Part shown: positions 1 to 64,000 of the stretch, piece by piece
How positions within the stretch are numbered: position 1 is the first letter of the stretch
Layout of the letters: each line of letters opens with the position of its first letter
NCBI RefSeq assembly: GCF_021391675.1
Contig: NZ_CP090095.1
Span: 2,671,501 to 2,735,500 of the forward strand
DNA from: Neorhizobium galegae
GTDB lineage: Bacteria > Pseudomonadota > Alphaproteobacteria > Rhizobiales > Rhizobiaceae
Direction: 5' to 3'
DNA: 64,000 bases
Translations under genes and position numbers: made by a program
Notes under the pieces: generated by a model
Seen by the model: only the letters and a program-made list of their open reading frames with translations
What the model was told of the DNA's origin: nothing
Database searches by the model: none

Positions 1-518
1 GAATTGCCCGGATTGAGCGCCGCATCGGTCTGCACGACGTCGTCGATCAGCCGGCCGGTGGAAGACCGCATCGAGCGGCCAAGCGCAGACACGACGCCCG
101 ATGTCACCGACCAGTCGAAGCCGAGCGGATTGCCGATCGCAATGGCGATATGGCCACGCCGCAATTTCTGGGAATCGCCGAGCCGTGCCCAGGCCTGCAC
201 GTCCATGTCGGCGCGCACCAGCGCAATATCGGTATCGGCGTCGCGGCCGAGCACGCTGCCCTGCCCGACCGCCCCGTTGGCGCTGCGGATACGCACAGTT
301 TTGGCGTCGGAAACGACGTGGTGGTTGGTGATGATCAGGCCGTCCGGCGAAATCGCAAAGCCCGACCCGTGGCCGCCTTGGCCAGCAACGCCGCCGAGTC
401 GCTCGATGCGGCTGACGGCAGGACCGACGCGGTCGACCGCGCCGGCAACCGTCTCCGAATAGGCGTCGAGAAGCGCGCCATCCTCGGGGACGGGAGGATT
501 GATATCGATAAATCCCAT
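1..518 (-). CDS. Trypsin-like serine protease (HtrA/DegP-like), 3' part cut by window edge
   Basis: The frame read leftward from ATG at 518 gives 172 complete residues with no stop before the edge. It resembles the S1C (HtrA/DegP) protease domain. A HGSGF segment is followed by the catalytic His in TNHHVV, then the Asp in DTDIALVRAD, then IGNPLG, and the frame leaves the window at LNPGN, exactly where the catalytic Ser of the GNSGG motif should come. The first two bases of a Ser codon (TC) are present. No signal peptide is seen: the protein begins MGFIDINPPVPEDG, so a cytoplasmic location or a short anchorless form is likely. A GGAG lies about 8 bases before the ATG. Whether a PDZ domain follows cannot be seen. 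Confidence 0.85.
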   Translation of the reverse strand, partial: MGFIDINPPVPEDGALLDAYSETVAGAVDRVGPAVSRIERLGGVAGQGGHGSGFAISPDGLIITNHHVVSDAKTVRIRSANGAVGQGSVLGRDADTDIALVRADMDVQAWARLGDSQKLRRGHIAIAIGNPLGFDWSVTSGVVSALGRSMRSSTGRLIDDVVQTDAALNPGN

Positions 519-532
519 CACAAGAACTCCGG

Positions 533-559
533 AAAACACCTTCCTGGAAAGGGGAAGGT
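533..559 (-). terminator. Weak hairpin terminator downstream of udh
   Basis: On the minus strand ACCTTCC and GGAAGGT (arms 553-559 and 538-544, 8-base loop) form a 7-bp stem followed by GTTTT. It lies between the udh stop and the start of the protease gene and could separate the two transcripts. The stem is short, so this is a moderate call. Confidence 0.45.
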
Positions 560-621
560 TGTAGAAGGAGCTGATGTGGTGGGCCTAAAAGGCGGAAACA
601 AGAACCCGGCAAATGGCCGGC

Positions 622-1416
622 TCATTCCTCCGAGAAGATCGGGTCCTGGGTGAACATGCCGCCCTGGTAGACAGCGGCCGGGGACGTCGGTTCCGGACGC
701 CCCTTGGCATCGAGCTCGGCACGGAAGCGTTCGGCATTGTCCTTGGGCTTCCAGCCGAGATAGGACGCGTGGGAATTGTCCCACCACTTGCTGTCATTGT
801 CGGAAATGCCCCAGATGATCGGGCAGCCGAGCATGGGCGCGCGGAAGACGCAGTCGATCAGGGACGCAAAATCGTCATAGGACATCCAGCCGGACAGCAT
901 GCGGTGGTTGATCGGCTTTTCGAAGCAACTGCCGATCCTGACGAGCGCCGTCTCCTGGCCGAATTTCTCGAAATACATCCGCGCCAGAGCCTCGCCGAAG
1001 CATTTCGAAACGCCGTAGAGACCATCCGGCTTCATCGGAGCCTTGACGTCGATATGCTCGTCCTGGCGATAGAAACCGACGACATGGTTGGAGCTGGCGA
1101 ACAGGATGCGCGGCTGGCCATGTGCGCGGGCCGCTTCGTAGAGATTGTAGAGGCCGAGCAGGTTGGCGTTGAGGATCTTCGAAAACTTGTCCTCGACCGA
1201 AACCCCGCCGAGATGCAGGATACCGTCGCAGCCTTCGACCAGCTTCATGACGGCGTCGGCATCGCCGAGGTCGCAGACGACCATTTCTTCATTGGGGCCG
1301 GCGGGGCCGAGATCGACGATATCGGAGAGGCGAAGCGTTTCGGCAAAACCGGCGAGACGCGAGCGCATGGCGCGTCCGAGGCCGCCGCCGGCACCGGTGA
1401 TCAAAAGTCTTTTCAA
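622..1416 (-). CDS. udh: Uronate dehydrogenase (NAD-dependent)
   Basis: Oxidises D-galacturonate or D-glucuronate with NAD+ to the aldaro-1,5-lactone, the first step of the oxidative uronate pathway. The protein is an extended SDR fold with the nucleotide motif TGAGGGLG near the N-terminus. The catalytic region SSNHVVGFY...YGVSK matches Agrobacterium Udh closely, as do ALVRIGSC, WWDNSHASYLGWKPKDNAE and the C-terminal QGG-F-NPIF-type end. I chose the TTG at 1416: GGAGG lies 8 bases before it, it gives 264 aa (the family is about 265), and the homologous proteins begin MKRLL where this one reads LKRLL. An upstream in-frame ATG at 1512 would add 32 residues that do not look like the family. Divergent from the GntR gene and the rest of the pathway. 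Confidence 0.93.
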   Translation of the reverse strand: MKRLLITGAGGGLGRAMRSRLAGFAETLRLSDIVDLGPAGPNEEMVVCDLGDADAVMKLVEGCDGILHLGGVSVEDKFSKILNANLLGLYNLYEAARAHGQPRILFASSNHVVGFYRQDEHIDVKAPMKPDGLYGVSKCFGEALARMYFEKFGQETALVRIGSCFEKPINHRMLSGWMSYDDFASLIDCVFRAPMLGCPIIWGISDNDSKWWDNSHASYLGWKPKDNAERFRAELDAKGRPEPTSPAAVYQGGMFTQDPIFSEE

Positions 1417-1481
1417 GAAATCATCCTCCGAAAGCGGCGCATTGGCCGCGGCAATCCAGTGAAGGCCAGTCTGTCGGCCAA

Positions 1482-1496
1482 CTTGTTCGTGACAAG
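1482..1496. promoter_or_regulatory. Inverted repeat CTTGT-N5-ACAAG, candidate GntR operator
   Basis: CTTGT (1482-1486) and ACAAG (1492-1496) form a perfect 5-bp inverted repeat in the udh-gntR divergent interval. The same half-sites occur with a 4-base spacer in the palindrome before kdgD (2381-2400). That suggests one regulator acts on both promoters, although the spacer differs. Confidence 0.35.
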
Positions 1497-1570
1497 CGTC
1501 GATACTTATCATACATGTTGATGAAACCTGGTCAATAAGTTGGAGCCCGTTTGGAGTGGCGCTCGACTTG

Positions 1571-1588
1571 ACGTATTAGACGTATTAG
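1571..1588. repeat. Tandem 9-bp direct repeat ACGTATTAG x2 before the GntR gene
   Basis: Two exact head-to-tail copies of ACGTATTAG sit 42-60 bases before the gntR start. The half-sequence CGTATTAG also occurs in the LacI-type operators at 18017-18048. Function is unknown; it could be a regulator site. Confidence 0.45.
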
Positions 1589-1630
1589 TTGACGCGATAT
1601 TGTGATGCGCCGCTGCGCAGGGAGGAACGA

Positions 1631-2380
1631 ATGAGCGTTGAAACCAGACTCGATACCGGCAAGGGATCGAGGACGCTTGTTTCCCGCCTCGGAGAAACGC
1701 TGCGCCAGGCGATTGCGGCAGGCCAGTTTCCACCGGGCTCCCGCCTGCCGAGCGAAGCACAGCTGACCGAGGCGCATGGCGTCAGCCGCACTGTCGTGCG
1801 AGAGGCTATCGCATCGCTGCGCGCCGACCGGTTGGTGGAAGCGCGTCAGGGCGCCGGCGTCTTCGTGCTGGAGCCTTCGCGTAACGCGCAGCCGGTCATG
1901 CTCTCCCTCTCGAATATCGATCTCGCCCGCGTATCCTCGATGATCGAGCTCCTGGAGCTCCGAACCGCGGTGGAAGTCGAGGCTGCGGGGCTCGCCGCCC
2001 TTCGCCGCTCCCCCGCACAGGAAGAGGTCATTCTCGATCGTCATTATGCTGTCCGCGCCTGTCTCGAGGCCGCGAAACCGACCAGCGAGGCAGACTTTGC
2101 CCTGCATCTGGCTATCGCCGAGGCGACCAACAATCCCCGCTTCCGCGAATTCCTGACCATGATCGGCCGCAGCCTGATCCCGCGCGCAGCCCTGCGCCCG
2201 GACGATTCGGAGGCCGACCAGGCGACCTATATCAAGCTGCTCGATGAAGAGCACAACGCCATCGTCGTGGCGATTTCCGACGGCGACGAAGACCGCGCCC
2301 GCGATGCCATGCGCCGGCATCTTCGCGGTTCGCAGTTGCGCTATCGCACCCTGCTCCGGGAGCTCCGTGAATCTGTAAGA

Positions 2381-2383
<3 letters not shown>
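1631..2383 (+). CDS. GntR family (FadR/FCD) transcriptional regulator of the uronate module
   Basis: 250-aa regulator. A winged helix-turn-helix covers about residues 13-80 (RLPSEAQLTEAHGVSRTVVR is the recognition region), followed by an all-helical FCD ligand domain from about 95 to 235. Known FCD regulators of uronate loci bind pathway acids or lactones and usually repress. ATG at 1631 is preceded by GGAGG with a 6-base spacer and is preferred to the in-frame ATG at 1589, which would add 14 unusual residues. It lies between udh (divergent) and kdgD (same strand, 72 bases downstream), and its stop codon is part of the palindrome preceding kdgD. GguR of Agrobacterium is a plausible counterpart, but I cannot verify orthology. 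Confidence 0.88.
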
Positions 2384-3364
<981 letters not shown>

Positions 3365-3368
3365 TCTC

Positions 3369-4505
3369 ATGAAGATCGCTTCCGTTCGCACCCATCTCCT
3401 CGAACACAGGCTCGACGTCGCCTTCGAAAGCGGCTCGATGCGCTTCGATCGCCGCGCCCATGTGCTCGTCGAGATCGAGTGCGATGACGGCACGATCGGC
3501 TGGGGCGAATGCCTCGGCCCGGCCCGGCCGAATGCCGCCGTGGTCGCGACCTATGCGAACTGGCTGATCGGCGAAAACCCGCTCGAAACCGAAAAGATCT
3601 GGGCGCGGCTCTATAACGCCCTGCGCGACCAGGGCCAGCGCGGCCTCGCCGTCACGGCACTGTCCGGCATCGATATCGCGCTCTGGGATATCAAGGGCAA
3701 ACATTTCGGCGTGCCGGTCTCCATCCTGCTCGGCGGTCGGTTCCGCGAGAGCGTCAAGGCTTACGCCACCGGCAGCTTCAAGCGCGACGGCGTCGACCGC
3801 GTCGAGGACAATGCGACGGATGTCGCCCGCTATTGGGAACAGGGTTTTCACGCCAGCAAGATCAAGATCGGCTTTGGTGTCGAGGAAGATCTGCGCGTCA
3901 TCCGCGCCGTGCGCGATGCCGTCGGCTCCGACATGCGCCTGATGGTCGATGCCAACCATGGTTATGACGCCATAGAGGCAATCAAATTCGGCCAGGCCGC
4001 TGCAGAACTCAACATCGACTGGTTCGAAGAACCGGTCGTGCCGGAACAGCTCGCCGCCTATCGCGAAGTCCGCGCCCGCCAGCCGATCCCGGTCGCCGGC
4101 GGCGAGACCTGGCATAGCCGCTGGGGCATGCGCGAGCCGGTGGAAACCCGCGCCGTCGATATCCTGCAGCCCGACCTTGCCGGCGTCGGCGGCTTTACCG
4201 AAGCCAAGCGCGTTGCCGACATGGCAGCCCTTCACGGCATCCGCGTCGTGCCGCATGTCTGGGGCACCGGTGTACATATCGCGGCGGCCCTGCAGTTCAT
4301 GGCGGCGATGATCCCGAGCCCGGTTCGGGTCAACCCGATCGAACCGATCCTCGAATTCGACCGTACCCACAATCCGTTCCGTCAGGCGGTGATCAAAACC
4401 CCGATCGAACACGAGCGCGGCGTGGTGCAGATCCCGAACGGCCCCGGCCTTGGGATCGAGATCAACCGCGATGCGCTCAAAGAATTCCGCATGGGAGATA
4501 TCTGA
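3369..4505 (+). CDS. gci: D-galactarolactone cycloisomerase (enolase superfamily)
   Basis: Opens galactaro-1,4-lactone by beta-elimination to 3-deoxy-2-keto-hexarate. At 378 aa it has the length of Agrobacterium Gci. Capping domain about 1-120, then a barrel. Catalytic pair K164-x-K166 (KIKIG); metal ligands D194 (VDANH), E220 (FEEPV) and E246 (GGETW); base/acid H296 in PHVWGTG. This is the mandelate-racemase-type arrangement. Sits 4 bases after kdgD, and its TGA overlaps the ATG of gli by one base (TGATG), so translation is probably coupled. Without the neighbours one could only say sugar-acid dehydratase or cycloisomerase; with udh, gli and kdgD around it the specific call is strong. Confidence 0.9.
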   Translation: MKIASVRTHLLEHRLDVAFESGSMRFDRRAHVLVEIECDDGTIGWGECLGPARPNAAVVATYANWLIGENPLETEKIWARLYNALRDQGQRGLAVTALSGIDIALWDIKGKHFGVPVSILLGGRFRESVKAYATGSFKRDGVDRVEDNATDVARYWEQGFHASKIKIGFGVEEDLRVIRAVRDAVGSDMRLMVDANHGYDAIEAIKFGQAAAELNIDWFEEPVVPEQLAAYREVRARQPIPVAGGETWHSRWGMREPVETRAVDILQPDLAGVGGFTEAKRVADMAALHGIRVVPHVWGTGVHIAAALQFMAAMIPSPVRVNPIEPILEFDRTHNPFRQAVIKTPIEHERGVVQIPNGPGLGIEINRDALKEFRMGDI

Positions 4506-5371
4506 TGCTCGTCCGCACCCTTTCCGGCACGCCGCCCAAGACCAAACTGCCCAAGGGCGCGATCGACACTCAGATGCATGCTTATCTGCCGGGCTTTCCA
4601 TCGCTCCCCGGCGGTCCCGGGCTGCCGGCTGGAGATTTGCCGACACCCGCCCAGTATCTCCAGTTCATGCGCTGGATCGGCATCGATCGGGTGATCGTCA
4701 CCCAGGGCAATGCCCAGCAGCGCGACAATTCCAATCTCAACGCCTGCCTTGCGGAATTCGGTTCGATCGCCCGCGGCGTCTGCGTGATCGACAGCACCAC
4801 GTCGGAAGCCGAACTGGATAACCTCGTAGCAGCCGGCAATGTCGGCGCCCGCATCATGGACCTGCCGGGCGGCGCGGTGAACCTGTCGGAACTCGAAGCC
4901 GTCGACGCCAAGGCGGCCTCCCGCAACTGGATGGTCGCCGTCCAGTTCGACGGCAGCAACATTCTCGACCACGAAGAGCGCCTGAAGAACCTGAAGTCCC
5001 GCTGGGTCTTCGATCACCACGGCAAGTTTTTCGCCGGTGTCACGCCTGATAGCCCTCAGGTCGATGCCGTCAAGCGCCTCATCGACGGTGGAAAATGCTG
5101 GTTCAAGTTCGCCGGCGTCTACGAATCCTCGAAGGCCGGCGGCCCGGACTACGCCGATGTCGCCGCGGTCGCCCGGGAAATCGCCAGATACGCACCGGAA
5201 CGCATCATCTGGGGCACCAACTGGCCGCATAACCTCGCCCGCGAACAGGCCGATTATCCGGATGACGCGGCGCTGACAGATACCGTGCTCGGCTGGCTCC
5301 CGGACGATGCGGCACGCGAGCTCGCACTCGTGAAAAATCCCGAAGAACTTTACGGCCTGCCCGCCCGATAA
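4505..5371 (+). CDS. gli: D-galactarolactone isomerase (amidohydrolase family)
   Basis: Interconverts galactaro-1,5-lactone, the Udh product, and the 1,4-lactone used by Gci. 288 aa, amidohydrolase-2 type barrel. The N-terminal metal-binding-type motif reads AIDTQMHAY, where the family usually has DxHxH. VFDHHGKF and the C-terminal WGTNWPHN (Asp replaced by Asn in the usual WGSDWPH motif) are visible. The altered motifs fit an isomerase that may not need the full metal site of hydrolases. Start ATG overlaps the gci stop. The neighbouring udh and gci supply its substrate and use its product. Confidence 0.88.
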   Translation: MLVRTLSGTPPKTKLPKGAIDTQMHAYLPGFPSLPGGPGLPAGDLPTPAQYLQFMRWIGIDRVIVTQGNAQQRDNSNLNACLAEFGSIARGVCVIDSTTSEAELDNLVAAGNVGARIMDLPGGAVNLSELEAVDAKAASRNWMVAVQFDGSNILDHEERLKNLKSRWVFDHHGKFFAGVTPDSPQVDAVKRLIDGGKCWFKFAGVYESSKAGGPDYADVAAVAREIARYAPERIIWGTNWPHNLAREQADYPDDAALTDTVLGWLPDDAARELALVKNPEELYGLPAR

Positions 5372-5453
5372 ACGGCACGGGAGGCCTGAGGAAGACTGAT
5401 AAATTCAACGACCGGGGCGTGGAGGCTCCGGCGCTCACACAGAGGAGGACAAC

Positions 5454-6425
5454 ATGAAACTCACGAAACTGCTCGGCCTTGCCTTCGGCCTCGCGCTCGG
5501 CGCGACGGCCGCCAATGCACAGGTTACCCTGCGTTCCGCCGACATCCATCCGGACGGTTATCCGACCGTCGATGCCGTCAAATACATGGGCGAACTGGTC
5601 TCCCAGCGCACCAACGGCCGCATCAAGATCCAGGTGATGAACAACTCGGTACTGGGCGGTGAAAAGGACACGATCGAGCAGACCCGTTTCGGCGTCATCG
5701 ATATGAACCGTGTCAATGCTGCGCCGTTCAACAACCTCGTGCCGCAGACCACCGTTCTCGGCCTGCCCTTCCTGTTCCGCTCGACCGAGCACATGCACAA
5801 GGTCGTCGACGGCCCGATCGGCGACGAAATCCTGAAGGCCTTCGAACCGCATGGCCTGGTCGGCCTTGCCTATTACGATTCCGGCGCGCGCTCCTTCTAC
5901 ACCACCAAGAAGCCGATCACCAAGCTTGCCGACCTGAAGGGCATGAAGATCCGCGTCCAGCAGTCAGACCTCTGGATCGCCATGATGCAGGCCTTTGGCG
6001 CCAACCCGACGCCGATGCCGATGGGCGAAGTCTATTCCTCGCTCGAAACCGGCGTGGTCGACGGCGCGGAAAACAACTGGCCTTCCTATGAATCGGCACG
6101 CCACTATGAGATCGCCAAGAACTATACGCTGACCGAACATTCGCTGAACCCGGAAATCCTGGTCATGTCCAAGATCTCCTGGGACAAGCTGACCCCTGAA
6201 GACCAGAAGATCTTCCGCCAGGCCGCCAAGGATTCAGTCGTCAAGATGCGCGAACTCTGGACTGCCCGCGAAAAGTCCTCTGAAGCCAAGGTTCGTGCCG
6301 GTGGCGCCAACGTCATCAAGGTCAACAAGGACGAGTTCTCGGCCGTCATGAAGCCGGTCTACGACAAGTTCGTCACAGATCCGAAGCAGAAGGCCCTGCT
6401 GGAACAGATTCAGGCCGTCAAGTAA
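5454..6425 (+). CDS. TRAP transporter substrate-binding protein, DctP family (uronate uptake)
   Basis: Periplasmic binding protein of a tripartite ATP-independent transporter. 323 aa with a clear signal peptide, cleavage expected after ANA at residue 22. DctP features are the helix-strand region around LKGMKIRVQQSD, with R167 as the conserved Arg that salt-bridges the substrate carboxylate, and VVDGAENNWPSY, where the conserved Asn contacts substrate. The carboxylate-binding site and the surrounding pathway fit galacturonate/glucuronate; the GaaPQM system of Agrobacterium is the natural comparison. GAGGA lies 7 bases before the ATG. A strong hairpin terminator follows the gene and separates it from the membrane subunits. 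Confidence 0.92.
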   Translation: MKLTKLLGLAFGLALGATAANAQVTLRSADIHPDGYPTVDAVKYMGELVSQRTNGRIKIQVMNNSVLGGEKDTIEQTRFGVIDMNRVNAAPFNNLVPQTTVLGLPFLFRSTEHMHKVVDGPIGDEILKAFEPHGLVGLAYYDSGARSFYTTKKPITKLADLKGMKIRVQQSDLWIAMMQAFGANPTPMPMGEVYSSLETGVVDGAENNWPSYESARHYEIAKNYTLTEHSLNPEILVMSKISWDKLTPEDQKIFRQAAKDSVVKMRELWTAREKSSEAKVRAGGANVIKVNKDEFSAVMKPVYDKFVTDPKQKALLEQIQAVK

Positions 6426-6436
6426 GCCTACCGGAG

Positions 6437-6466
6437 ACCGGCCCTCGCCAAGAGGGCCGGTTTTTT
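6437..6466 (+). terminator. Intrinsic terminator/attenuator between TRAP binding protein and membrane subunits
   Basis: ACCGGCCCTC (6437-6446), loop GCCAA, GAGGGCCGGT (6452-6461), then a run of six T. A perfect 10-bp GC-rich stem followed by T6 is a textbook intrinsic terminator. Because dctQ and dctM follow without another obvious strong promoter, it probably acts as partial attenuation, giving more binding protein than permease. Confidence 0.85.
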
Positions 6467-6509
6467 CTTGCATATCCGGCAGCCTTGCTGCTGCGAAGGG
6501 GACAGGATC

Positions 6510-7031
6510 ATGAGAAACTTCATGCTGGCCATAAAGCCCTATCTGGGCGGGCTTAGCCGCATATCACTTTATATCTCCGGCATCGGCATGATCGCCATGA
6601 CCCTCATCGTCGGCTGGCAGGTGTTCGGCCGTTATGTCCTCAACGACTCGCCGAGCTGGTCCGAGCCGCTGTCGCTCTATCTGATGTCCTGGTTCATCAT
6701 GCTCGGAGCCGCCGTCGGCGTGCGTGAGAGCGTGCATCTCGGGCTCGATATCGTCCGCTACGTGATGCCACCGGCAATCCAGAAGGCGATGGACCTCCTG
6801 AGCCTGGGCCTGATCGTGCTCTTCGGTATCGGCATGGCATATTATTCGACGCTGCTGGCCATGGGTACCTGGTCGGCCACTATTCCCGTTCTCGGCTGGC
6901 CGGGCGGCACCGACTTCTTCCCGATGATCGTCGGCGGCGCGATGATCTCTCTTTTCGCTCTGGAGCGCTTCGTCGACGTCGCCATCGGCGAGGACGTTGC
7001 TGCCGACGTCCTCGTGCAGGAGGCTGCGTAA
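6510..7031 (+). CDS. TRAP transporter small membrane subunit, DctQ family
   Basis: Small four-helix integral membrane subunit of the TRAP system, linking the binding protein to the large permease. 173 aa from ATG at 6510 (AGGGGA 5 bases upstream); the longer reading from 6468 begins inside the terminator T-run and is unlikely. Hydrophobic segments at roughly 15-40, 50-70, 90-112 and 130-155. Family marks are VGWQVFGRYVLNDSPSWSEPL and the VREsvHLGLD-like block. Its stop overlaps the dctM start by one base (TAATG). Confidence 0.9.
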   Translation: MRNFMLAIKPYLGGLSRISLYISGIGMIAMTLIVGWQVFGRYVLNDSPSWSEPLSLYLMSWFIMLGAAVGVRESVHLGLDIVRYVMPPAIQKAMDLLSLGLIVLFGIGMAYYSTLLAMGTWSATIPVLGWPGGTDFFPMIVGGAMISLFALERFVDVAIGEDVAADVLVQEAA

Positions 7032-8311
7032 TGGCCTACGCGATTCTTTTCGGTTCCTTTACCTTCCTCATGCTGGTCGGCATGCCGATCGCCTTCTGCC
7101 TCGGCATAGCATCCTTCGCGACGGTCCTCTACATGGGCCTGCCGCCGATCGTCGTCTTCCAGCAGCTGAACTCCGGCATGAACGTCTTCGCCATGATGGC
7201 GATCCCGTTCTTCATCTTCGCCGGCGACCTGATGGTGCGCGGCGGCATCGCGCAGAGGCTGATCCGCTTTGCCGCCGGCCTTGTCGGCCACATGCGCGGT
7301 GGTCTCGGCCAGGTCAACGTCGTCGCCTCGACGCTGTTCGGCGGCATTTCCGGTTCGGCCGTAGCGGACGCGTCGGCCGTTGGCGGCTTGATGATCCCGC
7401 AGATGGCTGCGCGCGGTTATGACAGGGACTATGCAGTCAACGTGACGGCCAACGCCGCCATCATCGCGCTGATGATCCCACCCTCGCACAACATGATCCT
7501 CTATTCGATCGCAGCCGGCGGCAACGTCTCCGTCGCCGACCTCTTCACCGCCGGCATCGTTCCCGGCCTGTTGCTGGCCGGGGCGCTGATGGTCACTGCC
7601 TGGTGGGTTGCCGTCAAACGCGGTTACCCGGCCGACCCCTTCCCGGGCTTTGCCCGCGTCGGTTATTACTTTCTGGCCTCGCTGCCGGGCATCCTGCTGA
7701 TCGCCATCATCTTCGGCGGCGTCCGCTCCGGCGTGTTCACGGCCACGGAAAGTTCCTGCATTGCCGTCATCTATGCCTTCCTTGTCGCCATGCTCGTTTA
7801 TCGCGAACTGAACTGGGACGGTTTCGTCGAGGCCGTCATGGGCGCCGTGCGCACCACCGCGATGGTACTGCTGGTCATCGGCACCGCAGCCGCGTTCGGC
7901 TGGCTGATGGCATTCCTGCAGGTCCAGACGCTGATCATCGCGGCAATCAGCGCGGTTTCGGACAATCCGATCATCGTGCTCCTGATGATCAACGTCATCC
8001 TGCTGGTGCTCGGCACGTTCATGGACATGGCGCCGATGGTCATCATCTCGACGCCGATCCTGCTCCCGGTCGTCAAGGCCTTCGGCATCGATCCGGTCCA
8101 TTTCGGCGTCATCATGATCCTCAATGCCGGCATCGGCCTCAACACGCCGCCGGTCGGAACCGTGCTCTTCGTCAGTTGCGCGGTCGGCGGCATCACGATA
8201 CGTGAAGCGATGCGCACGATCTGGCCTTTCTTCGGAGCCAGCATCGCAGTATTGCTGCTCGTGACTTACATCCCTGCCCTGTCGCTCTGGCTGCCAAGCA
8301 TTTTCAGGTAA
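7031..8311 (+). CDS. TRAP transporter large permease subunit, DctM family
   Basis: Ion-coupled large subunit that moves substrate across the inner membrane. 426 aa, strongly hydrophobic throughout, with about 12 helices. DctM signatures seen: GSFTFLMLVGMPIAFCLGI at the N-terminus, GGISGSAVADASAVGGLMIP, ALMIPPSHNMILYS and GLNTPPVGTVLFVS. Translationally coupled to dctQ (TAATG). The C-terminus ends SLWLPSIFR, normal for the family. Together with the DctP- and DctQ-type genes it makes a complete transporter inside the galacturonate operon. Confidence 0.94.
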   Translation: MAYAILFGSFTFLMLVGMPIAFCLGIASFATVLYMGLPPIVVFQQLNSGMNVFAMMAIPFFIFAGDLMVRGGIAQRLIRFAAGLVGHMRGGLGQVNVVASTLFGGISGSAVADASAVGGLMIPQMAARGYDRDYAVNVTANAAIIALMIPPSHNMILYSIAAGGNVSVADLFTAGIVPGLLLAGALMVTAWWVAVKRGYPADPFPGFARVGYYFLASLPGILLIAIIFGGVRSGVFTATESSCIAVIYAFLVAMLVYRELNWDGFVEAVMGAVRTTAMVLLVIGTAAAFGWLMAFLQVQTLIIAAISAVSDNPIIVLLMINVILLVLGTFMDMAPMVIISTPILLPVVKAFGIDPVHFGVIMILNAGIGLNTPPVGTVLFVSCAVGGITIREAMRTIWPFFGASIAVLLLVTYIPALSLWLPSIFR

Positions 8312-8335
8312 GCGACTGAACAAGCTCTATCTGAC

Positions 8336-8361
8336 GGTCCCGCCCCCATGGCGGGGCCTTT
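8336..8361 (+). terminator. Hairpin after the TRAP genes
   Basis: GGTCCCGCC (8336-8344) pairs with GGCGGGGCC (8350-8358), with one G-U, followed by only TTT. It lies between dctM and the aldehyde dehydrogenase. The short T-run suggests partial termination or mRNA stabilisation. Confidence 0.5.
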
Positions 8362-8380
8362 CACATGAAAGGAGAGGTCC

Positions 8381-9814
8381 ATGACCATCTACCAGAACCT
8401 GATCGCCGGCGAATGGGTCGGCTCGGAAGCTTCCAAGAACATCAACCCGTCCGATACCAACGATGTCGTGGGCATGTATGCCCAGGGCAGCGCCGACGAC
8501 GCCAAACAGGCAATCGCTGCCGCCAAGGCCGCTTTCCCCGCCTGGTCGCGCTCCGGCATCCTGGAGCGTCACGCAATTCTTCGGAAAGCTTCCGACGAGA
8601 TTCTCGCCCGCAAGGAAGAACTCGGCGCACTTCTCGCCCGCGAGGAAGGCAAGATCCTTCCCGAAGCGATCGGCGAAGTCACCCGCGCCGCCCAGATCTT
8701 CGATTTCTTCGCCGGCGAAGCACTGCGCCTGACCGGCGAACTGGTGCCGTCGGCCCGCCCGAATATCGGCGTCGAGATCACCCGCGAACCGCTCGGCGTC
8801 ATCGGCATCATCACACCGTGGAATTTCCCGATCGCCATCCCCGCATGGAAGATCGCGCCGGCGCTCTGCTACGGCAATACCGTCGTCTTCAAGCCTGCCG
8901 ATCTCGTACCTGGCTGTGGCTGGGCGATCGTCGACATCCTCCACCGCGCCGGCCTGCCCAAGGGCGTCCTGAACCTCGTCATGGGCCGCGGCTCGGTCGT
9001 CGGCCAGGCCATGCTCGACAGCCCGGATCTCGCCGGCATCACCTTCACCGGCTCCACCGGCACCGGCAAGCGCGTCGCGCTCGCCTCGATCGAGCATAAC
9101 CGCAAGTTCCAGCTGGAAATGGGCGGCAAGAACCCGATGATCGTCCTCGACGACGCGGACCTCAACGTCGCCGTCGAAGCCGCTGCCAATTCCGGTTTCT
9201 TCTCGACCGGCCAGCGTTGCACCGCTTCGTCCCGCCTGATCGTGACCGAAGGCATCCACGACAAGTTCGTCGCAGCACTCACCGAGAAGCTGAAGACGCT
9301 CAACGTCGACAACGCCATGAAGGCCGGCAGCCATATCGGCCCGGTCGTCGACGACAAGCAGCTGAAGCAGGACACCGACTATATCGAGATCGGCAAAAAC
9401 GAAGGCGCCAAGCTCGCCTTCGGCGGCGAACTCGTGAAGCGCGACACGCCCGGCTTCTACCTCCAGCCGACGCTGTTCACCGAAGCGACCAACCAGATGC
9501 GCATCTCCCGCGAGGAGATTTTTGGCCCGGTCGCATCGGTCATCCGGGTGAAGAACTACGAGGAAGCGCTGGCAACCGCCAACGACACGCCCTTCGGCCT
9601 GTCGGCGGGCATCGCCACCACCAGCCTCAAGCATGCGACGCATTTCAAGCGCAACTCCGAGGCAGGCATGGTGATGGTCAACCTGCCGACCGCCGGCGTC
9701 GATTTCCACGTGCCGTTCGGCGGCCGCAAGGCCTCGTCCTTCGGCCCGCGCGAACAGGGCAAGTATGCCGCCGAGTTCTTCACCGTGGTGAAGACCGCCT
9801 ACACGCTGGCCTAA
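8381..9814 (+). CDS. 2,5-dioxovalerate (alpha-ketoglutarate semialdehyde) dehydrogenase
   Basis: NAD(P)-dependent aldehyde dehydrogenase that oxidises 2-oxoglutarate semialdehyde, the KdgD product, to 2-oxoglutarate (EC 1.2.1.26), feeding the TCA cycle. 477 aa, full-length class I ALDH fold. Visible are the oxyanion Asn in TPWNFP (N148), cofactor motif FTGSTGTGK (222-230), general base Glu in LEMGGKNP (E246) and nucleophile Cys in STGQRCTASS (C280). The substrate assignment comes from its place as last gene of the uronate module; other semialdehydes are possible from sequence alone. GGAGAGG precedes the ATG. Confidence 0.88.
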   Translation: MTIYQNLIAGEWVGSEASKNINPSDTNDVVGMYAQGSADDAKQAIAAAKAAFPAWSRSGILERHAILRKASDEILARKEELGALLAREEGKILPEAIGEVTRAAQIFDFFAGEALRLTGELVPSARPNIGVEITREPLGVIGIITPWNFPIAIPAWKIAPALCYGNTVVFKPADLVPGCGWAIVDILHRAGLPKGVLNLVMGRGSVVGQAMLDSPDLAGITFTGSTGTGKRVALASIEHNRKFQLEMGGKNPMIVLDDADLNVAVEAAANSGFFSTGQRCTASSRLIVTEGIHDKFVAALTEKLKTLNVDNAMKAGSHIGPVVDDKQLKQDTDYIEIGKNEGAKLAFGGELVKRDTPGFYLQPTLFTEATNQMRISREEIFGPVASVIRVKNYEEALATANDTPFGLSAGIATTSLKHATHFKRNSEAGMVMVNLPTAGVDFHVPFGGRKASSFGPREQGKYAAEFFTVVKTAYTLA

Positions 9815-9820
9815 CAAAAA

Positions 9821-9852
9821 AAGGCGCTGCCATTTTGAGATGGCAGCGCCTT
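9821..9852. terminator. Bidirectional terminator between convergent aldehyde dehydrogenase and msrA
   Basis: AAGGCGCTGCCAT (9821-9833) and ATGGCAGCGCCTT (9840-9852) are perfect 13-bp complementary arms around a 6-base loop. A-rich sequence on the left (A7) gives a U-tract for msrA transcripts, and TT plus TC on the right gives a weaker one for the uronate operon. Placed exactly between two convergent genes. Confidence 0.85.
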
Positions 9853-9873
9853 CAATTCGTGAATTAAGACGGC

Positions 9874-10398
9874 TTATTCAGCGGCAGCAACGCTGGCGCG
9901 CTTCGGCAGCTTCCAGTTCGGGCGCGGGAAATGGCATGTATAGCCATTCGGATAGCGCTCCAGGTAATCCTGATGCTCCGGTTCGGCCTGCCAGAAATCG
10001 CCGACCGGCTCCACTTCCGTCACCACCTTGCCCGACCATAACCCCGATGCGTTGACATCGGCGATCGTATCTTCGGCGACGCGCTTCTGTTCATCGCTCT
10101 CGTAATAGATCGCCGAACGATAGCTCATGCCTATATCGTTGCCCTGGCGGTTCTTGGTCGACGGATCGTGGATCTGGAAGAAGAATTCCAGAATATCGCG
10201 ATAGCTGGTCTTGGCCGGATCGAAGATGATCTCGATCGCTTCGGCATGGGTGCCGTGATTGCGGTAGGTCGCGTTCGGCACATCGCCGCCGCTATAGCCG
10301 ACGCGGGTCGAAACCACGCCGGGCAGGCGCCGGATCAGGTCCTGCATGCCCCAGAAACAACCACCGGCCAGAACGGCCCGTTCGGTAGACGTCGTCAT
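9874..10398 (-). CDS. msrA: Peptide-methionine (S)-S-oxide reductase
   Basis: Reduces methionine-S-sulfoxide in proteins with thioredoxin. 174 aa from the ATG at 10398 (AAGGAGG 6 bases upstream); the longer reading to 10458 adds residues not typical of the family. Catalytic motif GGCFWGMQ near the N-terminus, then [24 protein letters not shown] and [22 protein letters not shown] blocks (shown in part), all standard MsrA. It looks unrelated to the surrounding catabolic modules and is transcribed away from the LacI operon only by 74 bases, so it may share read-through from that operon. Confidence 0.95.
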
Positions 10399-10472
10399 GC
10401 TTTCCTCCTTCGGTTTTGGATTTGCACCTAAAATGGCGATCCGACGGAAGAAATTCAATCCATCGTCACCAC

Positions 10473-11165
10473 TCAGCCGACTGCTGCCTCGACGATCGGA
10501 CGCACCGCCTCTTCCAGGCTCTTCGGCGTCGTGCCGGTGACGATGACACCGAGCAGCGGCGCCGCGATGCCGGCTGTCTTCAACCTTGCCATATCGTCGG
10601 CCACGAAACGCTTCTGGCTCGGCGCGATGACCGGAATACCGGCCTTCGAGGTGATTTCCCTGTAGCGGCCAAGGTCGGCCTCGTTGAGCGCTTTGCCGTA
10701 ATCGGCAAACGACGCGACGGATGCCTCCATCATGGCGCCGGGAATGGCGACGATGGTCTTCAGATCCTCGTCCGTGCTTTTCTCGCCGAGCGCCGGGATC
10801 GGGCGGAGCTTCGACTGCAGCAGATGCGGCTGAAGATGGTCGACATAAACGTTGAAACCCTCAAAACCCAACTCGGCCAAGGCATCGAGTTCCTCCGGCG
10901 TCGGCACCGTCTCCTGGCCGGCCATCACCAGCAGCGGCACCCCGAGCGGCGCCAGTTTCTCGAAAAACGGCCGCTCCTCGGGAAAACTGCCGAATGTGGT
11001 GCCGGTGGCGCGATGATAGGCGTTGAGATGCACCTTGATGGCAAAGGCCCCTGCCCCGATCGCCGCCTTGGCAAGGTCGAGGTCGTGCCGCCCAAGCGAG
11101 ACGATGACCGGGAATTCGCCGCCACGCAGCGCCTTGCTGAGCTTGGTTTCAGGATAATTCGGCAT
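10473..11165 (-). CDS. Putative (beta/alpha)-barrel protein of unknown function, last gene of the LacI operon
   Basis: 230 aa; I do not recognise the family. The pattern of short strands ending in G/D/N and alternating helices suggests a TIM-barrel: strands around [51 protein letters not shown] and PLLGVIVTG. The last strand with GVIVTG plus the TPKSLEEAV tail looks like a phosphate-binding end, as in NanE- or aldolase-like barrels. ATG at 11165 is adjacent to GTG at 11168; either could start it. It follows the ATPase gene with 8 bases between, so it is co-expressed with the importer and probably acts on its substrate or a derived phosphate. No catalytic residue can be assigned. Confidence 0.7.
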
Positions 11166-11173
11166 CACCGGCC

Positions 11174-12226
11174 TCAGTTCAAACGCTGGCCGCCATCGGC
11201 GGCGAAGAGATGGATATTGCCGAGCTCCGGCCGCACGCGGATGGTCGCTCCCGGCGACAACGAAACCCGTTCGCGAAACACGCCGGTGGCAAGCGTTTCG
11301 CCGAGCTTCATTGTCACCTGCGTCTCCGACCCCATCGGCTCGACAAGGATGATTTCCGCCGGCACCCCGCTCTCGTCCAGGGCAAAGTGCTCCGGCCGAA
11401 TGCCGTAGACCGCCTTTCGGTCCTTGTGCCCATGCGCGGCCTCGGGCAGAGGCAGCAGAATTCCGGGCGCTGTGAAACCTTCGGGCGTGATCGTGCCGGT
11501 GAGGAAATTCATCGACGGCGAGCCGATGAAGCCCGCCACGAACTGGTTGGCCGGCCGGTCGTAGAGGTCGAGCGGTGCGCCAATCTGCTCGACCCGGCCG
11601 CCGTTCAGCACGACGATCTTGTCGGCCATCGTCATCGCCTCGACCTGGTCATGCGTCACATAAATGGTGGTGGTCTTCAGCCTCTGGTGCAGGCTTTTGA
11701 TCTCGCCGCGCATGACGACGCGCAGTTTCGCGTCAAGATTGGAAAGCGGCTCATCGAACAGGAACACCTTGGGATCGCGCACGATCGCCCGCCCCATCGC
11801 GACGCGCTGGCGCTGGCCGCCGGACAATTGGCGCGGATAACGGTCGAGCAGCGGCGCGAGGCCAAGGATGTCGGCGGCCCATTTGACCCGCTCGGCGATC
11901 TCCGCCTTGCTGCCGCCGCGATGCTCCAGCGAGAAGCCCATGTTGGTCGCAACAGTCATATGCGGATAGAGCGCATAATTCTGGAAGACCATGGCAATGT
12001 CGCGATCCTTCGGATCAAGGTCGTTGACCACCCGGCCGCCGATTCTCACGTCACCGCCGGTGATCGTCTCCAGCCCCGCGACCATCCTGAGCAGGGTGGA
12101 CTTGCCGCAGCCGGACGGGCCGACCAGCACAACGAATTCGCCGTCAGTGATGCCAAGGTCGATGCCGTGGATGATATCGACGGCGCCATAACTCTTGCGG
12201 ACATTGGAAAGGGTAACTTCAGCCAT
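11174..12226 (-). CDS. Sugar ABC transporter ATP-binding protein (MalK/UgpC type)
   Basis: 350-aa ATPase powering the CUT1 importer encoded upstream. Walker [10 protein letters not shown] (36-44), Q-loop FQNYALYPHM, signature LSGGQ (134-138), Walker B VFLFDEP (154-160), D-loop SNLD and switch His in YVTHD (H192). The C-terminal TOBE/OB regulatory domain starts about residue 235 and contains YGIRPEHF. ATG at 12226 is chosen; the TTG immediately upstream is in frame too. Last transport gene before the barrel protein. A full-length member of the family with nothing missing. Confidence 0.93.
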   Translation of the reverse strand: MAEVTLSNVRKSYGAVDIIHGIDLGITDGEFVVLVGPSGCGKSTLLRMVAGLETITGGDVRIGGRVVNDLDPKDRDIAMVFQNYALYPHMTVATNMGFSLEHRGGSKAEIAERVKWAADILGLAPLLDRYPRQLSGGQRQRVAMGRAIVRDPKVFLFDEPLSNLDAKLRVVMRGEIKSLHQRLKTTTIYVTHDQVEAMTMADKIVVLNGGRVEQIGAPLDLYDRPANQFVAGFIGSPSMNFLTGTITPEGFTAPGILLPLPEAAHGHKDRKAVYGIRPEHFALDESGVPAEIILVEPMGSETQVTMKLGETLATGVFRERVSLSPGATIRVRPELGNIHLFAADGGQRLN

Positions 12227-12245
12227 CAATCAGATTTCCGGTTCT

Positions 12246-13088
12246 TCAGCCCTTGAGGCCGGTATGCGCGAGCCCTTCGACGAATTGCTTCTGCGCGATG
12301 ATGAAGACGATGAGAACGGGCAGCGCCGTCGGCGTCGCGGCGGCGAGCTGGATGTTCCACATCGGCCCGCCATAGGCGTCGGTATATTGGGTCAGCGCCT
12401 GCGGCAGCGTGAATTTGTCCGCACTCGACAGGAACACGATCGGCTCCAGATAGAGGTTCCAGGAATGCAGGAAGGTGAAGATCGCGACCGACGCGAGCGC
12501 CGGCCTTGCAAGCGGCAAGGCGATCTTGCGAAAAATCTTGAAACGCCCGAGGCCATCGACACGCGCCGCCTCTTCGAGTTCGACAGGCAGTGCAATAAAG
12601 AACTGCCGCATCACGAATGTCGCGAACACGCTCGGGGCGCCGAAGATCGGCACCAGGATCAGTGGCCAATGGGTGTTGACCATGCCGGCCTTCAGGAACA
12701 TCTGGAAGAGCGGCACGATAGTCACTTCCGACGGGATCAAGAGCCCGAGCAGCACGACCATGAAAATGGCGTTGGCAAAGGGGAATTTGATCCGCGCAAA
12801 GGCGTATCCGGCCATGGAGGAGACGACCATCGTGCCGATCGTCACCAGCGCCGCGATATAGGCAGAATTCCAATACTGCTTCACGAAGGGCTGCAGTTCG
12901 AAAACCTTGGAATAGGTCGTCCAGTCATAGCTTTCCGGAAGGAGCTGCGGCGGAAAAGCGAAGATGTCGCTGATCGGCTTGACCGACGACGTGACCATCC
13001 ACCAGGTCGGAAAGACGAAGGGGATCAGGAGAACACAGAGCAGGCCGTAGAGAAAGACTTGTCTGCGCGGGGAGAGCTCAGCTTTCAT
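12246..13088 (-). CDS. Sugar ABC transporter permease (MalG-like)
   Basis: Inner-membrane permease, 280 aa with six predicted helices. The EAA loop that contacts the ATPase is clear at about 171-196: LEEAARVDGLGRFKIF then RKIALPLARP. The N-terminal segment ending in SSVKP is typical of MalG-type CUT1 permeases. It starts inside the end of the MalF-like gene (11-base overlap), so the two are translationally coupled, as expected for heterodimer partners. Confidence 0.92.
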   Translation of the reverse strand: MKAELSPRRQVFLYGLLCVLLIPFVFPTWWMVTSSVKPISDIFAFPPQLLPESYDWTTYSKVFELQPFVKQYWNSAYIAALVTIGTMVVSSMAGYAFARIKFPFANAIFMVVLLGLLIPSEVTIVPLFQMFLKAGMVNTHWPLILVPIFGAPSVFATFVMRQFFIALPVELEEAARVDGLGRFKIFRKIALPLARPALASVAIFTFLHSWNLYLEPIVFLSSADKFTLPQALTQYTDAYGGPMWNIQLAAATPTALPVLIVFIIAQKQFVEGLAHTGLKG

Positions 13089-14010
13089 AAAAGACGATCC
13101 TCTTGCGCATCTGCCACTGGGCGAAAGTCAGCACCGCAACGATCACGAACAGCATGATCGACAGCGTCGAGCCGTAGCCGAAGAAATGGAACTGGAAGGC
13201 CTGCTGGTAGAGATAGTAGACCAGCACCGTGGTCGTGAGACCCGGCCCGCCCTGGGTCAGCACGGCGATCTGCGCAAACACCTGCAGCGACCCGACGATG
13301 GTGATGATCGAGGTCAAGAGGATGGTCGGGCTGATCAGCGGCAGGGTGATGCGGCGGAACTGCTTGAAGCGCGGCGCACCGTCGATGCGGGCCGCCTCGT
13401 AGAGTTCGTTCGGCACGCCCTGGAGGGCGGCGAGGAACAGGATCATGTTGAGGCCGACATTCTTGAAGACCTGCACAATGATGACCGAGATCATCGCGGT
13501 CACCGGTTCGCGCAGCCAGTTCGGGCCCTCGATGCCGAAGACGAGCAGCACACCGTTGATGCCGCCGTTCTTTTGCAGCAGGAAACCCCAGACGATCGTC
13601 CATGCGACCAGCGACACTACGACCGGCGAGAAGAACAGCGTGCGGAAGATGGTGATGCCGGCGAGCTTCTGGTTGAGCAGCACCGCAAGCAGCAGCGCCA
13701 GGCTCAGGTTGAAGATCACCAGCCCGGCAGAAAAGATCGCCGTCGCCCCGAGCACCGAGGGCAAGCTCGTGTCTTCGAGAAGCATCTGGTAGTTCGTGAG
13801 GCCGGTATAGGTGAAGGTATTGGCGAGCACGTTCCACTCGTGCAGCGAATACCAGAAGACGAGGCAGAGCGGGATCAGCACGAAAAGGGTGATCCCGATC
13901 AGTTGCGGGGCGATGAAAAGAAAGCCGGCGAGGCTGTCGCGCCGCGCGATCGTCCAGAACGACGATGAAGAGCGGCCTTCCGGACGGGCGGTTTGCTGTG
14001 CGACAGCCAT
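13078..14010 (-). CDS. Sugar ABC transporter permease (MalF-like)
   Basis: 310-aa partner permease with a cytoplasmic N-terminus of about 28 residues and six helices. The EAA loop at about 204-228 reads YEAARIDGAPRFKQFRRITL. FLFIAPQLIGI followed by the SLHEWN periplasmic turn is characteristic of CUT1 MalF-type proteins. Located 10 bases after the binding-protein stop, so here no hairpin separates the binding protein from the permeases, unlike five other operons in the window. Confidence 0.92.
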   Translation of the reverse strand: MAVAQQTARPEGRSSSSFWTIARRDSLAGFLFIAPQLIGITLFVLIPLCLVFWYSLHEWNVLANTFTYTGLTNYQMLLEDTSLPSVLGATAIFSAGLVIFNLSLALLLAVLLNQKLAGITIFRTLFFSPVVVSLVAWTIVWGFLLQKNGGINGVLLVFGIEGPNWLREPVTAMISVIIVQVFKNVGLNMILFLAALQGVPNELYEAARIDGAPRFKQFRRITLPLISPTILLTSIITIVGSLQVFAQIAVLTQGGPGLTTTVLVYYLYQQAFQFHFFGYGSTLSIMLFVIVAVLTFAQWQMRKRIVFYES

Positions 14011-14020
14011 CGGTTCTTCC

Positions 14021-15292
14021 TCAGCGCTTCAGAAGCGGGCCGATCTGGCCGCAGATCTGCTGGAGGGCAGTCGGGATATTCGCATCCGGGCGCCAGACGG
14101 CATCGAGGCCGGAACGAACCGCCTGCTGGATCTGCGCAAAGCCCGTATGGCCCGGAATGACCTTGCCGGTGGCAATGCCGGAGATCACGACCTTGTCGAT
14201 CTGTTCCTGGCTCAGCAGCGGATTGGTCTTCTTCAGGACTTCGGCGTTCAGCAGCGACTTGCGGGCCGACGGGAAGAACTGGCTGAGCTTGGCCGAGTTT
14301 TCCGGGTTCGTCATATAGGCGACGAATTCGGCAGCCGTCTTGGCGTGTCTGCCCGCCTGCATGACGCCGACGCCGGCCTGGCCGATCAGCGCATAGTTGC
14401 CGGCCGGGCCCTTCGGCAGCGGCACCAGATCCCAGGCGAAAGGCTTGTCCTTCGGCAACAGCGAGGCGCGGCTGATCTGCGTGATCGTCATCGCCGCATT
14501 GCCGGCGAAGAAGTCGACGCTTTCGCCGGGACCCGGCATCGCCTTGTTCTTGAAGACGGCATCGTGAATGAAGGTGAGCGCATCGACCATCGGCTTTTCG
14601 GTCATCGTGCAGGTCTTGCCGTCGGCGCTCCATGGCGAGGCGCCCCAGCCGTTCCAGACGGAGGCAAGATTCTGCCAGATCTGGTAATTGAAGTCGCGAA
14701 CGATCAGGCCGCCCTTGCCGGTCTTGCCGACGGTGGATGCGGTGGCGATGGCGTTATCCCAGGTCCACTGGCCGGCTGCGATCATTTCCGCCGGCGTCTT
14801 GGCGCCGGAGGCCTTGATGAGGTCGTTATTGACGAACATCGCAAACGGCGAGGTCGAGAACGGATAGGCGAACAGCTTGCCGTCCTTGGTCCAGCGCTCG
14901 GCAGCCGTCGCGCTCAGCTCCTCCGCGTTATAGCCCTTGGTGGCCTTGAGCGTATCCGTCAGCGGATAAAGCGCGCCGGAATTGACGAAGTCATAGGCGG
15001 CGGTCTCAAAAATCCAGGCCATGTCGGGCGCGTTGCCGCCGGCGATCTGGGTCGTCAGCGCCGTCGTATAGGTATCGAACGGCAGCGACTCGTAGGTCAC
15101 CGTCACGTTCGGATGGTCTTTCTTAAAGCCGGCGGCGATGTCGCCGAACAGCTTCAGATGCGCCTCGTTGGCGCTCCAGATGGTCATGCGCAGGTTGACC
15201 GCGTCCTGCGCGTTGGCGATGCCGCTCCAGCAGAGTGGCACGGCCACGGCCAATGCCGCGACCGCAGATTTCAAAGTCCGATGATAGTTCAT
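14021..15292 (-). CDS. Extracellular solute-binding protein, family 1 (CUT1 importer)
   Basis: Periplasmic binding protein, 423 aa with a signal peptide (cleavage expected after NA at 28, SGIANA|QD). The MalE/UgpB-type body includes VTVTYESLPFDTYTTAL, QIAGGNAPDMAWIFE and the late ...AEFVAYMTNPENSAKL block found in family 1 proteins. GGAGG lies 6 bases before the ATG. Substrate cannot be inferred from sequence. The operon also carries an FAD oxidoreductase and an unrecognised barrel protein, so a carbohydrate or cyclitol that is oxidised after uptake is a reasonable guess. Confidence 0.9.
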   Translation of the reverse strand: MNYHRTLKSAVAALAVAVPLCWSGIANAQDAVNLRMTIWSANEAHLKLFGDIAAGFKKDHPNVTVTYESLPFDTYTTALTTQIAGGNAPDMAWIFETAAYDFVNSGALYPLTDTLKATKGYNAEELSATAAERWTKDGKLFAYPFSTSPFAMFVNNDLIKASGAKTPAEMIAAGQWTWDNAIATASTVGKTGKGGLIVRDFNYQIWQNLASVWNGWGASPWSADGKTCTMTEKPMVDALTFIHDAVFKNKAMPGPGESVDFFAGNAAMTITQISRASLLPKDKPFAWDLVPLPKGPAGNYALIGQAGVGVMQAGRHAKTAAEFVAYMTNPENSAKLSQFFPSARKSLLNAEVLKKTNPLLSQEQIDKVVISGIATGKVIPGHTGFAQIQQAVRSGLDAVWRPDANIPTALQQICGQIGPLLKR

Positions 15293-15340
15293 TCCCGTTC
15301 CTCCTCCAAAGATTGGTTTGATAGACAGCTCCCGGCCGTC

Positions 15341-16960
15341 CTAGTAAGCGGCGACGTCCGGCCAGCGCATTTCAATGCCTTCACGGGCAAGCTCTCTCTG
15401 GAAATTCTGGAGCTTCTCGTCGTTTTCCTGGACCTGATGCGGCGTAAGATTTTTGTCGAGGCAATGGGCGGCGAGCATGCCGGCGACTTCGCCGATGTTC
15501 CATTCGACCGGGTGGAGCCGATAGCAGCCATTGGTGATGTGGGTCGTGCCGATGTTCTTGCCGGCCGGAATGAGGTTCTTCACCCGCTCAGGCAGAAGCG
15601 CGCCGAGCGGGATCTCGAACGGGCAGGACGGCACGTCGATATAGTTGTCGCCGCCGGTCGAGGGATGCAGATCGATCCGGTACATGCCGATGCCGATGCT
15701 GTCGCGGTAGTTGACCGCGCCCTTCTCGCCGCGCACCGAATAGGAGAGGTCCTGCTCGACGATGCGGGTGACCGGCTTGATGCGACGGCTCTCGCGGATA
15801 TAGGGGGCCATGGCGAGCCCATGCTCGGTGCCGGTAATGTCGCCGCGCAGGCGAAGCCCCGGAAAGCCCTGGCCGCCATCGACGCGCGGCGCCTCCGTCT
15901 GCAGCCAGTAGAACAGCGAGTAAGAGAGGTCGGCTGCCGATTTAAGCTGTTTCGCCTTGTCCTCTTCGGAAAGGTCGATGATCGTGCCTTCCATGTAGTC
16001 GATCATCGGCCAGTTCACGAGGCAGATGTCGGAAGCGTAAGCGCCGGGCACGAAGTTGTTGCGCGCCGCGATGCGGCGGAAGATCCACAGGTTCTCGTCT
16101 CCACCGCCCTTGCGCTGGTCGGCATCGACGGCAAGCGGATCGTCATTCGGATTGGGCGTGAACGAGCGGGTGGTGAAATCCAGCGTGCGCGGATGCGGCG
16201 CGGTGAAGCCGAGCAGCGGGCCGCCCCAGAAATGCGGCTGGTACTTGCGCCAGTAGTCGTAATTCTCCGGCTTGTCGATCGTCTGGTCGCCATCGACGTG
16301 ATCGATCGCAAAGCAGATCGACACGGCCTGGACATTGTCCGGCTGCGCTTCAGACGGCGCACTCGGCTCGCCGGTGTCGGACTGGGCCTCGAAGCCCTTC
16401 ACATATTCGGTGCCGGTCATCGGCAGCAGATCGCCGAGCTCGGTCGCATCAAGGATATAGGCGGCAGAAATGGTAATCTCGCGGCCGGTATCGCGATGGC
16501 GGACGGTCACGGAGCGGACCGTATCGCCTTCGACGTCGGCTGCCACGGGACGATAGGGCTGCAGCACCTTCAGCTTACCGGCGCCGCGATAAGGCATCAG
16601 CATCGCTTCCATGACGGCAAGGCTGACGCGCGGTTCGGCGCAGATGCGGCTGACCCAGCCCGCACCCGGATTGAGGTCGCCCCAGGCACGCGCGCCCTCG
16701 GTCAGCGGATAATGATCGCGGTAATATTGGCGGATACCGTTGCGCAGCTTCCGGTAGGAACGGGTAATTCCGAACTGCTCGACCCAGGTATGTTCGTCCG
16801 AGGGCACCGCCTGGCTGGTCAGCTGGCCGCCGATCCAGTCGAATTCCTCGGTCATGATGACGCTGCGGCCTGCCCGGCATGCGCCGAGTGCTGCCGCAAC
16901 ACCGCCAAGACCACCGCCTACCACCAGAATATCCGTATGCATCTCTGTCACGTTGATCAT
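15341..16960 (-). CDS. FAD-dependent oxidoreductase (FAD_oxidored / PF12831-like)
   Basis: 539-aa flavoprotein. The Rossmann motif G15-x-G17-x-x-G20 (VVGGGLGG) follows the first strand, with an acidic end to the second strand at MTEEFDWIGGQLT. Further FAD-contact regions are YILDATELGDLLPM (about 160-175) and the late LIPAGKNIGTTH. This family includes putative secondary-alcohol oxidising enzymes often encoded beside carbohydrate ABC importers; no substrate is established from sequence. No signal peptide, so cytoplasmic. Its ATG overlaps the LacI-gene stop (ATGA), and the binding-protein gene follows after 48 bases, which places it as the first enzyme of the operon. Confidence 0.85.
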   Translation of the reverse strand: MINVTEMHTDILVVGGGLGGVAAALGACRAGRSVIMTEEFDWIGGQLTSQAVPSDEHTWVEQFGITRSYRKLRNGIRQYYRDHYPLTEGARAWGDLNPGAGWVSRICAEPRVSLAVMEAMLMPYRGAGKLKVLQPYRPVAADVEGDTVRSVTVRHRDTGREITISAAYILDATELGDLLPMTGTEYVKGFEAQSDTGEPSAPSEAQPDNVQAVSICFAIDHVDGDQTIDKPENYDYWRKYQPHFWGGPLLGFTAPHPRTLDFTTRSFTPNPNDDPLAVDADQRKGGGDENLWIFRRIAARNNFVPGAYASDICLVNWPMIDYMEGTIIDLSEEDKAKQLKSAADLSYSLFYWLQTEAPRVDGGQGFPGLRLRGDITGTEHGLAMAPYIRESRRIKPVTRIVEQDLSYSVRGEKGAVNYRDSIGIGMYRIDLHPSTGGDNYIDVPSCPFEIPLGALLPERVKNLIPAGKNIGTTHITNGCYRLHPVEWNIGEVAGMLAAHCLDKNLTPHQVQENDEKLQNFQRELAREGIEMRWPDVAAY

Positions 16961-17988
16961 GTCCGTCTTTTTGCGGGTCCAAGGGTTTCCCCCTCGACCG
17001 GTTCACAGGTCAGAAGAATTTGGCCGCCGGCATCGCCGCTCTCGATGCGGCGCACCAGCATGGCAGTCGCCTGCCGGCCCATCTCCTCGCGGGGGATGTC
17101 GAAAGAGGTGAACTGCATGTGGCTGCGTTCGGCGCGGATATGGCTGCCGAGCACGACGGCGGAAAAATCACCGGGAATGGACAGGCCGTGCGCGCGGGCG
17201 GCCGCCTCGACGCGCACCGCATCGGCGAGTTCGACGAAGAAGGCGGCAGTCGCACCGCTGCCTAAAAGAGCATCCAGTATCTCGTCTGCCGCGCATCCCA
17301 CCGTTTCGACATGCAGGACTAGCTCGAGACCGTTACCGAGAGCACCGTCGAAGCCCGACCACCGATCGGCAGTTGATTCCGCCGGTCCCGGCGGGCCGAT
17401 ATAGGCAAGCTTCGAATGCCCGAGCGCCCTCGCCTTCTCGACCAGCGCCCGCGTGCCGTTCGCATAGTCTCCGCCGACATAAGGAACCGGCCCGCCGGCA
17501 TCCTCGCGTCGGCCGATCGCCACGAACGGATAATCGCCGGATACCAGTCGCGTCAGCTCCACACGGTCGAATTCGCGGCCGAGCACGAGGCAGCCATCGG
17601 CGATCCTCAAGCGATTGCCATCGGCAAAGATTTTTCGATCCTGCCCGACGCCAGCCCCGGTCAAAAGCAGAAGGTCGTAATTCTGAATCTGCGCCTCTTC
17701 CTCTATGCCGAGCAGGAAGGGCGTAAAGAAGTCTGCCTGGGCGCTTGGAAAGGCCGGCTCGTAGGTGAACACGCCGAGAATGCGATTGAGCCCCTTCGCC
17801 ATCCGGCGCGCGATCGGATCGGCAACGTAACCGGTGGTGCGGATGACCTGCTGGACGCGCTCGCGGGTCTCCTGCGGAATACGCGCCAGAGCCGTCGGCG
17901 CGCCGTTCAGCACAAGCGAAACGGTCGCCTGGCTGACGCCGGCCAATTTCGCAATATCGTGCTGGGTCAAGCGCTTAGGCGCAGCCAC
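16957..17988 (-). CDS. LacI family transcriptional regulator
   Basis: 343-aa regulator. The N-terminal HTH at about 7-29 (LTQHDIAKLAGVSQATVSLV) is followed by the hinge and a periplasmic-binding-protein-like sensor domain (NRILGVFTYEPAFPSAQADF onward). The start is GTG at 17988 with GGGAGG 8 bases upstream; the nearby ATG is out of frame. It is the first gene of its operon, overlapping the oxidoreductase by four bases, so it probably autoregulates. Two tandem LacI-type operators lie 29-60 bases upstream in the interval shared with the divergent SGNH hydrolase gene. Confidence 0.92.
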   Translation of the reverse strand: MAAPKRLTQHDIAKLAGVSQATVSLVLNGAPTALARIPQETRERVQQVIRTTGYVADPIARRMAKGLNRILGVFTYEPAFPSAQADFFTPFLLGIEEEAQIQNYDLLLLTGAGVGQDRKIFADGNRLRIADGCLVLGREFDRVELTRLVSGDYPFVAIGRREDAGGPVPYVGGDYANGTRALVEKARALGHSKLAYIGPPGPAESTADRWSGFDGALGNGLELVLHVETVGCAADEILDALLGSGATAAFFVELADAVRVEAAARAHGLSIPGDFSAVVLGSHIRAERSHMQFTSFDIPREEMGRQATAMLVRRIESGDAGGQILLTCEPVEGETLGPAKRRT

Positions 17989-18010
17989 GCAACATCCTCC
18001 CTCTCTCCTC

Positions 18011-18048
18011 TTGACTGCTAATGCGTATTAGCAGCTAATACGTATTAA
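18011..18048. promoter_or_regulatory. Tandem LacI-type operators with promoter core for the SGNH gene
   Basis: Operator 1, GCTAATGCGTATTAGC (18017-18032), is palindromic except at the centre. Operator 2, TAATACGTATTA (18036-18047), is a perfect 12-bp palindrome with the CG centre typical of LacI sites. Centres are 17 bp apart. A -35-like TTGACT at 18011-18016 places operator 1 in the spacer and operator 2 over the -10 region (18034-18039) of a rightward promoter. The LacI protein encoded next to it is the likely ligand. Confidence 0.7.
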
Positions 18049-18080
18049 CAAGATCGCACCGGCTGCTGTCAAGCGCGAAA

Positions 18081-18755
18081 ATGAAGGAAAAGTTGATGAT
18101 ATTTGCGGAGCATCTGAAATCGCTTTCAATTTCCGGCATCCGCGTATTCGGCGACAGCATCACCGCCGGCTTCAACGCCTCCCGGGCCGAACTTGCTTGG
18201 CCGGCTCTGTTTGCCGGTGCGGTCGACGGCTTTCCGATCCGCAATCACGCCATCCCGGGAACGGTGTTGCAGGGGTCAAGGCTCGCGGAGGGAAAGCCGA
18301 GACCGAACAATGGAGTCGGGAGGTTTGTTGAATCACTTCTTGATCGGCCGCACGAGGACGCGATCCTGATCCTTTATGGCTACAATGACGCCCGCTACAC
18401 TGCGGCCCCCGAAACTATGTACGTTGGAGGCTTCGTGCGGGATTATAGCCGTATCCTGAAGGCGCTGATCGCCGCCGGCCATGGGCAAAGGATCGCGATC
18501 GGCAGCCCGCCCTATATTCCGGATGCCGGATTCTCGGTCGGAAGCGCGGGGTTCACCGGCCAGACCCGCCAGGGTTTCGAGCGTTATGTGGAAGCGGTCC
18601 GCGAGCTTGCCCGGCAATTCTCGGGTTTTTACGCCCCGGTCTACGAACGGATGATGGAGCACGGCGACGGACTCCTCGCCTCGCCCGACATCATCCACCC
18701 CAACGACGCCGGCCACCGGGTGATCTTCGAAGCGTTCCGGGATGCCGCACGGTGA
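18081..18755 (+). CDS. SGNH/GDSL-family hydrolase
   Basis: 224-aa esterase-type hydrolase. Block I has the nucleophile in RVFGDSITAG (S26), block III N102 in YGYNDARY, and block V D203-x-x-H206 (PDIIHPND). Gly of block II is in the HAIPGTVL region. This is a complete SGNH catalytic set, pointing to deacetylation or other ester hydrolysis, perhaps on an acylated carbohydrate. No signal peptide. An internal ATG at 18096 with AAGGAA upstream is a possible alternative start. Divergent from the LacI operon and sharing its operators, so it is likely co-regulated with the importer and oxidoreductase. Confidence 0.85.
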   Translation: MKEKLMIFAEHLKSLSISGIRVFGDSITAGFNASRAELAWPALFAGAVDGFPIRNHAIPGTVLQGSRLAEGKPRPNNGVGRFVESLLDRPHEDAILILYGYNDARYTAAPETMYVGGFVRDYSRILKALIAAGHGQRIAIGSPPYIPDAGFSVGSAGFTGQTRQGFERYVEAVRELARQFSGFYAPVYERMMEHGDGLLASPDIIHPNDAGHRVIFEAFRDAAR

Positions 18756-18821
18756 CGATCTCTGACTGCCCGCCCCTCCATGCGACGACAAGCCTTTCAG
18801 CGGTTACGGCGTTCGACCATG

Positions 18822-20003
18822 TCACCGTCTGACGACGAACTCGAACACTTCTTCCTTCGGCTCGACGCCGAGACCGGCACCGGTCGGCACCACATAGATG
18901 CCCTCGCCCGAAGCCATGTCGCCCTTCGTATAGGTGAGGTTCCGGTCGAAGATCGAGTGCTGGTATTCATGATAGGGCACGTTCTGCAGCGCCGACGACG
19001 CCTGCAGGCTCGCTGCCATGAAAATGCCGACACTGATCGAGGCATGCGGCATGATATTCATGTGGAAGGCCTGCGCCATCTGACCGATGCGGATGAATTC
19101 CGTAATGCCCGTATGCCCCATTTCCGGCTGCACTATGCTCATCGCCCGTTTTTCGAACCGCGGCCGGTATTCGTAGATGGTGCGCAGCTCCTCGCCGAGC
19201 GCCAGCGGCACACCGATGCCGGCCGCCACCCGCGCTTGGCCCTCGAGGTTTTCCGGCTGCACCGGCGCCTCGGCAAAATAGAGATTGTAGGGTTCCAACC
19301 GCCGGATGATGCGGATCGCCTCGCCCGCCTCGAACTTCCAGTGCAGGTCGACCATCAGGTCGATATCCGGGCCAACGGCCTCACGCAGAGCCGCCATCTC
19401 CTTGACGATATCCTCCTCGGACACCACCGCCGCGAACTTGATGCCCTTGTAACCCCTGCCGACCCAATGGACGGCCAGATCGCAACGCTCCTTCAGCGTC
19501 GCTTTCGGCAGGCCGGAGACATAGGCGCGGATCGTATCGTGCCGCCGCCCGCCGAGCAGCGTCGAGACCGGCACCCCGAGGTTCTTGCCGGTCAAATCCC
19601 AAAGCCCGATATCGACGCCGGCCAGCGCGTCGAGATAATAGCCGCCGAAGAAACCGCGCACCCGCATCAGGTCGTAGAGGTCCTCGTGGATGACCGCCGC
19701 ATCGCCCGGATCGCGGCCGATGATGACCGGGCCGAGCACGTCGTCGATGATCGCCTTGGTCGCCTCCGGCGCGACGATCCCATAACACTCGCCCCAGCCG
19801 ACCTTGCCGCTCTCGCCGGTGACCTTGATCAGCAGTGTCATGTCGGTCGAGGGATAGATGGTGCGGTTGCCCTTGCGGATCAGGTAACCGCGCGCGTTGA
19901 TCGCCTCACCTTCCTTCAAGGGCCCGAGATAGGGCACTTCGCGGGGGATGGAGATGATGAAGGTCTCGACCGAGACGATCGCATCGACGACATTTTTCGG
20001 CAT
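18822..20003 (-). CDS. Mandelate racemase/muconate lactonizing enzyme family sugar-acid dehydratase (393 aa)
   Basis: Enolase-superfamily enzyme, last gene of the IclR-locus operon. Catalytic Lys region GYKGIKF (K186/K189), metal ligands D219 (MVDLHW), E245 (FAEAPVQPE) and E271 (LGEELRT), and His base H320 in IMPHAS: a mandelate-racemase-type arrangement that normally dehydrates aldonates or aldarates. Substrate unknown; the neighbouring SDR, lactonase and 2-keto-3-deoxy-acid enzymes make an aldonate dehydratase most likely. It lies 10 bases after the DHDPS-like gene. A second, different enolase-superfamily dehydratase is encoded at 28036-29199 in the same locus. Confidence 0.88.
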   Translation of the reverse strand: MPKNVVDAIVSVETFIISIPREVPYLGPLKEGEAINARGYLIRKGNRTIYPSTDMTLLIKVTGESGKVGWGECYGIVAPEATKAIIDDVLGPVIIGRDPGDAAVIHEDLYDLMRVRGFFGGYYLDALAGVDIGLWDLTGKNLGVPVSTLLGGRRHDTIRAYVSGLPKATLKERCDLAVHWVGRGYKGIKFAAVVSEEDIVKEMAALREAVGPDIDLMVDLHWKFEAGEAIRIIRRLEPYNLYFAEAPVQPENLEGQARVAAGIGVPLALGEELRTIYEYRPRFEKRAMSIVQPEMGHTGITEFIRIGQMAQAFHMNIMPHASISVGIFMAASLQASSALQNVPYHEYQHSIFDRNLTYTKGDMASGEGIYVVPTGAGLGVEPKEEVFEFVVRR

Positions 20004-20013
20004 GGGTTTCGGC

Positions 20014-20925
20014 TCAGTTCGGCTTGTGGTTGGTATAAGGCAGATCAGCCTCTGCCAGAAGCAGCGCCAGTTCCTTGCGGTCGCCCTCGTCGAATTTCGG
20101 TCCCTTGCCGCGCACGAAGGTGTTTTTAATGACGCCGCGGCGGCGCAGCACTTCCTTGGTCATGTGCATGCGAAAAATCGCCTGGAAGTTCAGGAGCGGC
20201 AGCGAAACGTTGTAGAGTTTTCGCGTGGTCGCGACATCGCCCTTCTGCCAGGCATGGATCATCTGCGCATGAATATCGGCAAGCTCGGCGGCCGGCATCG
20301 TGCCTGCAGCACCGCGCGCCAGTTCGTCGGTGATGTAGCGCCCGCCGGCACCGCCGAAGATCGCGTCCAGCGAACCGTTGGCCGCCGCCTTGATTCGGGT
20401 CAAGTGCTGGCCGCAGGGCGCGGTCTCTTCCTTGACGTATCGGATCTCCGGCACGGCATTGGCGACAGCCGCGACCTCCTCCGGCGTCAGCCCGGCGCCA
20501 ATCGGCTTCGGCTGGTTCTGCAGCATGATCGGCACGCCGGCATTGGCCGCCACCTCCCTGAAATAGGCGGTCTGCGCAGCGATGTCGTTCCCGAGCGAAA
20601 GCGGCGCCATCACCATGGCCGCCCCTGCCCCGATCTCGGCCGCCTGCGCCACATGTTTCGCCGCAGCCTTCGGATCCGGATCGCTGGCACCGATGATGAT
20701 CGGGATGCGCCCGCCGATGCGTTCGGCCAGCAATTCCACCTGCCGCTTGCGCTCTTGCAGGCTCAGCGTATCCACCTCGCTTGCGACGCCCGGATAAACG
20801 ACGCCATCCACTTGGCTCTCCAGCGCGAAGTCGATGATCGAGAGGAAATCCGCCTCGTCGATCGACCCGTCATCGCGGAACGGCGTGGGGAGGACGGGAA
20901 AGGCTCCGGCTAGGATCTTGCTCAT
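20014..20925 (-). CDS. DHDPS/NAL-family lyase or dehydratase lacking the canonical Tyr
   Basis: 303-aa class I aldolase-family barrel. The Schiff-base Lys is in IRYVKEE (K165). At the position where most family members have YN(V)PG with the proton-relay Tyr, this protein reads MLQNQPKP, so Tyr is replaced by Gln136. The loop GVASEVDTLS stands where TT/GE-type substrate loops lie. It could be a 2-keto-3-deoxyaldonate aldolase (pyruvate-releasing) or a dehydratase for such acids; the changed residue argues for caution. ATG at 20925 overlaps the permease stop (ATGA), preferred to an upstream reading that runs into the permease gene. Confidence 0.85.
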   Translation of the reverse strand: MSKILAGAFPVLPTPFRDDGSIDEADFLSIIDFALESQVDGVVYPGVASEVDTLSLQERKRQVELLAERIGGRIPIIIGASDPDPKAAAKHVAQAAEIGAGAAMVMAPLSLGNDIAAQTAYFREVAANAGVPIMLQNQPKPIGAGLTPEEVAAVANAVPEIRYVKEETAPCGQHLTRIKAAANGSLDAIFGGAGGRYITDELARGAAGTMPAAELADIHAQMIHAWQKGDVATTRKLYNVSLPLLNFQAIFRMHMTKEVLRRRGVIKNTFVRGKGPKFDEGDRKELALLLAEADLPYTNHKPN

Positions 20926-21758
20926 TTGACTGCTCCGGCGGTGACGCCCTGAATGAAATAACGTTGGAGGAACATGAAGGCCACGACGATGGGTGCGGAT
21001 GCGATCAGCGATGCCGCCATGGCGCCGCCCCAGTCTGAATTGACCTCGTTGAGATAAGTGAGAAGCAGGCCCGGCCCGATCGTGCGCTTCTCGTCGGAGA
21101 CAATCAGCGTCATCGAATAGAGAAGGTCGTTCCAGGACCACATGAAGGAATAGAGGAACACCGTGACGATCGGCGGGATCGAGATCGGGATGACGATCGT
21201 GTGGAAGATCCTGAGATCGCTTGCCCCATCCGCCCGCGCCGCGTCGATCAGCTCGTCCGGCACCTGGGTAAAGTAGCTGTAGAGCATGTAGGTCGAGACC
21301 GGCAGCGCAAAGACGATGTAGCTCAAGATCAGCCCGAGCCGCGTGTCGAGCAGGTTCAGCTCGCTCATCAGCGGATAGATCGAGATCAGCAGCAGGCCGA
21401 ACGGAAACATCTGCGCCGACAGCATGAACAGCATCACCGGCTGGCGGCCGAAATAGCGGTATTTCGCGAAGCTGAAGCCGGCATAGAGCGCCAGCAGCGT
21501 AACCAGCGCGGCGCTGCAGGTCGAGGTGATCAGGCTGTTCATCAGGTACATCGGCAGCTTGCCGGCAGTCAGCGCCCGGATGAAATGTTCGAGGCTCGGC
21601 ATCGTCGGGAACGGCGTCGGCACGACCCGGTAGAGCTCGGCATTGGCCTTCAAGGACGAAATCACCAGCCAGTAGAGCGGGAAGAACAGGAAGAAGCCGA
21701 TCACCGCAAGCGCCGCGAAGAAGACGATCTTGGCCTGTCGGGAGGAAAGGTCGAACAT
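20922..21758 (-). CDS. Sugar ABC transporter permease (MalG-like) of the IclR locus
   Basis: 278 aa, six helices. N-terminal FFPLYWLVISSLK is typical of MalG-type subunits, and the EAA loop at about 171-195 reads IDAARADGASDLRIFHTIVI. Starts one base after the MalF-like stop and ends in a four-base overlap with the DHDPS-like gene, so import and catabolic genes are translationally linked. Confidence 0.92.
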   Translation of the reverse strand: MFDLSSRQAKIVFFAALAVIGFFLFFPLYWLVISSLKANAELYRVVPTPFPTMPSLEHFIRALTAGKLPMYLMNSLITSTCSAALVTLLALYAGFSFAKYRYFGRQPVMLFMLSAQMFPFGLLLISIYPLMSELNLLDTRLGLILSYIVFALPVSTYMLYSYFTQVPDELIDAARADGASDLRIFHTIVIPISIPPIVTVFLYSFMWSWNDLLYSMTLIVSDEKRTIGPGLLLTYLNEVNSDWGGAMAASLIASAPIVVAFMFLQRYFIQGVTAGAVK

Positions 21759-21759
21759 G

Positions 21760-22692
21760 TCAGTTTCCTTTCACCAGCATGCGCAGATAGAGGAATGCGG
21801 GCGGCAGGAGTGCCGCGACCCACAGCACGCCGACGGCGGAGGCAAAGCCGATATCCCACTGCTCGAAGGCGCGGCGATAGACCTCGACGGAGAGCACCGT
21901 CGTCGCCCGCACCGGCCCGCCGCCGGTCAGCGCATAGATCGTGTCGAACTGCTGCAGATTGCCGATCACGCCGAGAACCACGACGATCATCAGGACCGGG
22001 CGCAGGTGCGGCAGGATATGGTCGCGCAGCACCGCCCAGTTGCCGGCGCCGTCGACGCGGGCGGCATCGATCTGCTCCTTGTCGAGGTTCTGCAGGCCGG
22101 CGAGGAAGAAGGACATGAAAAGCGGGATGGACAGCCAGACCTTGGTCAGCACCACGGCGAGCATGGCGCCTTCAGGCGTCGAAAGCCAGGCCTGCGGATA
22201 GTCGATCAGGCCCAGTTCCATCAGGAAGGCGTTCAGCACGCCGTAGCGGGAATTGAAGATCCAGCCCCAGATGAAGGCGCTGACCGTCGACGGCAGCACC
22301 CAGGGCAGCAGCGACAGCGAGCGCAACACAGCGCGGCCAGCAAACGGCTGGTTCATGATCAACGCCCAGCCGAGACCGGCGACCAGCGTCCCGGTCGTCG
22401 TCAGCGCCACATAGATGGCGGTCGTCCAGAACGCCGCCCAGACATCCGGATCGGATGCGATCTTCACAAAATTCTCGAAGCCGATGAAGCGCGGCTCCAT
22501 CATCTCGACGGTGTATTCGAACAGCGACAGACCGAGGGCTGACAGGAACGGATAGAGGATGACCGCGGCAAAGGCGATCGCAGCCGGCAGCAGCAGAAGA
22601 AGCCCGATGCGGTTCTGCCCGGCTTTCAGGCCGCCCCGGTTCGCATGCGGCGAGACCGGATAGGCTCCGACATTGTTTTCGATCACGGCCAT
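21760..22692 (-). CDS. Sugar ABC transporter permease (MalF-like) of the IclR locus
   Basis: 310-aa permease from ATG at 22692, with a 30-residue cytoplasmic lead then LLLLLPAAIAFAAVILYPF and six helices. The EAA loop is IDAARVDGAGNWAVLRDHIL. The frame stays open upstream to 22848, but that stretch translates the RIME-like repeat (HPPLPLQGISPARGE) and is not coding. Partner of the MalG-like gene one base downstream. The ATPase of this importer is encoded at the other end of the operon. Confidence 0.9.
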   Translation of the reverse strand: MAVIENNVGAYPVSPHANRGGLKAGQNRIGLLLLLPAAIAFAAVILYPFLSALGLSLFEYTVEMMEPRFIGFENFVKIASDPDVWAAFWTTAIYVALTTTGTLVAGLGWALIMNQPFAGRAVLRSLSLLPWVLPSTVSAFIWGWIFNSRYGVLNAFLMELGLIDYPQAWLSTPEGAMLAVVLTKVWLSIPLFMSFFLAGLQNLDKEQIDAARVDGAGNWAVLRDHILPHLRPVLMIVVVLGVIGNLQQFDTIYALTGGGPVRATTVLSVEVYRRAFEQWDIGFASAVGVLWVAALLPPAFLYLRMLVKGN

Positions 22693-22740
22693 GAGGTCAT
22701 TTCCCGTTGATACATATGCCGCGCCGGTGCGGCATACTCC

Positions 22741-22870
22741 GATCTCCCCCCTTGCGGGGGAGATGCCCTGTAAGGGCAGAGGGGGGTGGCTCAACACACT
22801 CCCCGCTGCATTTGCGGCACCATCCCCCTCTGTCACCTCCGGTGACATCTCCCCCGCAAGGGGGGGAGAA
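22741..22870. repeat. RIME-like palindromic mosaic element
   Basis: About 130 bp with outer arms CTCCCCCCTTGCGGGGGAGA near 22744-22763 and a matching inverted copy at about 22849-22868. Inner parts (GGCAGAGGGGGGTGG near 22775-22789 against CATCCCCCTCTGTC at 22831-22844) are also complementary. Composition and arrangement match the Rhizobium-specific intergenic mosaic element type. It sits between the binding-protein gene and the MalF-like gene, where its transcript would fold into a long hairpin. Confidence 0.85.
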
Positions 22871-22883
22871 GGGTCGGGGCCAA

Positions 22884-24155
22884 CTACTCAGATTTCTTGG
22901 CCTTCTCCATGCTGGTCGTCAGCCGGGCCTGCATGGACTTGATGGCCTCATCGGCAGACTTCTGGCCGAGCAATGCACCCTGCACTTCCTCGCCGATGAT
23001 GTTGGTGAGGTCGGCAGCATTCGACCAGATGCCGACTTCGTTGCGGCGGGCGTCACCCGTCGCCGCCGACCAGTTCTTGAGGTAAGCGTCCTCGGCAACC
23101 GCCGCGCGGGCGGACTTGGTGACCGGCAGCGCGCTCATCTTCAACGGAAGGTCCGTCTGCACCTTGTCCGAAATGATGTAGGTCAGGAACTTGTCGGCCG
23201 GATCGTCTGCCTTAGCCTTGCCGCCGACGGCGAACTGCACGAGCAGATGCCCCCACTGGACGGAAACAGGCTTGTCCCCGGCCTTCAGCACGGGCGTCGG
23301 CATCGGCAGCACGTTGGCGTCGAAGGCTTGGCCTTTGCCGGAGAAATCACGCAGGAAGGTCCGGGTTTGCGGCGCGTCGAGATAGAAGGCTGAAGCGCCC
23401 TGCGCCAGCAGGCGGCGCGAGTCCGGACGATCGATTTCCGGAGCCGCCAACCGGTCCTTCATCAGGCCGACCATGAAGGTGAGCGCATCGCGGCTCTTCT
23501 GACTGTCGACGACGACCTTGCCGGCATCATCGATGATCCGGCCGCCATGCACCCAGTTCCAGACCATGAAGTCGATGAGGATCGAGCCGTTGTTCTTCGT
23601 CGCCATGGAGTACGGCACCGAGTTGGGTACCTTGTCGCGCACCGCGACCAGGGCTTTCTTGAAGTCGTCGACGGTCTTCGGAGCGTCATTGATGCCGGCC
23701 TTGGCGAGAACTTCCTTGTTGGCCACCATGCCGATCGAACCGGACAGAAGCGGCAGTGCAAGCTGCTTGCCGTTGATATTGCCCATGGCGAGCGCATCCG
23801 GCGCGAAAGCCGCTTCCAGCTTGTCCTTGCCATAGACCGTGTTCAGGTCGACGAGACTATCGAGGCTCGCGAAGGTCGGCAGCCAGCGTTCGGAAAGCTG
23901 GGCGATATCGGGCAGGGTCTTCGACCGGGCGCGCAAAAAGATGTTCTTCTGCATGTCGCCCCAGGCGAAGCCGAGCGGCTCGACCGTCAGCTTCTCGGCC
24001 TTCTGAAAATTATCCAGGACGCCCTGGACGATCGCCTTGTTGGCCTCCTCCGCGTAAGTGAAGCTCATGAAGCTGAGATCGGCTGCCTTGGCGGCACCCG
24101 AGCCGAGCGCAAGCGCGACGGCGGCGGTGCCGATCAGTCTGGTAAAGGTATTCAT
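22884..24155 (-). CDS. Extracellular solute-binding protein, family 1, of the IclR locus
   Basis: 423-aa periplasmic sugar-binding protein with a signal peptide cleaved after AKA (about residue 24). Family 1 features: NFQKAEKLTVEPLGF near the N-terminus, ARSKTLPDIAQLSERW, and a late KADDPADKFLTYIIS block. Very likely delivers the sugar oxidised by the SDR encoded next to it. The RIME-like repeat follows its stop codon directly. Confidence 0.9.
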   Translation of the reverse strand: MNTFTRLIGTAAVALALGSGAAKAADLSFMSFTYAEEANKAIVQGVLDNFQKAEKLTVEPLGFAWGDMQKNIFLRARSKTLPDIAQLSERWLPTFASLDSLVDLNTVYGKDKLEAAFAPDALAMGNINGKQLALPLLSGSIGMVANKEVLAKAGINDAPKTVDDFKKALVAVRDKVPNSVPYSMATKNNGSILIDFMVWNWVHGGRIIDDAGKVVVDSQKSRDALTFMVGLMKDRLAAPEIDRPDSRRLLAQGASAFYLDAPQTRTFLRDFSGKGQAFDANVLPMPTPVLKAGDKPVSVQWGHLLVQFAVGGKAKADDPADKFLTYIISDKVQTDLPLKMSALPVTKSARAAVAEDAYLKNWSAATGDARRNEVGIWSNAADLTNIIGEEVQGALLGQKSADEAIKSMQARLTTSMEKAKKSE

Positions 24156-24241
24156 CAGATCCTCCCGAAACGATGATGATGGAACTCTGTTTCAACTCGA
24201 AAAAGATCAAGCGGCGAGCGCCGGTGTCCGCCTGGTCCCCC

Positions 24242-25048
24242 TTAGACGACGCCTCCATCGACGATGAATGTCTGTGACGTGATGAGGCGGGAATCATCCG
24301 CCGCCAGAAACAGCGCCATGCGGGCGATATCGGGCGGCAGCAGATGCTCCTTGAGGCACTGGACCTCGAGGTATTCGGAAAACTTGCCCTGGTAGACGCG
24401 CTTGGCGCGCTCCACCTGGCGTTCGGTCAGCACCCAGCCGGGCGCGATCGAATTGACGCGGATATTGCGTGTCCCGAGTTCCCGGGCGAGCGACTTGGTC
24501 ATGCCCATGACCGCGGATTTCGCGGTCGTATAGAAGATCAGGCCCGCAGCACCGCGCATCCAGGAGATCGAGCCCATGTTGATGACCGACCCGCCGCCAG
24601 ATTCCGCCATTTCCGGCATGACGGCCTGAACCGCGAAGAACTGGTGGCGCAGATTGGTCTGGAACCGCTCGTCCCAGTATTCCGGCGTCACCTCCTCGAT
24701 CGGCATGCGATCGTCATTGCCGGCATTGTTGACGAGCACCCGGATAGGGCCGATCTCGGATCGCAGTGCCTCGATTCCTTCCTTCAGGGCGTCGATGTCG
24801 CGCACGTCCGAGGTACCATAGAACGGCTTGTTGCCGGTCTTTCGCGCGACTACCTCGGCCGTCTCGTCAGCGACATCGGCATTAAGGTCGAGGAACCCGA
24901 CTTTGCAGCCCTGGGCGCAAAAATGCTCGACCAGCGAGGCGCCGATACCCGAACCGCCGCCGGTGATCAGCACGCCCCTGCCCTTGAGGCTGGGGTATTT
25001 CGCGGCCTCCACCTGAACCTTTGCGGTGAGTTCCGGATGGATGGTCAT
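24242..25048 (-). CDS. SDR-family sugar dehydrogenase
   Basis: 268-aa classical short-chain dehydrogenase. Cofactor motif TGGGSGIG (29-36), acidic D54 after the second strand (favours NAD+), NNAG (107-110), catalytic Ser160/162 in GSISW, Y173 and K177 (YTTAK), and a C-terminal IVDGGVV. In comparable loci such enzymes oxidise an aldose at C1 to the lactone (galactose, arabinose or fucose dehydrogenases), which fits the lactonase fused to the regulator and the aldonate dehydratases. It starts in a four-base overlap with the ATPase gene. The exact sugar is not deducible. Confidence 0.88.
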
Positions 25049-26139
25049 GCAGCCTCCAGGGCAACTGGACGCGCCGAAGCCAATGACAGGCCATCGGCGG
25101 AAAAGACGTGGATCATGGCCGGATCGACATGAACGCCGATCGGTTCCCCGCGCTTGACGGCCCGGTCGCCGGAAAGCCGCACGACGACCATCTCCTCGGA
25201 GCCTTCGAGCGCCACATAGGCATAGGTGTCGCTGCCGAGATGTTCGGTCATGGTGACGGTCCCAGCGAGCGAATCCGGGGCGCCACGGCTCACCAGCTCC
25301 ACATGCTCCGGCCGGATGCCAATTTCGACAGGGGTCGAAGACAGGTCACGCGGCAGACGCACGTCTCCGCCCGGAACGGCAAAGACGCCTTCGCCTCTCC
25401 TCGCGCCGAGTTTCAGGAAGTTCATGCGCGGCGACCCGATGAAGCCCGCGACGAAGCGGTTGACCGGCTTGTTGTAGAGGTCGAGCGGCGAGCCGATCTG
25501 CTCCACCCGACCGGAATTCAGCACCACGATCTTGTCGGCCAGCGTCATCGCCTCGATCTGGTCGTGAGTGACGTAGACCATGGTCGTGCCAAGCGTATCC
25601 TTCATCCGGGCGATCTCGATGCGCATCTCGACGCGCAGCGAGGCGTCGAGGTTGGAAAGCGGCTCGTCGAACAGGAAGATCCGCGGTTCGCGCACGATGG
25701 CGCGGCCGATCGCGACGCGCTGGCGCTGGCCTCCCGAGAGCTGGCGGGGCTTGCGCTCCAGATAGGTATCGATGCGGAGTTTCTTGGCGGCCTGGGTGAC
25801 GCGGCTGTTGATTTCCGACTTGGGCGTGCCGGCAAGACGAAGCGCATAACCCATGTTCTCGGCAACCGTCATATGCGGATAGAGCGCATAGGATTGGAAG
25901 ACCATGGCAATGCCGCGCTTGGCCGGCGGCACGTCGTTCACCAGTTCGCCGTCGATCGCCATCTGGCCGGACGTGATCTCGTCGAGGCCGCAGATGAGCC
26001 GCAGGAGCGTCGATTTTCCGCAGCCCGATGGCCCGACGAAGGCGACGAATTCGCCGTCCTCGACCGTCAGGTCGATGCCCTTCAGAACTTCGGCCGAGCC
26101 GAAGGATTTGCGGATGCCTTGAAGTTCAAGCTTGGCCAT
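25045..26139 (-). CDS. Sugar ABC transporter ATP-binding protein (MalK/UgpC type) of the IclR locus
   Basis: 364 aa. Walker [10 protein letters not shown] (36-44), Q-loop [10 protein letters not shown], signature LSGGQ (134-138), Walker B IFLFDEP, switch His in YVTHD, then a TOBE regulatory domain with [11 protein letters not shown]. It is encoded apart from its permeases, ahead of the SDR and binding protein, and 42 bases after the IclR-SMP-30 fusion gene, so the whole set reads as one operon. Confidence 0.92.
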
Positions 26140-26181
26140 TTCTTCCTCATAAGAGCTCCTCCCGGAAGCTCCTCCAAAATC

Positions 26182-27906
26182 TCAGCCCGCGAACATCTGG
26201 GCTGCTTGCCCCTTGATGCCGGTATCGATGGAAAACACGCTGCCGGAGAGCGGCGCTTCGGAAAGCTGCGCTGCCGACAGCCGGATGCGGGCGGACGTCA
26301 CGAACAGGGTCTGCATGTCGGGACCGCCGAAGACGCAGCTTGTCGGGCGCGGTATCGGCAGGTTGATCACCCGCTCCACCTTGCCCTGCGGATCGTAGCG
26401 GGTAACACACCAGCCGTCCCAATGGGCGACCCAGACGAAACCTTCCGCATCGACCGTCATACCGTCCGGCTTGCCTTCGGACTCCGGCACCGTGATAAAG
26501 GTCCGGCGATTGGCGACTTCGCCGCTTTCGATATCGAAATCATAGGCATAGACCGTCTGCCGGTTTGTATCGGTAAAGTAGAAGGTGCGGTCATCCGGGC
26601 TCCAGCCAAGACCGTTCGAGACGTGGAAACCGCGATCCATCTCCCGCGACCGCCCGTCCGGGTCGATCCTCCAGAGCCGCCCCTGGTCCGGCGTCGTGTC
26701 GATCGCAAGCGTACCGGCCCAGAGCCTGCCGCGACGATCGCATTTGCCATCGTTGAAGCGATTGCCGGGGCGGTCGGATTCAGGCCGCGAGATCGTCGTG
26801 ATATCGCCGGTTGCAAGATCGATACCGCGGATCTCGCCATGCATAGCGGCGACAAAGCCGCCGCGCGAGCGAGGGATGACAAAACCGATCAGTTCCGGCA
26901 CCTGCATGGACGTATAGGTGCCCTTCACCGGATCGCCGGTATGCACGGCAGGCGCCAGGATATCGACGAAATAGAGCTTCTTGTGCTCCGGCGACCAGTG
27001 CGGGCCCTCGCCGAGAAACGTGCTTGCCGGAATGACACAGCGCACGTCGGCGCGATCGGGGCCGAGAGGACGCGGCTTGACCGCAAGCGACATGGGAAAC
27101 TCTCCAAAATTGCCGGATGTGCGGCGCGCCGCCTCGATGACGTCGCGGCCAAAGGCGTGCAGCCTGTCGACCGGCAGGCGGAAGGACGGGCCGATGATGC
27201 CGATCGCGCCAATCGGTTCGCCGCGATGGTTGAGAACCGGTGCGGCGACCGAAGAAATGCCGATATGCTGCTCGTCGACCGAGATGGCATAACCGCGCGC
27301 CTTGGTGAGATCGAGCTGGCGGCTGAGCTCTTCGGCGTTGACGATCGTGTTCGGGGTCAGCCGTTCCAGTTCGATGCCGTCGAGCAGCGCGCGGCGCTTT
27401 TCGAGCGACAGATGCGCCAGGATCGCCTTGCCGAGCCCGCTCGCATGCGGCGCGGCACGCGAACCGACGCCGTTGTTGAGCCGCAGCGGCTGCGGCACCT
27501 CCCGCTGGTCTATGTAGAGAATGCTGTCGCCATCGAGCACGCCAAGACGTATCGCCTCGCCGGTCAAGTCGCGAAGGCGCGCCAGTTCCGGCTCCGCCGC
27601 ACCGCGCAGGTCAAAATTGTCCCAGACCTTGTGGGCCCATTGAAACAGCCGCGGCGCAAGGCGGTAGACCTGGTCGCGGGTATCGAAATGTAGGAGCCGC
27701 TCATCCACCAGCGCCTGCAGCAGGCGGTGCAGCGTGCCCTTCGGCAATTGCGTCTGGTCGAGCAGTTCGGTGAAGCGCAGGCCGCGGGCTTCTGCCGCCA
27801 CGGCATCGACGATCTGGATCCCGCGCGTCAGCGCCTGGACGCCCGGCACGCCGCCCGTATCGTTGGCGACATCCTTCTCGATCGCTTCCAATTGTACCTT
27901 GGCCAT
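26182..27906 (-). CDS. IclR-family regulator fused in frame to SMP-30/gluconolactonase domain
   Basis: One uninterrupted 574-codon frame. Residues about 22-85 are the IclR winged HTH (FTELLDQTQLPKGTLHRLLQ), about 100-265 the IclR effector domain (SGLGKAILAHL, ISSVAAPVLNHRGEPIGAIG). Residue 272 begins a complete SMP-30/regucalcin propeller with the metal ligands E300 (LGEGPHW), N385 (RFNDGKCD), N431 (HVSNGLGWSP) and D481 (GKPDGMTVD). Each part is the normal length of the free-standing protein. SMP-30 enzymes hydrolyse aldonolactones, so the regulator carries an enzyme for a pathway intermediate. ATG at 27093 with GGAGAG 7 bases before it could also give the 303-aa lactonase alone. A sequencing frameshift is unlikely, since no stop exists in the linker frame. 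Confidence 0.85.
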   Translation of the reverse strand: MAKVQLEAIEKDVANDTGGVPGVQALTRGIQIVDAVAAEARGLRFTELLDQTQLPKGTLHRLLQALVDERLLHFDTRDQVYRLAPRLFQWAHKVWDNFDLRGAAEPELARLRDLTGEAIRLGVLDGDSILYIDQREVPQPLRLNNGVGSRAAPHASGLGKAILAHLSLEKRRALLDGIELERLTPNTIVNAEELSRQLDLTKARGYAISVDEQHIGISSVAAPVLNHRGEPIGAIGIIGPSFRLPVDRLHAFGRDVIEAARRTSGNFGEFPMSLAVKPRPLGPDRADVRCVIPASTFLGEGPHWSPEHKKLYFVDILAPAVHTGDPVKGTYTSMQVPELIGFVIPRSRGGFVAAMHGEIRGIDLATGDITTISRPESDRPGNRFNDGKCDRRGRLWAGTLAIDTTPDQGRLWRIDPDGRSREMDRGFHVSNGLGWSPDDRTFYFTDTNRQTVYAYDFDIESGEVANRRTFITVPESEGKPDGMTVDAEGFVWVAHWDGWCVTRYDPQGKVERVINLPIPRPTSCVFGGPDMQTLFVTSARIRLSAAQLSEAPLSGSVFSIDTGIKGQAAQMFAG

Positions 27907-27980
27907 GCCCTCTCCCTGGACGACGATTTCTGGTGCCGCTCCCACAGCATGCCGCCTCGCTCTTGCCAAGAGAGTTATCT

Positions 27981-27995
27981 TGGAACTAAGTTCCA
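27981..27995. promoter_or_regulatory. IclR-type operator in the divergent interval
   Basis: TGGAACTAAGTTCCA is a perfect inverted repeat (6-bp arms, 3-base centre) and agrees with the IclR-family consensus TGGAAATNATTTCCA. It lies 75 bases before the fusion gene and 41 before the divergent enolase-family gene, so one site can control both operons. Confidence 0.75.
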
Positions 27996-28035
27996 TGTCA
28001 ACAGCGAAACTGAAGCGGCAAGGAAGTTGCCGTCC

Positions 28036-29199
28036 ATGGAGGATATCTTGCGCATTACCAAAGTGGACCACTGGCTGGTCCGTATGCCGTTCACCGAAGA
28101 CATTCTCTGGGGTTCGGGGCGGCGAATCGGCACGACCCGGCTGATCTGCCGAATCGAAACGGACACGGGGATCATCGGCTGGGGCGAGACGATCTCGCTG
28201 ATCGCCAACGTGCCGGCGGTGTTTGCCGATATCGTCGCGCCGCTGGCGATCGGATATCCGGTCGCGGATGCCGAGCGGTTCCACCGGCATGTGCTCGGCG
28301 CCGGCTTCTATCACCACAAGCGTGCGGCGGTGATGGCGATCTGCGCCATGGAAATGGCGATGTGGGATGCGCTCGGCAAACAGGCGAACCTGCCGCTCCA
28401 TGCCATGTGGGGCGGCCGCTGGCGCAAGGACGTCGAGGCGGCAGCCTATCTCTTCACCAACGATCCGAAAGGTCTTTCCGAACGCCTGAAGCGGTTCCTC
28501 GATCTTGGATACACCACCTTCAAGGTGAAGATCGGCTTCGATGAAAGGAGCGACATCACGCTCGCCGAAACATCCAGAAAGGTGATCGGCGACCATCCGC
28601 TACGGCTCGACGTCAACGGCGCCTGGAACCCGGCGACCGCCAAGCGCCAGCTCGAAAAACTGAAAACCTTCGATCCCGCCTATGTGGAACAGCCGTTGGA
28701 ACTCGACGACCTCGCCGGCCATGCGGCGCTGGTCGCAAACTCCTCGGTGCCGATCGCACTCGATGAAAGCGCCTATACCCTCTCCGACGTCGGTAACATC
28801 ATCCGCGCCAATGCCGCCGATGTCGTGCTCCTCGATCCGCACGAGGCCGGCGGCCTCTGGCAGACGATCAAGGCGGCTGCGATCTGCGAATCGGTCGGCA
28901 TCTCGGTAACGCTGCATTCCGGCGCCGAACTAGCGCTGTCGCAATCCGCCTATATCCACCTCGCGGCCTCACTGCCGAACATGTCGATCGCCATCGATAC
29001 CGAACGCGCCTATCTCGGCGGCGATGTCTCGCCCAATCCGCCGGTCCTGAAGGACGGTCGGTTCCAGGTGCCGGAAGGGCCTGGCCTCGGCGTCGAAGTG
29101 GACGTCGAAATGCTCGAAAAATACCGGGTGGACGGCATTGCCGGCGCCTATCTCGATGCCGAGCGCAAGGACTGGTTCCCGGTCAAACCCGCCTATTAG
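28036..29199 (+). CDS. Enolase-superfamily (MLE/MR-type) sugar-acid dehydratase (387 aa)
   Basis: First gene of the rightward operon. Catalytic K163-x-K165 (FKVKIG), metal ligands D192 (LDVNGAW), E218 (VEQPL) and D243 (LDES), and H294 in VTLHSGAE. The spacing and the DVNGAW/EQPL/DES set are closer to the muconate lactonizing subgroup than the 393-aa paralogue at 18822. With DgoK-like kinases and DgoA following, it most likely produces 2-keto-3-deoxygalactonate or a similar acid from an aldonate. Start is either ATG at 28036 (AAGGAAG 10 bases before) or TTG at 28048, which has GGAGG 5 bases before it. Upstream in-frame codons to 27727 overlap the regulator gene and are not used. Confidence 0.87.
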   Translation: MEDILRITKVDHWLVRMPFTEDILWGSGRRIGTTRLICRIETDTGIIGWGETISLIANVPAVFADIVAPLAIGYPVADAERFHRHVLGAGFYHHKRAAVMAICAMEMAMWDALGKQANLPLHAMWGGRWRKDVEAAAYLFTNDPKGLSERLKRFLDLGYTTFKVKIGFDERSDITLAETSRKVIGDHPLRLDVNGAWNPATAKRQLEKLKTFDPAYVEQPLELDDLAGHAALVANSSVPIALDESAYTLSDVGNIIRANAADVVLLDPHEAGGLWQTIKAAAICESVGISVTLHSGAELALSQSAYIHLAASLPNMSIAIDTERAYLGGDVSPNPPVLKDGRFQVPEGPGLGVEVDVEMLEKYRVDGIAGAYLDAERKDWFPVKPAY

Positions 29200-29211
29200 G
29201 ATTATTCCCTC

Positions 29212-30135
29212 ATGTATATTGCAATCGAATGGACCTCCGCCGGCTTCCGTGCACTGCTTCTCGACGACGAAACGGTGCTCGGCGAAAAGAAGAGCGACCG
29301 CGGCACGACCAAGGTCACAGCCGGCGGTTTCGAAACCGCGCTCCGGGAGGAACTCGGCGAGTGGACCGACAAGGCGGAAAAGATTCTGTTCTCCGGCATG
29401 GTCACCAGCCGCAACGGATGGATCGAAAGCCTCTTCGCCCCAGTGCCGGCTGGACCTGCGGATTTATTGGCCCAGGCGGTTCCACATGAGATCGAAGGCC
29501 TGCCGCCGCTGATCTTCTTGCCCGGTATCGCCCAGACCAAACCTTTGCCCGACGTGATGCGCGGCGAGGAAATGGCGCTCTTCGGCCTTAAGGAAACCGA
29601 CGGCATCTTCGTGCTCCCCGGTCCGCATGCCAAATGGGTAACGATGGAAGGCGGGCGTATCACCGCCATCACCACCTACATGTCCGGTGAAATCCTCAAT
29701 CTGCTCAAAAAGGATTCGCTTGTCTCGCGCCTCATCCCGGCAACCTACGAGACGCGCCCGGAAGCCTTTCGCCGTGGCGTCCAGACAGCGCTTGAACAAG
29801 AAACCCTGCCCGGCCGCATCCTCGCCCGCGTCTTTTCAGCGCGCAGCCTGGTCTTGTTCGACCGTCTGGCGCCGGAAGAGATCGCCGACTACCTCGCCGG
29901 CATGATGATCGGCGCGGAAATCTCGGAAGCGCTTGGGCAGGACAAACCGAAGAAAATCAACATCGTCGGTCACGCCGCACTCGCCGAACGTTACAAGACG
30001 GCGCTCGAAATCTTCGGGGCGGACGCAAATCTCGTCACGCCCGACATTGCCGCCGGTTTCCGCCGGGTCGCCTCTCGACAGGGTGATACGTCACGGGCTA
30101 TCGAAGGGGCGAAAGCCGCTTCGGGAGAAATGTGA
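29212..30135 (+). CDS. Divergent 2-dehydro-3-deoxygalactonokinase paralogue (possibly inactive)
   Basis: 307 aa, homologous along its length to the DgoK family and to the next gene: GMVTSRNGW, FLPGIAQTKPLPDVMRGEE, PGPHAKWV and ARVFSARSLVLF all match. The N-terminal phosphate-binding motif of this kinase family, normally DWGTSSLR or DWGSTNLR, reads EWTSAGFR (E6-W7-T8). The Asp that binds metal-ATP is Glu and the following Gly is Thr. Catalysis is therefore doubtful; it could be a regulatory partner of the second copy or use a different substrate. Overlaps or abuts the next gene (stop at 30135, next ATG 30138). Confidence 0.8.
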   Translation: MYIAIEWTSAGFRALLLDDETVLGEKKSDRGTTKVTAGGFETALREELGEWTDKAEKILFSGMVTSRNGWIESLFAPVPAGPADLLAQAVPHEIEGLPPLIFLPGIAQTKPLPDVMRGEEMALFGLKETDGIFVLPGPHAKWVTMEGGRITAITTYMSGEILNLLKKDSLVSRLIPATYETRPEAFRRGVQTALEQETLPGRILARVFSARSLVLFDRLAPEEIADYLAGMMIGAEISEALGQDKPKKINIVGHAALAERYKTALEIFGADANLVTPDIAAGFRRVASRQGDTSRAIEGAKAASGEM

Positions 30136-30137
30136 CC

Positions 30138-31067
30138 ATGCCCAAACCCACCTCGATCATCCTCGATTGGGGAACGAGCTCGCTGCGCGCCATGCTGGTT
30201 TCGGAAACAGGCGAAACGCTCGATACCCGCGATACGTCGAGCGGCGGCATCCAGTTCGTCAAGAACGGCGCCTTCGAGCAGGCGTTGATGGAAACGGTGG
30301 GCGAATGGTTTTCGGCACATGGCCCCCTGCCCGTCCTGGCAAGCGGCATGATCACCAGCCGCAACGGCTGGGTCGAAGTACCCTATGTGGATACGCCCGG
30401 CGGGATTGCCGAGCTTGCCGCCGGCACGCGCAAACTCGCTCTTCGGAACGGCGCCGTCATTACCTTCCTGCCCGGCATGCGCGATCCGGCCGCAAAACCC
30501 TTTCCGGATGTGATGCGCGGCGAGGAAACCCAGATCGTCGGTTACGGCCTCGACCGTGACCGCACCCTGGTCCTGCCCGGCACCCACAGCAAATGGGCAC
30601 GGATCAAGGACAACCGCATCGACGGTTTCCAGACTTATGCGACCGGCGAGGTATTTTCGCTTCTGACCAAACATTCGTTCATCGCCAAGGCTATCGAGCC
30701 GCAGCCGGGCACCGAGCCGGACTGGCAGAGCTTCGATCGCGGGACGGAATTTGCAGCGAGCGATTCGGCCGCCGCCAACGCCTTTCTCTCGGCGATATTC
30801 AGCGCCCGCACCGGCATTCTCGACGGCAAATTGAAGCCCGAGGATATCCTCGATTACGTCTCCGGCCTCGTCATCGGCTCGGAATTCCGCCAGGCCCGCG
30901 CTGCCGGCTGGTTCAAGAACGGCGATACGATCGGTATCGTCGGCAACAACGTGCTCAACAGCCGCTACGGCCGGATCGCACCACTGTTCGGCCTGACGGT
31001 CGAACCCGCTCCGGAAAACGCCGCGAAACGCGGCATCATGCTGATCGCGGCCGAAGCCGCGCAATAA
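30138..31067 (+). CDS. dgoK: 2-dehydro-3-deoxygalactonokinase
   Basis: Phosphorylates 2-dehydro-3-deoxy-D-galactonate with ATP (EC 2.7.1.58). 309 aa with an intact ASKHA-type phosphate motif ILDWGTSSLRA (D10, G12, T13), SGMITSRNGW, LPGMRDPAAKPFPDVMRGEE, PGTHSKWA and SAIFSARTG. GGGAGA lies 9 bases before the ATG; a GTG six bases upstream overlaps the preceding stop. Tandem with a degenerate copy and followed by the aldolase, so the three genes form the phosphorylative branch of the locus. Confidence 0.9.
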   Translation: MPKPTSIILDWGTSSLRAMLVSETGETLDTRDTSSGGIQFVKNGAFEQALMETVGEWFSAHGPLPVLASGMITSRNGWVEVPYVDTPGGIAELAAGTRKLALRNGAVITFLPGMRDPAAKPFPDVMRGEETQIVGYGLDRDRTLVLPGTHSKWARIKDNRIDGFQTYATGEVFSLLTKHSFIAKAIEPQPGTEPDWQSFDRGTEFAASDSAAANAFLSAIFSARTGILDGKLKPEDILDYVSGLVIGSEFRQARAAGWFKNGDTIGIVGNNVLNSRYGRIAPLFGLTVEPAPENAAKRGIMLIAAEAAQ

Positions 31068-31079
31068 AGGAGTTTCGAG

Positions 31080-31700
31080 ATGACCTTCGAAGAGGCGCTC
31101 AAGGCATGCAATCTCGTCGCCATCCTGCGCGGTATCAAGCCGGAGGAGGCTGAAAGCGTCGGCGAGGTGCTGGTCGAGGCCGGCTGGCGGATCATCGAAG
31201 TCCCGCTGAACTCCCCCGACCCGCTGAAGAGCATCGAAAAGCTGGTCAAACGTTTCGGAGACCAGGCATTGATCGGGGCCGGCACCGTACTGACCCCGGC
31301 CCAGGTCGCCGATGTCGCCGCGACAGGCGCCAAGGTGATCATCTCGCCGAATGCGAATGTCGAAGTGATCAAGGCCAGCCGCGCGGCAGGCATGGTGAGC
31401 CTGCCCGGTGTCGCAACCCCGACGGAAGCCTTCGCGGCGATCGAGGCCGGCGCCAGCGGCATCAAGGCGTTTCCGGCGGAAGCGATCCCGCCCTATGTCA
31501 TCAAGGCGTGGAAGGCGGTACTGCCGAAGGATATCCCGGTACTCGCCGTCGGCGGTGTCACGCCCGAGAACATGGCTGTCTACGCGCAGGCGGGCACAGC
31601 CGGTTTCGGCATCGGCTCCTCCCTTTACAAGCCGGGTGCCGACATCGCCTCCATCGGGCAAAAGGCGAGAGAATTCATGGACGCGATGCGCGCCCTCTGA
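31080..31700 (+). CDS. dgoA: 2-dehydro-3-deoxy-6-phosphogalactonate aldolase
   Basis: Splits KDPGal to pyruvate and glyceraldehyde 3-phosphate (EC 4.1.2.21). 206 aa KDPG/KHG-aldolase-type barrel: LVAILRGIKPEEA at the N-terminus, catalytic Glu in IIEVPLNSPDP (E40), GAGTVLTPAQV, SLPGVATPTEA and Schiff-base Lys in IKAFPAE (K129). VPLNSPDP rather than VTLRTP favours the galactonate over the gluconate enzyme. AAGGAG lies before the ATG, 12 bases after dgoK. End of the rightward operon. Confidence 0.92.
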   Translation: MTFEEALKACNLVAILRGIKPEEAESVGEVLVEAGWRIIEVPLNSPDPLKSIEKLVKRFGDQALIGAGTVLTPAQVADVAATGAKVIISPNANVEVIKASRAAGMVSLPGVATPTEAFAAIEAGASGIKAFPAEAIPPYVIKAWKAVLPKDIPVLAVGGVTPENMAVYAQAGTAGFGIGSSLYKPGADIASIGQKAREFMDAMRAL

Positions 31701-31795
31701 CGTCTAAAACCCCGTCGCAAAACCGTCGCGAAGCGGAACTATCGTTTTCGTCCTGAGTTACAGCCCGACGCAGGGCAAACCGGAGGGGGACGATC

Positions 31796-32446
31796 TTGGC
31801 AGTTATCCGCAACAGCGCCCAACATCAGCAGAAGGTGTATGAACGGTGGGCGCCGGTCTATGACCGGGTCTATCGAGGCTTGCTGCGCGACGGACATCGC
31901 ACGGTGGCAAGGCTCGCCGCCGAAGCCGGGCGGGACATTCTCGAGGTCGGCGTCGGCACCGGGCTCGTATTGCCCTATTATCCGAAACACTGCCGCATCA
32001 TCGGCATCGATCTTTCCGAACACATGATCGCCAAGGCGCGTGAGAAGGTCGCGCGCGCCGGGCTCGCCCACATTCAGTCGCTGCATGTCATGGATGCGCA
32101 CAACCTCGAATTTGCCGATCGTTCGTTCGACGCAGTCTGCCTGCCCTTCGTCATCACGCTGATCCCGGATCCCGAACGTGCCCTTGACGAGTGCGCCCGC
32201 GTGCTACGCTCAGGCGGCGAGATCATCGTTGCGAGCAAGCTCGGCGACGGGCGCGGCCTGCAAGGAGCGATCGAGGAAGCCGTCGCGCCACTGGTACAGC
32301 GGGTTGGCTGGAGCTCGTCCTTCCGCATCGCCCGGATTGTCGAATGGGCGAAGCGCCGCGGCGATTTCGAAGTGGCGGAGATCCGTCGCGTGTTCCCGAA
32401 CGGTTTCTTCAAGGTCATCCGCCTGAAGCATCGCATGGCCGCGTGA
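31796..32446 (+). CDS. Class I SAM-dependent methyltransferase, PmtA-like
   Basis: 216 aa. SAM motif I DILEVGVGTGLVLPYY (47-62), acidic GIDLSEHMI after the second strand, then ARVLRSGGEIIVASKLG. The N-terminus VYERWAPVYDRVYRGLL resembles the Rhodobacter-type phosphatidylethanolamine N-methyltransferases that make phosphatidylcholine; that substrate is inferred, and ubiquinone/menaquinone-type methyltransferases are the alternative. Start is TTG at 31796 with a strong GGAGGGGG 6 bases upstream. It stands alone between the aldolase (95 bases) and the convergent RpiR gene and seems unrelated to the neighbouring pathways. Confidence 0.75.
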   Translation: MAVIRNSAQHQQKVYERWAPVYDRVYRGLLRDGHRTVARLAAEAGRDILEVGVGTGLVLPYYPKHCRIIGIDLSEHMIAKAREKVARAGLAHIQSLHVMDAHNLEFADRSFDAVCLPFVITLIPDPERALDECARVLRSGGEIIVASKLGDGRGLQGAIEEAVAPLVQRVGWSSSFRIARIVEWAKRRGDFEVAEIRRVFPNGFFKVIRLKHRMAA

Positions 32447-32454
32447 GCTTAAGG

Positions 32455-33306
32455 TCACTTGGCCTTCAGGACCGAGACCGCTAGTTCGCTGTTATGGACG
32501 TATTCATTGGCGTCCGGCTGGCGTTGGACGAGCAGGATGAACAGCAAGTCCGTCAGCATCAGCTGCGCATCGCGCGCCGTGATGGAGGACGAGCGCACCC
32601 GCTCCTCGTCCGCGACCGTATAAAGTCGGATATCCGCCGCCTGCATCAGCGGATTGCCGTTGAGACCGGTAATGGCGATCACCGTCGCGCCGCGCTGGCG
32701 CGCCAGTTCGGCGATCCTCAGTGTCTCGAAACTGGTGCCGGAATAGGAAAGTGCCAGCAGCACGTCCTGGCTGTTGAGCGTCGAGACATTCGCCATCTGC
32801 ACATGGCTGTCGCTGTCATGCAGCACGTTGCGCCCGAGCTTCATCAGCTTGTAGGAAAAATCGCGGGCGACCAGCGACGATGCCCCGACGCCGGCCATAT
32901 GGATGCGTCGCGCATCGTTGAGAGCCGTCAGGGCCCGCTCGATCTCCTGCTCGTTGTTGACCGCAAGCGTCTGCTGCATGGACAGCATCTTGCTGCCGAT
33001 CAGTTTTTGCAGGATCGTCAGGTAACTGTCGCCGACCTCGATCGAGCCGTGGATCATCCCCGGCGGCGCATGCCATTCCTGCGCCTTCGCCTCGCTGACG
33101 GCGAGTTTCAGCTCCTGGTATCCGGCAAAACCCAGCTTCTGGCTGAATTTTACGACGCTCGACTGGCTGCGCCCCGCCTCGGCCGCAAGCGCTGCCGAGG
33201 AAAGCCGCAGCATCTGGTCCGGATTGTCGAGGATGAACTGGCCGATCTCCCGGTCTGCCGGTGCCATATCCTCGAGCTGCGCGTTGATCTTCTTTAAGAC
33301 TGACAT
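32455..33306 (-). CDS. RpiR family transcriptional regulator (MurR-like)
   Basis: 283 aa. N-terminal HTH_6 domain about 1-77 (AALAAEAGRSQSSVVKFSQK is the recognition region) and a SIS phosphosugar-binding domain about 125-265 (MAGVGASSLVARDFSYKL, LALSYSGTSFETL). SIS regulators respond to phosphosugars such as MurNAc-6-P in MurR. It is divergent from the murA-like gene and lies beside a MurQ locus, so MurNAc-6-P or GlcNAc-6-P is a fair guess for the ligand. ATG at 33306 is preceded by AAGGA; the frame runs open upstream to 33510, but that part is the promoter region. Confidence 0.88.
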   Translation of the reverse strand: MSVLKKINAQLEDMAPADREIGQFILDNPDQMLRLSSAALAAEAGRSQSSVVKFSQKLGFAGYQELKLAVSEAKAQEWHAPPGMIHGSIEVGDSYLTILQKLIGSKMLSMQQTLAVNNEQEIERALTALNDARRIHMAGVGASSLVARDFSYKLMKLGRNVLHDSDSHVQMANVSTLNSQDVLLALSYSGTSFETLRIAELARQRGATVIAITGLNGNPLMQAADIRLYTVADEERVRSSSITARDAQLMLTDLLFILLVQRQPDANEYVHNSELAVSVLKAK

Positions 33307-33431
33307 GCGTTCCTTCGGAAGCTCCGCGATACGGCCTTGGGTCGGGTGGAGGATATCACCGCAACGGTCCTCCGCAACAGCGTTTCCATTCCCGAGCCGA
33401 GGATGGATTATCGCAGATAATGCCGCACAAA

Positions 33432-33480
33432 GGAATAAAAAATTCCGAATGATTGACAGAGACGCGCCGTGGTTTAGTTT
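33432..33480 (+). promoter_or_regulatory. GGAAT-N5-ATTCC operator and promoter for the murA-like operon
   Basis: GGAATAAAAAATTCC (33432-33446) has 5-bp inverted arms around A5. A consensus -35 TTGACA follows at 33453-33458, then TAGTTT (33475-33480) as a -10 at 16-base spacing. The same box plus a -35 recurs before murQ (35709). The RpiR protein encoded on the other side is the likely binder. Confidence 0.6.
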
Positions 33481-33534
33481 CGAGGAAGAGCAGATTGATT
33501 TGAGATTCACCGCACCTCCTCGACAGGTTTCGAC

Positions 33535-34791
33535 ATGGACAGATTACGGATCGTCGGCGGTCATCGGCTCCAGGGAGCCGTCACCATTGCCGGGGCGAAA
33601 AACGCGGCGCTCCCGCAGATCGCGGCGACGTTGCTCAGCCCCTACCCGGTCGAGCTCACCAACCTGCCACAGGTCAGCGATGTGGAAAACATGCTGGGGG
33701 TCGTCGAGCTGCATGGCGCCGCCGTCACCCGCACCGGCCATTCCACCATCGTCGATGCCAAGGCAATCGTCTCGAAAGAAACCTCCTACGACACCGTTCG
33801 CAAGATGCGCGCCACCGTGCTCGTCCTCGCACCGCTGCTCGCCCGCTTCGGCCAGGCACGCGTATCTCTGCCGGGCGGCTGCGCCATTGGTGCGCGTCCG
33901 GTCGACATGCATATCAAGGCGCTCGCCGCGTTGGGGGCGGACATCGATATCGAGAACGGCCTGATCGTCGCCTCGGCACCGGGCGGATTGAAGGGCGGCC
34001 GCATCGTGCTTCCCTCCCCCTCAGTCGGTGCCACGGAGACGGCGATGATGGCCGCCACCGCCGCCAAGGGCGAAACCGAGATCCTCAACGCCGCCCGCGA
34101 ACCCGAAGTCGCCGATCTCGCCGCCTGCCTGATCGCCATGGGCGCACGCATCGAAGGCGCCGGCACCCACCGCATCCTGGTCCAAGGCTCAACCACCTGG
34201 CAGGCGGCGAAACATCACGGCATTCCCGACCGCATCGAAGCAGGAACCTACGCCGTGGCAGCCGCTATCACCGGCGGCATGCTGGAGCTCACCAACGCAC
34301 GACTGGAAAACATGGCCTCGATCGTGCAGGTGCTGGAAGCGATGGGCGTCAGCATCTGGCCGAGCGATCGCGGCCTCGTCGTTTCGCGCGAAGGTCCGCT
34401 CAAGGCGACAGATATCACCACCGAGCCCTATCCGGGTTTCCCGACCGATCTTCAGGCGCAGTTCATGGCGCTTGCAGCCTGTGCCGAAGGTGCATCGCTG
34501 ATCCGCGAAACCGTCTTCGAAAGCCGCTTCATGCACGTGCCGGAACTGATGCGCCTCGGCGCCAATATCGCGCTCCAGGGAACCACCGCACTGGTGCGTG
34601 GCGGCGCGCCGTTGAAGGGGGCGCAGGTGATGGCGACGGATCTGCGCGCCTCCGTCTCGCTGGTACTCGCCGGGCTGGTCTCGTCGGGCGAAACGACCAT
34701 CAACCGCGTCTACCACCTCGACCGCGGTTATGAACAACTCGACCGCAAGCTTGGCCAATGCGGAGCCGATATCGAGCGGATCAGCGCATGA
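33535..34791 (+). CDS. murA: UDP-N-acetylglucosamine 1-carboxyvinyltransferase paralogue (MurA family)
   Basis: 418 aa, full-length EPSP-synthase-like fold. K22 in GAKNAALP and the PEP-binding, fosfomycin-sensitive Cys in [13 protein letters not shown] (C116) are present, as are [11 protein letters not shown] and the late YHLDRGYE. By these residues it should transfer enolpyruvate to UDP-GlcNAc, the first step of peptidoglycan synthesis. Its place in a catabolic amino-sugar operon under an RpiR regulator suggests an accessory copy rather than the housekeeping murA, perhaps tied to recycling or acting on a related amino sugar. Its stop overlaps the next start (ATGA). Confidence 0.85.
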
Positions 34792-35672
34792 CGGCGGGGA
34801 CCGAACGCTTTTTCCTGGGCGTTGATGGCGGCGGCACCGGCTGCCGCGCCCGTATCGAGGACGGCTCCGGCGCCGTGCTCGGACAGGGTCTTTCCGGCCC
34901 CGCAACGACGCGGCTCGGCATCGAACAGGCCTGGGCCTCGATCTCGCGCGCCTTCAATGCCGCCTTCGAAGAAGCCGGGTTCGGACCTGACAAACTGGCC
35001 CGCACCCATGTGGGCGTCGGCCTAGCGGGTACCGGCCGCAAGGGTTCCGTCGAAGCCTTGAAGGCGATCCCGCACCCGTTCGCCAGCATCGATTTCGTCA
35101 GCGACGGCATGGGTGCCTGCCTCGGCGCCCATTCAGGCCGCGACGGCGCGATCGTGATCGCCGGCACCGGCTCCATCGGACTGGGCTTCGTCGAAGGGCG
35201 CAGCCTGCGCGTCGGCGGTTACGGTTTTCCCATTTCCGATGAAGGCAGCGGCGCCGATCTCGGCCTCAAAGCCGTACAGCTGGCGCTTCGCGCTCATGAC
35301 GGACGGATCGAGAAAACCGCTCTGCTGATCGAGGTCATGCAGCGCTTCCAGAACGATCCTTTCGAAGCCATAGCCTGGATGGACCGTTCCTCTGCCACGG
35401 ACTACGCCTCGCTTGCGCCGATGGTCATACGCCATGCCGACCAGGGCGATTCTGCCGGCCGTCGCATCGTCCAAAGTGCTGCCGAGCAGATCGACACGCT
35501 GGTCCGCACACTGTTCGATCAAGGCGCCCCGCGCGTTACCCTGCTCGGCGGCCTGTCGAGTCCGCTCGAGGCCTGGCTGGCGCCGGACGTCCGCCGCCGC
35601 CTAAAGCCCGCCGACGGCGATGCCGTCTCAGGCGCGATCATCCTCGCCCGCCAAGCTGTCAAAGTCCCCTGA
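34788..35672 (+). CDS. BadF/BadG/BcrA/BcrD-family kinase (N-acetylglucosamine kinase-like)
   Basis: 294-aa ASKHA-fold kinase. Phosphate 1 motif FLGVDGGGTGCRARI (D13), adenosine/phosphate 2 region GAIVIAGTGSIGLGF and DEGSGADLGLKAVQ are those of the GlcNAc/GlcN kinase branch. Probably makes GlcNAc-6-P, or possibly MurNAc-6-P, from sugars imported by the operon. ATG at 34788 overlaps the murA-like stop (ATGA). The upstream in-frame start at 34758 lies inside murA. Confidence 0.85.
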   Translation: MTAGTERFFLGVDGGGTGCRARIEDGSGAVLGQGLSGPATTRLGIEQAWASISRAFNAAFEEAGFGPDKLARTHVGVGLAGTGRKGSVEALKAIPHPFASIDFVSDGMGACLGAHSGRDGAIVIAGTGSIGLGFVEGRSLRVGGYGFPISDEGSGADLGLKAVQLALRAHDGRIEKTALLIEVMQRFQNDPFEAIAWMDRSSATDYASLAPMVIRHADQGDSAGRRIVQSAAEQIDTLVRTLFDQGAPRVTLLGGLSSPLEAWLAPDVRRRLKPADGDAVSGAIILARQAVKVP

Positions 35673-35708
35673 ACCGCGACCCGCGTTCTGAAAAAGCCGA
35701 GCCACATG

Positions 35709-35761
35709 GAATAATATATTCCAATTTTCAATTGACTCATGGAATGGATGATCCTAATCCT
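35709..35761 (+). promoter_or_regulatory. GGAAT-N5-ATTCC operator and promoter before murQ
   Basis: TGGAATAATATATTCCA (35708-35724) is a perfect inverted repeat whose 15-bp core matches the box before the murA-like gene. A -35-like TTGACT starts 10 bases later (35733-35738), and TAATCC at 35756-35761 is a weak -10 at 17-base spacing. Suggests murQ and the importer have their own promoter under the same regulator. Confidence 0.6.
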
Positions 35762-35799
35762 TTGAGGAAAGGGTAACGAAGGGTGAGGAGCAACATCGT

Positions 35800-36777
35800 A
35801 TGACGCAGATCCTGCGAAGCGCTGCACCGCACCCCGATCTCGAAGGCAGGGTCATGAGCGACGAACGGCTGATATCCGAACTGGAAAGACTGGTTTCGGA
35901 AGACCGCAATCCCCGCTCCATGGATATCGATCTCCTGCCGACAGTCGATGTGCTGCGCGAGATCAACGAGGAAGATCAGGGCGTTCCCGCAGCCGTCGAA
36001 AAGGTGATCCCGCAGATCGCCGAGGCCGTCGAGGAGATCGTTCGGGCTTTCCAGAAGGGCGCGCGGCTCGTCTATATCGGCGCCGGCACCAGCGGCCGCC
36101 TCGGCGTGCTCGATGCTTCCGAATGCCCCCCGACCTTCAGCGTCCCGGAAGGCATGGTCGTCGGCCTGATCGCCGGCGGCAGCCACGCCCTGCAGCATGC
36201 CGTCGAAGGCGCCGAGGACAGCCCGGAACAGGGTCAGCAGGATCTCGTCGACATCGGTCTGACCGCAGACGACGTCGTTGTCGGCATCGCCGTCAGCGGC
36301 CGCACGCCTTACGTCATCGGTGCCCTGAACTATGCCAAGGGGCTTGGGGCGAAGACGGTCGCCCTCTCCTGCAATCCCGATGCCGTCATCGCCGATATTG
36401 CCGATATTGCCATCTCGCCGGTCGTCGGCCCGGAAATCCTCACCGGCTCGACGCGGCTGAAATCCGGCACGGCCCAGAAGCTCGTTCTCAACATGCTGAC
36501 CACGGCGAGCATGATCCGCATCGGCAAGAGCTATCAGAACTTGATGGTCGACCTTCATGCCAGCAACCAGAAGCTCGTCGCCCGCGCCGCCCGCATCGTC
36601 ATGCAGGCGACGGGCTGCACGACGGAAGAGGCGCGCCGCGTGCTTGACCTCACCGGCAACGACGTCAAACTGGCGATCCTGATCGCGCTGACAGGAATGG
36701 ATGTCGATACGGCGCGTGTGGCGCTCGACGATGCCGGAGGCTTCCTCCGCAAGGCAATTGATGGGAAGACAGCGTAA
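35800..36777 (+). CDS. murQ: N-acetylmuramic acid 6-phosphate etherase
   Basis: Cleaves the D-lactyl ether of MurNAc-6-P to GlcNAc-6-P and D-lactate (EC 4.2.1.126). 325 aa, slightly long because of about 20 extra N-terminal residues before [13 protein letters not shown]. The SIS domain carries [20 protein letters not shown] (catalytic E108), HAVEGAED (E139) and [16 protein letters not shown] phosphate loop (VSGRTPYV). The C-terminal UBA-like lid [14 protein letters not shown] is present. GAGGAG precedes the ATG at 35800; ATG at 35854 would give a family-typical 307 aa. Confidence 0.94.
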
Positions 36778-36854
36778 AGCTGCTGAATGACGGCCGCTGC
36801 TCGAAAATGGCTGGGTCGAGACGACGAACAGATATCAAAAGAGGGAGAATAAAA

Positions 36855-38375
36855 ATGGGAAGACATCTTTCGACTAAATTGCTGTCCGGCCTCGCATTGG
36901 CTGTCGCCATCGGCGCCACCGCAATCGCCTCGCCGGCCTCCGCCGCGTCGCTGAAAATGGCCTGGAAGCAGGATGCAACCGGCCTTGATCCGCACAAGCA
37001 GACTGCATTTTCCTCGATCCGCCTGCTGGAACTGATCTATGAGCCGCTCGTGCGCTTCGACAAGGACCTGCAGATCGTCCCGGCCGTTGCCGCTTCGTGG
37101 GAATTCGCCGCCGACGCCAAGCAGATCACGTTCAAACTCAACCCGAACGCCAAGTTCCAGGACGGCAAGCCGGTGACGGCCGCCGACGTGAAGGCCTCGT
37201 TTGAGCGCCTTCTCGACGAAAAGACGGCCGCTGCCGCGCGCGCCAACTTCCTGTCGATCGCCTCGATCGAGACCCCGGACCAGACGACCGTCGTCTTCAA
37301 GCTGTCTCAGCCCGACGTGCCGCTTCTGACCGCCATGGCCAGCATCAACGCATCGATCGTACCGGCGGCCGAAATCGCGGCCGGCACCATTGGCACCAAG
37401 GCGCTCGGCTCCGGCCCGTTCAAGCTCGACAAGTGGGAGCCGAACTCGAAGGAAACCCTCTCCGCCAACAAGGACTGGGCCGGCGGCAAGATCGCGATCG
37501 ACGGCATCGACATCAGCGTCCTGCCGGACGAGACCGCGATCCTCGCGGCGCTGCGCACCAAGCAGGTCGATTTCGCGCTGATCAACGATCCGCTGGTCGC
37601 CACGCTGGTGCCGAAGGAAGCCAGCCTGGTGCTCAACCGCACCCCGGTTCTCGCCTACCACGTTCTGCAGATGAACCCGTCCCGCAAGCCGATGGACAAT
37701 CTCGCCGTGCGCCAGGCGATCTCCTGCGCCATCGACCGCAAGGACGTGCTCGACACGGCTTCGGTCGGCGAAGGCAAGGTCACCGGTCCGCTGACCATGC
37801 CCGGCTATACCTCCGATGCCAGCGCGCTGTTCTGCTACAAGCAGGATATCGCCAAGGCGAAGAAGCTGATGGCCGACGCCGGCTTTGCGAACGGCTTTAC
37901 CGCCACCGTGATCGCCGCCAATGGCGAGCCTGCGACTGCGGCTGCAGAGGCGCAGGTCCTGCAGTCCCAGCTGGCCGAAATCGGCGTCAAGCTCAACATC
38001 AAGATGATGGAGCTCAACGTCTATGTCGACGCCTGGCTGAAGGGCGACTTCGACATGGCGGTGGCATTGAACGGCGGCCGTGCCGATCCGTATTCGATGT
38101 ACAATCGTTATTGGACCAAGACCGGCAACCTGCAGAAGGTCACCAACTATATCGACGACACGCTGGACAGCCTGATGCAGAAGGGCCGCGTCGAGACCGA
38201 TCCCGCCAAGCGCAAGGTCATTTTCGCCGACTTCGAAAAGCACCTCGTCGAAGTCGCGCCCTGGGCCTGGCTCTACACGTCCTACAGCTACACCGCACAG
38301 CAGAAGAACGTGTCCGGCTTCGTGCCGACGCCGGAAGGCTCGCTGTTCGGCCTGAGCAAGGTCACGTTGCAGTAA
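36855..38375 (+). CDS. Peptide/oligosaccharide-type ABC substrate-binding protein, family 5
   Basis: 506 aa from ATG at 36855 (GAGGGAG upstream) with a signal peptide cleaved after SASA near residue 32. SBP_bac_5 features: GLDPHKQTAFSSIRLLELIYEPL, PAVAASWEFA, FQDGKPVTAADVKASFERLL and the late DPYSMYNRYWTKTGN. Family 5 proteins bind oligopeptides, nickel, glutathione or muropeptides. With murQ and anmK beside it, uptake of peptidoglycan fragments is the likely role. Starts 77 bases after murQ, probably in one transcript. Confidence 0.88.
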   Translation: MGRHLSTKLLSGLALAVAIGATAIASPASAASLKMAWKQDATGLDPHKQTAFSSIRLLELIYEPLVRFDKDLQIVPAVAASWEFAADAKQITFKLNPNAKFQDGKPVTAADVKASFERLLDEKTAAAARANFLSIASIETPDQTTVVFKLSQPDVPLLTAMASINASIVPAAEIAAGTIGTKALGSGPFKLDKWEPNSKETLSANKDWAGGKIAIDGIDISVLPDETAILAALRTKQVDFALINDPLVATLVPKEASLVLNRTPVLAYHVLQMNPSRKPMDNLAVRQAISCAIDRKDVLDTASVGEGKVTGPLTMPGYTSDASALFCYKQDIAKAKKLMADAGFANGFTATVIAANGEPATAAAEAQVLQSQLAEIGVKLNIKMMELNVYVDAWLKGDFDMAVALNGGRADPYSMYNRYWTKTGNLQKVTNYIDDTLDSLMQKGRVETDPAKRKVIFADFEKHLVEVAPWAWLYTSYSYTAQQKNVSGFVPTPEGSLFGLSKVTLQ

Positions 38376-38417
38376 TCGCGAAAAGACTGACGGTACGGAT
38401 ACGAGGTTGGTGAACGA

Positions 38418-39380
38418 ATGAGTTACCTGGCGCGACGGCTGTTGACGTTTCCGCTCGTGATGCTCGGGGTCTCCATCCTCGTGTTCGTCGCAATTCGACT
38501 GGTGCCGGGTGACGCGATCACCGCGATGCTCGGCACCGAAGCCGGCCTTCTGACGCCCGCACAACGGGCCGCGCTCGCCGCCTATTTCGGCATCGACAAG
38601 CCGATCCTGGTGCAATACTGGAGCTGGCTTCTCGGCGTCCTCCAGGGCGATCTCGGCATTTCCGTCATCCACGGCAAGCCGGCGCTCACCATCATCCTCG
38701 AACGTTTTCCGCTGACGCTGCAGCTCGCCTTGATGTCCATGTGCGTGGCGCTGCTCGTCGGCCTGCCGGCCGGCGTGTTCGCCGCCACCCGCAACGAAAG
38801 GATGTCTGATCTTGCAGTGCGGATCTTCGCGATGATCGGCCAGTCGACACCGAATTTCGTCGTCGGCCTGCTGATCATCTATGCGCTGTCGGCCGGTTTC
38901 GGCATCCTGCCGACCATGGGCGAATTCACGCCGCTGTTCACCGATCCATTGCGCAATCTCGGCCAGATGATCCTGCCGGCGATCACGCTCGGTTTTGCCT
39001 TCGCCGCCTCCGTCACCCGCATCTCCCGCTCCGCCATGCTCGATGTGCTCAGCGACGACTATGTGCGTACCGCCCGCTCGAAGGGCGTGCCGAAACGTAG
39101 CGTCATCTGGCGCCATGCCCTGCCGAATGCACTGATCCCGGTCGTCACGTTGAGCGGCGTCGAATTCGGCTACCTGCTCGGCGGCGCCGTGCTGGTGGAG
39201 CAGATCTACGCCCTGCCCGGCCTCGGTCGCCTCGTCCTCGAAGCGATCCTGCAGCGCGATTACGCGCTGGTGCAGGGCTGCGTCCTGTTCATTGCCTTCA
39301 ACTTCATGGTGGTCAACCTGCTCGTCGACCTCGCTTATGTGACGCTTGATCCGCGTATCCGGCTCGGAGAGAGCAACTGA
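38418..39380 (+). CDS. ABC transporter permease (OppB/DppB type)
   Basis: 320 aa with six helices. N-terminus YLARRLLTFPLVMLGVSILV and the motif RLVPGDAI are DppB hallmarks, with the conserved cytoplasmic loop YVRTARSKGVPKRSVIWRHA (about 214-233) that docks on the ATPase. The stop overlaps the next start by one base. Confidence 0.92.
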   Translation: MSYLARRLLTFPLVMLGVSILVFVAIRLVPGDAITAMLGTEAGLLTPAQRAALAAYFGIDKPILVQYWSWLLGVLQGDLGISVIHGKPALTIILERFPLTLQLALMSMCVALLVGLPAGVFAATRNERMSDLAVRIFAMIGQSTPNFVVGLLIIYALSAGFGILPTMGEFTPLFTDPLRNLGQMILPAITLGFAFAASVTRISRSAMLDVLSDDYVRTARSKGVPKRSVIWRHALPNALIPVVTLSGVEFGYLLGGAVLVEQIYALPGLGRLVLEAILQRDYALVQGCVLFIAFNFMVVNLLVDLAYVTLDPRIRLGESN

Positions 39381-40219
39381 TGTCGATGCTGCGTGCAATT
39401 TTCGGCCATTCCAGCGGCAGGATCGGCGGCACGATCGTCGTGATCTATGTCGTCGTGGCGCTGCTCGGCATGTTCGGTGTCACCCCTCATAACCCCCTGC
39501 AGCAGTTCCGCATCGACCGTCTGCATGCGCCGAACGCAGTCTACTGGATGGGCACCGACCTGTTCGGCCGCGACGTCGCAAGCCGGCTGATGAACGGCAT
39601 CGGCCAGTCCTTCCTTGTCGCTTTCTGCTCGGTGACGCTGGCGACTGTTGCCGGAACCGTGCTCGGCCTGACCGCTGCCTGGTTCGGCAAGGCCTGGGAC
39701 GGCATCGTCATGCGCATCATGGATGTGCTGCTCGCCTTCCCGGCGATCCTGCTCGCCCTCCTCATCATTGCCGTTGTCGGCCCAGGTACCTGGACGAGTG
39801 TCGCGGCCATCGCCATCGTCTACACGCCGATCTTCACCCGCGTGGTGCGTGGTCCGGCACTCTCCATCAAGGCCCGAGAATTCGTCGATGCCGCCCGCAC
39901 CTTCGGCTCCAGCCGTAGGTATATCCTGACCCGGCACCTGCTCCTCAATCTCGTGGCACCACTGACCGTTCAGGTGACGCTGGCTTTGGCCTGGTCGCTG
40001 CTGACCGAGGCAGGTCTCTCCTTCCTCGGCCTCGGCACTCAGCCGCCGGCCTCCTCGCTCGGGCTGATGCTGGCCGATAGCCGCAACCTGATGGAAAACG
40101 CGCCCTGGCTGCTGATCTTCCCGGCGGTCGCCATCATGATCAGCATTCTCGGCTTCAACCTGCTCGGTGACGCCTTGCGCGACATCCTCGACCCCAAGAC
40201 GCGGAGGTCCGCGCCATGA
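39380..40219 (+). CDS. ABC transporter permease (OppC/DppC type)
   Basis: 279 aa. The N-terminal segment leads to the DppC motif HAPNAVYWMGTDLFGRDVAS; later the ATPase-docking loop is EFVDAARTFGSSRRYILTRH and the end SFLGLGTQPPASSLGLML. Partner of the preceding DppB-type permease, overlapping it by one base and the ATPase gene by four. Confidence 0.93.
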   Translation: MSMLRAIFGHSSGRIGGTIVVIYVVVALLGMFGVTPHNPLQQFRIDRLHAPNAVYWMGTDLFGRDVASRLMNGIGQSFLVAFCSVTLATVAGTVLGLTAAWFGKAWDGIVMRIMDVLLAFPAILLALLIIAVVGPGTWTSVAAIAIVYTPIFTRVVRGPALSIKAREFVDAARTFGSSRRYILTRHLLLNLVAPLTVQVTLALAWSLLTEAGLSFLGLGTQPPASSLGLMLADSRNLMENAPWLLIFPAVAIMISILGFNLLGDALRDILDPKTRRSAP

Positions 40220-41961
40220 CGCCGCTTCTCTCGGTATCCGGCCTGCGCGTCGGTTTCGGGCGTGACCCGAAGCAAAACGAGATCGTCAAAGGCGTCAGCT
40301 TCGACCTCGATGCCGGCGAAACGCTGGCGATCGTCGGCGAAAGCGGCTCGGGCAAATCCGTCACCGCGCTCTCCATCAACCGGCTGGTCGATTTCGGCGG
40401 CGGCCGGATCATCGGCGGTTCGATCACCCTGAAACGCGAAGACGACAGCATTCTCGACATCACCGGGGCGCAAGAGCCGGTGCTCGAAAAGATCCGCGGC
40501 TCCGAGATCGGCATGATCTTCCAGGAGCCGATGACCTCGCTCAACCCGGTGCTGACGATCGGCCGGCAGATCGAGGAATCGTTTCGTCTGCATCGCGGAC
40601 TGACCGGCAGGCAGGCGACGGCTGCGGCGAAGGACGCGCTCGACCGCGTCCGTATCCCCGATGCCGCCCGGCGCCTCAAATATACCCCGAACCAGCTTTC
40701 CGGCGGCATGCTCCAGCGCGTCATGATCGCCATGGCACTCGCCTGCAATCCGCGCCTGCTGATCGCCGACGAACCGACAACGGCGCTCGACGTGACCGTT
40801 CAGGCGCAGATCATGGCGCTGCTCGGCGAGTTGAAGCGCGAGACCGACATGGGGATGATCTTCATCACCCATGACATCGGCCTCGTCGCCGGCATTGCCG
40901 ACAAGATCATGGTCATGCAGGCCGGCGAAGCGGTCGAACAGGGACCACTCGGCGACGTCCTCGACCAGCCGAAACATCCCTATACCCAGCATCTGCTAAG
41001 CGCCGTGCCGCATTTCGAATCCGGCCGCGCCGCCCGTTCCGATTTCAGCCGGCAAAAATCCGAGGCGATTGTCCCTGCCCTGAAAGTCGACGGCCTGACG
41101 GTGCGCTTCAAGGTGGCCGGCAGCATCCTCACCCGTTCGCCGGGCTCGGTCCATGCAGTCGAGAATGTCGGCTTCGACCTGATGCCGGGCGAAACGCTGG
41201 CGATCGTCGGCGAAAGCGGCTCCGGCAAGTCGACCACGGCCCGCGCCATCCTCGGTCTCGTGAAGCCCACCCGCGGCAGCTTTTCCGCCAACAACGGAGC
41301 AATCGTCGACGGCAGCGATCCCTCCGTGCAGATGGTCTTCCAGAACCCTTACGCCTCGCTCAATCCGCGCCTGCGGATCGACAGCATCCTCGCCGAACCG
41401 GTGATCGCCGCCGGTGGCCGCATCGACGCGGAAACCCGGGCGAAAATGGTAGCCCTGCTGAAGCGCGTCGGCTTGCCCGAAAACAGCCTCCTGCGTTACC
41501 CGCACGAATTTTCCGGCGGCCAGCGCCAGCGCCTCTGCATCGCCCGCGCGCTGATGCTCAATCCGTCGATCGTCGTGCTTGACGAGGCAGTTTCGGCGCT
41601 GGATGTCTCGGTGCAGGCCAAGGTGCTGGAACTGCTGGTCGATCTTCAGCACGAATACGGCCTCGCCTATCTTTTCGTATCGCACGACATGGCGGTCGTC
41701 GAACGTATCGCCCACCGAATCGCGGTGCTTTATGCTGGCCAGATCGTCGAGATCGGCGATGCCGCGTCGGTGCTGTCCAGCCCGCAGCATTCCTATACCA
41801 AGCGGCTGATTTCCGCCGTGCCGAGCATCGAGCGCCGCAACCAGCATTTCGAACTCGATACGCGCCAGGTCCCGTCTCTGGTTCGGCCGCCGGGCTTTGA
41901 GCCGCCGCCCGCCGAGTGGCAGACCTGTGGACCGGATCACCGGGCGCGGGTGGAAGCCTGA
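40216..41961 (+). CDS. Fused dual-domain ABC ATPase (DppD-DppF in one chain)
   Basis: 581 aa with two complete nucleotide-binding domains. Domain 1: Walker A GESGSGKS (41-48), signature LSGGM (161-165), Walker B LLIADEPTTALD. Domain 2: Walker A GESGSGKST (332-340), signature FSGGQRQRL, Walker B VVLDEAVSALDVS; here the usual DEP reads DEA. Oligopeptide C-terminal extensions follow each domain (HPYTQHLLSAVP; HSYTKRLISAVP). It powers the importer encoded just upstream. Confidence 0.93.
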   Translation: MTPLLSVSGLRVGFGRDPKQNEIVKGVSFDLDAGETLAIVGESGSGKSVTALSINRLVDFGGGRIIGGSITLKREDDSILDITGAQEPVLEKIRGSEIGMIFQEPMTSLNPVLTIGRQIEESFRLHRGLTGRQATAAAKDALDRVRIPDAARRLKYTPNQLSGGMLQRVMIAMALACNPRLLIADEPTTALDVTVQAQIMALLGELKRETDMGMIFITHDIGLVAGIADKIMVMQAGEAVEQGPLGDVLDQPKHPYTQHLLSAVPHFESGRAARSDFSRQKSEAIVPALKVDGLTVRFKVAGSILTRSPGSVHAVENVGFDLMPGETLAIVGESGSGKSTTARAILGLVKPTRGSFSANNGAIVDGSDPSVQMVFQNPYASLNPRLRIDSILAEPVIAAGGRIDAETRAKMVALLKRVGLPENSLLRYPHEFSGGQRQRLCIARALMLNPSIVVLDEAVSALDVSVQAKVLELLVDLQHEYGLAYLFVSHDMAVVERIAHRIAVLYAGQIVEIGDAASVLSSPQHSYTKRLISAVPSIERRNQHFELDTRQVPSLVRPPGFEPPPAEWQTCGPDHRARVEA

Positions 41962-41973
41962 GGATGTAACGAT

Positions 41974-42999
41974 ATGAAAGACAAAGCTTCCGCCAGTCTC
42001 GAACTTGCCGCCGTCTTCGAGCGGGCCTTCGCCCCGCTCGAAAAATCCGTCACCGACAGGCGCATCCCCGGCGGCGTGCTCGGCATCGTCGATCTGAAAC
42101 ACGGGCGCATGGCCCGCGCCGTCGGCTCGGCGCAAGTCGTTCCGATTGAACGTCCGATGACCGTAGACACCTGGTTCGATCTCGCCTCACTCACCAAGGT
42201 GATCTTCACCACGACGCGCATCCTGAAGCTTGCCGACGACGGCACGATCGATCTCGACGCGCCGCTCACCTCCCTGCTGCCGGACCTGCGCCAATACAAT
42301 GCAGAGGCCTGGGAGCGGAAGATTACCTTTCGACAGTGCCTCGGCCACCAGACGCCGTTTCCGGGTGTCGAACCGATCTATACGTACGGCCGCGATCCGG
42401 ACCTGCTGCGCGCTTTCATCCTGCAGCGGGAATGGAAAGCCGGTCCGCCGGTCTATTCCGACATCAACTTCATCCTGCTCGGTTTGGCGCTCGAACGGCT
42501 GGCGAAGAAGACGATCCGCGACATCGATCCCGGTCCGGGTTTCGCCTGGTCTGCCGATCCGGAAAACTCGGCCGCCACCGAAGACTGTGCCTGGCGGCAG
42601 CGGATCCTCTCGGGCGAAGTGCACGACGAAAATTGCTCGGCGCTGCAGGGTTCCGGCCACGCGGGCCTGTTCGGCACGGTAAAGTCGGTTCTGGACTTCG
42701 CCGAAAGCCTGCTCGACGGCACCGGAGCGTCCAGGAATGCGATAGCGCTGATGCGCACGCCCCTCTCGAACCGGCGGACCCATGGCTGGGAGCATCCCTA
42801 TGCCGACTGGTGGGGTGGAAGTCTGTGCGGCCCCGGAACGATCGGCCACACGGGCTTTACCGGCACAAGCCTGCTGATCGATTTCGACAAGGGTCGTGCC
42901 GTGACCCTGCTCACCAACCGCATCCACCCGACCCGCCATTTCGACAGCGGCATCCTGCCGCTCAGGCAGGCGGTCTGCAATCTCGTGAACCAAACCTGA
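41974..42999 (+). CDS. Beta-lactamase-family serine hydrolase (cytosolic)
   Basis: 341 aa of the class C beta-lactamase/DD-peptidase fold. Nucleophile motif S72-L-T-K75 (ASLTKV), second motif Y161-S-D-I-N165, and HTG (GHTGFTG) in the place of KTG. No signal peptide or leading helix is seen, so it should act in the cytoplasm. In this operon it may trim the stem peptide of imported muropeptides, but esterase activity is equally possible from sequence. GAGGA is upstream; 12 bases after the ATPase, 10 before anmK. Confidence 0.85.
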
Positions 43000-43009
43000 G
43001 GAGCTGATC

Positions 43010-44125
43010 ATGGGGCCAATCTGGGCTGTCGGCCTGATGACCGGAACCGTTCTCGACGGCAATATAGACGTGGCGCTCCTGAAGACGGACGGCGAGACGA
43101 TCGACACGTTTGGCGCCTATACGCTCGCCCCCTATCCGCCGGAAATCCGCACTCTCCTGGAGGAAACGCTCGCTCAGGCCCGCGTCTGGAATTTCGAAGG
43201 ACCGGATCCGGCAATCTTCCGCGAAGCCGAACAGGCGCTTACAAAGGCGCAGTCCTACGCCGTCAGGGAACTGGTCGAAAGCACGGGGCTGACCATGGCC
43301 GATATCGGCATCGTCGGTTTCCACGGCCAGAGCGTGCTGCACCGGGCACCCACCAAAGACAGGCTCGGCGACACCCGCCAGCTCGGCGATGGCGAGCTGA
43401 TGGCCTCGATCCTTGGCACCAAGGTCGCATACGATTTCCGCTCGGCGGACGTGCGTGCCGGCGGCCAGGGCGCGCCGCTTGCCGCCGCCTATCATTCCGC
43501 CCTGCTACGCGGTGTCGATACGAGCGGCGATACGGCCGTGCTCAATCTTGGCGGCGTCGCCAACATCACCTGGTGGGACGGCAAGAATCTGATGATCGCC
43601 TTCGACACCGGCCCGGCTAATGCGCCGCTCAACGATTTCATCAAGGCACGCGGCCTCGGCGAGATGGACCGCAACGGCGCGCTCGGCGCCTCCGGCAAGG
43701 TCGATGAAGACCGCCTCGCAAAGCTTCTCGATCATGCCTATCTCACGGCGCCCTACCCGAAATCGCTCGATCGTTTCGATTTCACCGCCGCCATGGCGGA
43801 CGGTCTCGACGATGCCACCGGCGCGGCAACCCTTTCGGCTTTCACGGCGTCCGCAGTCGGCAAGGCGCTCGATCTGCTGCCGCACCGGCCGAAACGCCTC
43901 ATCGTCAGTGGTGGCGGCCGCCACAACCCGACGATCATGTCGATGCTCGAAAGCCGCGCCGGCGTGAAGGCCGTTTCCGCCGATACGCTCGGCTGGCGCG
44001 GCGATGCGGTGGAGGCCGAGTGCTTCGCATTCCTCGCGGTTCGCGTATTGCGCGGCCTGCCGATCAGTTTTCCCACAACCACCGGTGCACCAAGGCCCTT
44101 GCAAGGTGGCAGGCTCGCCGGGTAA
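43010..44125 (+). CDS. anmK: 1,6-anhydro-N-acetylmuramic acid kinase
   Basis: Hydrolyses and phosphorylates anhydroMurNAc to MurNAc-6-P (EC 2.7.1.170), the substrate of MurQ. 371 aa, ASKHA fold. [10 protein letters not shown] (family GLMSGTSxDG; the Ser in both places is Thr or Val), [30 protein letters not shown] with the catalytic Asp, [22 protein letters not shown] and SGGGRHN are all recognisable. Its pairing with murQ is the strongest sign that the operon handles peptidoglycan-derived sugars. GAGGAG precedes the start. Confidence 0.93.
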
Positions 44126-44175
44126 GTCCCGGCTTTCGAAATTGCAGGATCAGAGTCGGGGGACTCTAAAACATC

Positions 44176-45096
44176 ATGGACAAAAGAGCCTCTTCCGCTT
44201 TCGGCAGCAACGCCGCACTGGCCGGCGTCCTGCTGTTTCTGCTCGGCGCCTTCATGTTTTCGCTCAACGACGCCATGGGCAAATGGCTGGTCGCCAGCTT
44301 CTCGGTCGGCCAGGTCCTGGTGATCCGCTCGTTCGGCGCCTTCTTCATCCTTGGTCCGATGATCGCTCGCCAGCCGATATCGGCCCTGTACAAAGTCGAG
44401 CGGATGCCGCTCCAAGTGCTGCGCGTGCTGTTCGCCACCGGAGATCTGGCCCTCTTCTACGCCGCCGTCGCCTACCTGCCGCTCGCCGACGTGATGACCT
44501 TCTACATGGCAGGACCGATCTATGTGGCGGCCCTTTCGCATTTCCTGCTCGGCGAGCGCATCGGCTGGCGGCGCTGGCTCGCCGTCCTGATCGGGTTCGT
44601 TGGTGTGGTGATCGCGCTGCGCCCCTCTTCCGAAATGCTCGCATGGCCTTCCGTCTTCGGGCTTGTCGGCAGCCTGTCCTTCGCGCTCACCCTCGTCCTG
44701 AACCGCAGGCTGCGCGCCACGACCGATGCGACGCTCGTCACCTGGCAGACGATTGCCGGCCTGATCGCCGGCATATTTCTCAGCATCGGCCACTGGAGCC
44801 CGTTCAATACCGGCGAGTTGCTGGCGCTGCTGCTGCTCGGCGTGGTCGCCTGCATCGCCCATCTCCTGATCACCCGCTCATTGAAGCTCGCGCCGGCCTC
44901 AGTGCTCGCGCCGCTGCAATATACACTGCTGGTTTGGGCGGTCATTCTCGGCTGGTTGTTCTTCGGGGACTTGCCGGATGCGCAGACCTGGATCGGCGCC
45001 GGCATCATCGTCATCGCCGGGCTGTTCATCTTCCACCGCGGCAGCCTGAAACAGGATGTCGAGCCGGTCGTGCCGACCGATTCCAGTCACGGCTAG
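44176..45096 (+). CDS. EamA/DMT-family membrane transporter
   Basis: 306 aa with about ten hydrophobic helices in two EamA repeats: LLGAFMFSLNDAMGKWL in the first, and VAAL...GERIGWRRWLAVLIGFVGVVIAL closing it; the second ends VILGWLFFGDLPDAQTWIGAGIIVIAG. Such proteins export metabolites or amino acids. It lies 50 bases after anmK on the same strand and may remove a product of the pathway, but that is inference. Ends in a four-base convergent overlap (CTAG) with the next gene. Confidence 0.87.
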   Translation: MDKRASSAFGSNAALAGVLLFLLGAFMFSLNDAMGKWLVASFSVGQVLVIRSFGAFFILGPMIARQPISALYKVERMPLQVLRVLFATGDLALFYAAVAYLPLADVMTFYMAGPIYVAALSHFLLGERIGWRRWLAVLIGFVGVVIALRPSSEMLAWPSVFGLVGSLSFALTLVLNRRLRATTDATLVTWQTIAGLIAGIFLSIGHWSPFNTGELLALLLLGVVACIAHLLITRSLKLAPASVLAPLQYTLLVWAVILGWLFFGDLPDAQTWIGAGIIVIAGLFIFHRGSLKQDVEPVVPTDSSHG

Positions 45097-45836
45097 GCCG
45101 CACCCGTCCGGCGGGCGATCATGGCCTCGATCGCCGAGAGACCATCGTAGATCAGCACGGCCAGCGCACCGACGATCAGCCCGCCCTGTAGCACGAAGGC
45201 GAGGTTGTTGGATTGCAGCCCTGCAATGATCACCTCGCCGAGCGTCTTTGCCGCGACCGTCGAACCGATCGTCGCGGTGGCGAGACTGATCACCACCGAC
45301 AGCCGGATGCCGGCGACGACCACCGGCAAGGACAACGGCAACTCGACCTGAATGAGCCGCTGGAAAGGTGTCATGCCGGAACCACGCGCCGCCTCCATCA
45401 CCGATCGCGGCAGATTGGTGAGCGCGGTCAGCGTGTTTTCAAAGATCGGCAGAAGCCCATAGAGAAACAGCGCGATCAGCGTTGGCTTCTCGCCGAAACC
45501 GACGGCCGGCACGGCAAGCGCCAGAACCGCGACCGGCGGGAACGTCTGGCCGATATTGACGAGGCTGCGGGAAAGCGCCAGGAACTCCGCCCCGAACGGC
45601 CGGGTGACGAGGATCGCCAGCAGCACGGCGATGATCGTCGCCGCCAACGTCGCGATCAAGACCGTCCGCAGATGCAGGAGCGTCAGGCTGAGCAGGCTGC
45701 CCTGATTGTAGATCGCCGGCGCGTTCGGCTGCACGAGCGGTTTCAGCAGCGGCTCGAAACTGCCCGGCGATAGCAGGAAGATGATCAGCACGAGAAGCAG
45801 AAGGCTGCGCAGGACGGTCGGCACCCAAGCCCTCAT
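45093..45836 (-). CDS. Osmoprotectant-type ABC transporter permease (OpuBB/YehW-like)
   Basis: 247 aa, about five helices. The ATPase-docking region reads RSVMEAARGSGMTPFQRLIQVELPLSLPVVVAGIR (seen in part), typical of the glycine betaine/carnitine/choline permeases. Starts in a four-base overlap with the ATPase gene. Last gene of the operon. Confidence 0.88.
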   Translation of the reverse strand: MRAWVPTVLRSLLLLVLIIFLLSPGSFEPLLKPLVQPNAPAIYNQGSLLSLTLLHLRTVLIATLAATIIAVLLAILVTRPFGAEFLALSRSLVNIGQTFPPVAVLALAVPAVGFGEKPTLIALFLYGLLPIFENTLTALTNLPRSVMEAARGSGMTPFQRLIQVELPLSLPVVVAGIRLSVVISLATATIGSTVAAKTLGEVIIAGLQSNNLAFVLQGGLIVGALAVLIYDGLSAIEAMIARRTGAA

Positions 45837-46771
45837 CGCGGCCTCGCGGCGCGCTTGAGGATCGCATCAAGCGTCACCCGGCCCATTGGAGCGCCGCTCC
45901 TGGAGATGACCGGAAGCGCATCGCGACCACTCCAGATGAGATCGGCAAGCGCCTCCTGCTGGCTCCTGTCCTCGCGGATCGGCTCGCCTTCCGCCTCGCC
46001 GGGCTCCGCCGCAGCGCCGGTCTTTGCAATCGAAAGCAGCCGGAACGGCCGTTCCGCATCGCCGATCAGCGTCTCGACGAAGGGCGTGGCCGGAGCACGG
46101 ACGAGTTCCGCCGGCGGCCCGTATTGCACCACCCTGCCCTTGTCCATCACGGCAATCTTATCAGCGAGATGGAAAGCCTCGTTCATGTCATGGGTGACGA
46201 GCACGATCGTCGTGCCGAAATATCTCTGGATCGCCAGCAGGTCCTCCTGCGCCTTGGCCCGGATGATCGGATCGAGCGCGCCGAAGGGCTCGTCCATCAA
46301 CAGCACGTTCGGTTCGGCGGCTAGCGCCCGCGCCACCCCGACGCGCTGCTGCTGGCCGCCGGAGAGTTCGTGCGGATAACGCGGCCCGAACGTCTTCGGC
46401 TCGAGCTGGAAGAGCGTCAGCAATTCCTCGACCTTGGCGTCGATACGGGCCTTCGTCCAGCCGAGCAGGCCGGGCACCGTCGCAATGTTCTGCGCCACCG
46501 TCCGGTGCGGGAAAAGCCCATGGCCCTGGATGGCGTAGCCGATCCGGCGCCGCAGCTCGTAGCCCGGTATCGACCGGTTGTCCTCGCCATCGAGCCGGAT
46601 GGCCCCTTCGGTCGCTTCCACCAGCCGGTTGATCATCCGGATCAGCGTCGTCTTGCCGGAACCGGACGTGCCCACGACGACCGTGACGGTGCGCGGCTCG
46701 ATCACCATCGAGACATTGTCGACGACGGCGATACCGTCATAGCGCTTGGTGATGGCGTCGATCTCGATCAT
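45833..46771 (-). CDS. Osmoprotectant-type ABC transporter ATP-binding protein (OpuBA/YehX-like)
   Basis: 312 aa. Walker A GTSGSGKTT (34-42), Q-loop YAIQGHGLFPH, signature LSGGQQQRV, Walker B VLLMDEPFGALD, switch His in LVTHDM. The C-terminal region carries a short CBS-like tail (ISRSGAPMGRVTLDAILKRA), as in OpuA-type ATPases that sense ionic strength. Four-base overlaps link it to both permease genes. Confidence 0.92.
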   Translation of the reverse strand: MIEIDAITKRYDGIAVVDNVSMVIEPRTVTVVVGTSGSGKTTLIRMINRLVEATEGAIRLDGEDNRSIPGYELRRRIGYAIQGHGLFPHRTVAQNIATVPGLLGWTKARIDAKVEELLTLFQLEPKTFGPRYPHELSGGQQQRVGVARALAAEPNVLLMDEPFGALDPIIRAKAQEDLLAIQRYFGTTIVLVTHDMNEAFHLADKIAVMDKGRVVQYGPPAELVRAPATPFVETLIGDAERPFRLLSIAKTGAAAEPGEAEGEPIREDRSQQEALADLIWSGRDALPVISRSGAPMGRVTLDAILKRAARPR

Positions 46772-47934
46772 GCGGATCTGGCTCCGTTGGGAACGCGGGA
46801 GTTCATCTCGATCAGCGCGTCGAGGACGACGGCCGAGGCAAATGCGAGCGCCACCGTCGGCACGGCGCCGAGCAGCACTAGGTCCATGGCGGTCTGGCCG
46901 ATGCCCTGGAAGACGAAGACGCCGAAACCGCCGCCGCCGATCAGCGCGGCAATCGTCGCCATGCCGATATTCTGGACGAGCACGATGCGGATCGCGGTCA
47001 GGATCACCGGCAGCGCCAGCGGAAACTCGATCTTGAACAGCCGCTGCCGGCCGGTCATCCCGATGCCGCGGGCAGCGTCGTTTGCAGCGCGCGGCACGCC
47101 GGCAAGCCCGACGACGGTGTTGGCGACGACAGGCAGCAGCGAATAGAGAAACAGCGCAACAAAGGCAGGGGCTCCCCCGATGCCGCGGATGCCGATCGCC
47201 GCGGCACCCGGCACATTGGCGGCGATCCAGCCGAGCGGCGCAATCAACAGGCCGAAAAGCGCGATCGACGGGATGGTCTGGACGAGGTTCAGCGTGTTGA
47301 GCACGCCGTCCCTCAGCGGCGCCACCCGATGACAGAGGATGCCGAGCGGCAGCCCGACCAGGACGGCGGCAAACAGCGAGCCAAGCGCCAGTTCCACATG
47401 TTTGCCCGCCTCGACCCAGAAGACGTCGGCGCGGCCGGAATATTCCTTCATGATCGACAGCCCGTTCCAGCTTCCCGACATCAGCAGCGTGCCAATCGCC
47501 GCCGCGGCCAGGACCAGAAACAGCACCCGCATCGCCGGCGGCGGATCGAGCCGCGTGATCGCATCGGCAGCCAGAAGCGCAAAGGCGAACAGCAGGATCC
47601 AGAAACCCGAAGCGGGTGAGACGCGGGCATAGGTATTGCCGGGCGGCGTCAGGAATGTCGCGGCGTATCCGATCGAAAGCGTCAGCGCCGCAAGCGCCGC
47701 GACGGCGGCAAGCAGCTTTATCCAGGGGGACGTGCGAAAGAGTGCTGCTGCGGTCGCAAGAACCAGCACGCCGATCAGACCCCAGCCCGCCCAGGCCGGC
47801 AGCGACTGCAGCATCGACTCCGCCTGTCCCTGCACGATGCGGTTGGGCTTGAGCGTCGCGAAGGACGACCAGAGCACGCCATAGGCGGCAAGAAGGGCTA
47901 TGACGATGCCGAGCTTGTCGAACCGAACTCTCAA
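46768..47934 (-). CDS. Osmoprotectant-type ABC transporter permease (YehY-like, long form)
   Basis: 388 aa. An N-terminal extension with four to five extra helices (about 1-150) precedes the conserved permease domain with GKHVELALGSLFAAVLVGLP and the docking loop ANDAARGIGMTGRQRLFKIE. The long form matches YehY rather than the short OpuBB type. Follows a terminator-like hairpin after the binding-protein gene. Confidence 0.88.
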   Translation of the reverse strand: MRVRFDKLGIVIALLAAYGVLWSSFATLKPNRIVQGQAESMLQSLPAWAGWGLIGVLVLATAAALFRTSPWIKLLAAVAALAALTLSIGYAATFLTPPGNTYARVSPASGFWILLFAFALLAADAITRLDPPPAMRVLFLVLAAAAIGTLLMSGSWNGLSIMKEYSGRADVFWVEAGKHVELALGSLFAAVLVGLPLGILCHRVAPLRDGVLNTLNLVQTIPSIALFGLLIAPLGWIAANVPGAAAIGIRGIGGAPAFVALFLYSLLPVVANTVVGLAGVPRAANDAARGIGMTGRQRLFKIEFPLALPVILTAIRIVLVQNIGMATIAALIGGGGFGVFVFQGIGQTAMDLVLLGAVPTVALAFASAVVLDALIEMNSRVPNGARSA

Positions 47935-47959
47935 ACCGCCCCCTGCCTTACGACTGATG

Positions 47960-47986
47960 AAAAAGCCGGGCGTTCGAGCGCCCGGC
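47960..47986 (-). terminator. Hairpin between osmoprotectant binding-protein gene and permease gene
   Basis: On the minus strand GCCGGGCG (47986-47979), 6-base loop, CGCCCGGC (47972-47965), followed by T5 (47964-47960). An intrinsic terminator structure placed inside the operon, so probably attenuation after the binding-protein gene. Confidence 0.8.
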
Positions 47987-48018
47987 CCATGTTGACACGA
48001 AACCGCTCCGAAAAGGAA

Positions 48019-48930
48019 TTACTTCAGGAAGCCGTTCTTCTTGAGGAAATCCTCGGCAACCGCCTTGGCTGGTTCGCCACCTACCTGCACGCGACCATTG
48101 AGGTCCTGCAGTGTGACGAGATCGAGCTTGGCGAAGACCGGCTTCAGCACCGCCTCGATGGTCGGGTTCTTCTTGAGCACCTCCTCGCGGATGATCGGGG
48201 TCGGCTGGTAGACCGGCTGGACGCCCTTGTCGTCTTCGAGAACCACAAGGCCGGACGGCGCGATGCCGCCGTCGGTACCGTAGACCATGGCGGCATTGGC
48301 ATTGTTGGTCTGGTTGGCGGCCGCGCCGATGGTTGCCGCCGTATCGCCGCCCGAGAGCGTGATCAGCTGGTCGGGTTTCAGCTTGAAGCCGTAGGTGGTC
48401 TGGAAGGCCGGCAAGGCTGCGGCCGAATTGACGAATTCGGAGGAGGCCGCCAGCACGATCTTGCCGCCGCCGGTCACATATTTGCCGAAGTCGGTCAGCG
48501 TCTTCAGCTTGTTGGCGTCGGCAACGTCCTTGCGCACCGCGATCGCCCAGGTGTTGTTGGCCGAAGACGGTGCCAGCCAGACGATCTTGTTGGCATCGTA
48601 ATCGAGCTTCTTGACCGCTTCATAGGCCTTTTGCGGGTCCTTCCAGGCCGGATCGTCACCCTTCTCGAAGAAGAAGGCGCCGTTGCCGGTATATTCCGGA
48701 TAGATGTCGATCTCGCCGGCGGTAATCGCCTTGCGCACCACCGGCGTCGCACCGAGCTGGATGCGGTCGGTGGCCCGGATGTTGTTCGCCTTGAGCATGG
48801 CAAGGATGATATTGCCCAGCACGCCACCTTCGGTATCGATCTTGGACGAGACGACGACCTGGGCATTCGCCATGGTGGCCGAAACGCCAAGCGCGAAAGC
48901 AATGCCTAAAAGCTTCTTTTTCAAAGACAT
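48019..48930 (-). CDS. Osmoprotectant-type ABC substrate-binding protein (OpuBC/OsmF/YehZ-like)
   Basis: 303 aa from ATG at 48930 (GGAGGG upstream), with a signal peptide cleaved after ANA (residue 23). OpuAC-domain features: VVSSKIDTEGGVLGNIIL, DIYPEYTGNGAFF, VWLAPSSANNTWAIAV and ALVVLEDDKG-type late block. Proteins of this group bind glycine betaine, choline or related compounds; some rhizobial members bind other small cations. First gene of the operon; hairpin follows. Confidence 0.9.
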   Translation of the reverse strand: MSLKKKLLGIAFALGVSATMANAQVVVSSKIDTEGGVLGNIILAMLKANNIRATDRIQLGATPVVRKAITAGEIDIYPEYTGNGAFFFEKGDDPAWKDPQKAYEAVKKLDYDANKIVWLAPSSANNTWAIAVRKDVADANKLKTLTDFGKYVTGGGKIVLAASSEFVNSAAALPAFQTTYGFKLKPDQLITLSGGDTAATIGAAANQTNNANAAMVYGTDGGIAPSGLVVLEDDKGVQPVYQPTPIIREEVLKKNPTIEAVLKPVFAKLDLVTLQDLNGRVQVGGEPAKAVAEDFLKKNGFLK

Positions 48931-49179
48931 GACAGAATTTCCCTCCGGATCGCCAGTCACCACCTCGTTTGACTTGGCCTGGAACACATAAAAGCCACTG
49001 TTATGTAGGGCGACTTATGCAATGTGCGAGTTCCGGAAGGACGCATCGGACAAATATTTTGTGCGGTGCATTTTTATCCGCCGATCGACCTAACTCATAA
49101 GATTTGCCGCACGCTATTCAGCCATCGATCTCATTGGCGTCGTCGAACCTCACAATCAAAACCGTCGCTTCCCACGACT

Positions 49180-49857
49180 TCACGCTTGAGACACGCGGAT
49201 CAGATGTTTCTCGCCCGAGCGAATGACGTGATCTCGCATCAGGCGCTCGGCGAGATCGGGATCGCGGTCGGCGATCGCATTGGCAATGGCCTCATGCTCC
49301 TCGACCGCCAGAAAGCGCTCCCGCTCTTCCGACAGCACACTGAGACGGGCGGTATGGGTGTAGATGCTCTGGCCGCCCTGCAGGCGACGCAGATAGCCGC
49401 AGCCGGATGCTTCATGGATGACGTCGTGGAAGCGCTCGTTGAGAGCGATGAGCTGCAGCACGTCCGCCGTCTTGAGGCCTGCCCGCATCTCGACGATGAG
49501 TTCGCGCATCAGGGCCAAGTCCTCATCCTTCACCCGCTTGGCGGCCTGGCGAGCAATCATGCTCTCGAGTGCAGCACGCGCCAGCATCATCTCTTCCGCC
49601 TGGCCGGCATTGAAGGTGACATAAATCCCGCGGCGAGGCTCCGACCGAACCAGCCCTTCGGCCTCAAGCACGCGCAAAGCCTCCTTCAGCGGTGTCGTGC
49701 TTATGCCGAGATGGCCCGCGAGATGGCGCTCGTTCAGCCTCTCGCCGCTCTTCAGCCGGCCGGAAAGAATGGCATCGCGTACCAGCCCGTAAACATGGTC
49801 GCGCAGGCTTTTCAGAAAAACCGGCGCCACTGGCAGAAGCGCATTGTCAATCCCCAT
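49180..49857 (-). CDS. GntR family (FCD) transcriptional regulator
   Basis: 225 aa. Winged HTH about 12-78 (LNERHLAGHLGISTTPLKEA is the recognition region), FCD domain about 88-215 with ALESMIARQAAKRV and the metal-site His residues in NERFHDVIHEA and MRDHVIRSGEKH. ATG at 49857 has GGAGG 6 bases upstream. Divergent from the arabinonate-type dehydratase and very likely its regulator, acting at the palindrome at 49903. Confidence 0.88.
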   Translation of the reverse strand: MGIDNALLPVAPVFLKSLRDHVYGLVRDAILSGRLKSGERLNERHLAGHLGISTTPLKEALRVLEAEGLVRSEPRRGIYVTFNAGQAEEMMLARAALESMIARQAAKRVKDEDLALMRELIVEMRAGLKTADVLQLIALNERFHDVIHEASGCGYLRRLQGGQSIYTHTARLSVLSEERERFLAVEEHEAIANAIADRDPDLAERLMRDHVIRSGEKHLIRVSQA

Positions 49858-49902
49858 CCGCGTCCTCCACCTTGTCCGTTGGGCTGACCTAGCATCTGAA
49901 AT

Positions 49903-49914
49903 TTGATATATCAA
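49903..49914. promoter_or_regulatory. 12-bp palindrome TTGATATATCAA, candidate operator
   Basis: Perfect palindrome in an AT-rich patch (about 49897-49920) within an otherwise GC-rich divergent interval, 46 bases from the GntR start. Size and symmetry fit a GntR/FCD site. Confidence 0.6.
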
Positions 49915-50020
49915 TTTAAAACGAGCGTGTTTAAGTTGGCGCCGGGCGGGAGGAGCTCCGTCCCTGGGATCGCGACAGAATCGATTCCGGAACGATGGCA
50001 GGATTTCTGGAAGAGCAAGC

Positions 50021-51751
50021 ATGACTAAGGAAGCAGCCGATCTCCGCAGCGCCCGTTGGTTCGCGCCGGATGATCTCCGTTCGTCGGGACACCGTTCCCG
50101 AATGATGCAGATGGGTTTTGACGAGAAGGATTGGGGCAAGAAGCCGATCATCGCCATCCTCAATACCTGGTCCGACCTCAACGCCTGCCATGCCCATTTC
50201 AAGGATCGCGTCGAACACGTTAAGCGCGGCGTGCTTCAGGCCGGCGGCTTCCCGGTCGAACTGCCGGTTCAGTCGCTCTCCGAAAGCGCGCTGAAGCCGA
50301 CATCGATGCTCTATCGCAACTTCCTCGCCATGGAGGCCGAGGAGCTCTTGCGCGCCCACCCTGTCGACGGGGCGGTGTTGATGGGCGGCTGCGACAAGAC
50401 CACACCGGCTCTGGTCATGGGGGCTATCAGCGCCGGTTTCCCGATGATCTTCCTGCCCGCCGGCCCGATGCTGCGCGGCAACTACAAGGGCGAATGGCTG
50501 GGCTCCGGCTCGGACGCCTGGAAATACTGGGACGAACGCCGCGCCGGCACGATTTCCGAAGAACAATGGACCGGCGTCGAAGAGGGCATTGCCCGCTCCT
50601 ACGGCCATTGCATGACCTTCGGCACCGCAAGCACCATGACCGCAATTGCCGAAGCGCTCGGCCTTACCCTCCCCGGTGCCAGTTCCATTCCCGCTGCGGA
50701 CGTCAACCACATACGGATGAGCACCCGCTGCGGCCGCCGGATCGTCGAAATGGTCTGGGACGAACTGACGCCTGACAAGATCATCACGCCGGATGCAGTC
50801 CACAATGCGACGACGGTCGCCATGGCGACCGGCTGTTCCACCAACGCGGTCGTGCATCTGCTGTCGATGGCTCGCCGCGCCGGCGTGCCGCTGACGCTGG
50901 ACGATCTCGACAAGGCGGGACGCACGACGCCGGTTGTCGCCAACATCCGCCCATCCGGCGACAAATATCTGATGGAAGATTTCTATTATGCCGGTGGCCT
51001 GCGCGCCCTGATGTCGGAGATCAAGGATCTCCTGAAGCTCGATGCCATGACCGTCAGCGGTTTCCCGCTCGGCGAGACGCTGAAAGGCGCCGAAGTCTAC
51101 AACAGCGACGTCATCCGCCCCTTGTCGAACCCGATCTATCATGAAGGCTCGCTGGCGGTCCTCAAGGGCAACCTCGCGCCGGACGGCTGCGTCATGAAGC
51201 CTTCCGCCTGCGAACCGCGGCTGCGGGTCCACGAAGGCCCTGCCCTCGTCTTCGACAGCTATCCGGAAATGAAGGCGATGATCGACCGCGAAGACCTCGA
51301 CGTCACCGCCGACCACGTGCTGATCCTGCGCAACGCCGGACCCAAAGGCGGTCCCGGCATGCCGGAATGGGGCATGCTGCCGATCCCGAAGAAGATCCTG
51401 AAACAGGGTTTTCGCGACATGCTGCGCATTTCCGATGCCCGCATGTCCGGCACGAGCTACGGCGCCTGCATCCTGCACGTGGCGCCTGAAGCCCATATCG
51501 GCGGCCCGCTGTCGCTGGTGCGCACCGGCGACATCATCCGCGTCGACCTGCCGAACCGCTCGATCGACATGCTGGTGGACGATGCAACGCTCGCCAGGCG
51601 CCGCGCCGAATGGGTGGCGCCTGCCGACAAATACGGACGCGGCTACGGCTGGATGTTTACCAAGCACATCAAGCAGGCCAACGAAGGCTGCGACTTCGAC
51701 TTCCTCGAACGGGAATTCGGTGCCGCCGTCGGCGAGCCCGAGATTTTCTGA
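50021..51751 (+). CDS. IlvD/Edd-family sugar-acid dehydratase, L-arabinonate dehydratase-like
   Basis: 576-aa Fe-S dehydratase. Cluster cysteines C56 (DLNACHAHF), C124 (GGCDKTTPA) and C197 (YGHCMTFG) are in the usual positions, and the substrate region MLYRNFLAMEAEELL with GSGSDAWKYWDERRAG is that of the pentonate branch (L-arabinonate dehydratase of Rhizobium) rather than IlvD itself. ARMSGTSYGACILH supplies the catalytic Ser. It would turn a pentonate into 2-keto-3-deoxypentonate. An RraA-like gene follows after 24 bases. No transporter or dehydrogenase of its own is adjacent. Confidence 0.85.
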   Translation: MTKEAADLRSARWFAPDDLRSSGHRSRMMQMGFDEKDWGKKPIIAILNTWSDLNACHAHFKDRVEHVKRGVLQAGGFPVELPVQSLSESALKPTSMLYRNFLAMEAEELLRAHPVDGAVLMGGCDKTTPALVMGAISAGFPMIFLPAGPMLRGNYKGEWLGSGSDAWKYWDERRAGTISEEQWTGVEEGIARSYGHCMTFGTASTMTAIAEALGLTLPGASSIPAADVNHIRMSTRCGRRIVEMVWDELTPDKIITPDAVHNATTVAMATGCSTNAVVHLLSMARRAGVPLTLDDLDKAGRTTPVVANIRPSGDKYLMEDFYYAGGLRALMSEIKDLLKLDAMTVSGFPLGETLKGAEVYNSDVIRPLSNPIYHEGSLAVLKGNLAPDGCVMKPSACEPRLRVHEGPALVFDSYPEMKAMIDREDLDVTADHVLILRNAGPKGGPGMPEWGMLPIPKKILKQGFRDMLRISDARMSGTSYGACILHVAPEAHIGGPLSLVRTGDIIRVDLPNRSIDMLVDDATLARRRAEWVAPADKYGRGYGWMFTKHIKQANEGCDFDFLEREFGAAVGEPEIF

Positions 51752-51775
51752 CCCGACATGTCTGAGTGGAACCCT

Positions 51776-52501
51776 ATGACCGACTACATTCTTTCCGACG
51801 CCACACGCCAGAAATACGAAAGCGTCAGCTGCGCGACGATCTGCACCGCGCTCTTCAAGCGCGGCCTGCGCAACCAGTTCATCCAGGATGTCCGGCCGCT
51901 TTCCCAGAAACCTGGAAACATGGTCGGCCAGGCCTTCACGTTGCGCTACATCCCGGCACGCGAAGACCTCAACCCGCTCTCGGCGTTTCAGAACCCGGAG
52001 CATCCGCAGCGCGCCGCCGTCGAGCAGTGCCCACCCGGCCATGTCATGGTCATGGACAGCCGCAAGGATCCCCGCGCGGCCTCCGCGGGCTCTATCCTCG
52101 TATCGCGCCTGATGGTGCGCGGTGTCGCCGGCGTCGTCACCGATGGCGGTTTTCGCGATAGCCCGGAGATCGCCGAACTCGGCATCCGCGCCTACCACAA
52201 CCGCCCCTCCGCCCCGACCAACCTCACTCTACACCAGGCACTCGACATCAACGTGCCCATCGGCTGTGGCGACGTCGCCGTCTGGCCGGGCGACGTGATG
52301 GTCGGCGACAACGAGGGAGTCGTCGTCATCCCCGCGCATATCGCCGACGAAATCGCCGATGAGGTGATCGAAATGACTGCGTTTGAGGATTTCGTGACCG
52401 AGGAAGTCCTGAAAGGCCGCTCGATCATCGGCCTCTACCCGGCGACGAAGGAGGAGAGCAAATCCGACTTCGCCCGCTGGCGTCAGGCCAAGGGCCGCTG
52501 A
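51776..52501 (+). CDS. RraA-family protein (HMG/CHA aldolase-like)
   Basis: 241 aa of the RraA/dimethylmenaquinone-methyltransferase-like fold. The divalent-metal aldolase signature G-x20-R-D appears at VVTDGGFRDSPEI, with VPIGCGDVAVWPGDVMVGD after it. Family members include 4-hydroxy-4-methyl-2-oxoglutarate aldolases and oxaloacetate decarboxylases. Next to a sugar-acid dehydratase it may cleave the 2-keto-3-deoxy acid, replacing a class I aldolase; that is inference. ATG at 51776 is chosen; ATG at 51758 is also in frame. Confidence 0.8.
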   Translation: MTDYILSDATRQKYESVSCATICTALFKRGLRNQFIQDVRPLSQKPGNMVGQAFTLRYIPAREDLNPLSAFQNPEHPQRAAVEQCPPGHVMVMDSRKDPRAASAGSILVSRLMVRGVAGVVTDGGFRDSPEIAELGIRAYHNRPSAPTNLTLHQALDINVPIGCGDVAVWPGDVMVGDNEGVVVIPAHIADEIADEVIEMTAFEDFVTEEVLKGRSIIGLYPATKEESKSDFARWRQAKGR

Positions 52502-52528
52502 GGCGACGGCTGGCCGATATCCCACCGC

Positions 52529-53773
52529 TTATGGACCTGCCGCCGTTTCGCGCAGGTCCTTGAAAAGCACGTTCTGGTCGGACAGGTACTTGGCAAAGAT
52601 CGGCAGGCTGGCCCCGCCGATCGCCCGCGCCTGGGAGCCGACCATTCCCTCGATGATATCGGGGATGATGACACCCTGCAGGTCGAGCCGCGTCACGGCT
52701 TCGATGGTCGCAGCGACGATCCGTTGCCTGACCCAGGCCGGAAAGCCGCCGTCGATCACGGCCGCGCCGAAATCGATGATCGAGGCTGCCGCAACGATCG
52801 CCTGGGCAAGCGCGGCCGCGGTTTGCCGTATCCACAGATCGAGCGGCTCTCCGAAATCGATCCAGTCGTCTGCGGAATACCAGAGCGGCTGCGGATCGAC
52901 GTTCCGCTCCTTCAGGAGATTCTCGAGAACGAAGATCGAGGCGATGTCGAGCAATTGGCGTGTCTCGCCATCGCCGCCGCGCACGGGAAGCGGCCCTACA
53001 GCGCCCGCGGTCCCGGTCCGTCCGGAAAAAATCGCCGAATTCAGAACGATCCCGCCGCCGATGAACGATCCGATGAAGAAATACACGAAATCCGGGTAGG
53101 AGGGGCCAACGCCGAACACCAGTTCGGCGCCGCAGGCGCTTGTCGCGTCGTTCTGCAGGTAGACCGCGTGCTGGACCTTGCCCGCGATTTCAGCCTGCAG
53201 ATCGAACCCGCGCCAGACCTCCATCGCCCCTTGCGGCGCGCCCACCTCCTCGGCCCAGTTCCACAGTTCGAATGGCGCGGCGATGCCGATCCCGGCGATA
53301 CGGCCGCGCTGCACCTCGGTCAGCTGGCCTTCGAGCCGCGCAATGCCGGAGGTGATGATCTCGATTATCTTTGCAGGAAGCGGATAGGCGTAGGTTTCGT
53401 GATATTGCAGCCGGATGCGGCCGACGAAATCCATCAGGACCAGGTCGGCGCTACGCCGGCCGATCTTCACGCCGAACGAATAGACCGCATCCGGATTGAG
53501 TCGCATCGGCACCGAAGGCTGCCCCACCCGGCCGCGCACCGGCTCACCGCGCAACAGAAGGCCGTCCTTTTCGAGCGCCCGCATGATGACCGAGACGGTC
53601 TGGGCGGAAAGCCCGCTGCGCCGCGTGATATCCGCCTTCGACATGGAGCCGTTCAGACGCACTAGCGAAAGCACGAGCCGCTCGTTATAGGCCCTTACCC
53701 GCACCTGATTTGAGCCGCCGGTGAAATTGCCCAGCAGCGCATGGCCTTGCGCCACGCTATCTGAAACTGACAT
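52529..53773 (-). CDS. ROK family transcriptional repressor (probable frc regulator)
   Basis: 414 aa. N-terminal winged HTH about 30-85 (MSKADITRRSGLSAQTVSVI) fused to a ROK sugar-kinase-like domain (IAGIGIAAPFELWNW, YFFIGSFIGGGIVLN, GTAGAVGPLPV). The usual ROK zinc cysteine motif is not evident, and VFGVGPSYPDFV stands where catalytic DxG-type residues would be in true kinases, so it should sense sugar rather than phosphorylate it. GGGAGGGAG precedes the ATG. Divergent from frcBCA, as a ROK gene is beside frc in Sinorhizobium. Confidence 0.87.
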   Translation of the reverse strand: MSVSDSVAQGHALLGNFTGGSNQVRVRAYNERLVLSLVRLNGSMSKADITRRSGLSAQTVSVIMRALEKDGLLLRGEPVRGRVGQPSVPMRLNPDAVYSFGVKIGRRSADLVLMDFVGRIRLQYHETYAYPLPAKIIEIITSGIARLEGQLTEVQRGRIAGIGIAAPFELWNWAEEVGAPQGAMEVWRGFDLQAEIAGKVQHAVYLQNDATSACGAELVFGVGPSYPDFVYFFIGSFIGGGIVLNSAIFSGRTGTAGAVGPLPVRGGDGETRQLLDIASIFVLENLLKERNVDPQPLWYSADDWIDFGEPLDLWIRQTAAALAQAIVAAASIIDFGAAVIDGGFPAWVRQRIVAATIEAVTRLDLQGVIIPDIIEGMVGSQARAIGGASLPIFAKYLSDQNVLFKDLRETAAGP

Positions 53774-54102
53774 GGCTCTCCCTCCCAGAAGCGTGGAATC
53801 GACTGAAGCACCTCATTCGGGAATGCAGGGTATCCTTCTGATATCCCGAGTTAAACCCCAAGGTACTCCGTACACAGATCGCCAGATTCCGAACCTCCAC
53901 TTCGGCAAACTATGGCACGAGAAATAAATAATTCAATCGGAATTAATTATTGACAGGCTATTTCAACTCGTTCTTAATTAGGGTGTAAGGGCACAGGACG
54001 GCTTGGAGGAGACGCCTGTCGAACTCGGTGGCACCGGTGCCCATTTATTACGCGTGAACGTTGGTCCGCATGGCGGACAGTCTTAAACTCTGGGAGGAGA
54101 CC
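53774..54102. promoter_or_regulatory. Divergent promoter region between ROK gene and frcB (329 bp, no gene)
   Basis: No convincing gene. An AT-rich island at about 53919-53985 contains the inverted repeat TAATTC-N5-GAATTA (53929-53945) directly followed by a consensus -35 TTGACA (53950-53955) reading toward frcB. The repeat touching the -35 is a good candidate for the ROK repressor operator. GGGAGGAG lies just before the frcB ATG. Confidence 0.6.
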
Positions 54103-55128
54103 ATGAAGAAATCCGTATTGTCCGCCGCATTCGGCGCCCTTGTCCTGGGCGTTGCGTTTTCCGCCCCCGCGGAGGCCGCAGGCGTATCCGCCTGCCTGAT
54201 CACCAAGACCGACACCAACCCCTTCTTCGTCAAGATGAAGGAAGGTGCGACGGCCAAGGCCAAGGAACTCGGCGTGACGCTGAAATCCTATGCCGGCAAG
54301 ATCGACGGTGACAGCGAAAGCCAGGTTGCAGCCATCGAAAGCTGCGTCGCCGACGGCGCCAAGGGCATTCTGATCACCGCATCCGACACCAAGGGCATCG
54401 TGCCGACCGTCAAGAAGGCCCGCGACGCCGGCGTCCTGGTGATCGCGCTCGACACTCCGCTCGATCCGATCAGTGCCGCCGATGCCACGTTCGCGACCGA
54501 CAACCTTCTCGCCGGCAAGTTGATCGGCCAGTGGGCAAAGGAAACCATGGGCGACAAGGCCAAGGATGCCAAGGTCGGCTTCCTTGACCTGACCCCGGAT
54601 CAGCCGACGGTCGACGTGCTGCGCGACCAGGGCTTCATGATCGGCTTTGGCATCGATCCCAAGAACCCGGACAAGATCGGCGACGAAACCGACAAGCGCA
54701 TCGTCGGCCACGACGTGACCAACGGCAACGAGGAAGGCGGCCGCAAGGCCATGGAAAACCTCCTCCAGAAGAATTCCGGCATCAACGTCATCCACACGAT
54801 CAACGAGCCCTCCGCCGTCGGCGCCTATCAGGCCCTGAAGGCTGTCGGCATGGAAAAGAACGTGCTGATCGTCTCGGTCGATGGCGGTTGCCCCGGCGTC
54901 AAGTCGGTCAAGGAAGGCGTGATCGGCGCCACCTCGCAGCAATATCCGCTGCTGATGGCATCGCTCGGCATCGAGGCGATCAAGAAGTTCGCCGACACCA
55001 AGGAAAAGCCGAAGCCGACCGAAGGCAAGTCCTTCTTCGACACCGGCGTTGCGCTCGTCACCGACAAGCCGGTCCCCGGCGTCAAGTCGATCGACGTCAA
55101 GGAAGGTACGGCCAAGTGCTGGGGTTGA
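54103..55128 (+). CDS. frcB: Fructose-type ABC transporter substrate-binding protein
   Basis: 341 aa, signal peptide cleaved after AEA (near residue 25), then the type I periplasmic fold. [55 protein letters not shown] and [12 protein letters not shown] closely follow Sinorhizobium FrcB, the high-affinity fructose/ribose/mannose binding protein. The start at 54103 has GGGAGGAG upstream; the longer reading from TTG 54061 precedes the ribosome site. Followed by frcC and frcA, with a hairpin between frcB and frcC. Confidence 0.92.
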
Positions 55129-55150
55129 TCCTCACCATATAGCCCATCCC

Positions 55151-55173
55151 GGCCGGGGTTGAGATCCCCGGCC
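55151..55173 (+). terminator. Hairpin between frcB and frcC
   Basis: GGCCGGGG (55151-55158), 7-base loop, CCCCGGCC (55166-55173), then ATTTTCG. Perfect 8-bp GC stem with a weak T stretch, located in the frcB-frcC gap; likely an attenuator or a 3'-end stabiliser for frcB mRNA. Confidence 0.7.
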
Positions 55174-55268
55174 ATTTTCGACCAGCGATGCGCCGCTGGG
55201 AACAACCGGCGAAGACCGGTCAAACTCAACGGACGGTTCCTGCGCATTCGACGCGCGGAGGAGGAAAC

Positions 55269-56333
55269 ATGAGCGAAACCCAGGAATTCGAGCGTGTTCT
55301 CGACGGCAGCGACAAGAGCGTTGCCTCGTTCGAGAGCCAGGACGTCTCTCTCTTAAAACGCGCGCAGCATTTTCTGCACTCGACACCCGCTGCCGTGCCG
55401 CTGATCGTGCTGATCCTGTCCATCATCATCTTCGGCGTCGCCATCGGCGGGCGGTTCTTCTCGTCCTACACGCTGACGCTGATCCTCCAGCAGATCGCGG
55501 TGGTCGGCATTCTCGGCGCTGCCCAGACGCTGATCATCCTCACCGCCGGCATCGATCTCTCGATCGGGGTTGTGATGGTGATATCGGCTGTCATCATGGG
55601 CAATTTCGCCGTGACCTATGGCATGCCCACAGGCATTGCCATCCTCGTCGGCCTGATCACCGGCGGCGCCTGCGGCTTTTTCAACGGATTCCTCGTCGCG
55701 GTCATGCGGCTGCCGCCGTTCATCGTGACGCTCGGCTCCTGGAACATCATCATGGCGACGAATTTTATCTATTCCGCCAACGAGACGATCCGCGACACCG
55801 ACGTGGACGAAAAGGCACCGCTCCTCCATCTCTTCGCGCTCAATTTCAGGATCGGCAGCGCCATCCTGACGCTTGGCGTCATCGCCATGGTCCTGCTCGT
55901 GGCGGTGCTCTGGTACATCCTCAACCATACGGCCTGGGGAAGGCATGTCTACGCCGTCGGTGACGACCCGGAAGCTGCAAAACTCTCCGGCATCCAGACC
56001 CGCAAGGTTCTGCTCAGCGTCTATACTATCGCGGGGGTCATCGCCGCCTTCGCCGCCTGGGTATCGATCGGTCGCAACGGCTCGATCTCGCCTTCCTCGG
56101 CGGTGACCGACTTCAACCTGCAGGCAATCACCGCGACGGTGATCGGCGGAATCTCACTGTTCGGCGGCCGCGGTTCCATCCTCGGCACGCTGTTTGGCGC
56201 CATGCTCGTCGGCGTCATGTCGATGGGGCTCAACATGCTCGGCGCCGATCCCCAATGGAAAGTCATGCTGACCGGCTGGCTCATCATCGCCGCCGTCGCA
56301 ATCGATCAGTGGATCAGAAAGGTCTCGGTGTAA
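55269..56333 (+). CDS. frcC: Fructose-type ABC transporter permease
   Basis: 354 aa from ATG at 55269 (GGAGGAGG upstream). About 45 cytoplasmic residues precede the first helix, then 8-10 helices of the RbsC/BPD_transp_2 family with LIILTAGIDLSIGVVMVISA, FNGFLVAVMRLPPFIVTLG and the ATPase-contact region HVYAVGDDPEAAKLSGI. Matches FrcC in length and arrangement. Confidence 0.93.
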   Translation: MSETQEFERVLDGSDKSVASFESQDVSLLKRAQHFLHSTPAAVPLIVLILSIIIFGVAIGGRFFSSYTLTLILQQIAVVGILGAAQTLIILTAGIDLSIGVVMVISAVIMGNFAVTYGMPTGIAILVGLITGGACGFFNGFLVAVMRLPPFIVTLGSWNIIMATNFIYSANETIRDTDVDEKAPLLHLFALNFRIGSAILTLGVIAMVLLVAVLWYILNHTAWGRHVYAVGDDPEAAKLSGIQTRKVLLSVYTIAGVIAAFAAWVSIGRNGSISPSSAVTDFNLQAITATVIGGISLFGGRGSILGTLFGAMLVGVMSMGLNMLGADPQWKVMLTGWLIIAAVAIDQWIRKVSV

Positions 56334-56335
56334 TC

Positions 56336-57115
56336 ATGAGCGTCGAACCCATTCTCACAGCCCGCGGCCTGGTCAAGCGTTACGGACGCGTGACCGCTCT
56401 CGACAATGCCGACTTCGATCTCTACCCCGGCGAAATCCTTGCCGTCATCGGCGACAACGGCGCCGGCAAGTCCTCGCTGATCAAGGCGATCTCCGGCGCG
56501 GTACGGCCCGACGAAGGCGAGATCACGCTGGAAGGCCGACCGGTGCAGTTCAGGTCCCCGCTCGAAGCCCGCGATGCAGGCATCGAGACCGTCTACCAGA
56601 ACCTCGCGCTCTCCCCCGCCCTCTCGATCGCCGACAACATGTTTCTCGGTCGCGAAATCCGCAAACCGGGCGTACTCGGACAGTGGTTCCGCATGCTCGA
56701 CCGTCCGACGATGGAAAAGCAGGCTCGGGACAAGCTCACGGAACTCGGGCTGATGACGATCCAGAACATCAACCAGGCCGTCGAGACCCTGTCGGGCGGC
56801 CAGCGCCAGGGCGTCGCCGTGGCACGTGCCGCAGCGTTCGGCTCCAAGGTCATCATTCTCGACGAACCAACCGCCGCGCTCGGCGTCAAGGAAAGCCGGA
56901 AGGTTCTGGAGCTCATCCTCGACGTGCGCTCGCGGGGCATCCCGATCGTGCTCATCTCGCACAACATGCCGCATGTGTTCGAGGTGGCCGACCGCATTCA
57001 TATCCATCGGCTTGGACGACGGCTGACCGTGATCGATCCGAAGGAATACACGATGTCCGACGCGGTCGCCTTCATGACCGGCGCCAAGGCCCCCGCTCAG
57101 CCCGTCGCGGCGTAA
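56336..57115 (+). CDS. frcA: Fructose-type ABC transporter ATP-binding protein (single domain)
   Basis: 259 aa. Walker A GDNGAGKSS (39-47), signature LSGGQRQGV, Walker B VIILDEPTAALG, switch His LISHNM. A single nucleotide-binding domain, unlike two-domain RbsA/XylG, which is characteristic of FrcA. Starts 2 bases after the frcC stop. In Sinorhizobium a kinase gene frcK follows; here no gene follows for 700 bases. Confidence 0.92.
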   Translation: MSVEPILTARGLVKRYGRVTALDNADFDLYPGEILAVIGDNGAGKSSLIKAISGAVRPDEGEITLEGRPVQFRSPLEARDAGIETVYQNLALSPALSIADNMFLGREIRKPGVLGQWFRMLDRPTMEKQARDKLTELGLMTIQNINQAVETLSGGQRQGVAVARAAAFGSKVIILDEPTAALGVKESRKVLELILDVRSRGIPIVLISHNMPHVFEVADRIHIHRLGRRLTVIDPKEYTMSDAVAFMTGAKAPAQPVAA

Positions 57116-57151
57116 CGATCGACCCGACCAAGTTCCTGTCGGAACCGTCCT

Positions 57152-57185
57152 CCGATCGCCTGGTCCAAGAGATTCAGGCGATCGG
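57152..57185 (+). terminator. Hairpin downstream of frcA
   Basis: CCGATCGCCTG (57152-57162) and CAGGCGATCGG (57175-57185) form a perfect 11-bp stem with a 12-base loop, 37 bases after the frcA stop. No T-run follows, so it may end transcription weakly or need Rho. Confidence 0.55.
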
Positions 57186-57540
57186 ATAACTCATTATATC
57201 TCGTCGCCCTCTCCCACCGCGGCCCGCTCGCGGTAGAGGACGACTGCATTGTGCTGCGGACCTTGAGAAGCAGCCCTCCCCCGGGGCCGGCTCGACTTGT
57301 GCTGGTCCGGGCATGGCACCAGGCCATTCTCACCCACGACGTCTGCCACGAACACCACAGACGACCTTACTGCCGGTAATATCCGAGCGGCCGCGCGTCC
57401 CCAACACAATCAACGCCTGCCATTCTTGAATGCATCGAAGGCTGATGGCGATCACCTGGACGATATCGGCCTTCCCGCCCATCGTTCGATCGGCGACCCG
57501 AACCCATTACGATAGAAAATTCCCAACGACAAAACCATAA

Positions 57541-57555
57541 CGAATTTTATATTCC
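57541..57555. promoter_or_regulatory. CGAAT-N5-ATTCC box, distal copy
   Basis: CGAATTTTATATTCC is an imperfect inverted repeat sharing the GAAT-N5-ATTC core with the boxes at 33432, 35709 and 57724. It lies 183 bp upstream of the copy at 57724. Confidence 0.4.
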
Positions 57556-57723
57556 ATTTCACTTCGCGGCGTTGCGGTAGCGGCATGACCTGCCCGCTCC
57601 CAAATCAGGCGTATTTCTAAGGCCTTATCGCCTGCGGCTCATTGCGTCCCACCCCAATGCCCTTGGTAGATCCGCCCTTGAAATGTAGCGAAGTCAGCAT
57701 CAGCCTGTTGAAAACATTCGACG

Positions 57724-57752
57724 CGAATAAAAAATTCCAGACTTAATTGACA
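57724..57752 (+). promoter_or_regulatory. CGAAT-N5-ATTCC box and -35 before the HAD/ABC operon
   Basis: CGAATAAAAAATTCC (57724-57738) differs by one base from the box before the murA-like gene, and a consensus -35 TTGACA follows 8 bases later (57747-57752), the same layout. A -10 is not clear (TAGGTT at 57769-57774 is at 16-base spacing). Confidence 0.5.
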
Positions 57753-57814
57753 GGGCGGAATTATCTAATAGGTTGTTAACGCTCGAGGGGTGGGAGTGGT
57801 GCTGGAACCGGCTC

Positions 57815-58432
57815 ATGAAGAAACGCGAAAAACTCTTCATTTTTGATATTGGCGGAGTATTCGTGAAACTCGATCCGGCCTCCCGTGACCGCGCGGTATC
57901 GAGACCCGACGCAGTAGGCCCGTCCCTGCGGTACGGCGATGTTCCGGAAGCGATCTTCCGCGATTTCCGGCTGGGGCGGTCCACCGAATCCGATTACGTG
58001 CAGGCGCTTGCTGAGATATTCGATGTGCCGCATGAAAGCATCTACGAAGCCGAACATGCCTATGTTGCCGAAGGTTTTCACGAGTTCATCGAGTTTGTCC
58101 GCAGGCTCCGGGAAAACCATCGCGTCGTTTGCCTCAGCAACAATCAGGCGATCCATTGGCGCCATATCAGCGAGAACCTTCTGGGCGCCGGTTACTTCGA
58201 CCGCGAATATCTTTCCCATGAAATGGGCCTTGAGAAACCGGACCGCGTGATTTTCCAGGCAGTATCGCAGGCGGAGGGATGTTCGGAAAAGGAGGTCTTC
58301 TTCATCGACGACATGGAGGAAAATGTTCTGTCGGCTCGCGAAGTCGGATGGCAGCATTGCATCGTCCATCGCGATTCGGTTGAAACGGCTAAATTGCTCA
58401 CGGCGCTCGCCGCTGAGCAGACTTTGAATTGA
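57815..58432 (+). CDS. HAD-superfamily phosphatase (YihX-like)
   Basis: 205 aa. Motif I FIFDIGGVFVKLD with nucleophile D11 (the FDxGxV form of YihX-type phosphatases rather than DxDGT), motif II in VVCLSNN, Lys of motif III in LEKPDRVIF, motif IV FFIDDMEENV. YihX hydrolyses alpha-glucose-1-phosphate; related enzymes act on other sugar phosphates. It is the first gene of a sugar-importer operon (18 bases before the ATPase), which supports a sugar-phosphate role. ATG at 57815 with GGAA upstream is chosen over TTG at 57773. Confidence 0.85.
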   Translation: MKKREKLFIFDIGGVFVKLDPASRDRAVSRPDAVGPSLRYGDVPEAIFRDFRLGRSTESDYVQALAEIFDVPHESIYEAEHAYVAEGFHEFIEFVRRLRENHRVVCLSNNQAIHWRHISENLLGAGYFDREYLSHEMGLEKPDRVIFQAVSQAEGCSEKEVFFIDDMEENVLSAREVGWQHCIVHRDSVETAKLLTALAAEQTLN

Positions 58433-58450
58433 CGAGTACGGAGTTTCGGC

Positions 58451-59521
58451 ATGGCTCGAATGACCCTCAGCGGCATCAAGAAAAGCTTCAAATCCGTCGA
58501 CGTGCTGCACGGGATCGACCTCGAGATTTCCGACAGGGAGTTCGTCGTTTTCGTCGGCCCGTCGGGATGCGGAAAATCCACGCTGCTGCGATTGATCGCC
58601 GGCCTCGACACGATCAGCTCGGGTGAGTTTCACCTCGACGACCGCCGGATGAACGACGTCGCCCCCTCGCGCCGCGGCATCGCCATGGTCTTCCAGTCCT
58701 ACGCTCTCTATCCGCATATGGATGTCTACGAGAACATGGCTTTTGGCGCACGGCTGATGGGCCTCGAAAAGGACGAAGTCGAAAAGCGCATCGACGAAGC
58801 CTCCAAGATGCTGCGGCTCGATCCGCTGTTGAAGCGCAAGCCCCGAGAGCTTTCCGGCGGCCAGCGTCAGCGCGTCGCGATCGGCCGCGCCCTGGTCAGA
58901 AAGCCTAAAGTCCTGCTTCTCGACGAGCCGCTTTCCAACTTGGATGCGGCGCTGCGCTCCGACGTGCGCCTGGAAATCGCAAGGCTTCACCGGGAAATCG
59001 GCGGCACCACCATCTACGTCACCCACGACCAGGTCGAAGCCATGACGCTTGCCGACCGGATCGTCGTCATGAACAATGGCAACGTGGAGCAGTTCGGCAG
59101 CCCGCGAGAACTCTACGAGAGGCCGGCGAACACCTTCGTTGCGACCTTCATCGGCTCGCCACGCATGTCGCTTCTCGATGTCGAGCGAAACGGCAATCAT
59201 CTGGCGCTTGCCGGATCAGGTGCGGTCAGCGCCTCCCGCCTCCCCCATTCGGACGAACGGGATCTGGTCATCGGCGTCCGGCCGGATGCGATGACGATCT
59301 CCACGGACGCGAACACCGAGGGCTTCAAGGGCAGCGTCGTCTACACCGAATATCTGGGCGAGAACACTTATGTATATGTGCGCCTCGGCGACGGTACGCT
59401 GGTCGGTATCCGGTCCTCGGCCTCGGTCGACCTGCCGCCGGACACGCCGGTCGTGATCACGGTCGCTTCCGAGCAAATCCACTATTTCAGCCGCGCAACG
59501 AGGGAGAGGTTGGCGGCCTGA
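58451..59521 (+). CDS. Sugar ABC transporter ATP-binding protein (MalK/UgpC type)
   Basis: 356 aa. Walker [10 protein letters not shown] (36-44), Q-loop [10 protein letters not shown], signature LSGGQ (134-138), Walker [12 protein letters not shown], switch His YVTHD, TOBE domain with IGVRPDAMTI. Encoded ahead of its binding protein and permeases, 18 bases after the HAD gene. Confidence 0.93.
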   Translation: MARMTLSGIKKSFKSVDVLHGIDLEISDREFVVFVGPSGCGKSTLLRLIAGLDTISSGEFHLDDRRMNDVAPSRRGIAMVFQSYALYPHMDVYENMAFGARLMGLEKDEVEKRIDEASKMLRLDPLLKRKPRELSGGQRQRVAIGRALVRKPKVLLLDEPLSNLDAALRSDVRLEIARLHREIGGTTIYVTHDQVEAMTLADRIVVMNNGNVEQFGSPRELYERPANTFVATFIGSPRMSLLDVERNGNHLALAGSGAVSASRLPHSDERDLVIGVRPDAMTISTDANTEGFKGSVVYTEYLGENTYVYVRLGDGTLVGIRSSASVDLPPDTPVVITVASEQIHYFSRATRERLAA

Positions 59522-59564
59522 GAGCACTTTTCGTCTCCTATAAATACCAAGAGGATGGAACCAG

Positions 59565-60803
59565 ATGAAAAAGCTAGTTAGCAGCACGATAATAGCCCTG
59601 GGAGCCCTGGCGACGGCTTTGCCGGCAATGGCGCAGGAATTGACCTTCTGGAGCTGGCGCCAGGAAGATAAGGCCCAGTACGAAAAGTTCATCGACGTTT
59701 TCGAGGCGAAGAACCCGGGCATCACCGTGAAGTTCGAGACGTTCGAAGCGACGAACTACAACACCATCCTGTCGACAGCACTTGCCGGCGGTTCGGGACC
59801 GGACCTGATGTTCACCCGCACCTATGGCGGCATGGAAACGGTCGCGAGCGGCGGTTATCTTCTGGCTCTGGACAAGACAAATGTCCCTGCCCTCTCGACG
59901 TTCACCGCACCGGCGCTTGCCTCGGAAACGATGCGCTCGAACAAGACCACCTATGCCGTTCCCTTTGCCAGCCAGACCATGCTGGTGATCTACAACAAGG
60001 ACATCTTCGACAAGAACGGCTTGAGCGAGCCGCAGAGCTGGGATGACTTCATCAAGGCATCCGAAAAGCTGAAGGCTGCCGGCGTCATGCCGTTCGCCAA
60101 CGGCACGGCGACCGCCTGGCAGAACGAAGTCGTGGTCGGCGGCCTTGTCTCCTCGATGATGGGCCGCGGCTTCTACGACGATCTGATGGCCGGCAAGGCC
60201 GACTTCACCGACAAGCGTTATGTCGGGGCGCTCACCAAGCTCAAGGAAATCACCAAATATTTCCCGGACGGCTTCATCGGTCTTGATTACGCTTCCGCCC
60301 AGCAGCTCTTCTCCTCCGGCATGGCCGGCATGTTCGTCGGCGGCTCCTACGAGCTTGCCAACTTCAAGAAGCAGAACCCCAACATGAAGATGGGCATCTT
60401 CGCTGCTCCCGGCCTGAAGGCCGAGGACGAGAAGCTCGTCGCCCTCTATTTCGACGGCGGTTATGCGGCCAATGCCAAGGGCAAGAACCAGGAAGCTTCG
60501 GTCAAGTTCCTGAACTTCCTCGCCAGCCAGGAATACGGCCAGATGTTCGCCAACGACCTGAACAACATCTCGGCGGTGCCGGGCGTGACGTTCAAGGAAC
60601 CGCTGCTTGGCGAAGTGGCCGACCTCAACAAGCACTCGATCCCCTATCTGATGCTGGTCCATTTCCGTTACGGCGAGCCGTCGGGTTCCGTCCTGCTGCA
60701 GAGCGAGATCCAGAAGCTGCTCGGCGGCAAGGCGACCCCGGAAGAAGTCGGCAAGAACCTGACGACCGGCCTTGCCGCCTGGTACGCCCCGTTCAAAAAG
60801 TGA
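59565..60803 (+). CDS. Extracellular solute-binding protein, family 1
   Basis: 412 aa with a signal peptide cleaved after AMA (residue 23). Family 1 sugar-binding features: LTFWSWRQEDKAQYEKFIDV, ILSTALAGGSGPDLMF, VPFASQTMLVIYNKDIF and a late KNQEASVKFLNFLASQEYG. Substrate unknown; a di- or oligosaccharide is likely given the CUT1 importer type. AGAGGA lies before the ATG. A hairpin follows its stop codon. Confidence 0.9.
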   Translation: MKKLVSSTIIALGALATALPAMAQELTFWSWRQEDKAQYEKFIDVFEAKNPGITVKFETFEATNYNTILSTALAGGSGPDLMFTRTYGGMETVASGGYLLALDKTNVPALSTFTAPALASETMRSNKTTYAVPFASQTMLVIYNKDIFDKNGLSEPQSWDDFIKASEKLKAAGVMPFANGTATAWQNEVVVGGLVSSMMGRGFYDDLMAGKADFTDKRYVGALTKLKEITKYFPDGFIGLDYASAQQLFSSGMAGMFVGGSYELANFKKQNPNMKMGIFAAPGLKAEDEKLVALYFDGGYAANAKGKNQEASVKFLNFLASQEYGQMFANDLNNISAVPGVTFKEPLLGEVADLNKHSIPYLMLVHFRYGEPSGSVLLQSEIQKLLGGKATPEEVGKNLTTGLAAWYAPFKK

Positions 60804-60811
60804 ACTCAAGC

Positions 60812-60839
60812 GGCGGGGCGGCTTGGAAGTCGCCCTGCC
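60812..60839 (+). terminator. Hairpin between binding-protein gene and MalF-like gene
   Basis: GGCGGGGCGGC (60812-60822) pairs with GTCGCCCTGCC (60829-60839) over 11 positions, two of them G-U, with a 6-base loop. No T-run. Position is the same as in the TRAP, osmoprotectant and frc operons. Confidence 0.5.
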
Positions 60840-60861
60840 TTCAAACCTCAAGAGAGTTGTG

Positions 60862-61782
60862 ATGCCCGGATCGCCCCTTGTTTCACGAAGGCTCTGGATT
60901 TCGGTGCTGATCGTGCCGCCGCTTGCCTTCGTGGCGCTGTTTGTCGTCTACCCGATCATTTCGGCCTTCGCCTATGCCTTCTTCCATTGGAACGGGCTGG
61001 CGCGCGGGGAATTCGTGGGGTTCGCAAACTTCTACAAGGTTCTGTTCACCCAGCCTTATGCCGACTGGACCGTCAACGCGTTCCTCCACAACGTCTGGGT
61101 CTTCTTCGCGCTGATGGTGCTGCAGAACGGGCTCGGTTTCCTGCTCGCCTATTGCCTGTGGCGCGAATTGCCGGGTGCGGCCTTCCATCGGATTTCCGTC
61201 TTCCTGCCGGTCGTGCTGTCGACCATCATCGTTGGCTTTCTCTGGAAGCTTTTCCTCCATCCGCTCTTCGGCGTGGTCAACATCTCGTTCCGCGGGCTGG
61301 GCCTGGGCGGACTTGCCCAGCCCTGGCTGGGGCAGGATTCCACCGCGCTCTGGTCGTTGATCATCGCCAATGCGTGGCACATGGTGGGCTTCCCGACTTT
61401 GGTCTTCCTCGCCGGTATGCAGCGAATCCCGGGAGAGATCCTCGATGCCGTACGCATGGAAACCGAAAGCGAATGGACGAAGATCACCAAGATCGTCTGG
61501 CCGCTCGTCGCGCCAAGCGCCACGGTCGTCTTCACGCTTCTCTTCGTCGGGAGCTTCAACTGGTTCGAGATCCCTTACGTCATGGTCGGCCTTGAAGGCT
61601 CTCCGCACGGCGCGACGGATGTGCTCGGGCTCTATTTCTACCGCACCGCCTTCGGCAACATGTCGGGCTCGGGCCAGGATTTCGGAGCCGGCAGCGCGCT
61701 TGCCGTGCTGATCTTCGTCTTCATCGCCCTTGTCGCCGGCGTCATCACCTTCAAGCTGCGGGCCAGGGAAATTCAGATATGA
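60862..61782 (+). CDS. Sugar ABC transporter permease (MalF-like) with unusual EAA loop
   Basis: 306 aa, six helices; MPGSPLVSRRLWISVLIVPP opens the first. The ATPase-docking loop reads ILDAVRMETESEWTKITKIV where the family usually has EAARIDGA, so the conserved Ala-Ala and the Asp-Gly turn are replaced. The rest (FLPVVLSTIIVGFLWKL, VFLAGMQRIPGE) is ordinary. AGAGAG is near the ATG. Overlaps the MalG-like gene by four bases. Confidence 0.9.
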   Translation: MPGSPLVSRRLWISVLIVPPLAFVALFVVYPIISAFAYAFFHWNGLARGEFVGFANFYKVLFTQPYADWTVNAFLHNVWVFFALMVLQNGLGFLLAYCLWRELPGAAFHRISVFLPVVLSTIIVGFLWKLFLHPLFGVVNISFRGLGLGGLAQPWLGQDSTALWSLIIANAWHMVGFPTLVFLAGMQRIPGEILDAVRMETESEWTKITKIVWPLVAPSATVVFTLLFVGSFNWFEIPYVMVGLEGSPHGATDVLGLYFYRTAFGNMSGSGQDFGAGSALAVLIFVFIALVAGVITFKLRAREIQI

Positions 61783-62642
61783 GCGCTGCTTCGCAAAGCT
61801 ATTACGATCGGCGCGGCATGCTTGCCACGCTCGGCAAGGATGGGCTGATCCAGATCATCCTGATCCTGAATACCGTGGTGATGCTCGCTCCCATCGTCAT
61901 CATGCTGTTTGCCGCGTTCAAGACCAACGCCCAGATCTTCCAATCGCCATTCTCAATCCCTGATTTTTCCAACTTCGCCAACATCACCAAGATCTGGAGC
62001 CAGACCAACTTCCTGCGCTATTTCCTGAATTCGGTGATCGTCACCGGTGCGTCGATCGTCGTGATCCTGACGCTCGGGACGATGGCGGCCTATGCGATCG
62101 GTCGCTACAAGTTCCGGGGCTCGAGCTTCGTGCTGATGTTCTTCCTGGCCGGACTGACGCTTCCCCTGAAGCTCGCGATCATCCCGCTCTTCATCCTGAT
62201 GCGCGACCTCGGCATCCTCAATACCCAATTGTCGCTGATCGTCATCTATGTGGCGATGGGTCTGCCGACCACAGTTTTTATCATGACCGGCTTCATCGCC
62301 ACGCTTCCGAACGAACTCGAGGACGCGGCCCGCATGGACGGCGCCAGCGAACCCCGGATCATGTGGTCGATCATGCTGCCGCTGGTCAGGCCCGCCATGG
62401 TGATCGCCGGCATCCAGAACGTCGTGCCGATCTGGAACGACTTCTTCTTCCCGCTGATCTTCATCCAGAAGGACAATCTGAAGACCCTGCCGCAGGGCCT
62501 GACGACCTTCATGGGCGAATACACGACCGATTGGGGCGTGCTGTTTGCGGGGCTTCTGCTGTCCTCCGCCCCTGTCATCATCGTCTACATCATCCTGTCG
62601 CGCCAGTTCATCAACGGCATGACGGCGGGAGCCGTGAAGTAG
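61779..62642 (+). CDS. Sugar ABC transporter permease (MalG-like)
   Basis: 287 aa, six helices. The EAA loop is canonical: LEDAARMDGASEPRIMWSIM. MLFAAFKTNAQIFQSPF near the N-terminus and the end QFINGMTAGAVK are typical CUT1 MalG features. Coupled to the MalF-like gene by ATGA. Last gene of the operon; 177 bases without clear features follow. Confidence 0.92.
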   Translation: MSAASQSYYDRRGMLATLGKDGLIQIILILNTVVMLAPIVIMLFAAFKTNAQIFQSPFSIPDFSNFANITKIWSQTNFLRYFLNSVIVTGASIVVILTLGTMAAYAIGRYKFRGSSFVLMFFLAGLTLPLKLAIIPLFILMRDLGILNTQLSLIVIYVAMGLPTTVFIMTGFIATLPNELEDAARMDGASEPRIMWSIMLPLVRPAMVIAGIQNVVPIWNDFFFPLIFIQKDNLKTLPQGLTTFMGEYTTDWGVLFAGLLLSSAPVIIVYIILSRQFINGMTAGAVK

Positions 62643-62819
62643 GCCGGCAAAGGACCGCGCTGGGAATGGCCAGTGAACGGGGGCATGCCGCGAATATGGT
62701 CAGTTGAATGCCGATGGTTGTGCCATTATGCCCGTCTTGGATGCCGCTCGCAGCCGCAACATCACAAATCAATTGCAACCCCATAGCGGTTCAGGACATT
62801 CAGCGGTAAAAGCAGATAC

Positions 62820-62969
62820 ATGAACGACAACATCATCAAATTCCGACGCCCGGAACCGCCGCCGCGAGAGCCGAATCCGCTGCTCCGCAAGTTGGCGGTT
62901 GTTGCAGCCGTGATCGTGTGCCTTGTTCTCGCGTGGGCGTATTTCCAATTCCTCGGAAACCCGGCGTAA
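62820..62969 (+). CDS. Small single-span membrane protein
   Basis: 49 aa, begins MNDNIIKFRRPEPPPREPNP and then has one hydrophobic segment (about 25-43, KLAVVAAVIVCLVLAWAYF) and a short tail. A proline-rich, positively charged N-terminus before a single helix suggests an inner-membrane protein with a cytoplasmic N-terminus. Similar small proteins are common in Rhizobiaceae, but I know no function. A hairpin directly overlaps its stop, which supports a real short transcript. Confidence 0.6.
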   Translation: MNDNIIKFRRPEPPPREPNPLLRKLAVVAAVIVCLVLAWAYFQFLGNPA

Positions 62970-62985
62970 TTCCGGGTTCCTGTTT
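62955..62985 (+). terminator. Hairpin at the end of the small membrane protein gene
   Basis: GGAAACCCGG (62955-62964) pairs with CCGGGTTCC (62972-62980) with one bulged A, loop 7 bases, followed by TGTTT. Plausible intrinsic terminator overlapping the stop codon. Confidence 0.5.
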
Positions 62986-63217
62986 GAATCGGCGCCTGTA
63001 TTCTGGACACGCCGTTTTCGTTGTTGCTTTCGGCGCGCCGCCTTCAACCCGAAGAGGGAACAGGAACGCGATTCCACCATGGCGATAAAAGCCGGTTTGA
63101 CGAAGCTCGCGATAGCTGTATCCTAATGGTCCAACAGTCTCAAGAAATGCATGTACATACAGTCCCCTTAACGATACACATTTCTGACAACAACTCGTAG
63201 TTCCGAACAACAACATA

Positions 63218-64000
63218 ATGCTCGAAAATACGACGCTCAAAATCCGGTTGCTCGGTCGCCCTTCGCTTGAGTTGGACGGCGCGAGCATAGCGTTGCCGGA
63301 AAAAGCGTATTTTCTCTTTGCCGTCGTTGCAATGGCGCCCGGATTGACGGTCGACCGCGAAACGATACGGCGGCTTCTCTGGCCTTCCCACGACGCGGAG
63401 AAGCGTGCAAACAGCCTGCGTCAGCTTTTGGCACGCATCGCCAAGGCTGTCGGTCCGGATGCCCCGGCCATCCTTGTCACCGACGAAGAAGCGCTGAGGC
63501 TTGATTGCGATCGGTCCGACGTCGATCTCCTCGCCCTGATGGAGCCCGGTCCCCTCAGGGAAGAGGACTGGGACCTTGTTCGAGGCGAACTGCTCGAAGC
63601 CGTGGAGGCTCCGACCGGCGGCGCGGAAGACTGGTTATTGGACGCACGGCGCAAGGTCGGGGATTGGCGATCGAGCCACATCGAAAGCCTGCTGGCGATA
63701 TCGTCCCATCAGCAGTCCTCGTCATTGCCCTTGCTTGCCAACCGCCTGATCGAACTGGATGCCTCCCATGAGGGCGCCGCGCGGGCGTTGATGAAGTATC
63801 ATGTGGGCCATGGTGACTTCGCCGCCGCCCGCCAGGCCTATAGCCGATGCCGGGACCAGCTCAGGGCCGATTACGGTACGCCGCCGACACCTGAGACGGT
63901 TGGGCTCGCCCACGAACTCGGCATCCTGAGCCGGCCCGGCTCGGACCGCACGCCCGAAGCGGAGGAACGCCCAAAGGGTGTCATGCCGGCACAGCCGCGC
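63218..64000 (+). CDS. SARP/BTAD-type transcriptional regulator, 3' end cut by window edge
   Basis: 261 codons, open to the window edge. Residues about 5-95 form an OmpR-like winged helix of the SARP type: LKIRLLGRPSLELDGASI, then PEKAYFLFAVVAMAPG and DRETIRRLLWPSHDAEKRAN followed by SLRQLLARI. From about 110 to 240 is a bacterial transcriptional activator domain (BTAD) of helical TPR-like repeats (LIELDASHEGAARALMKYHV, FAAARQAYSRCRDQLRADYG). In rhizobia such proteins often continue into TPR or cyclase-like C-terminal regions, which cannot be seen here. The ATG has no good ribosome site. Confidence 0.8.
   Translation, partial: MLENTTLKIRLLGRPSLELDGASIALPEKAYFLFAVVAMAPGLTVDRETIRRLLWPSHDAEKRANSLRQLLARIAKAVGPDAPAILVTDEEALRLDCDRSDVDLLALMEPGPLREEDWDLVRGELLEAVEAPTGGAEDWLLDARRKVGDWRSSHIESLLAISSHQQSSSLPLLANRLIELDASHEGAARALMKYHVGHGDFAAARQAYSRCRDQLRADYGTPPTPETVGLAHELGILSRPGSDRTPEAEERPKGVMPAQPR

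Follow-up and report, generated by a model that had tools for sequence, protein, structure and literature searches.

In the 64,000-nucleotide stretch of Neorhizobium galegae DNA analyzed here (the window), a single reading frame encodes an IclR-type regulator followed by an SMP-30/gluconolactonase propeller, and we consider it likely from the sequence and its context that the product is a bifunctional protein, that is, an autoregulated local IclR-type regulator carrying the lactonase of the pathway that it would control. The frame is stop-free from 27906 to 26182 on the reverse strand, and Pfam recognizes three domains in the 574-aa translation, each above its cut-off. The scores for HTH_IclR (47.0 bits, cut-off 22) and IclR_C (136.8 bits, cut-off 24) place the N-terminal half in the IclR family, while the SGL match at residues 298-540 places the C-terminal half among the propellers of SMP-30/gluconolactonases. 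A preliminary description of this DNA had proposed a complete regulator and a complete propeller joined within 574 codons, and both translation and Pfam bear this out. The open frame extends upstream of 27906, reaching 804 aa from an ATG at 28596; the start at 27906 is favored because of the homologues and the divergent gene. The pocket of glyoxylate- and pyruvate-sensing IclR regulators has a Cys and two Ser, which are not required across the whole IclR family. In alignment to E. coli IclR, the IclR half of the fusion lacks these residues, with Ser219, Gly236, and Ile238 in their place.

The presence of all metal ligands had also been claimed, and this holds for the window protein. According to its published description, the Caulobacter xylonolactonase binds metal through Glu18, Asn146, and Asp196 (PMC9795676), and in alignment these residues correspond to E300, N431, and D481 of the fusion, while Asn101 falls on N385 when positions are counted along the alignment. 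With its ligands intact, the window protein displays none of the enzyme-domain loss that characterizes BzdR, a regulator considered further below. The features of the locus are listed in Table 1.

Table 1. Features of the fusion locus and its surroundings (positions in the window).
Feature	Position	Strand	Remarks
LacI-type gene	16957-17970		Outside operon
MR/MLE sugar-acid dehydratase-like	18822..20003	-	Family of PDB 2nql, 4dn1, 2ppg, 4h1z
DHDPS-family enzyme	20014..20931	-	Keto-deoxy-aldonate aldolase or dehydratase type
Two ABC permeases	20922..22848	-	21760-22848 (or from 22692) and 20922-21758; Pfam BPD_transp_1
Extracellular solute-binding protein (SBP)	22884..24155	-	
Second operator-like site	24180..24194	.	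One mismatch; just upstream of SBP gene
SDR aldose 1-dehydrogenase-like	24242..25048	-	NCBIfam and PDB relatives
ABC transporter ATPase, UgpC type	25045..26139	-	
Fusion gene, 574 aa	26182..27906	-	IclR regulator (residues 1-268) and SMP-30/gluconolactonase propeller (residues ~284-574)
SMP-30 lactonase half from Met272	26182..27093	-	E300, N431, D481, N385 present; putative free 303-aa product
Candidate internal start	27091..27105	-	GGAGAG 27105-27100, ATG 27093-27091
IclR half	27103..27906	-	HTH_IclR 25-75, IclR_C 93-264
Operator-like palindrome TGGAACTAAGTTCCA	27981..27995	.	Between fusion and divergent MR/MLE gene
Divergent MR/MLE sugar-acid dehydratase-like gene	28036..29199	+	
Two tandem DGOK kinases and KDPGal-type aldolase	29212..31700	+	Downstream of divergent MR/MLE gene
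RpiR-type gene	32455-33306		Outside operon

Pathway genes and operator-like sites

The fusion is the sole regulator annotated between 18822 and 29199. It is also the sole SGL protein in the window, the five others of the genome being located elsewhere, and because the window holds no second SGL protein, the lactonase step would be most simply supplied by the fusion. Other lactonase families may also be suppliers, for example that of the GDSL-type hydrolase at 18081-18755. Genes for GDSL-type hydrolases flank the fusion operon both here and in Agrobacterium fabrum C58 (L216 2978-3625). The neighbors are, as previously claimed, a sugar dehydrogenase and enzymes of the aldonate-dehydratase type, represented by the SDR gene and the two MR/MLE genes. 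The top NCBIfam match of the SDR protein is D-xylose 1-dehydrogenase, at 294 bits and under that model's cut-off of 400, and its PDB relatives are 4lvu, 7wwx, and sulfoquinovose 1-dehydrogenase. The homologues of the SDR, MR/MLE, and DHDPS proteins point to conflicting sugars. The MR/MLE protein of the A. fabrum operon (L216 5605-6771) is that of PDB 2nql/4dn1, identical to 2nql over 388 residues, and that of the Sinorhizobium meliloti operon (L217 12164-13333) is nearly identical to PDB 4h1z/2ppg, structures whose molecule names carry no specific function.

The arrangement of these genes recurs with the fusion. Across 23 named loci, ugpC follows 3' of the fusion in all 23 and the SDR and SBP genes in 22 each, whereas the permeases, the DHDPS-family gene, and the second MR/MLE gene are each kept in 21, and 22 have the first MR/MLE gene in divergent orientation. 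Several other loci have an alternative order, usually DHDPS, MR/MLE, SBP, permeases, ugpC, a NAD-dependent epimerase-family gene, fusion, and SDR, often with a divergent DGOK kinase. In the window, the two DGOK genes (29212-31067) overlap by 4 bp; the second copy was found in 8 of the 23 named loci and seems therefore to have been added in particular lineages. In L094, what looked like an SDR-SMP30 fusion was rejected, as gene calling resolved it into two genes in different frames with a 7 bp overlap.

The box at 27981, earlier proposed as an IclR binding site, is a conserved palindrome to which the fusion would be expected to bind. The palindrome TGGAACNNNGTTCCA lies upstream of the fusion in 24 of the 25 core clade-A genes, the window's included, and in L049 it differs at one position; it was not found in exact form before the fusion in L053, L054, L101, or L102, which are more distant members of the wider clade. 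The only exact copy in the genome is that at 27981-27995. Copies with one mismatch number eight, which is near background (the reversed control pattern gives five at up to one mismatch), and one of the eight is that before the SBP gene of the operon. Among the 23 named loci, 18 keep this SBP-upstream site; it has a single mismatch in 16 of them and two mismatches in the other 2. Palindromes at both places would fit a local autoregulator that binds them, and the second site suggests that the transporter genes may be under separate control. For clade C, an operator search yielded GTATCAATATATGATAC before the DHDPS gene in A. fabrum and L086, a variant of it in L087, and a different palindrome in L185, while equal stringency gave no candidate for S. 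meliloti, L088, or L089.

Taken with the gene content, these sites suggest how the system could operate. The IclR half, probably a repressor, would bind the palindromes at 27981 and before the SBP gene and control both promoters, although IclR proteins can also be activators. A pathway intermediate would relieve repression, transcription would then raise the fusion together with the dehydrogenase, the dehydratases, and the transporter, and the propeller would hydrolyze the lactone produced by the SDR enzyme, with an internal start probably giving some free lactonase as well in the window's clade. Whether the two halves communicate is a separate matter, and we put forward cross-talk between them, of which the self-extinguishing loop suggested in the preliminary description would be one form, only as a tentative idea.

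Distribution and ancestry of the fusion

A search of other genomes, suggested in the preliminary description, found that both the fusion and its neighbors recur. Intact fusions, with identities of 41-99%, recur among Alphaproteobacteria and in some Betaproteobacteria, and the carriers include a range of soil and plant-associated bacteria. In the family, at least 9 of 297 genomes gave matches over both halves; in the order the figure is 16 of 397 and in the phylum 3 of 398, each at a threshold of E <= 1e-85. These counts include the window's own genome and come from draws that share some genomes. IclR_C and SGL are both present in all of the best 120 of 651 protein matches. A genome scan gave 48 loci, of which 23 are full-length fusions (L037-L059) from Neorhizobium, Rhizobium, Devosia, Mesorhizobium, Microvirga, and others, and a plasmid search gave 141 matching records, of which 133 have a single place that spans 80% or more of the query. 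Among the plasmid-borne copies are ATU_RS26100 on the At plasmid of A. fabrum C58, annotated as SMP-30 only, and a 569-aa S. meliloti protein with HTH_IclR, IclR_C, SGL, and intact ligands, annotated merely as a helix-turn-helix protein. In one genome, clade-A and clade-B fusion operons converge inside 18 kb (L186, G539:C20:176000-194000).

The phylogenies point toward a single main origin of the fusion without proving it. The IclR tree separates 41 fused domains from 51 of the 52 stand-alone ones, the branch between the two sides having a support of just 58. In the SGL tree of 116 rows, the label of fused or stand-alone changes 10 times; a second tree, built without twelve likely fragments and eight rows on long branches (among them two lost-ligand fusions), needs 6 changes, and shuffled labels need ~31-34. 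A search with the IclR half only, under a length limit that excludes full fusions, returned 27 proteins; the close matches P0122-P0125 and P0127-P0130, judged by their sequences, turn out to be pieces of fusions or copies with frameshifts, and the nearest genuine stand-alone relative, P0139, is 39% identical. By these comparisons, the fusion is old and stable.

These data bear on whether the fusion is nothing but a device for co-expression, in which the halves have independent functions without cross-talk and the propeller is passively retained after its activity is lost, an explanation that we do not favor but that has a realistic chance of being correct. Each half matches a separately known domain, in clade A translation from the internal start would release the lactonase as a protein of its own, and in three members that have lost their ligands (L091-L093, below) the propeller evolves faster than IclR_C. 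In one record of Salinarimonas sp. (P0124/P0150), a break in the frame directly past the junction leaves the two halves encoded separately, each on a contig listed at 368270 bases; this break, which may be either a natural fission or a sequencing error, would also fit such an explanation. Against it, the fusion has been kept across divergence to ~30% identity, propellers without ligands are still recognizable by Pfam, and the IclR half has almost no close stand-alone relatives.

Metal-ligand loss and the junction methionine

Of the fused members checked individually, 8 of 69 have lost at least one metal ligand with both domains still in one frame, the 69 being the 62 members of the first alignment and seven added later, not de-replicated by species. 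D481 is replaced by Gly in L085 and L106, all three ligands are lost in L091, L092, and L093 and also in L111 and L117, both of which have Lys for N431, and L248 shows E to D and D to A changes. Ligands are intact in the later-checked L123, L124, L214, and L215 and in the A. fabrum and S. meliloti proteins. Every ligand is kept in another 53 fused rows from alignment A2, nearly all of which are closer to the window protein, so that ligand loss is uncommon. The start of L092 is uncertain, as no start codon lies ahead of its aligned N terminus. One genome (G474) encodes four different IclR-SMP30 fusions (L102, L116, L117, and L248), two of them intact and two with lost ligands.

The stand-alone SGL proteins that could be scored show no such loss. 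All three ligands are present in each of the 75 stand-alone rows of the ligand alignment, a set biased toward intact sites by having been gathered partly by similarity to the fusion and including 23 protein records, 12 of which are possibly pieces of fusions. A fairer control comes from a family-profile search of six genomes, picked because they hold lost-ligand fusions, in which all 31 scoreable stand-alone proteins keep every ligand. Here, 52 matches gave 44 loci and 42 rows (8 fused and 34 stand-alone, of which the 31 could be scored), and the 10 matches without a row comprise 2 weak loci and 8 others, mostly weak.

Since the lost-ligand members keep the fusion without the usual catalytic site, self-extinction is not the function of the family as a whole, and their retention suggests, without proof, that the propeller also serves the switch in a way that does not depend on catalysis. 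It is possible that all eight lost-ligand fusions represent conversions of an enzyme to a sensor. In its general form, the corresponding explanation is that the propeller is a signal sensor in which lactone binding alters DNA binding, intact members being self-terminating and ligand-less members pure sensors, and we regard this as rather unlikely, even though several observations speak for it. Apart from the contrast with the stand-alone proteins, a separate intact SGL is encoded in the cluster of L111 (L179 15473-16384; residues from row L226), and the divergent catabolic genes beside L085, in an adjoining operon, include one of the metallo-beta-lactamase family. In L111 and L117, the propeller is better conserved than IclR_C (36% versus 26%), and P0177, P0195, and P0201 present the reverse pattern to ligand loss, with deletions inside IclR_C and the lactonase site intact. 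BzdR, moreover, offers a precedent. However, in L091-L093 it is the propeller that diverges faster (31-37%) than a canonical-looking IclR_C (47-62%), as relaxed constraint predicts, ligand loss is infrequent, and no separate lactonase was identified at the remaining annotated lost-ligand loci. The window protein itself, its site being intact, is no direct evidence of sensing. The broader proposal that the family spans the path from enzyme to sensor, with bifunctional self-terminating switches, ligand-less lactone sensors, and extra free lactonase in one clade, is in our estimation unlikely.

The junction between the two halves raises the further matter of a second product. The preliminary description had suggested that an internal start at 27093 could release free lactonase, and this part of the proposal holds with moderate support in the window's clade but not as a general feature. 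In the window, the ATG of Met272 is preceded at a spacing of 8 nt by GGAG. All 25 of the core clade-A genes encode Met272, and in 22 of them the Shine-Dalgarno codon, that of Gly268, is GGA. No Gly codon is rarer in these genes: at 38 further sites where all members have Gly, GGA accounts for 42 of 950 codons (4.4%), with 24% at the highest site. GGA is also used at Gly268 in 10 of 12 diverse representatives. On the tree, this codon changes 3 times against a mean of 6.31, a quietness equaled or exceeded at 17 of 106 fourfold sites, but at the remaining quiet Gly sites the fixed codon is the favored GGC, unlike at Gly268. The choice of a rare codon therefore fits selection on an internal ribosome-binding site in the window's clade. 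The pairing energy of -6.7 kcal/mol is ordinary, being equaled by 42 of 565 in-frame positions. Among the seven internal Met positions, M272 ranks first by mean Shine-Dalgarno energy. Sliding-window synonymous conservation has no peak at the internal start in either the core or the representative set, where the four scoreable windows rank 46-85 of 284 and 172-217 of 313, respectively, counted from zero. The idea that the junction Met implies two products family-wide was rejected because 21 of the 62 aligned fused members have another residue or a gap at this position; the 41 that keep the Met belong mostly to the window's clade. All seven lost-ligand members of the 62-member alignment belong to these 21, an overlap that may reflect kinship only.

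It is thus conceivable that in the window's clade the lactonase comes mostly from the internal start, the fused form being essentially a regulator, and the invariant Met272 and the GGA at Gly268 would accord with this. We consider it doubtful nonetheless, given the moderate strength of the Shine-Dalgarno pairing and the lack of a synonymous-conservation peak, and in the 21 members without the Met the fused protein must supply the activity, if there is any. A joining of two separate genes through sequencing or assembly error is exceedingly improbable, as the intact frame recurs in dozens of independent assemblies across the range of identities given above, and nothing was found in its favor.

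Relation to known systems and implications

The bifunctional regulator that we favor combines parts with well-studied relatives. The Caulobacter xylonolactonase (7PLB) and human SMP30 (3G4E) are stand-alone enzymes, whereas the propeller here forms the C-terminal half of a DNA-binding regulator. With the IclR family, including Thermotoga IclR (1MKM) and E. coli IclR, AllR, and KdgR, the fusion shares HTH_IclR, IclR_C, and a palindromic operator-like site, but the solved members compared are regulators without a propeller, and in the fusion the glyoxylate-type Cys and Ser are replaced. In the trigger enzymes PutA, BirA, and NadR, a metabolic enzyme and a transcription regulator are combined in one polypeptide; the fusion likewise has catalytic-type and DNA-binding parts on a single chain, as judged at the sequence level, with different folds and reactions and a regulatory coupling that is hypothetical. 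The closest studied parallel that we encountered is BzdR, in which, according to its description, a DNA-binding domain is joined to a shikimate-kinase-like effector domain whose enzyme activity was lost in evolution (PMC3602430). Both are enzyme folds attached to DNA-binding regulators, but the enzyme-like domain of BzdR is the effector, whereas here a full IclR protein precedes the propeller, whose site is intact in the window and has been lost only in some relatives.

Automatic annotation already names both halves, by name only, JGI labeling the family 'sugar lactone lactonase YvrE/DNA-binding IclR family transcriptional regulator' and NCBI 'SMP-30/gluconolactonase/LRE family protein'. A literature search, with most subscription journals outside its coverage, found no published account of an IclR-SMP30 fusion. 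What is new here is the loss of metal ligands in 8 of 69 fused members and in none of the scoreable stand-alone SMP-30 proteins checked. As relatives of the fusion reside on plasmids of A. fabrum C58 and S. meliloti, and crystal structures exist for the MR/MLE proteins of those two operons, work on this system can begin immediately. A regulator joined to the enzyme that removes a likely signal molecule would constitute a compact feedback device. Propellers that keep the metal site and propellers that lack it seem to coexist in this family, and even in a single genome, which makes the question of how an enzyme may evolve into a sensor directly testable.
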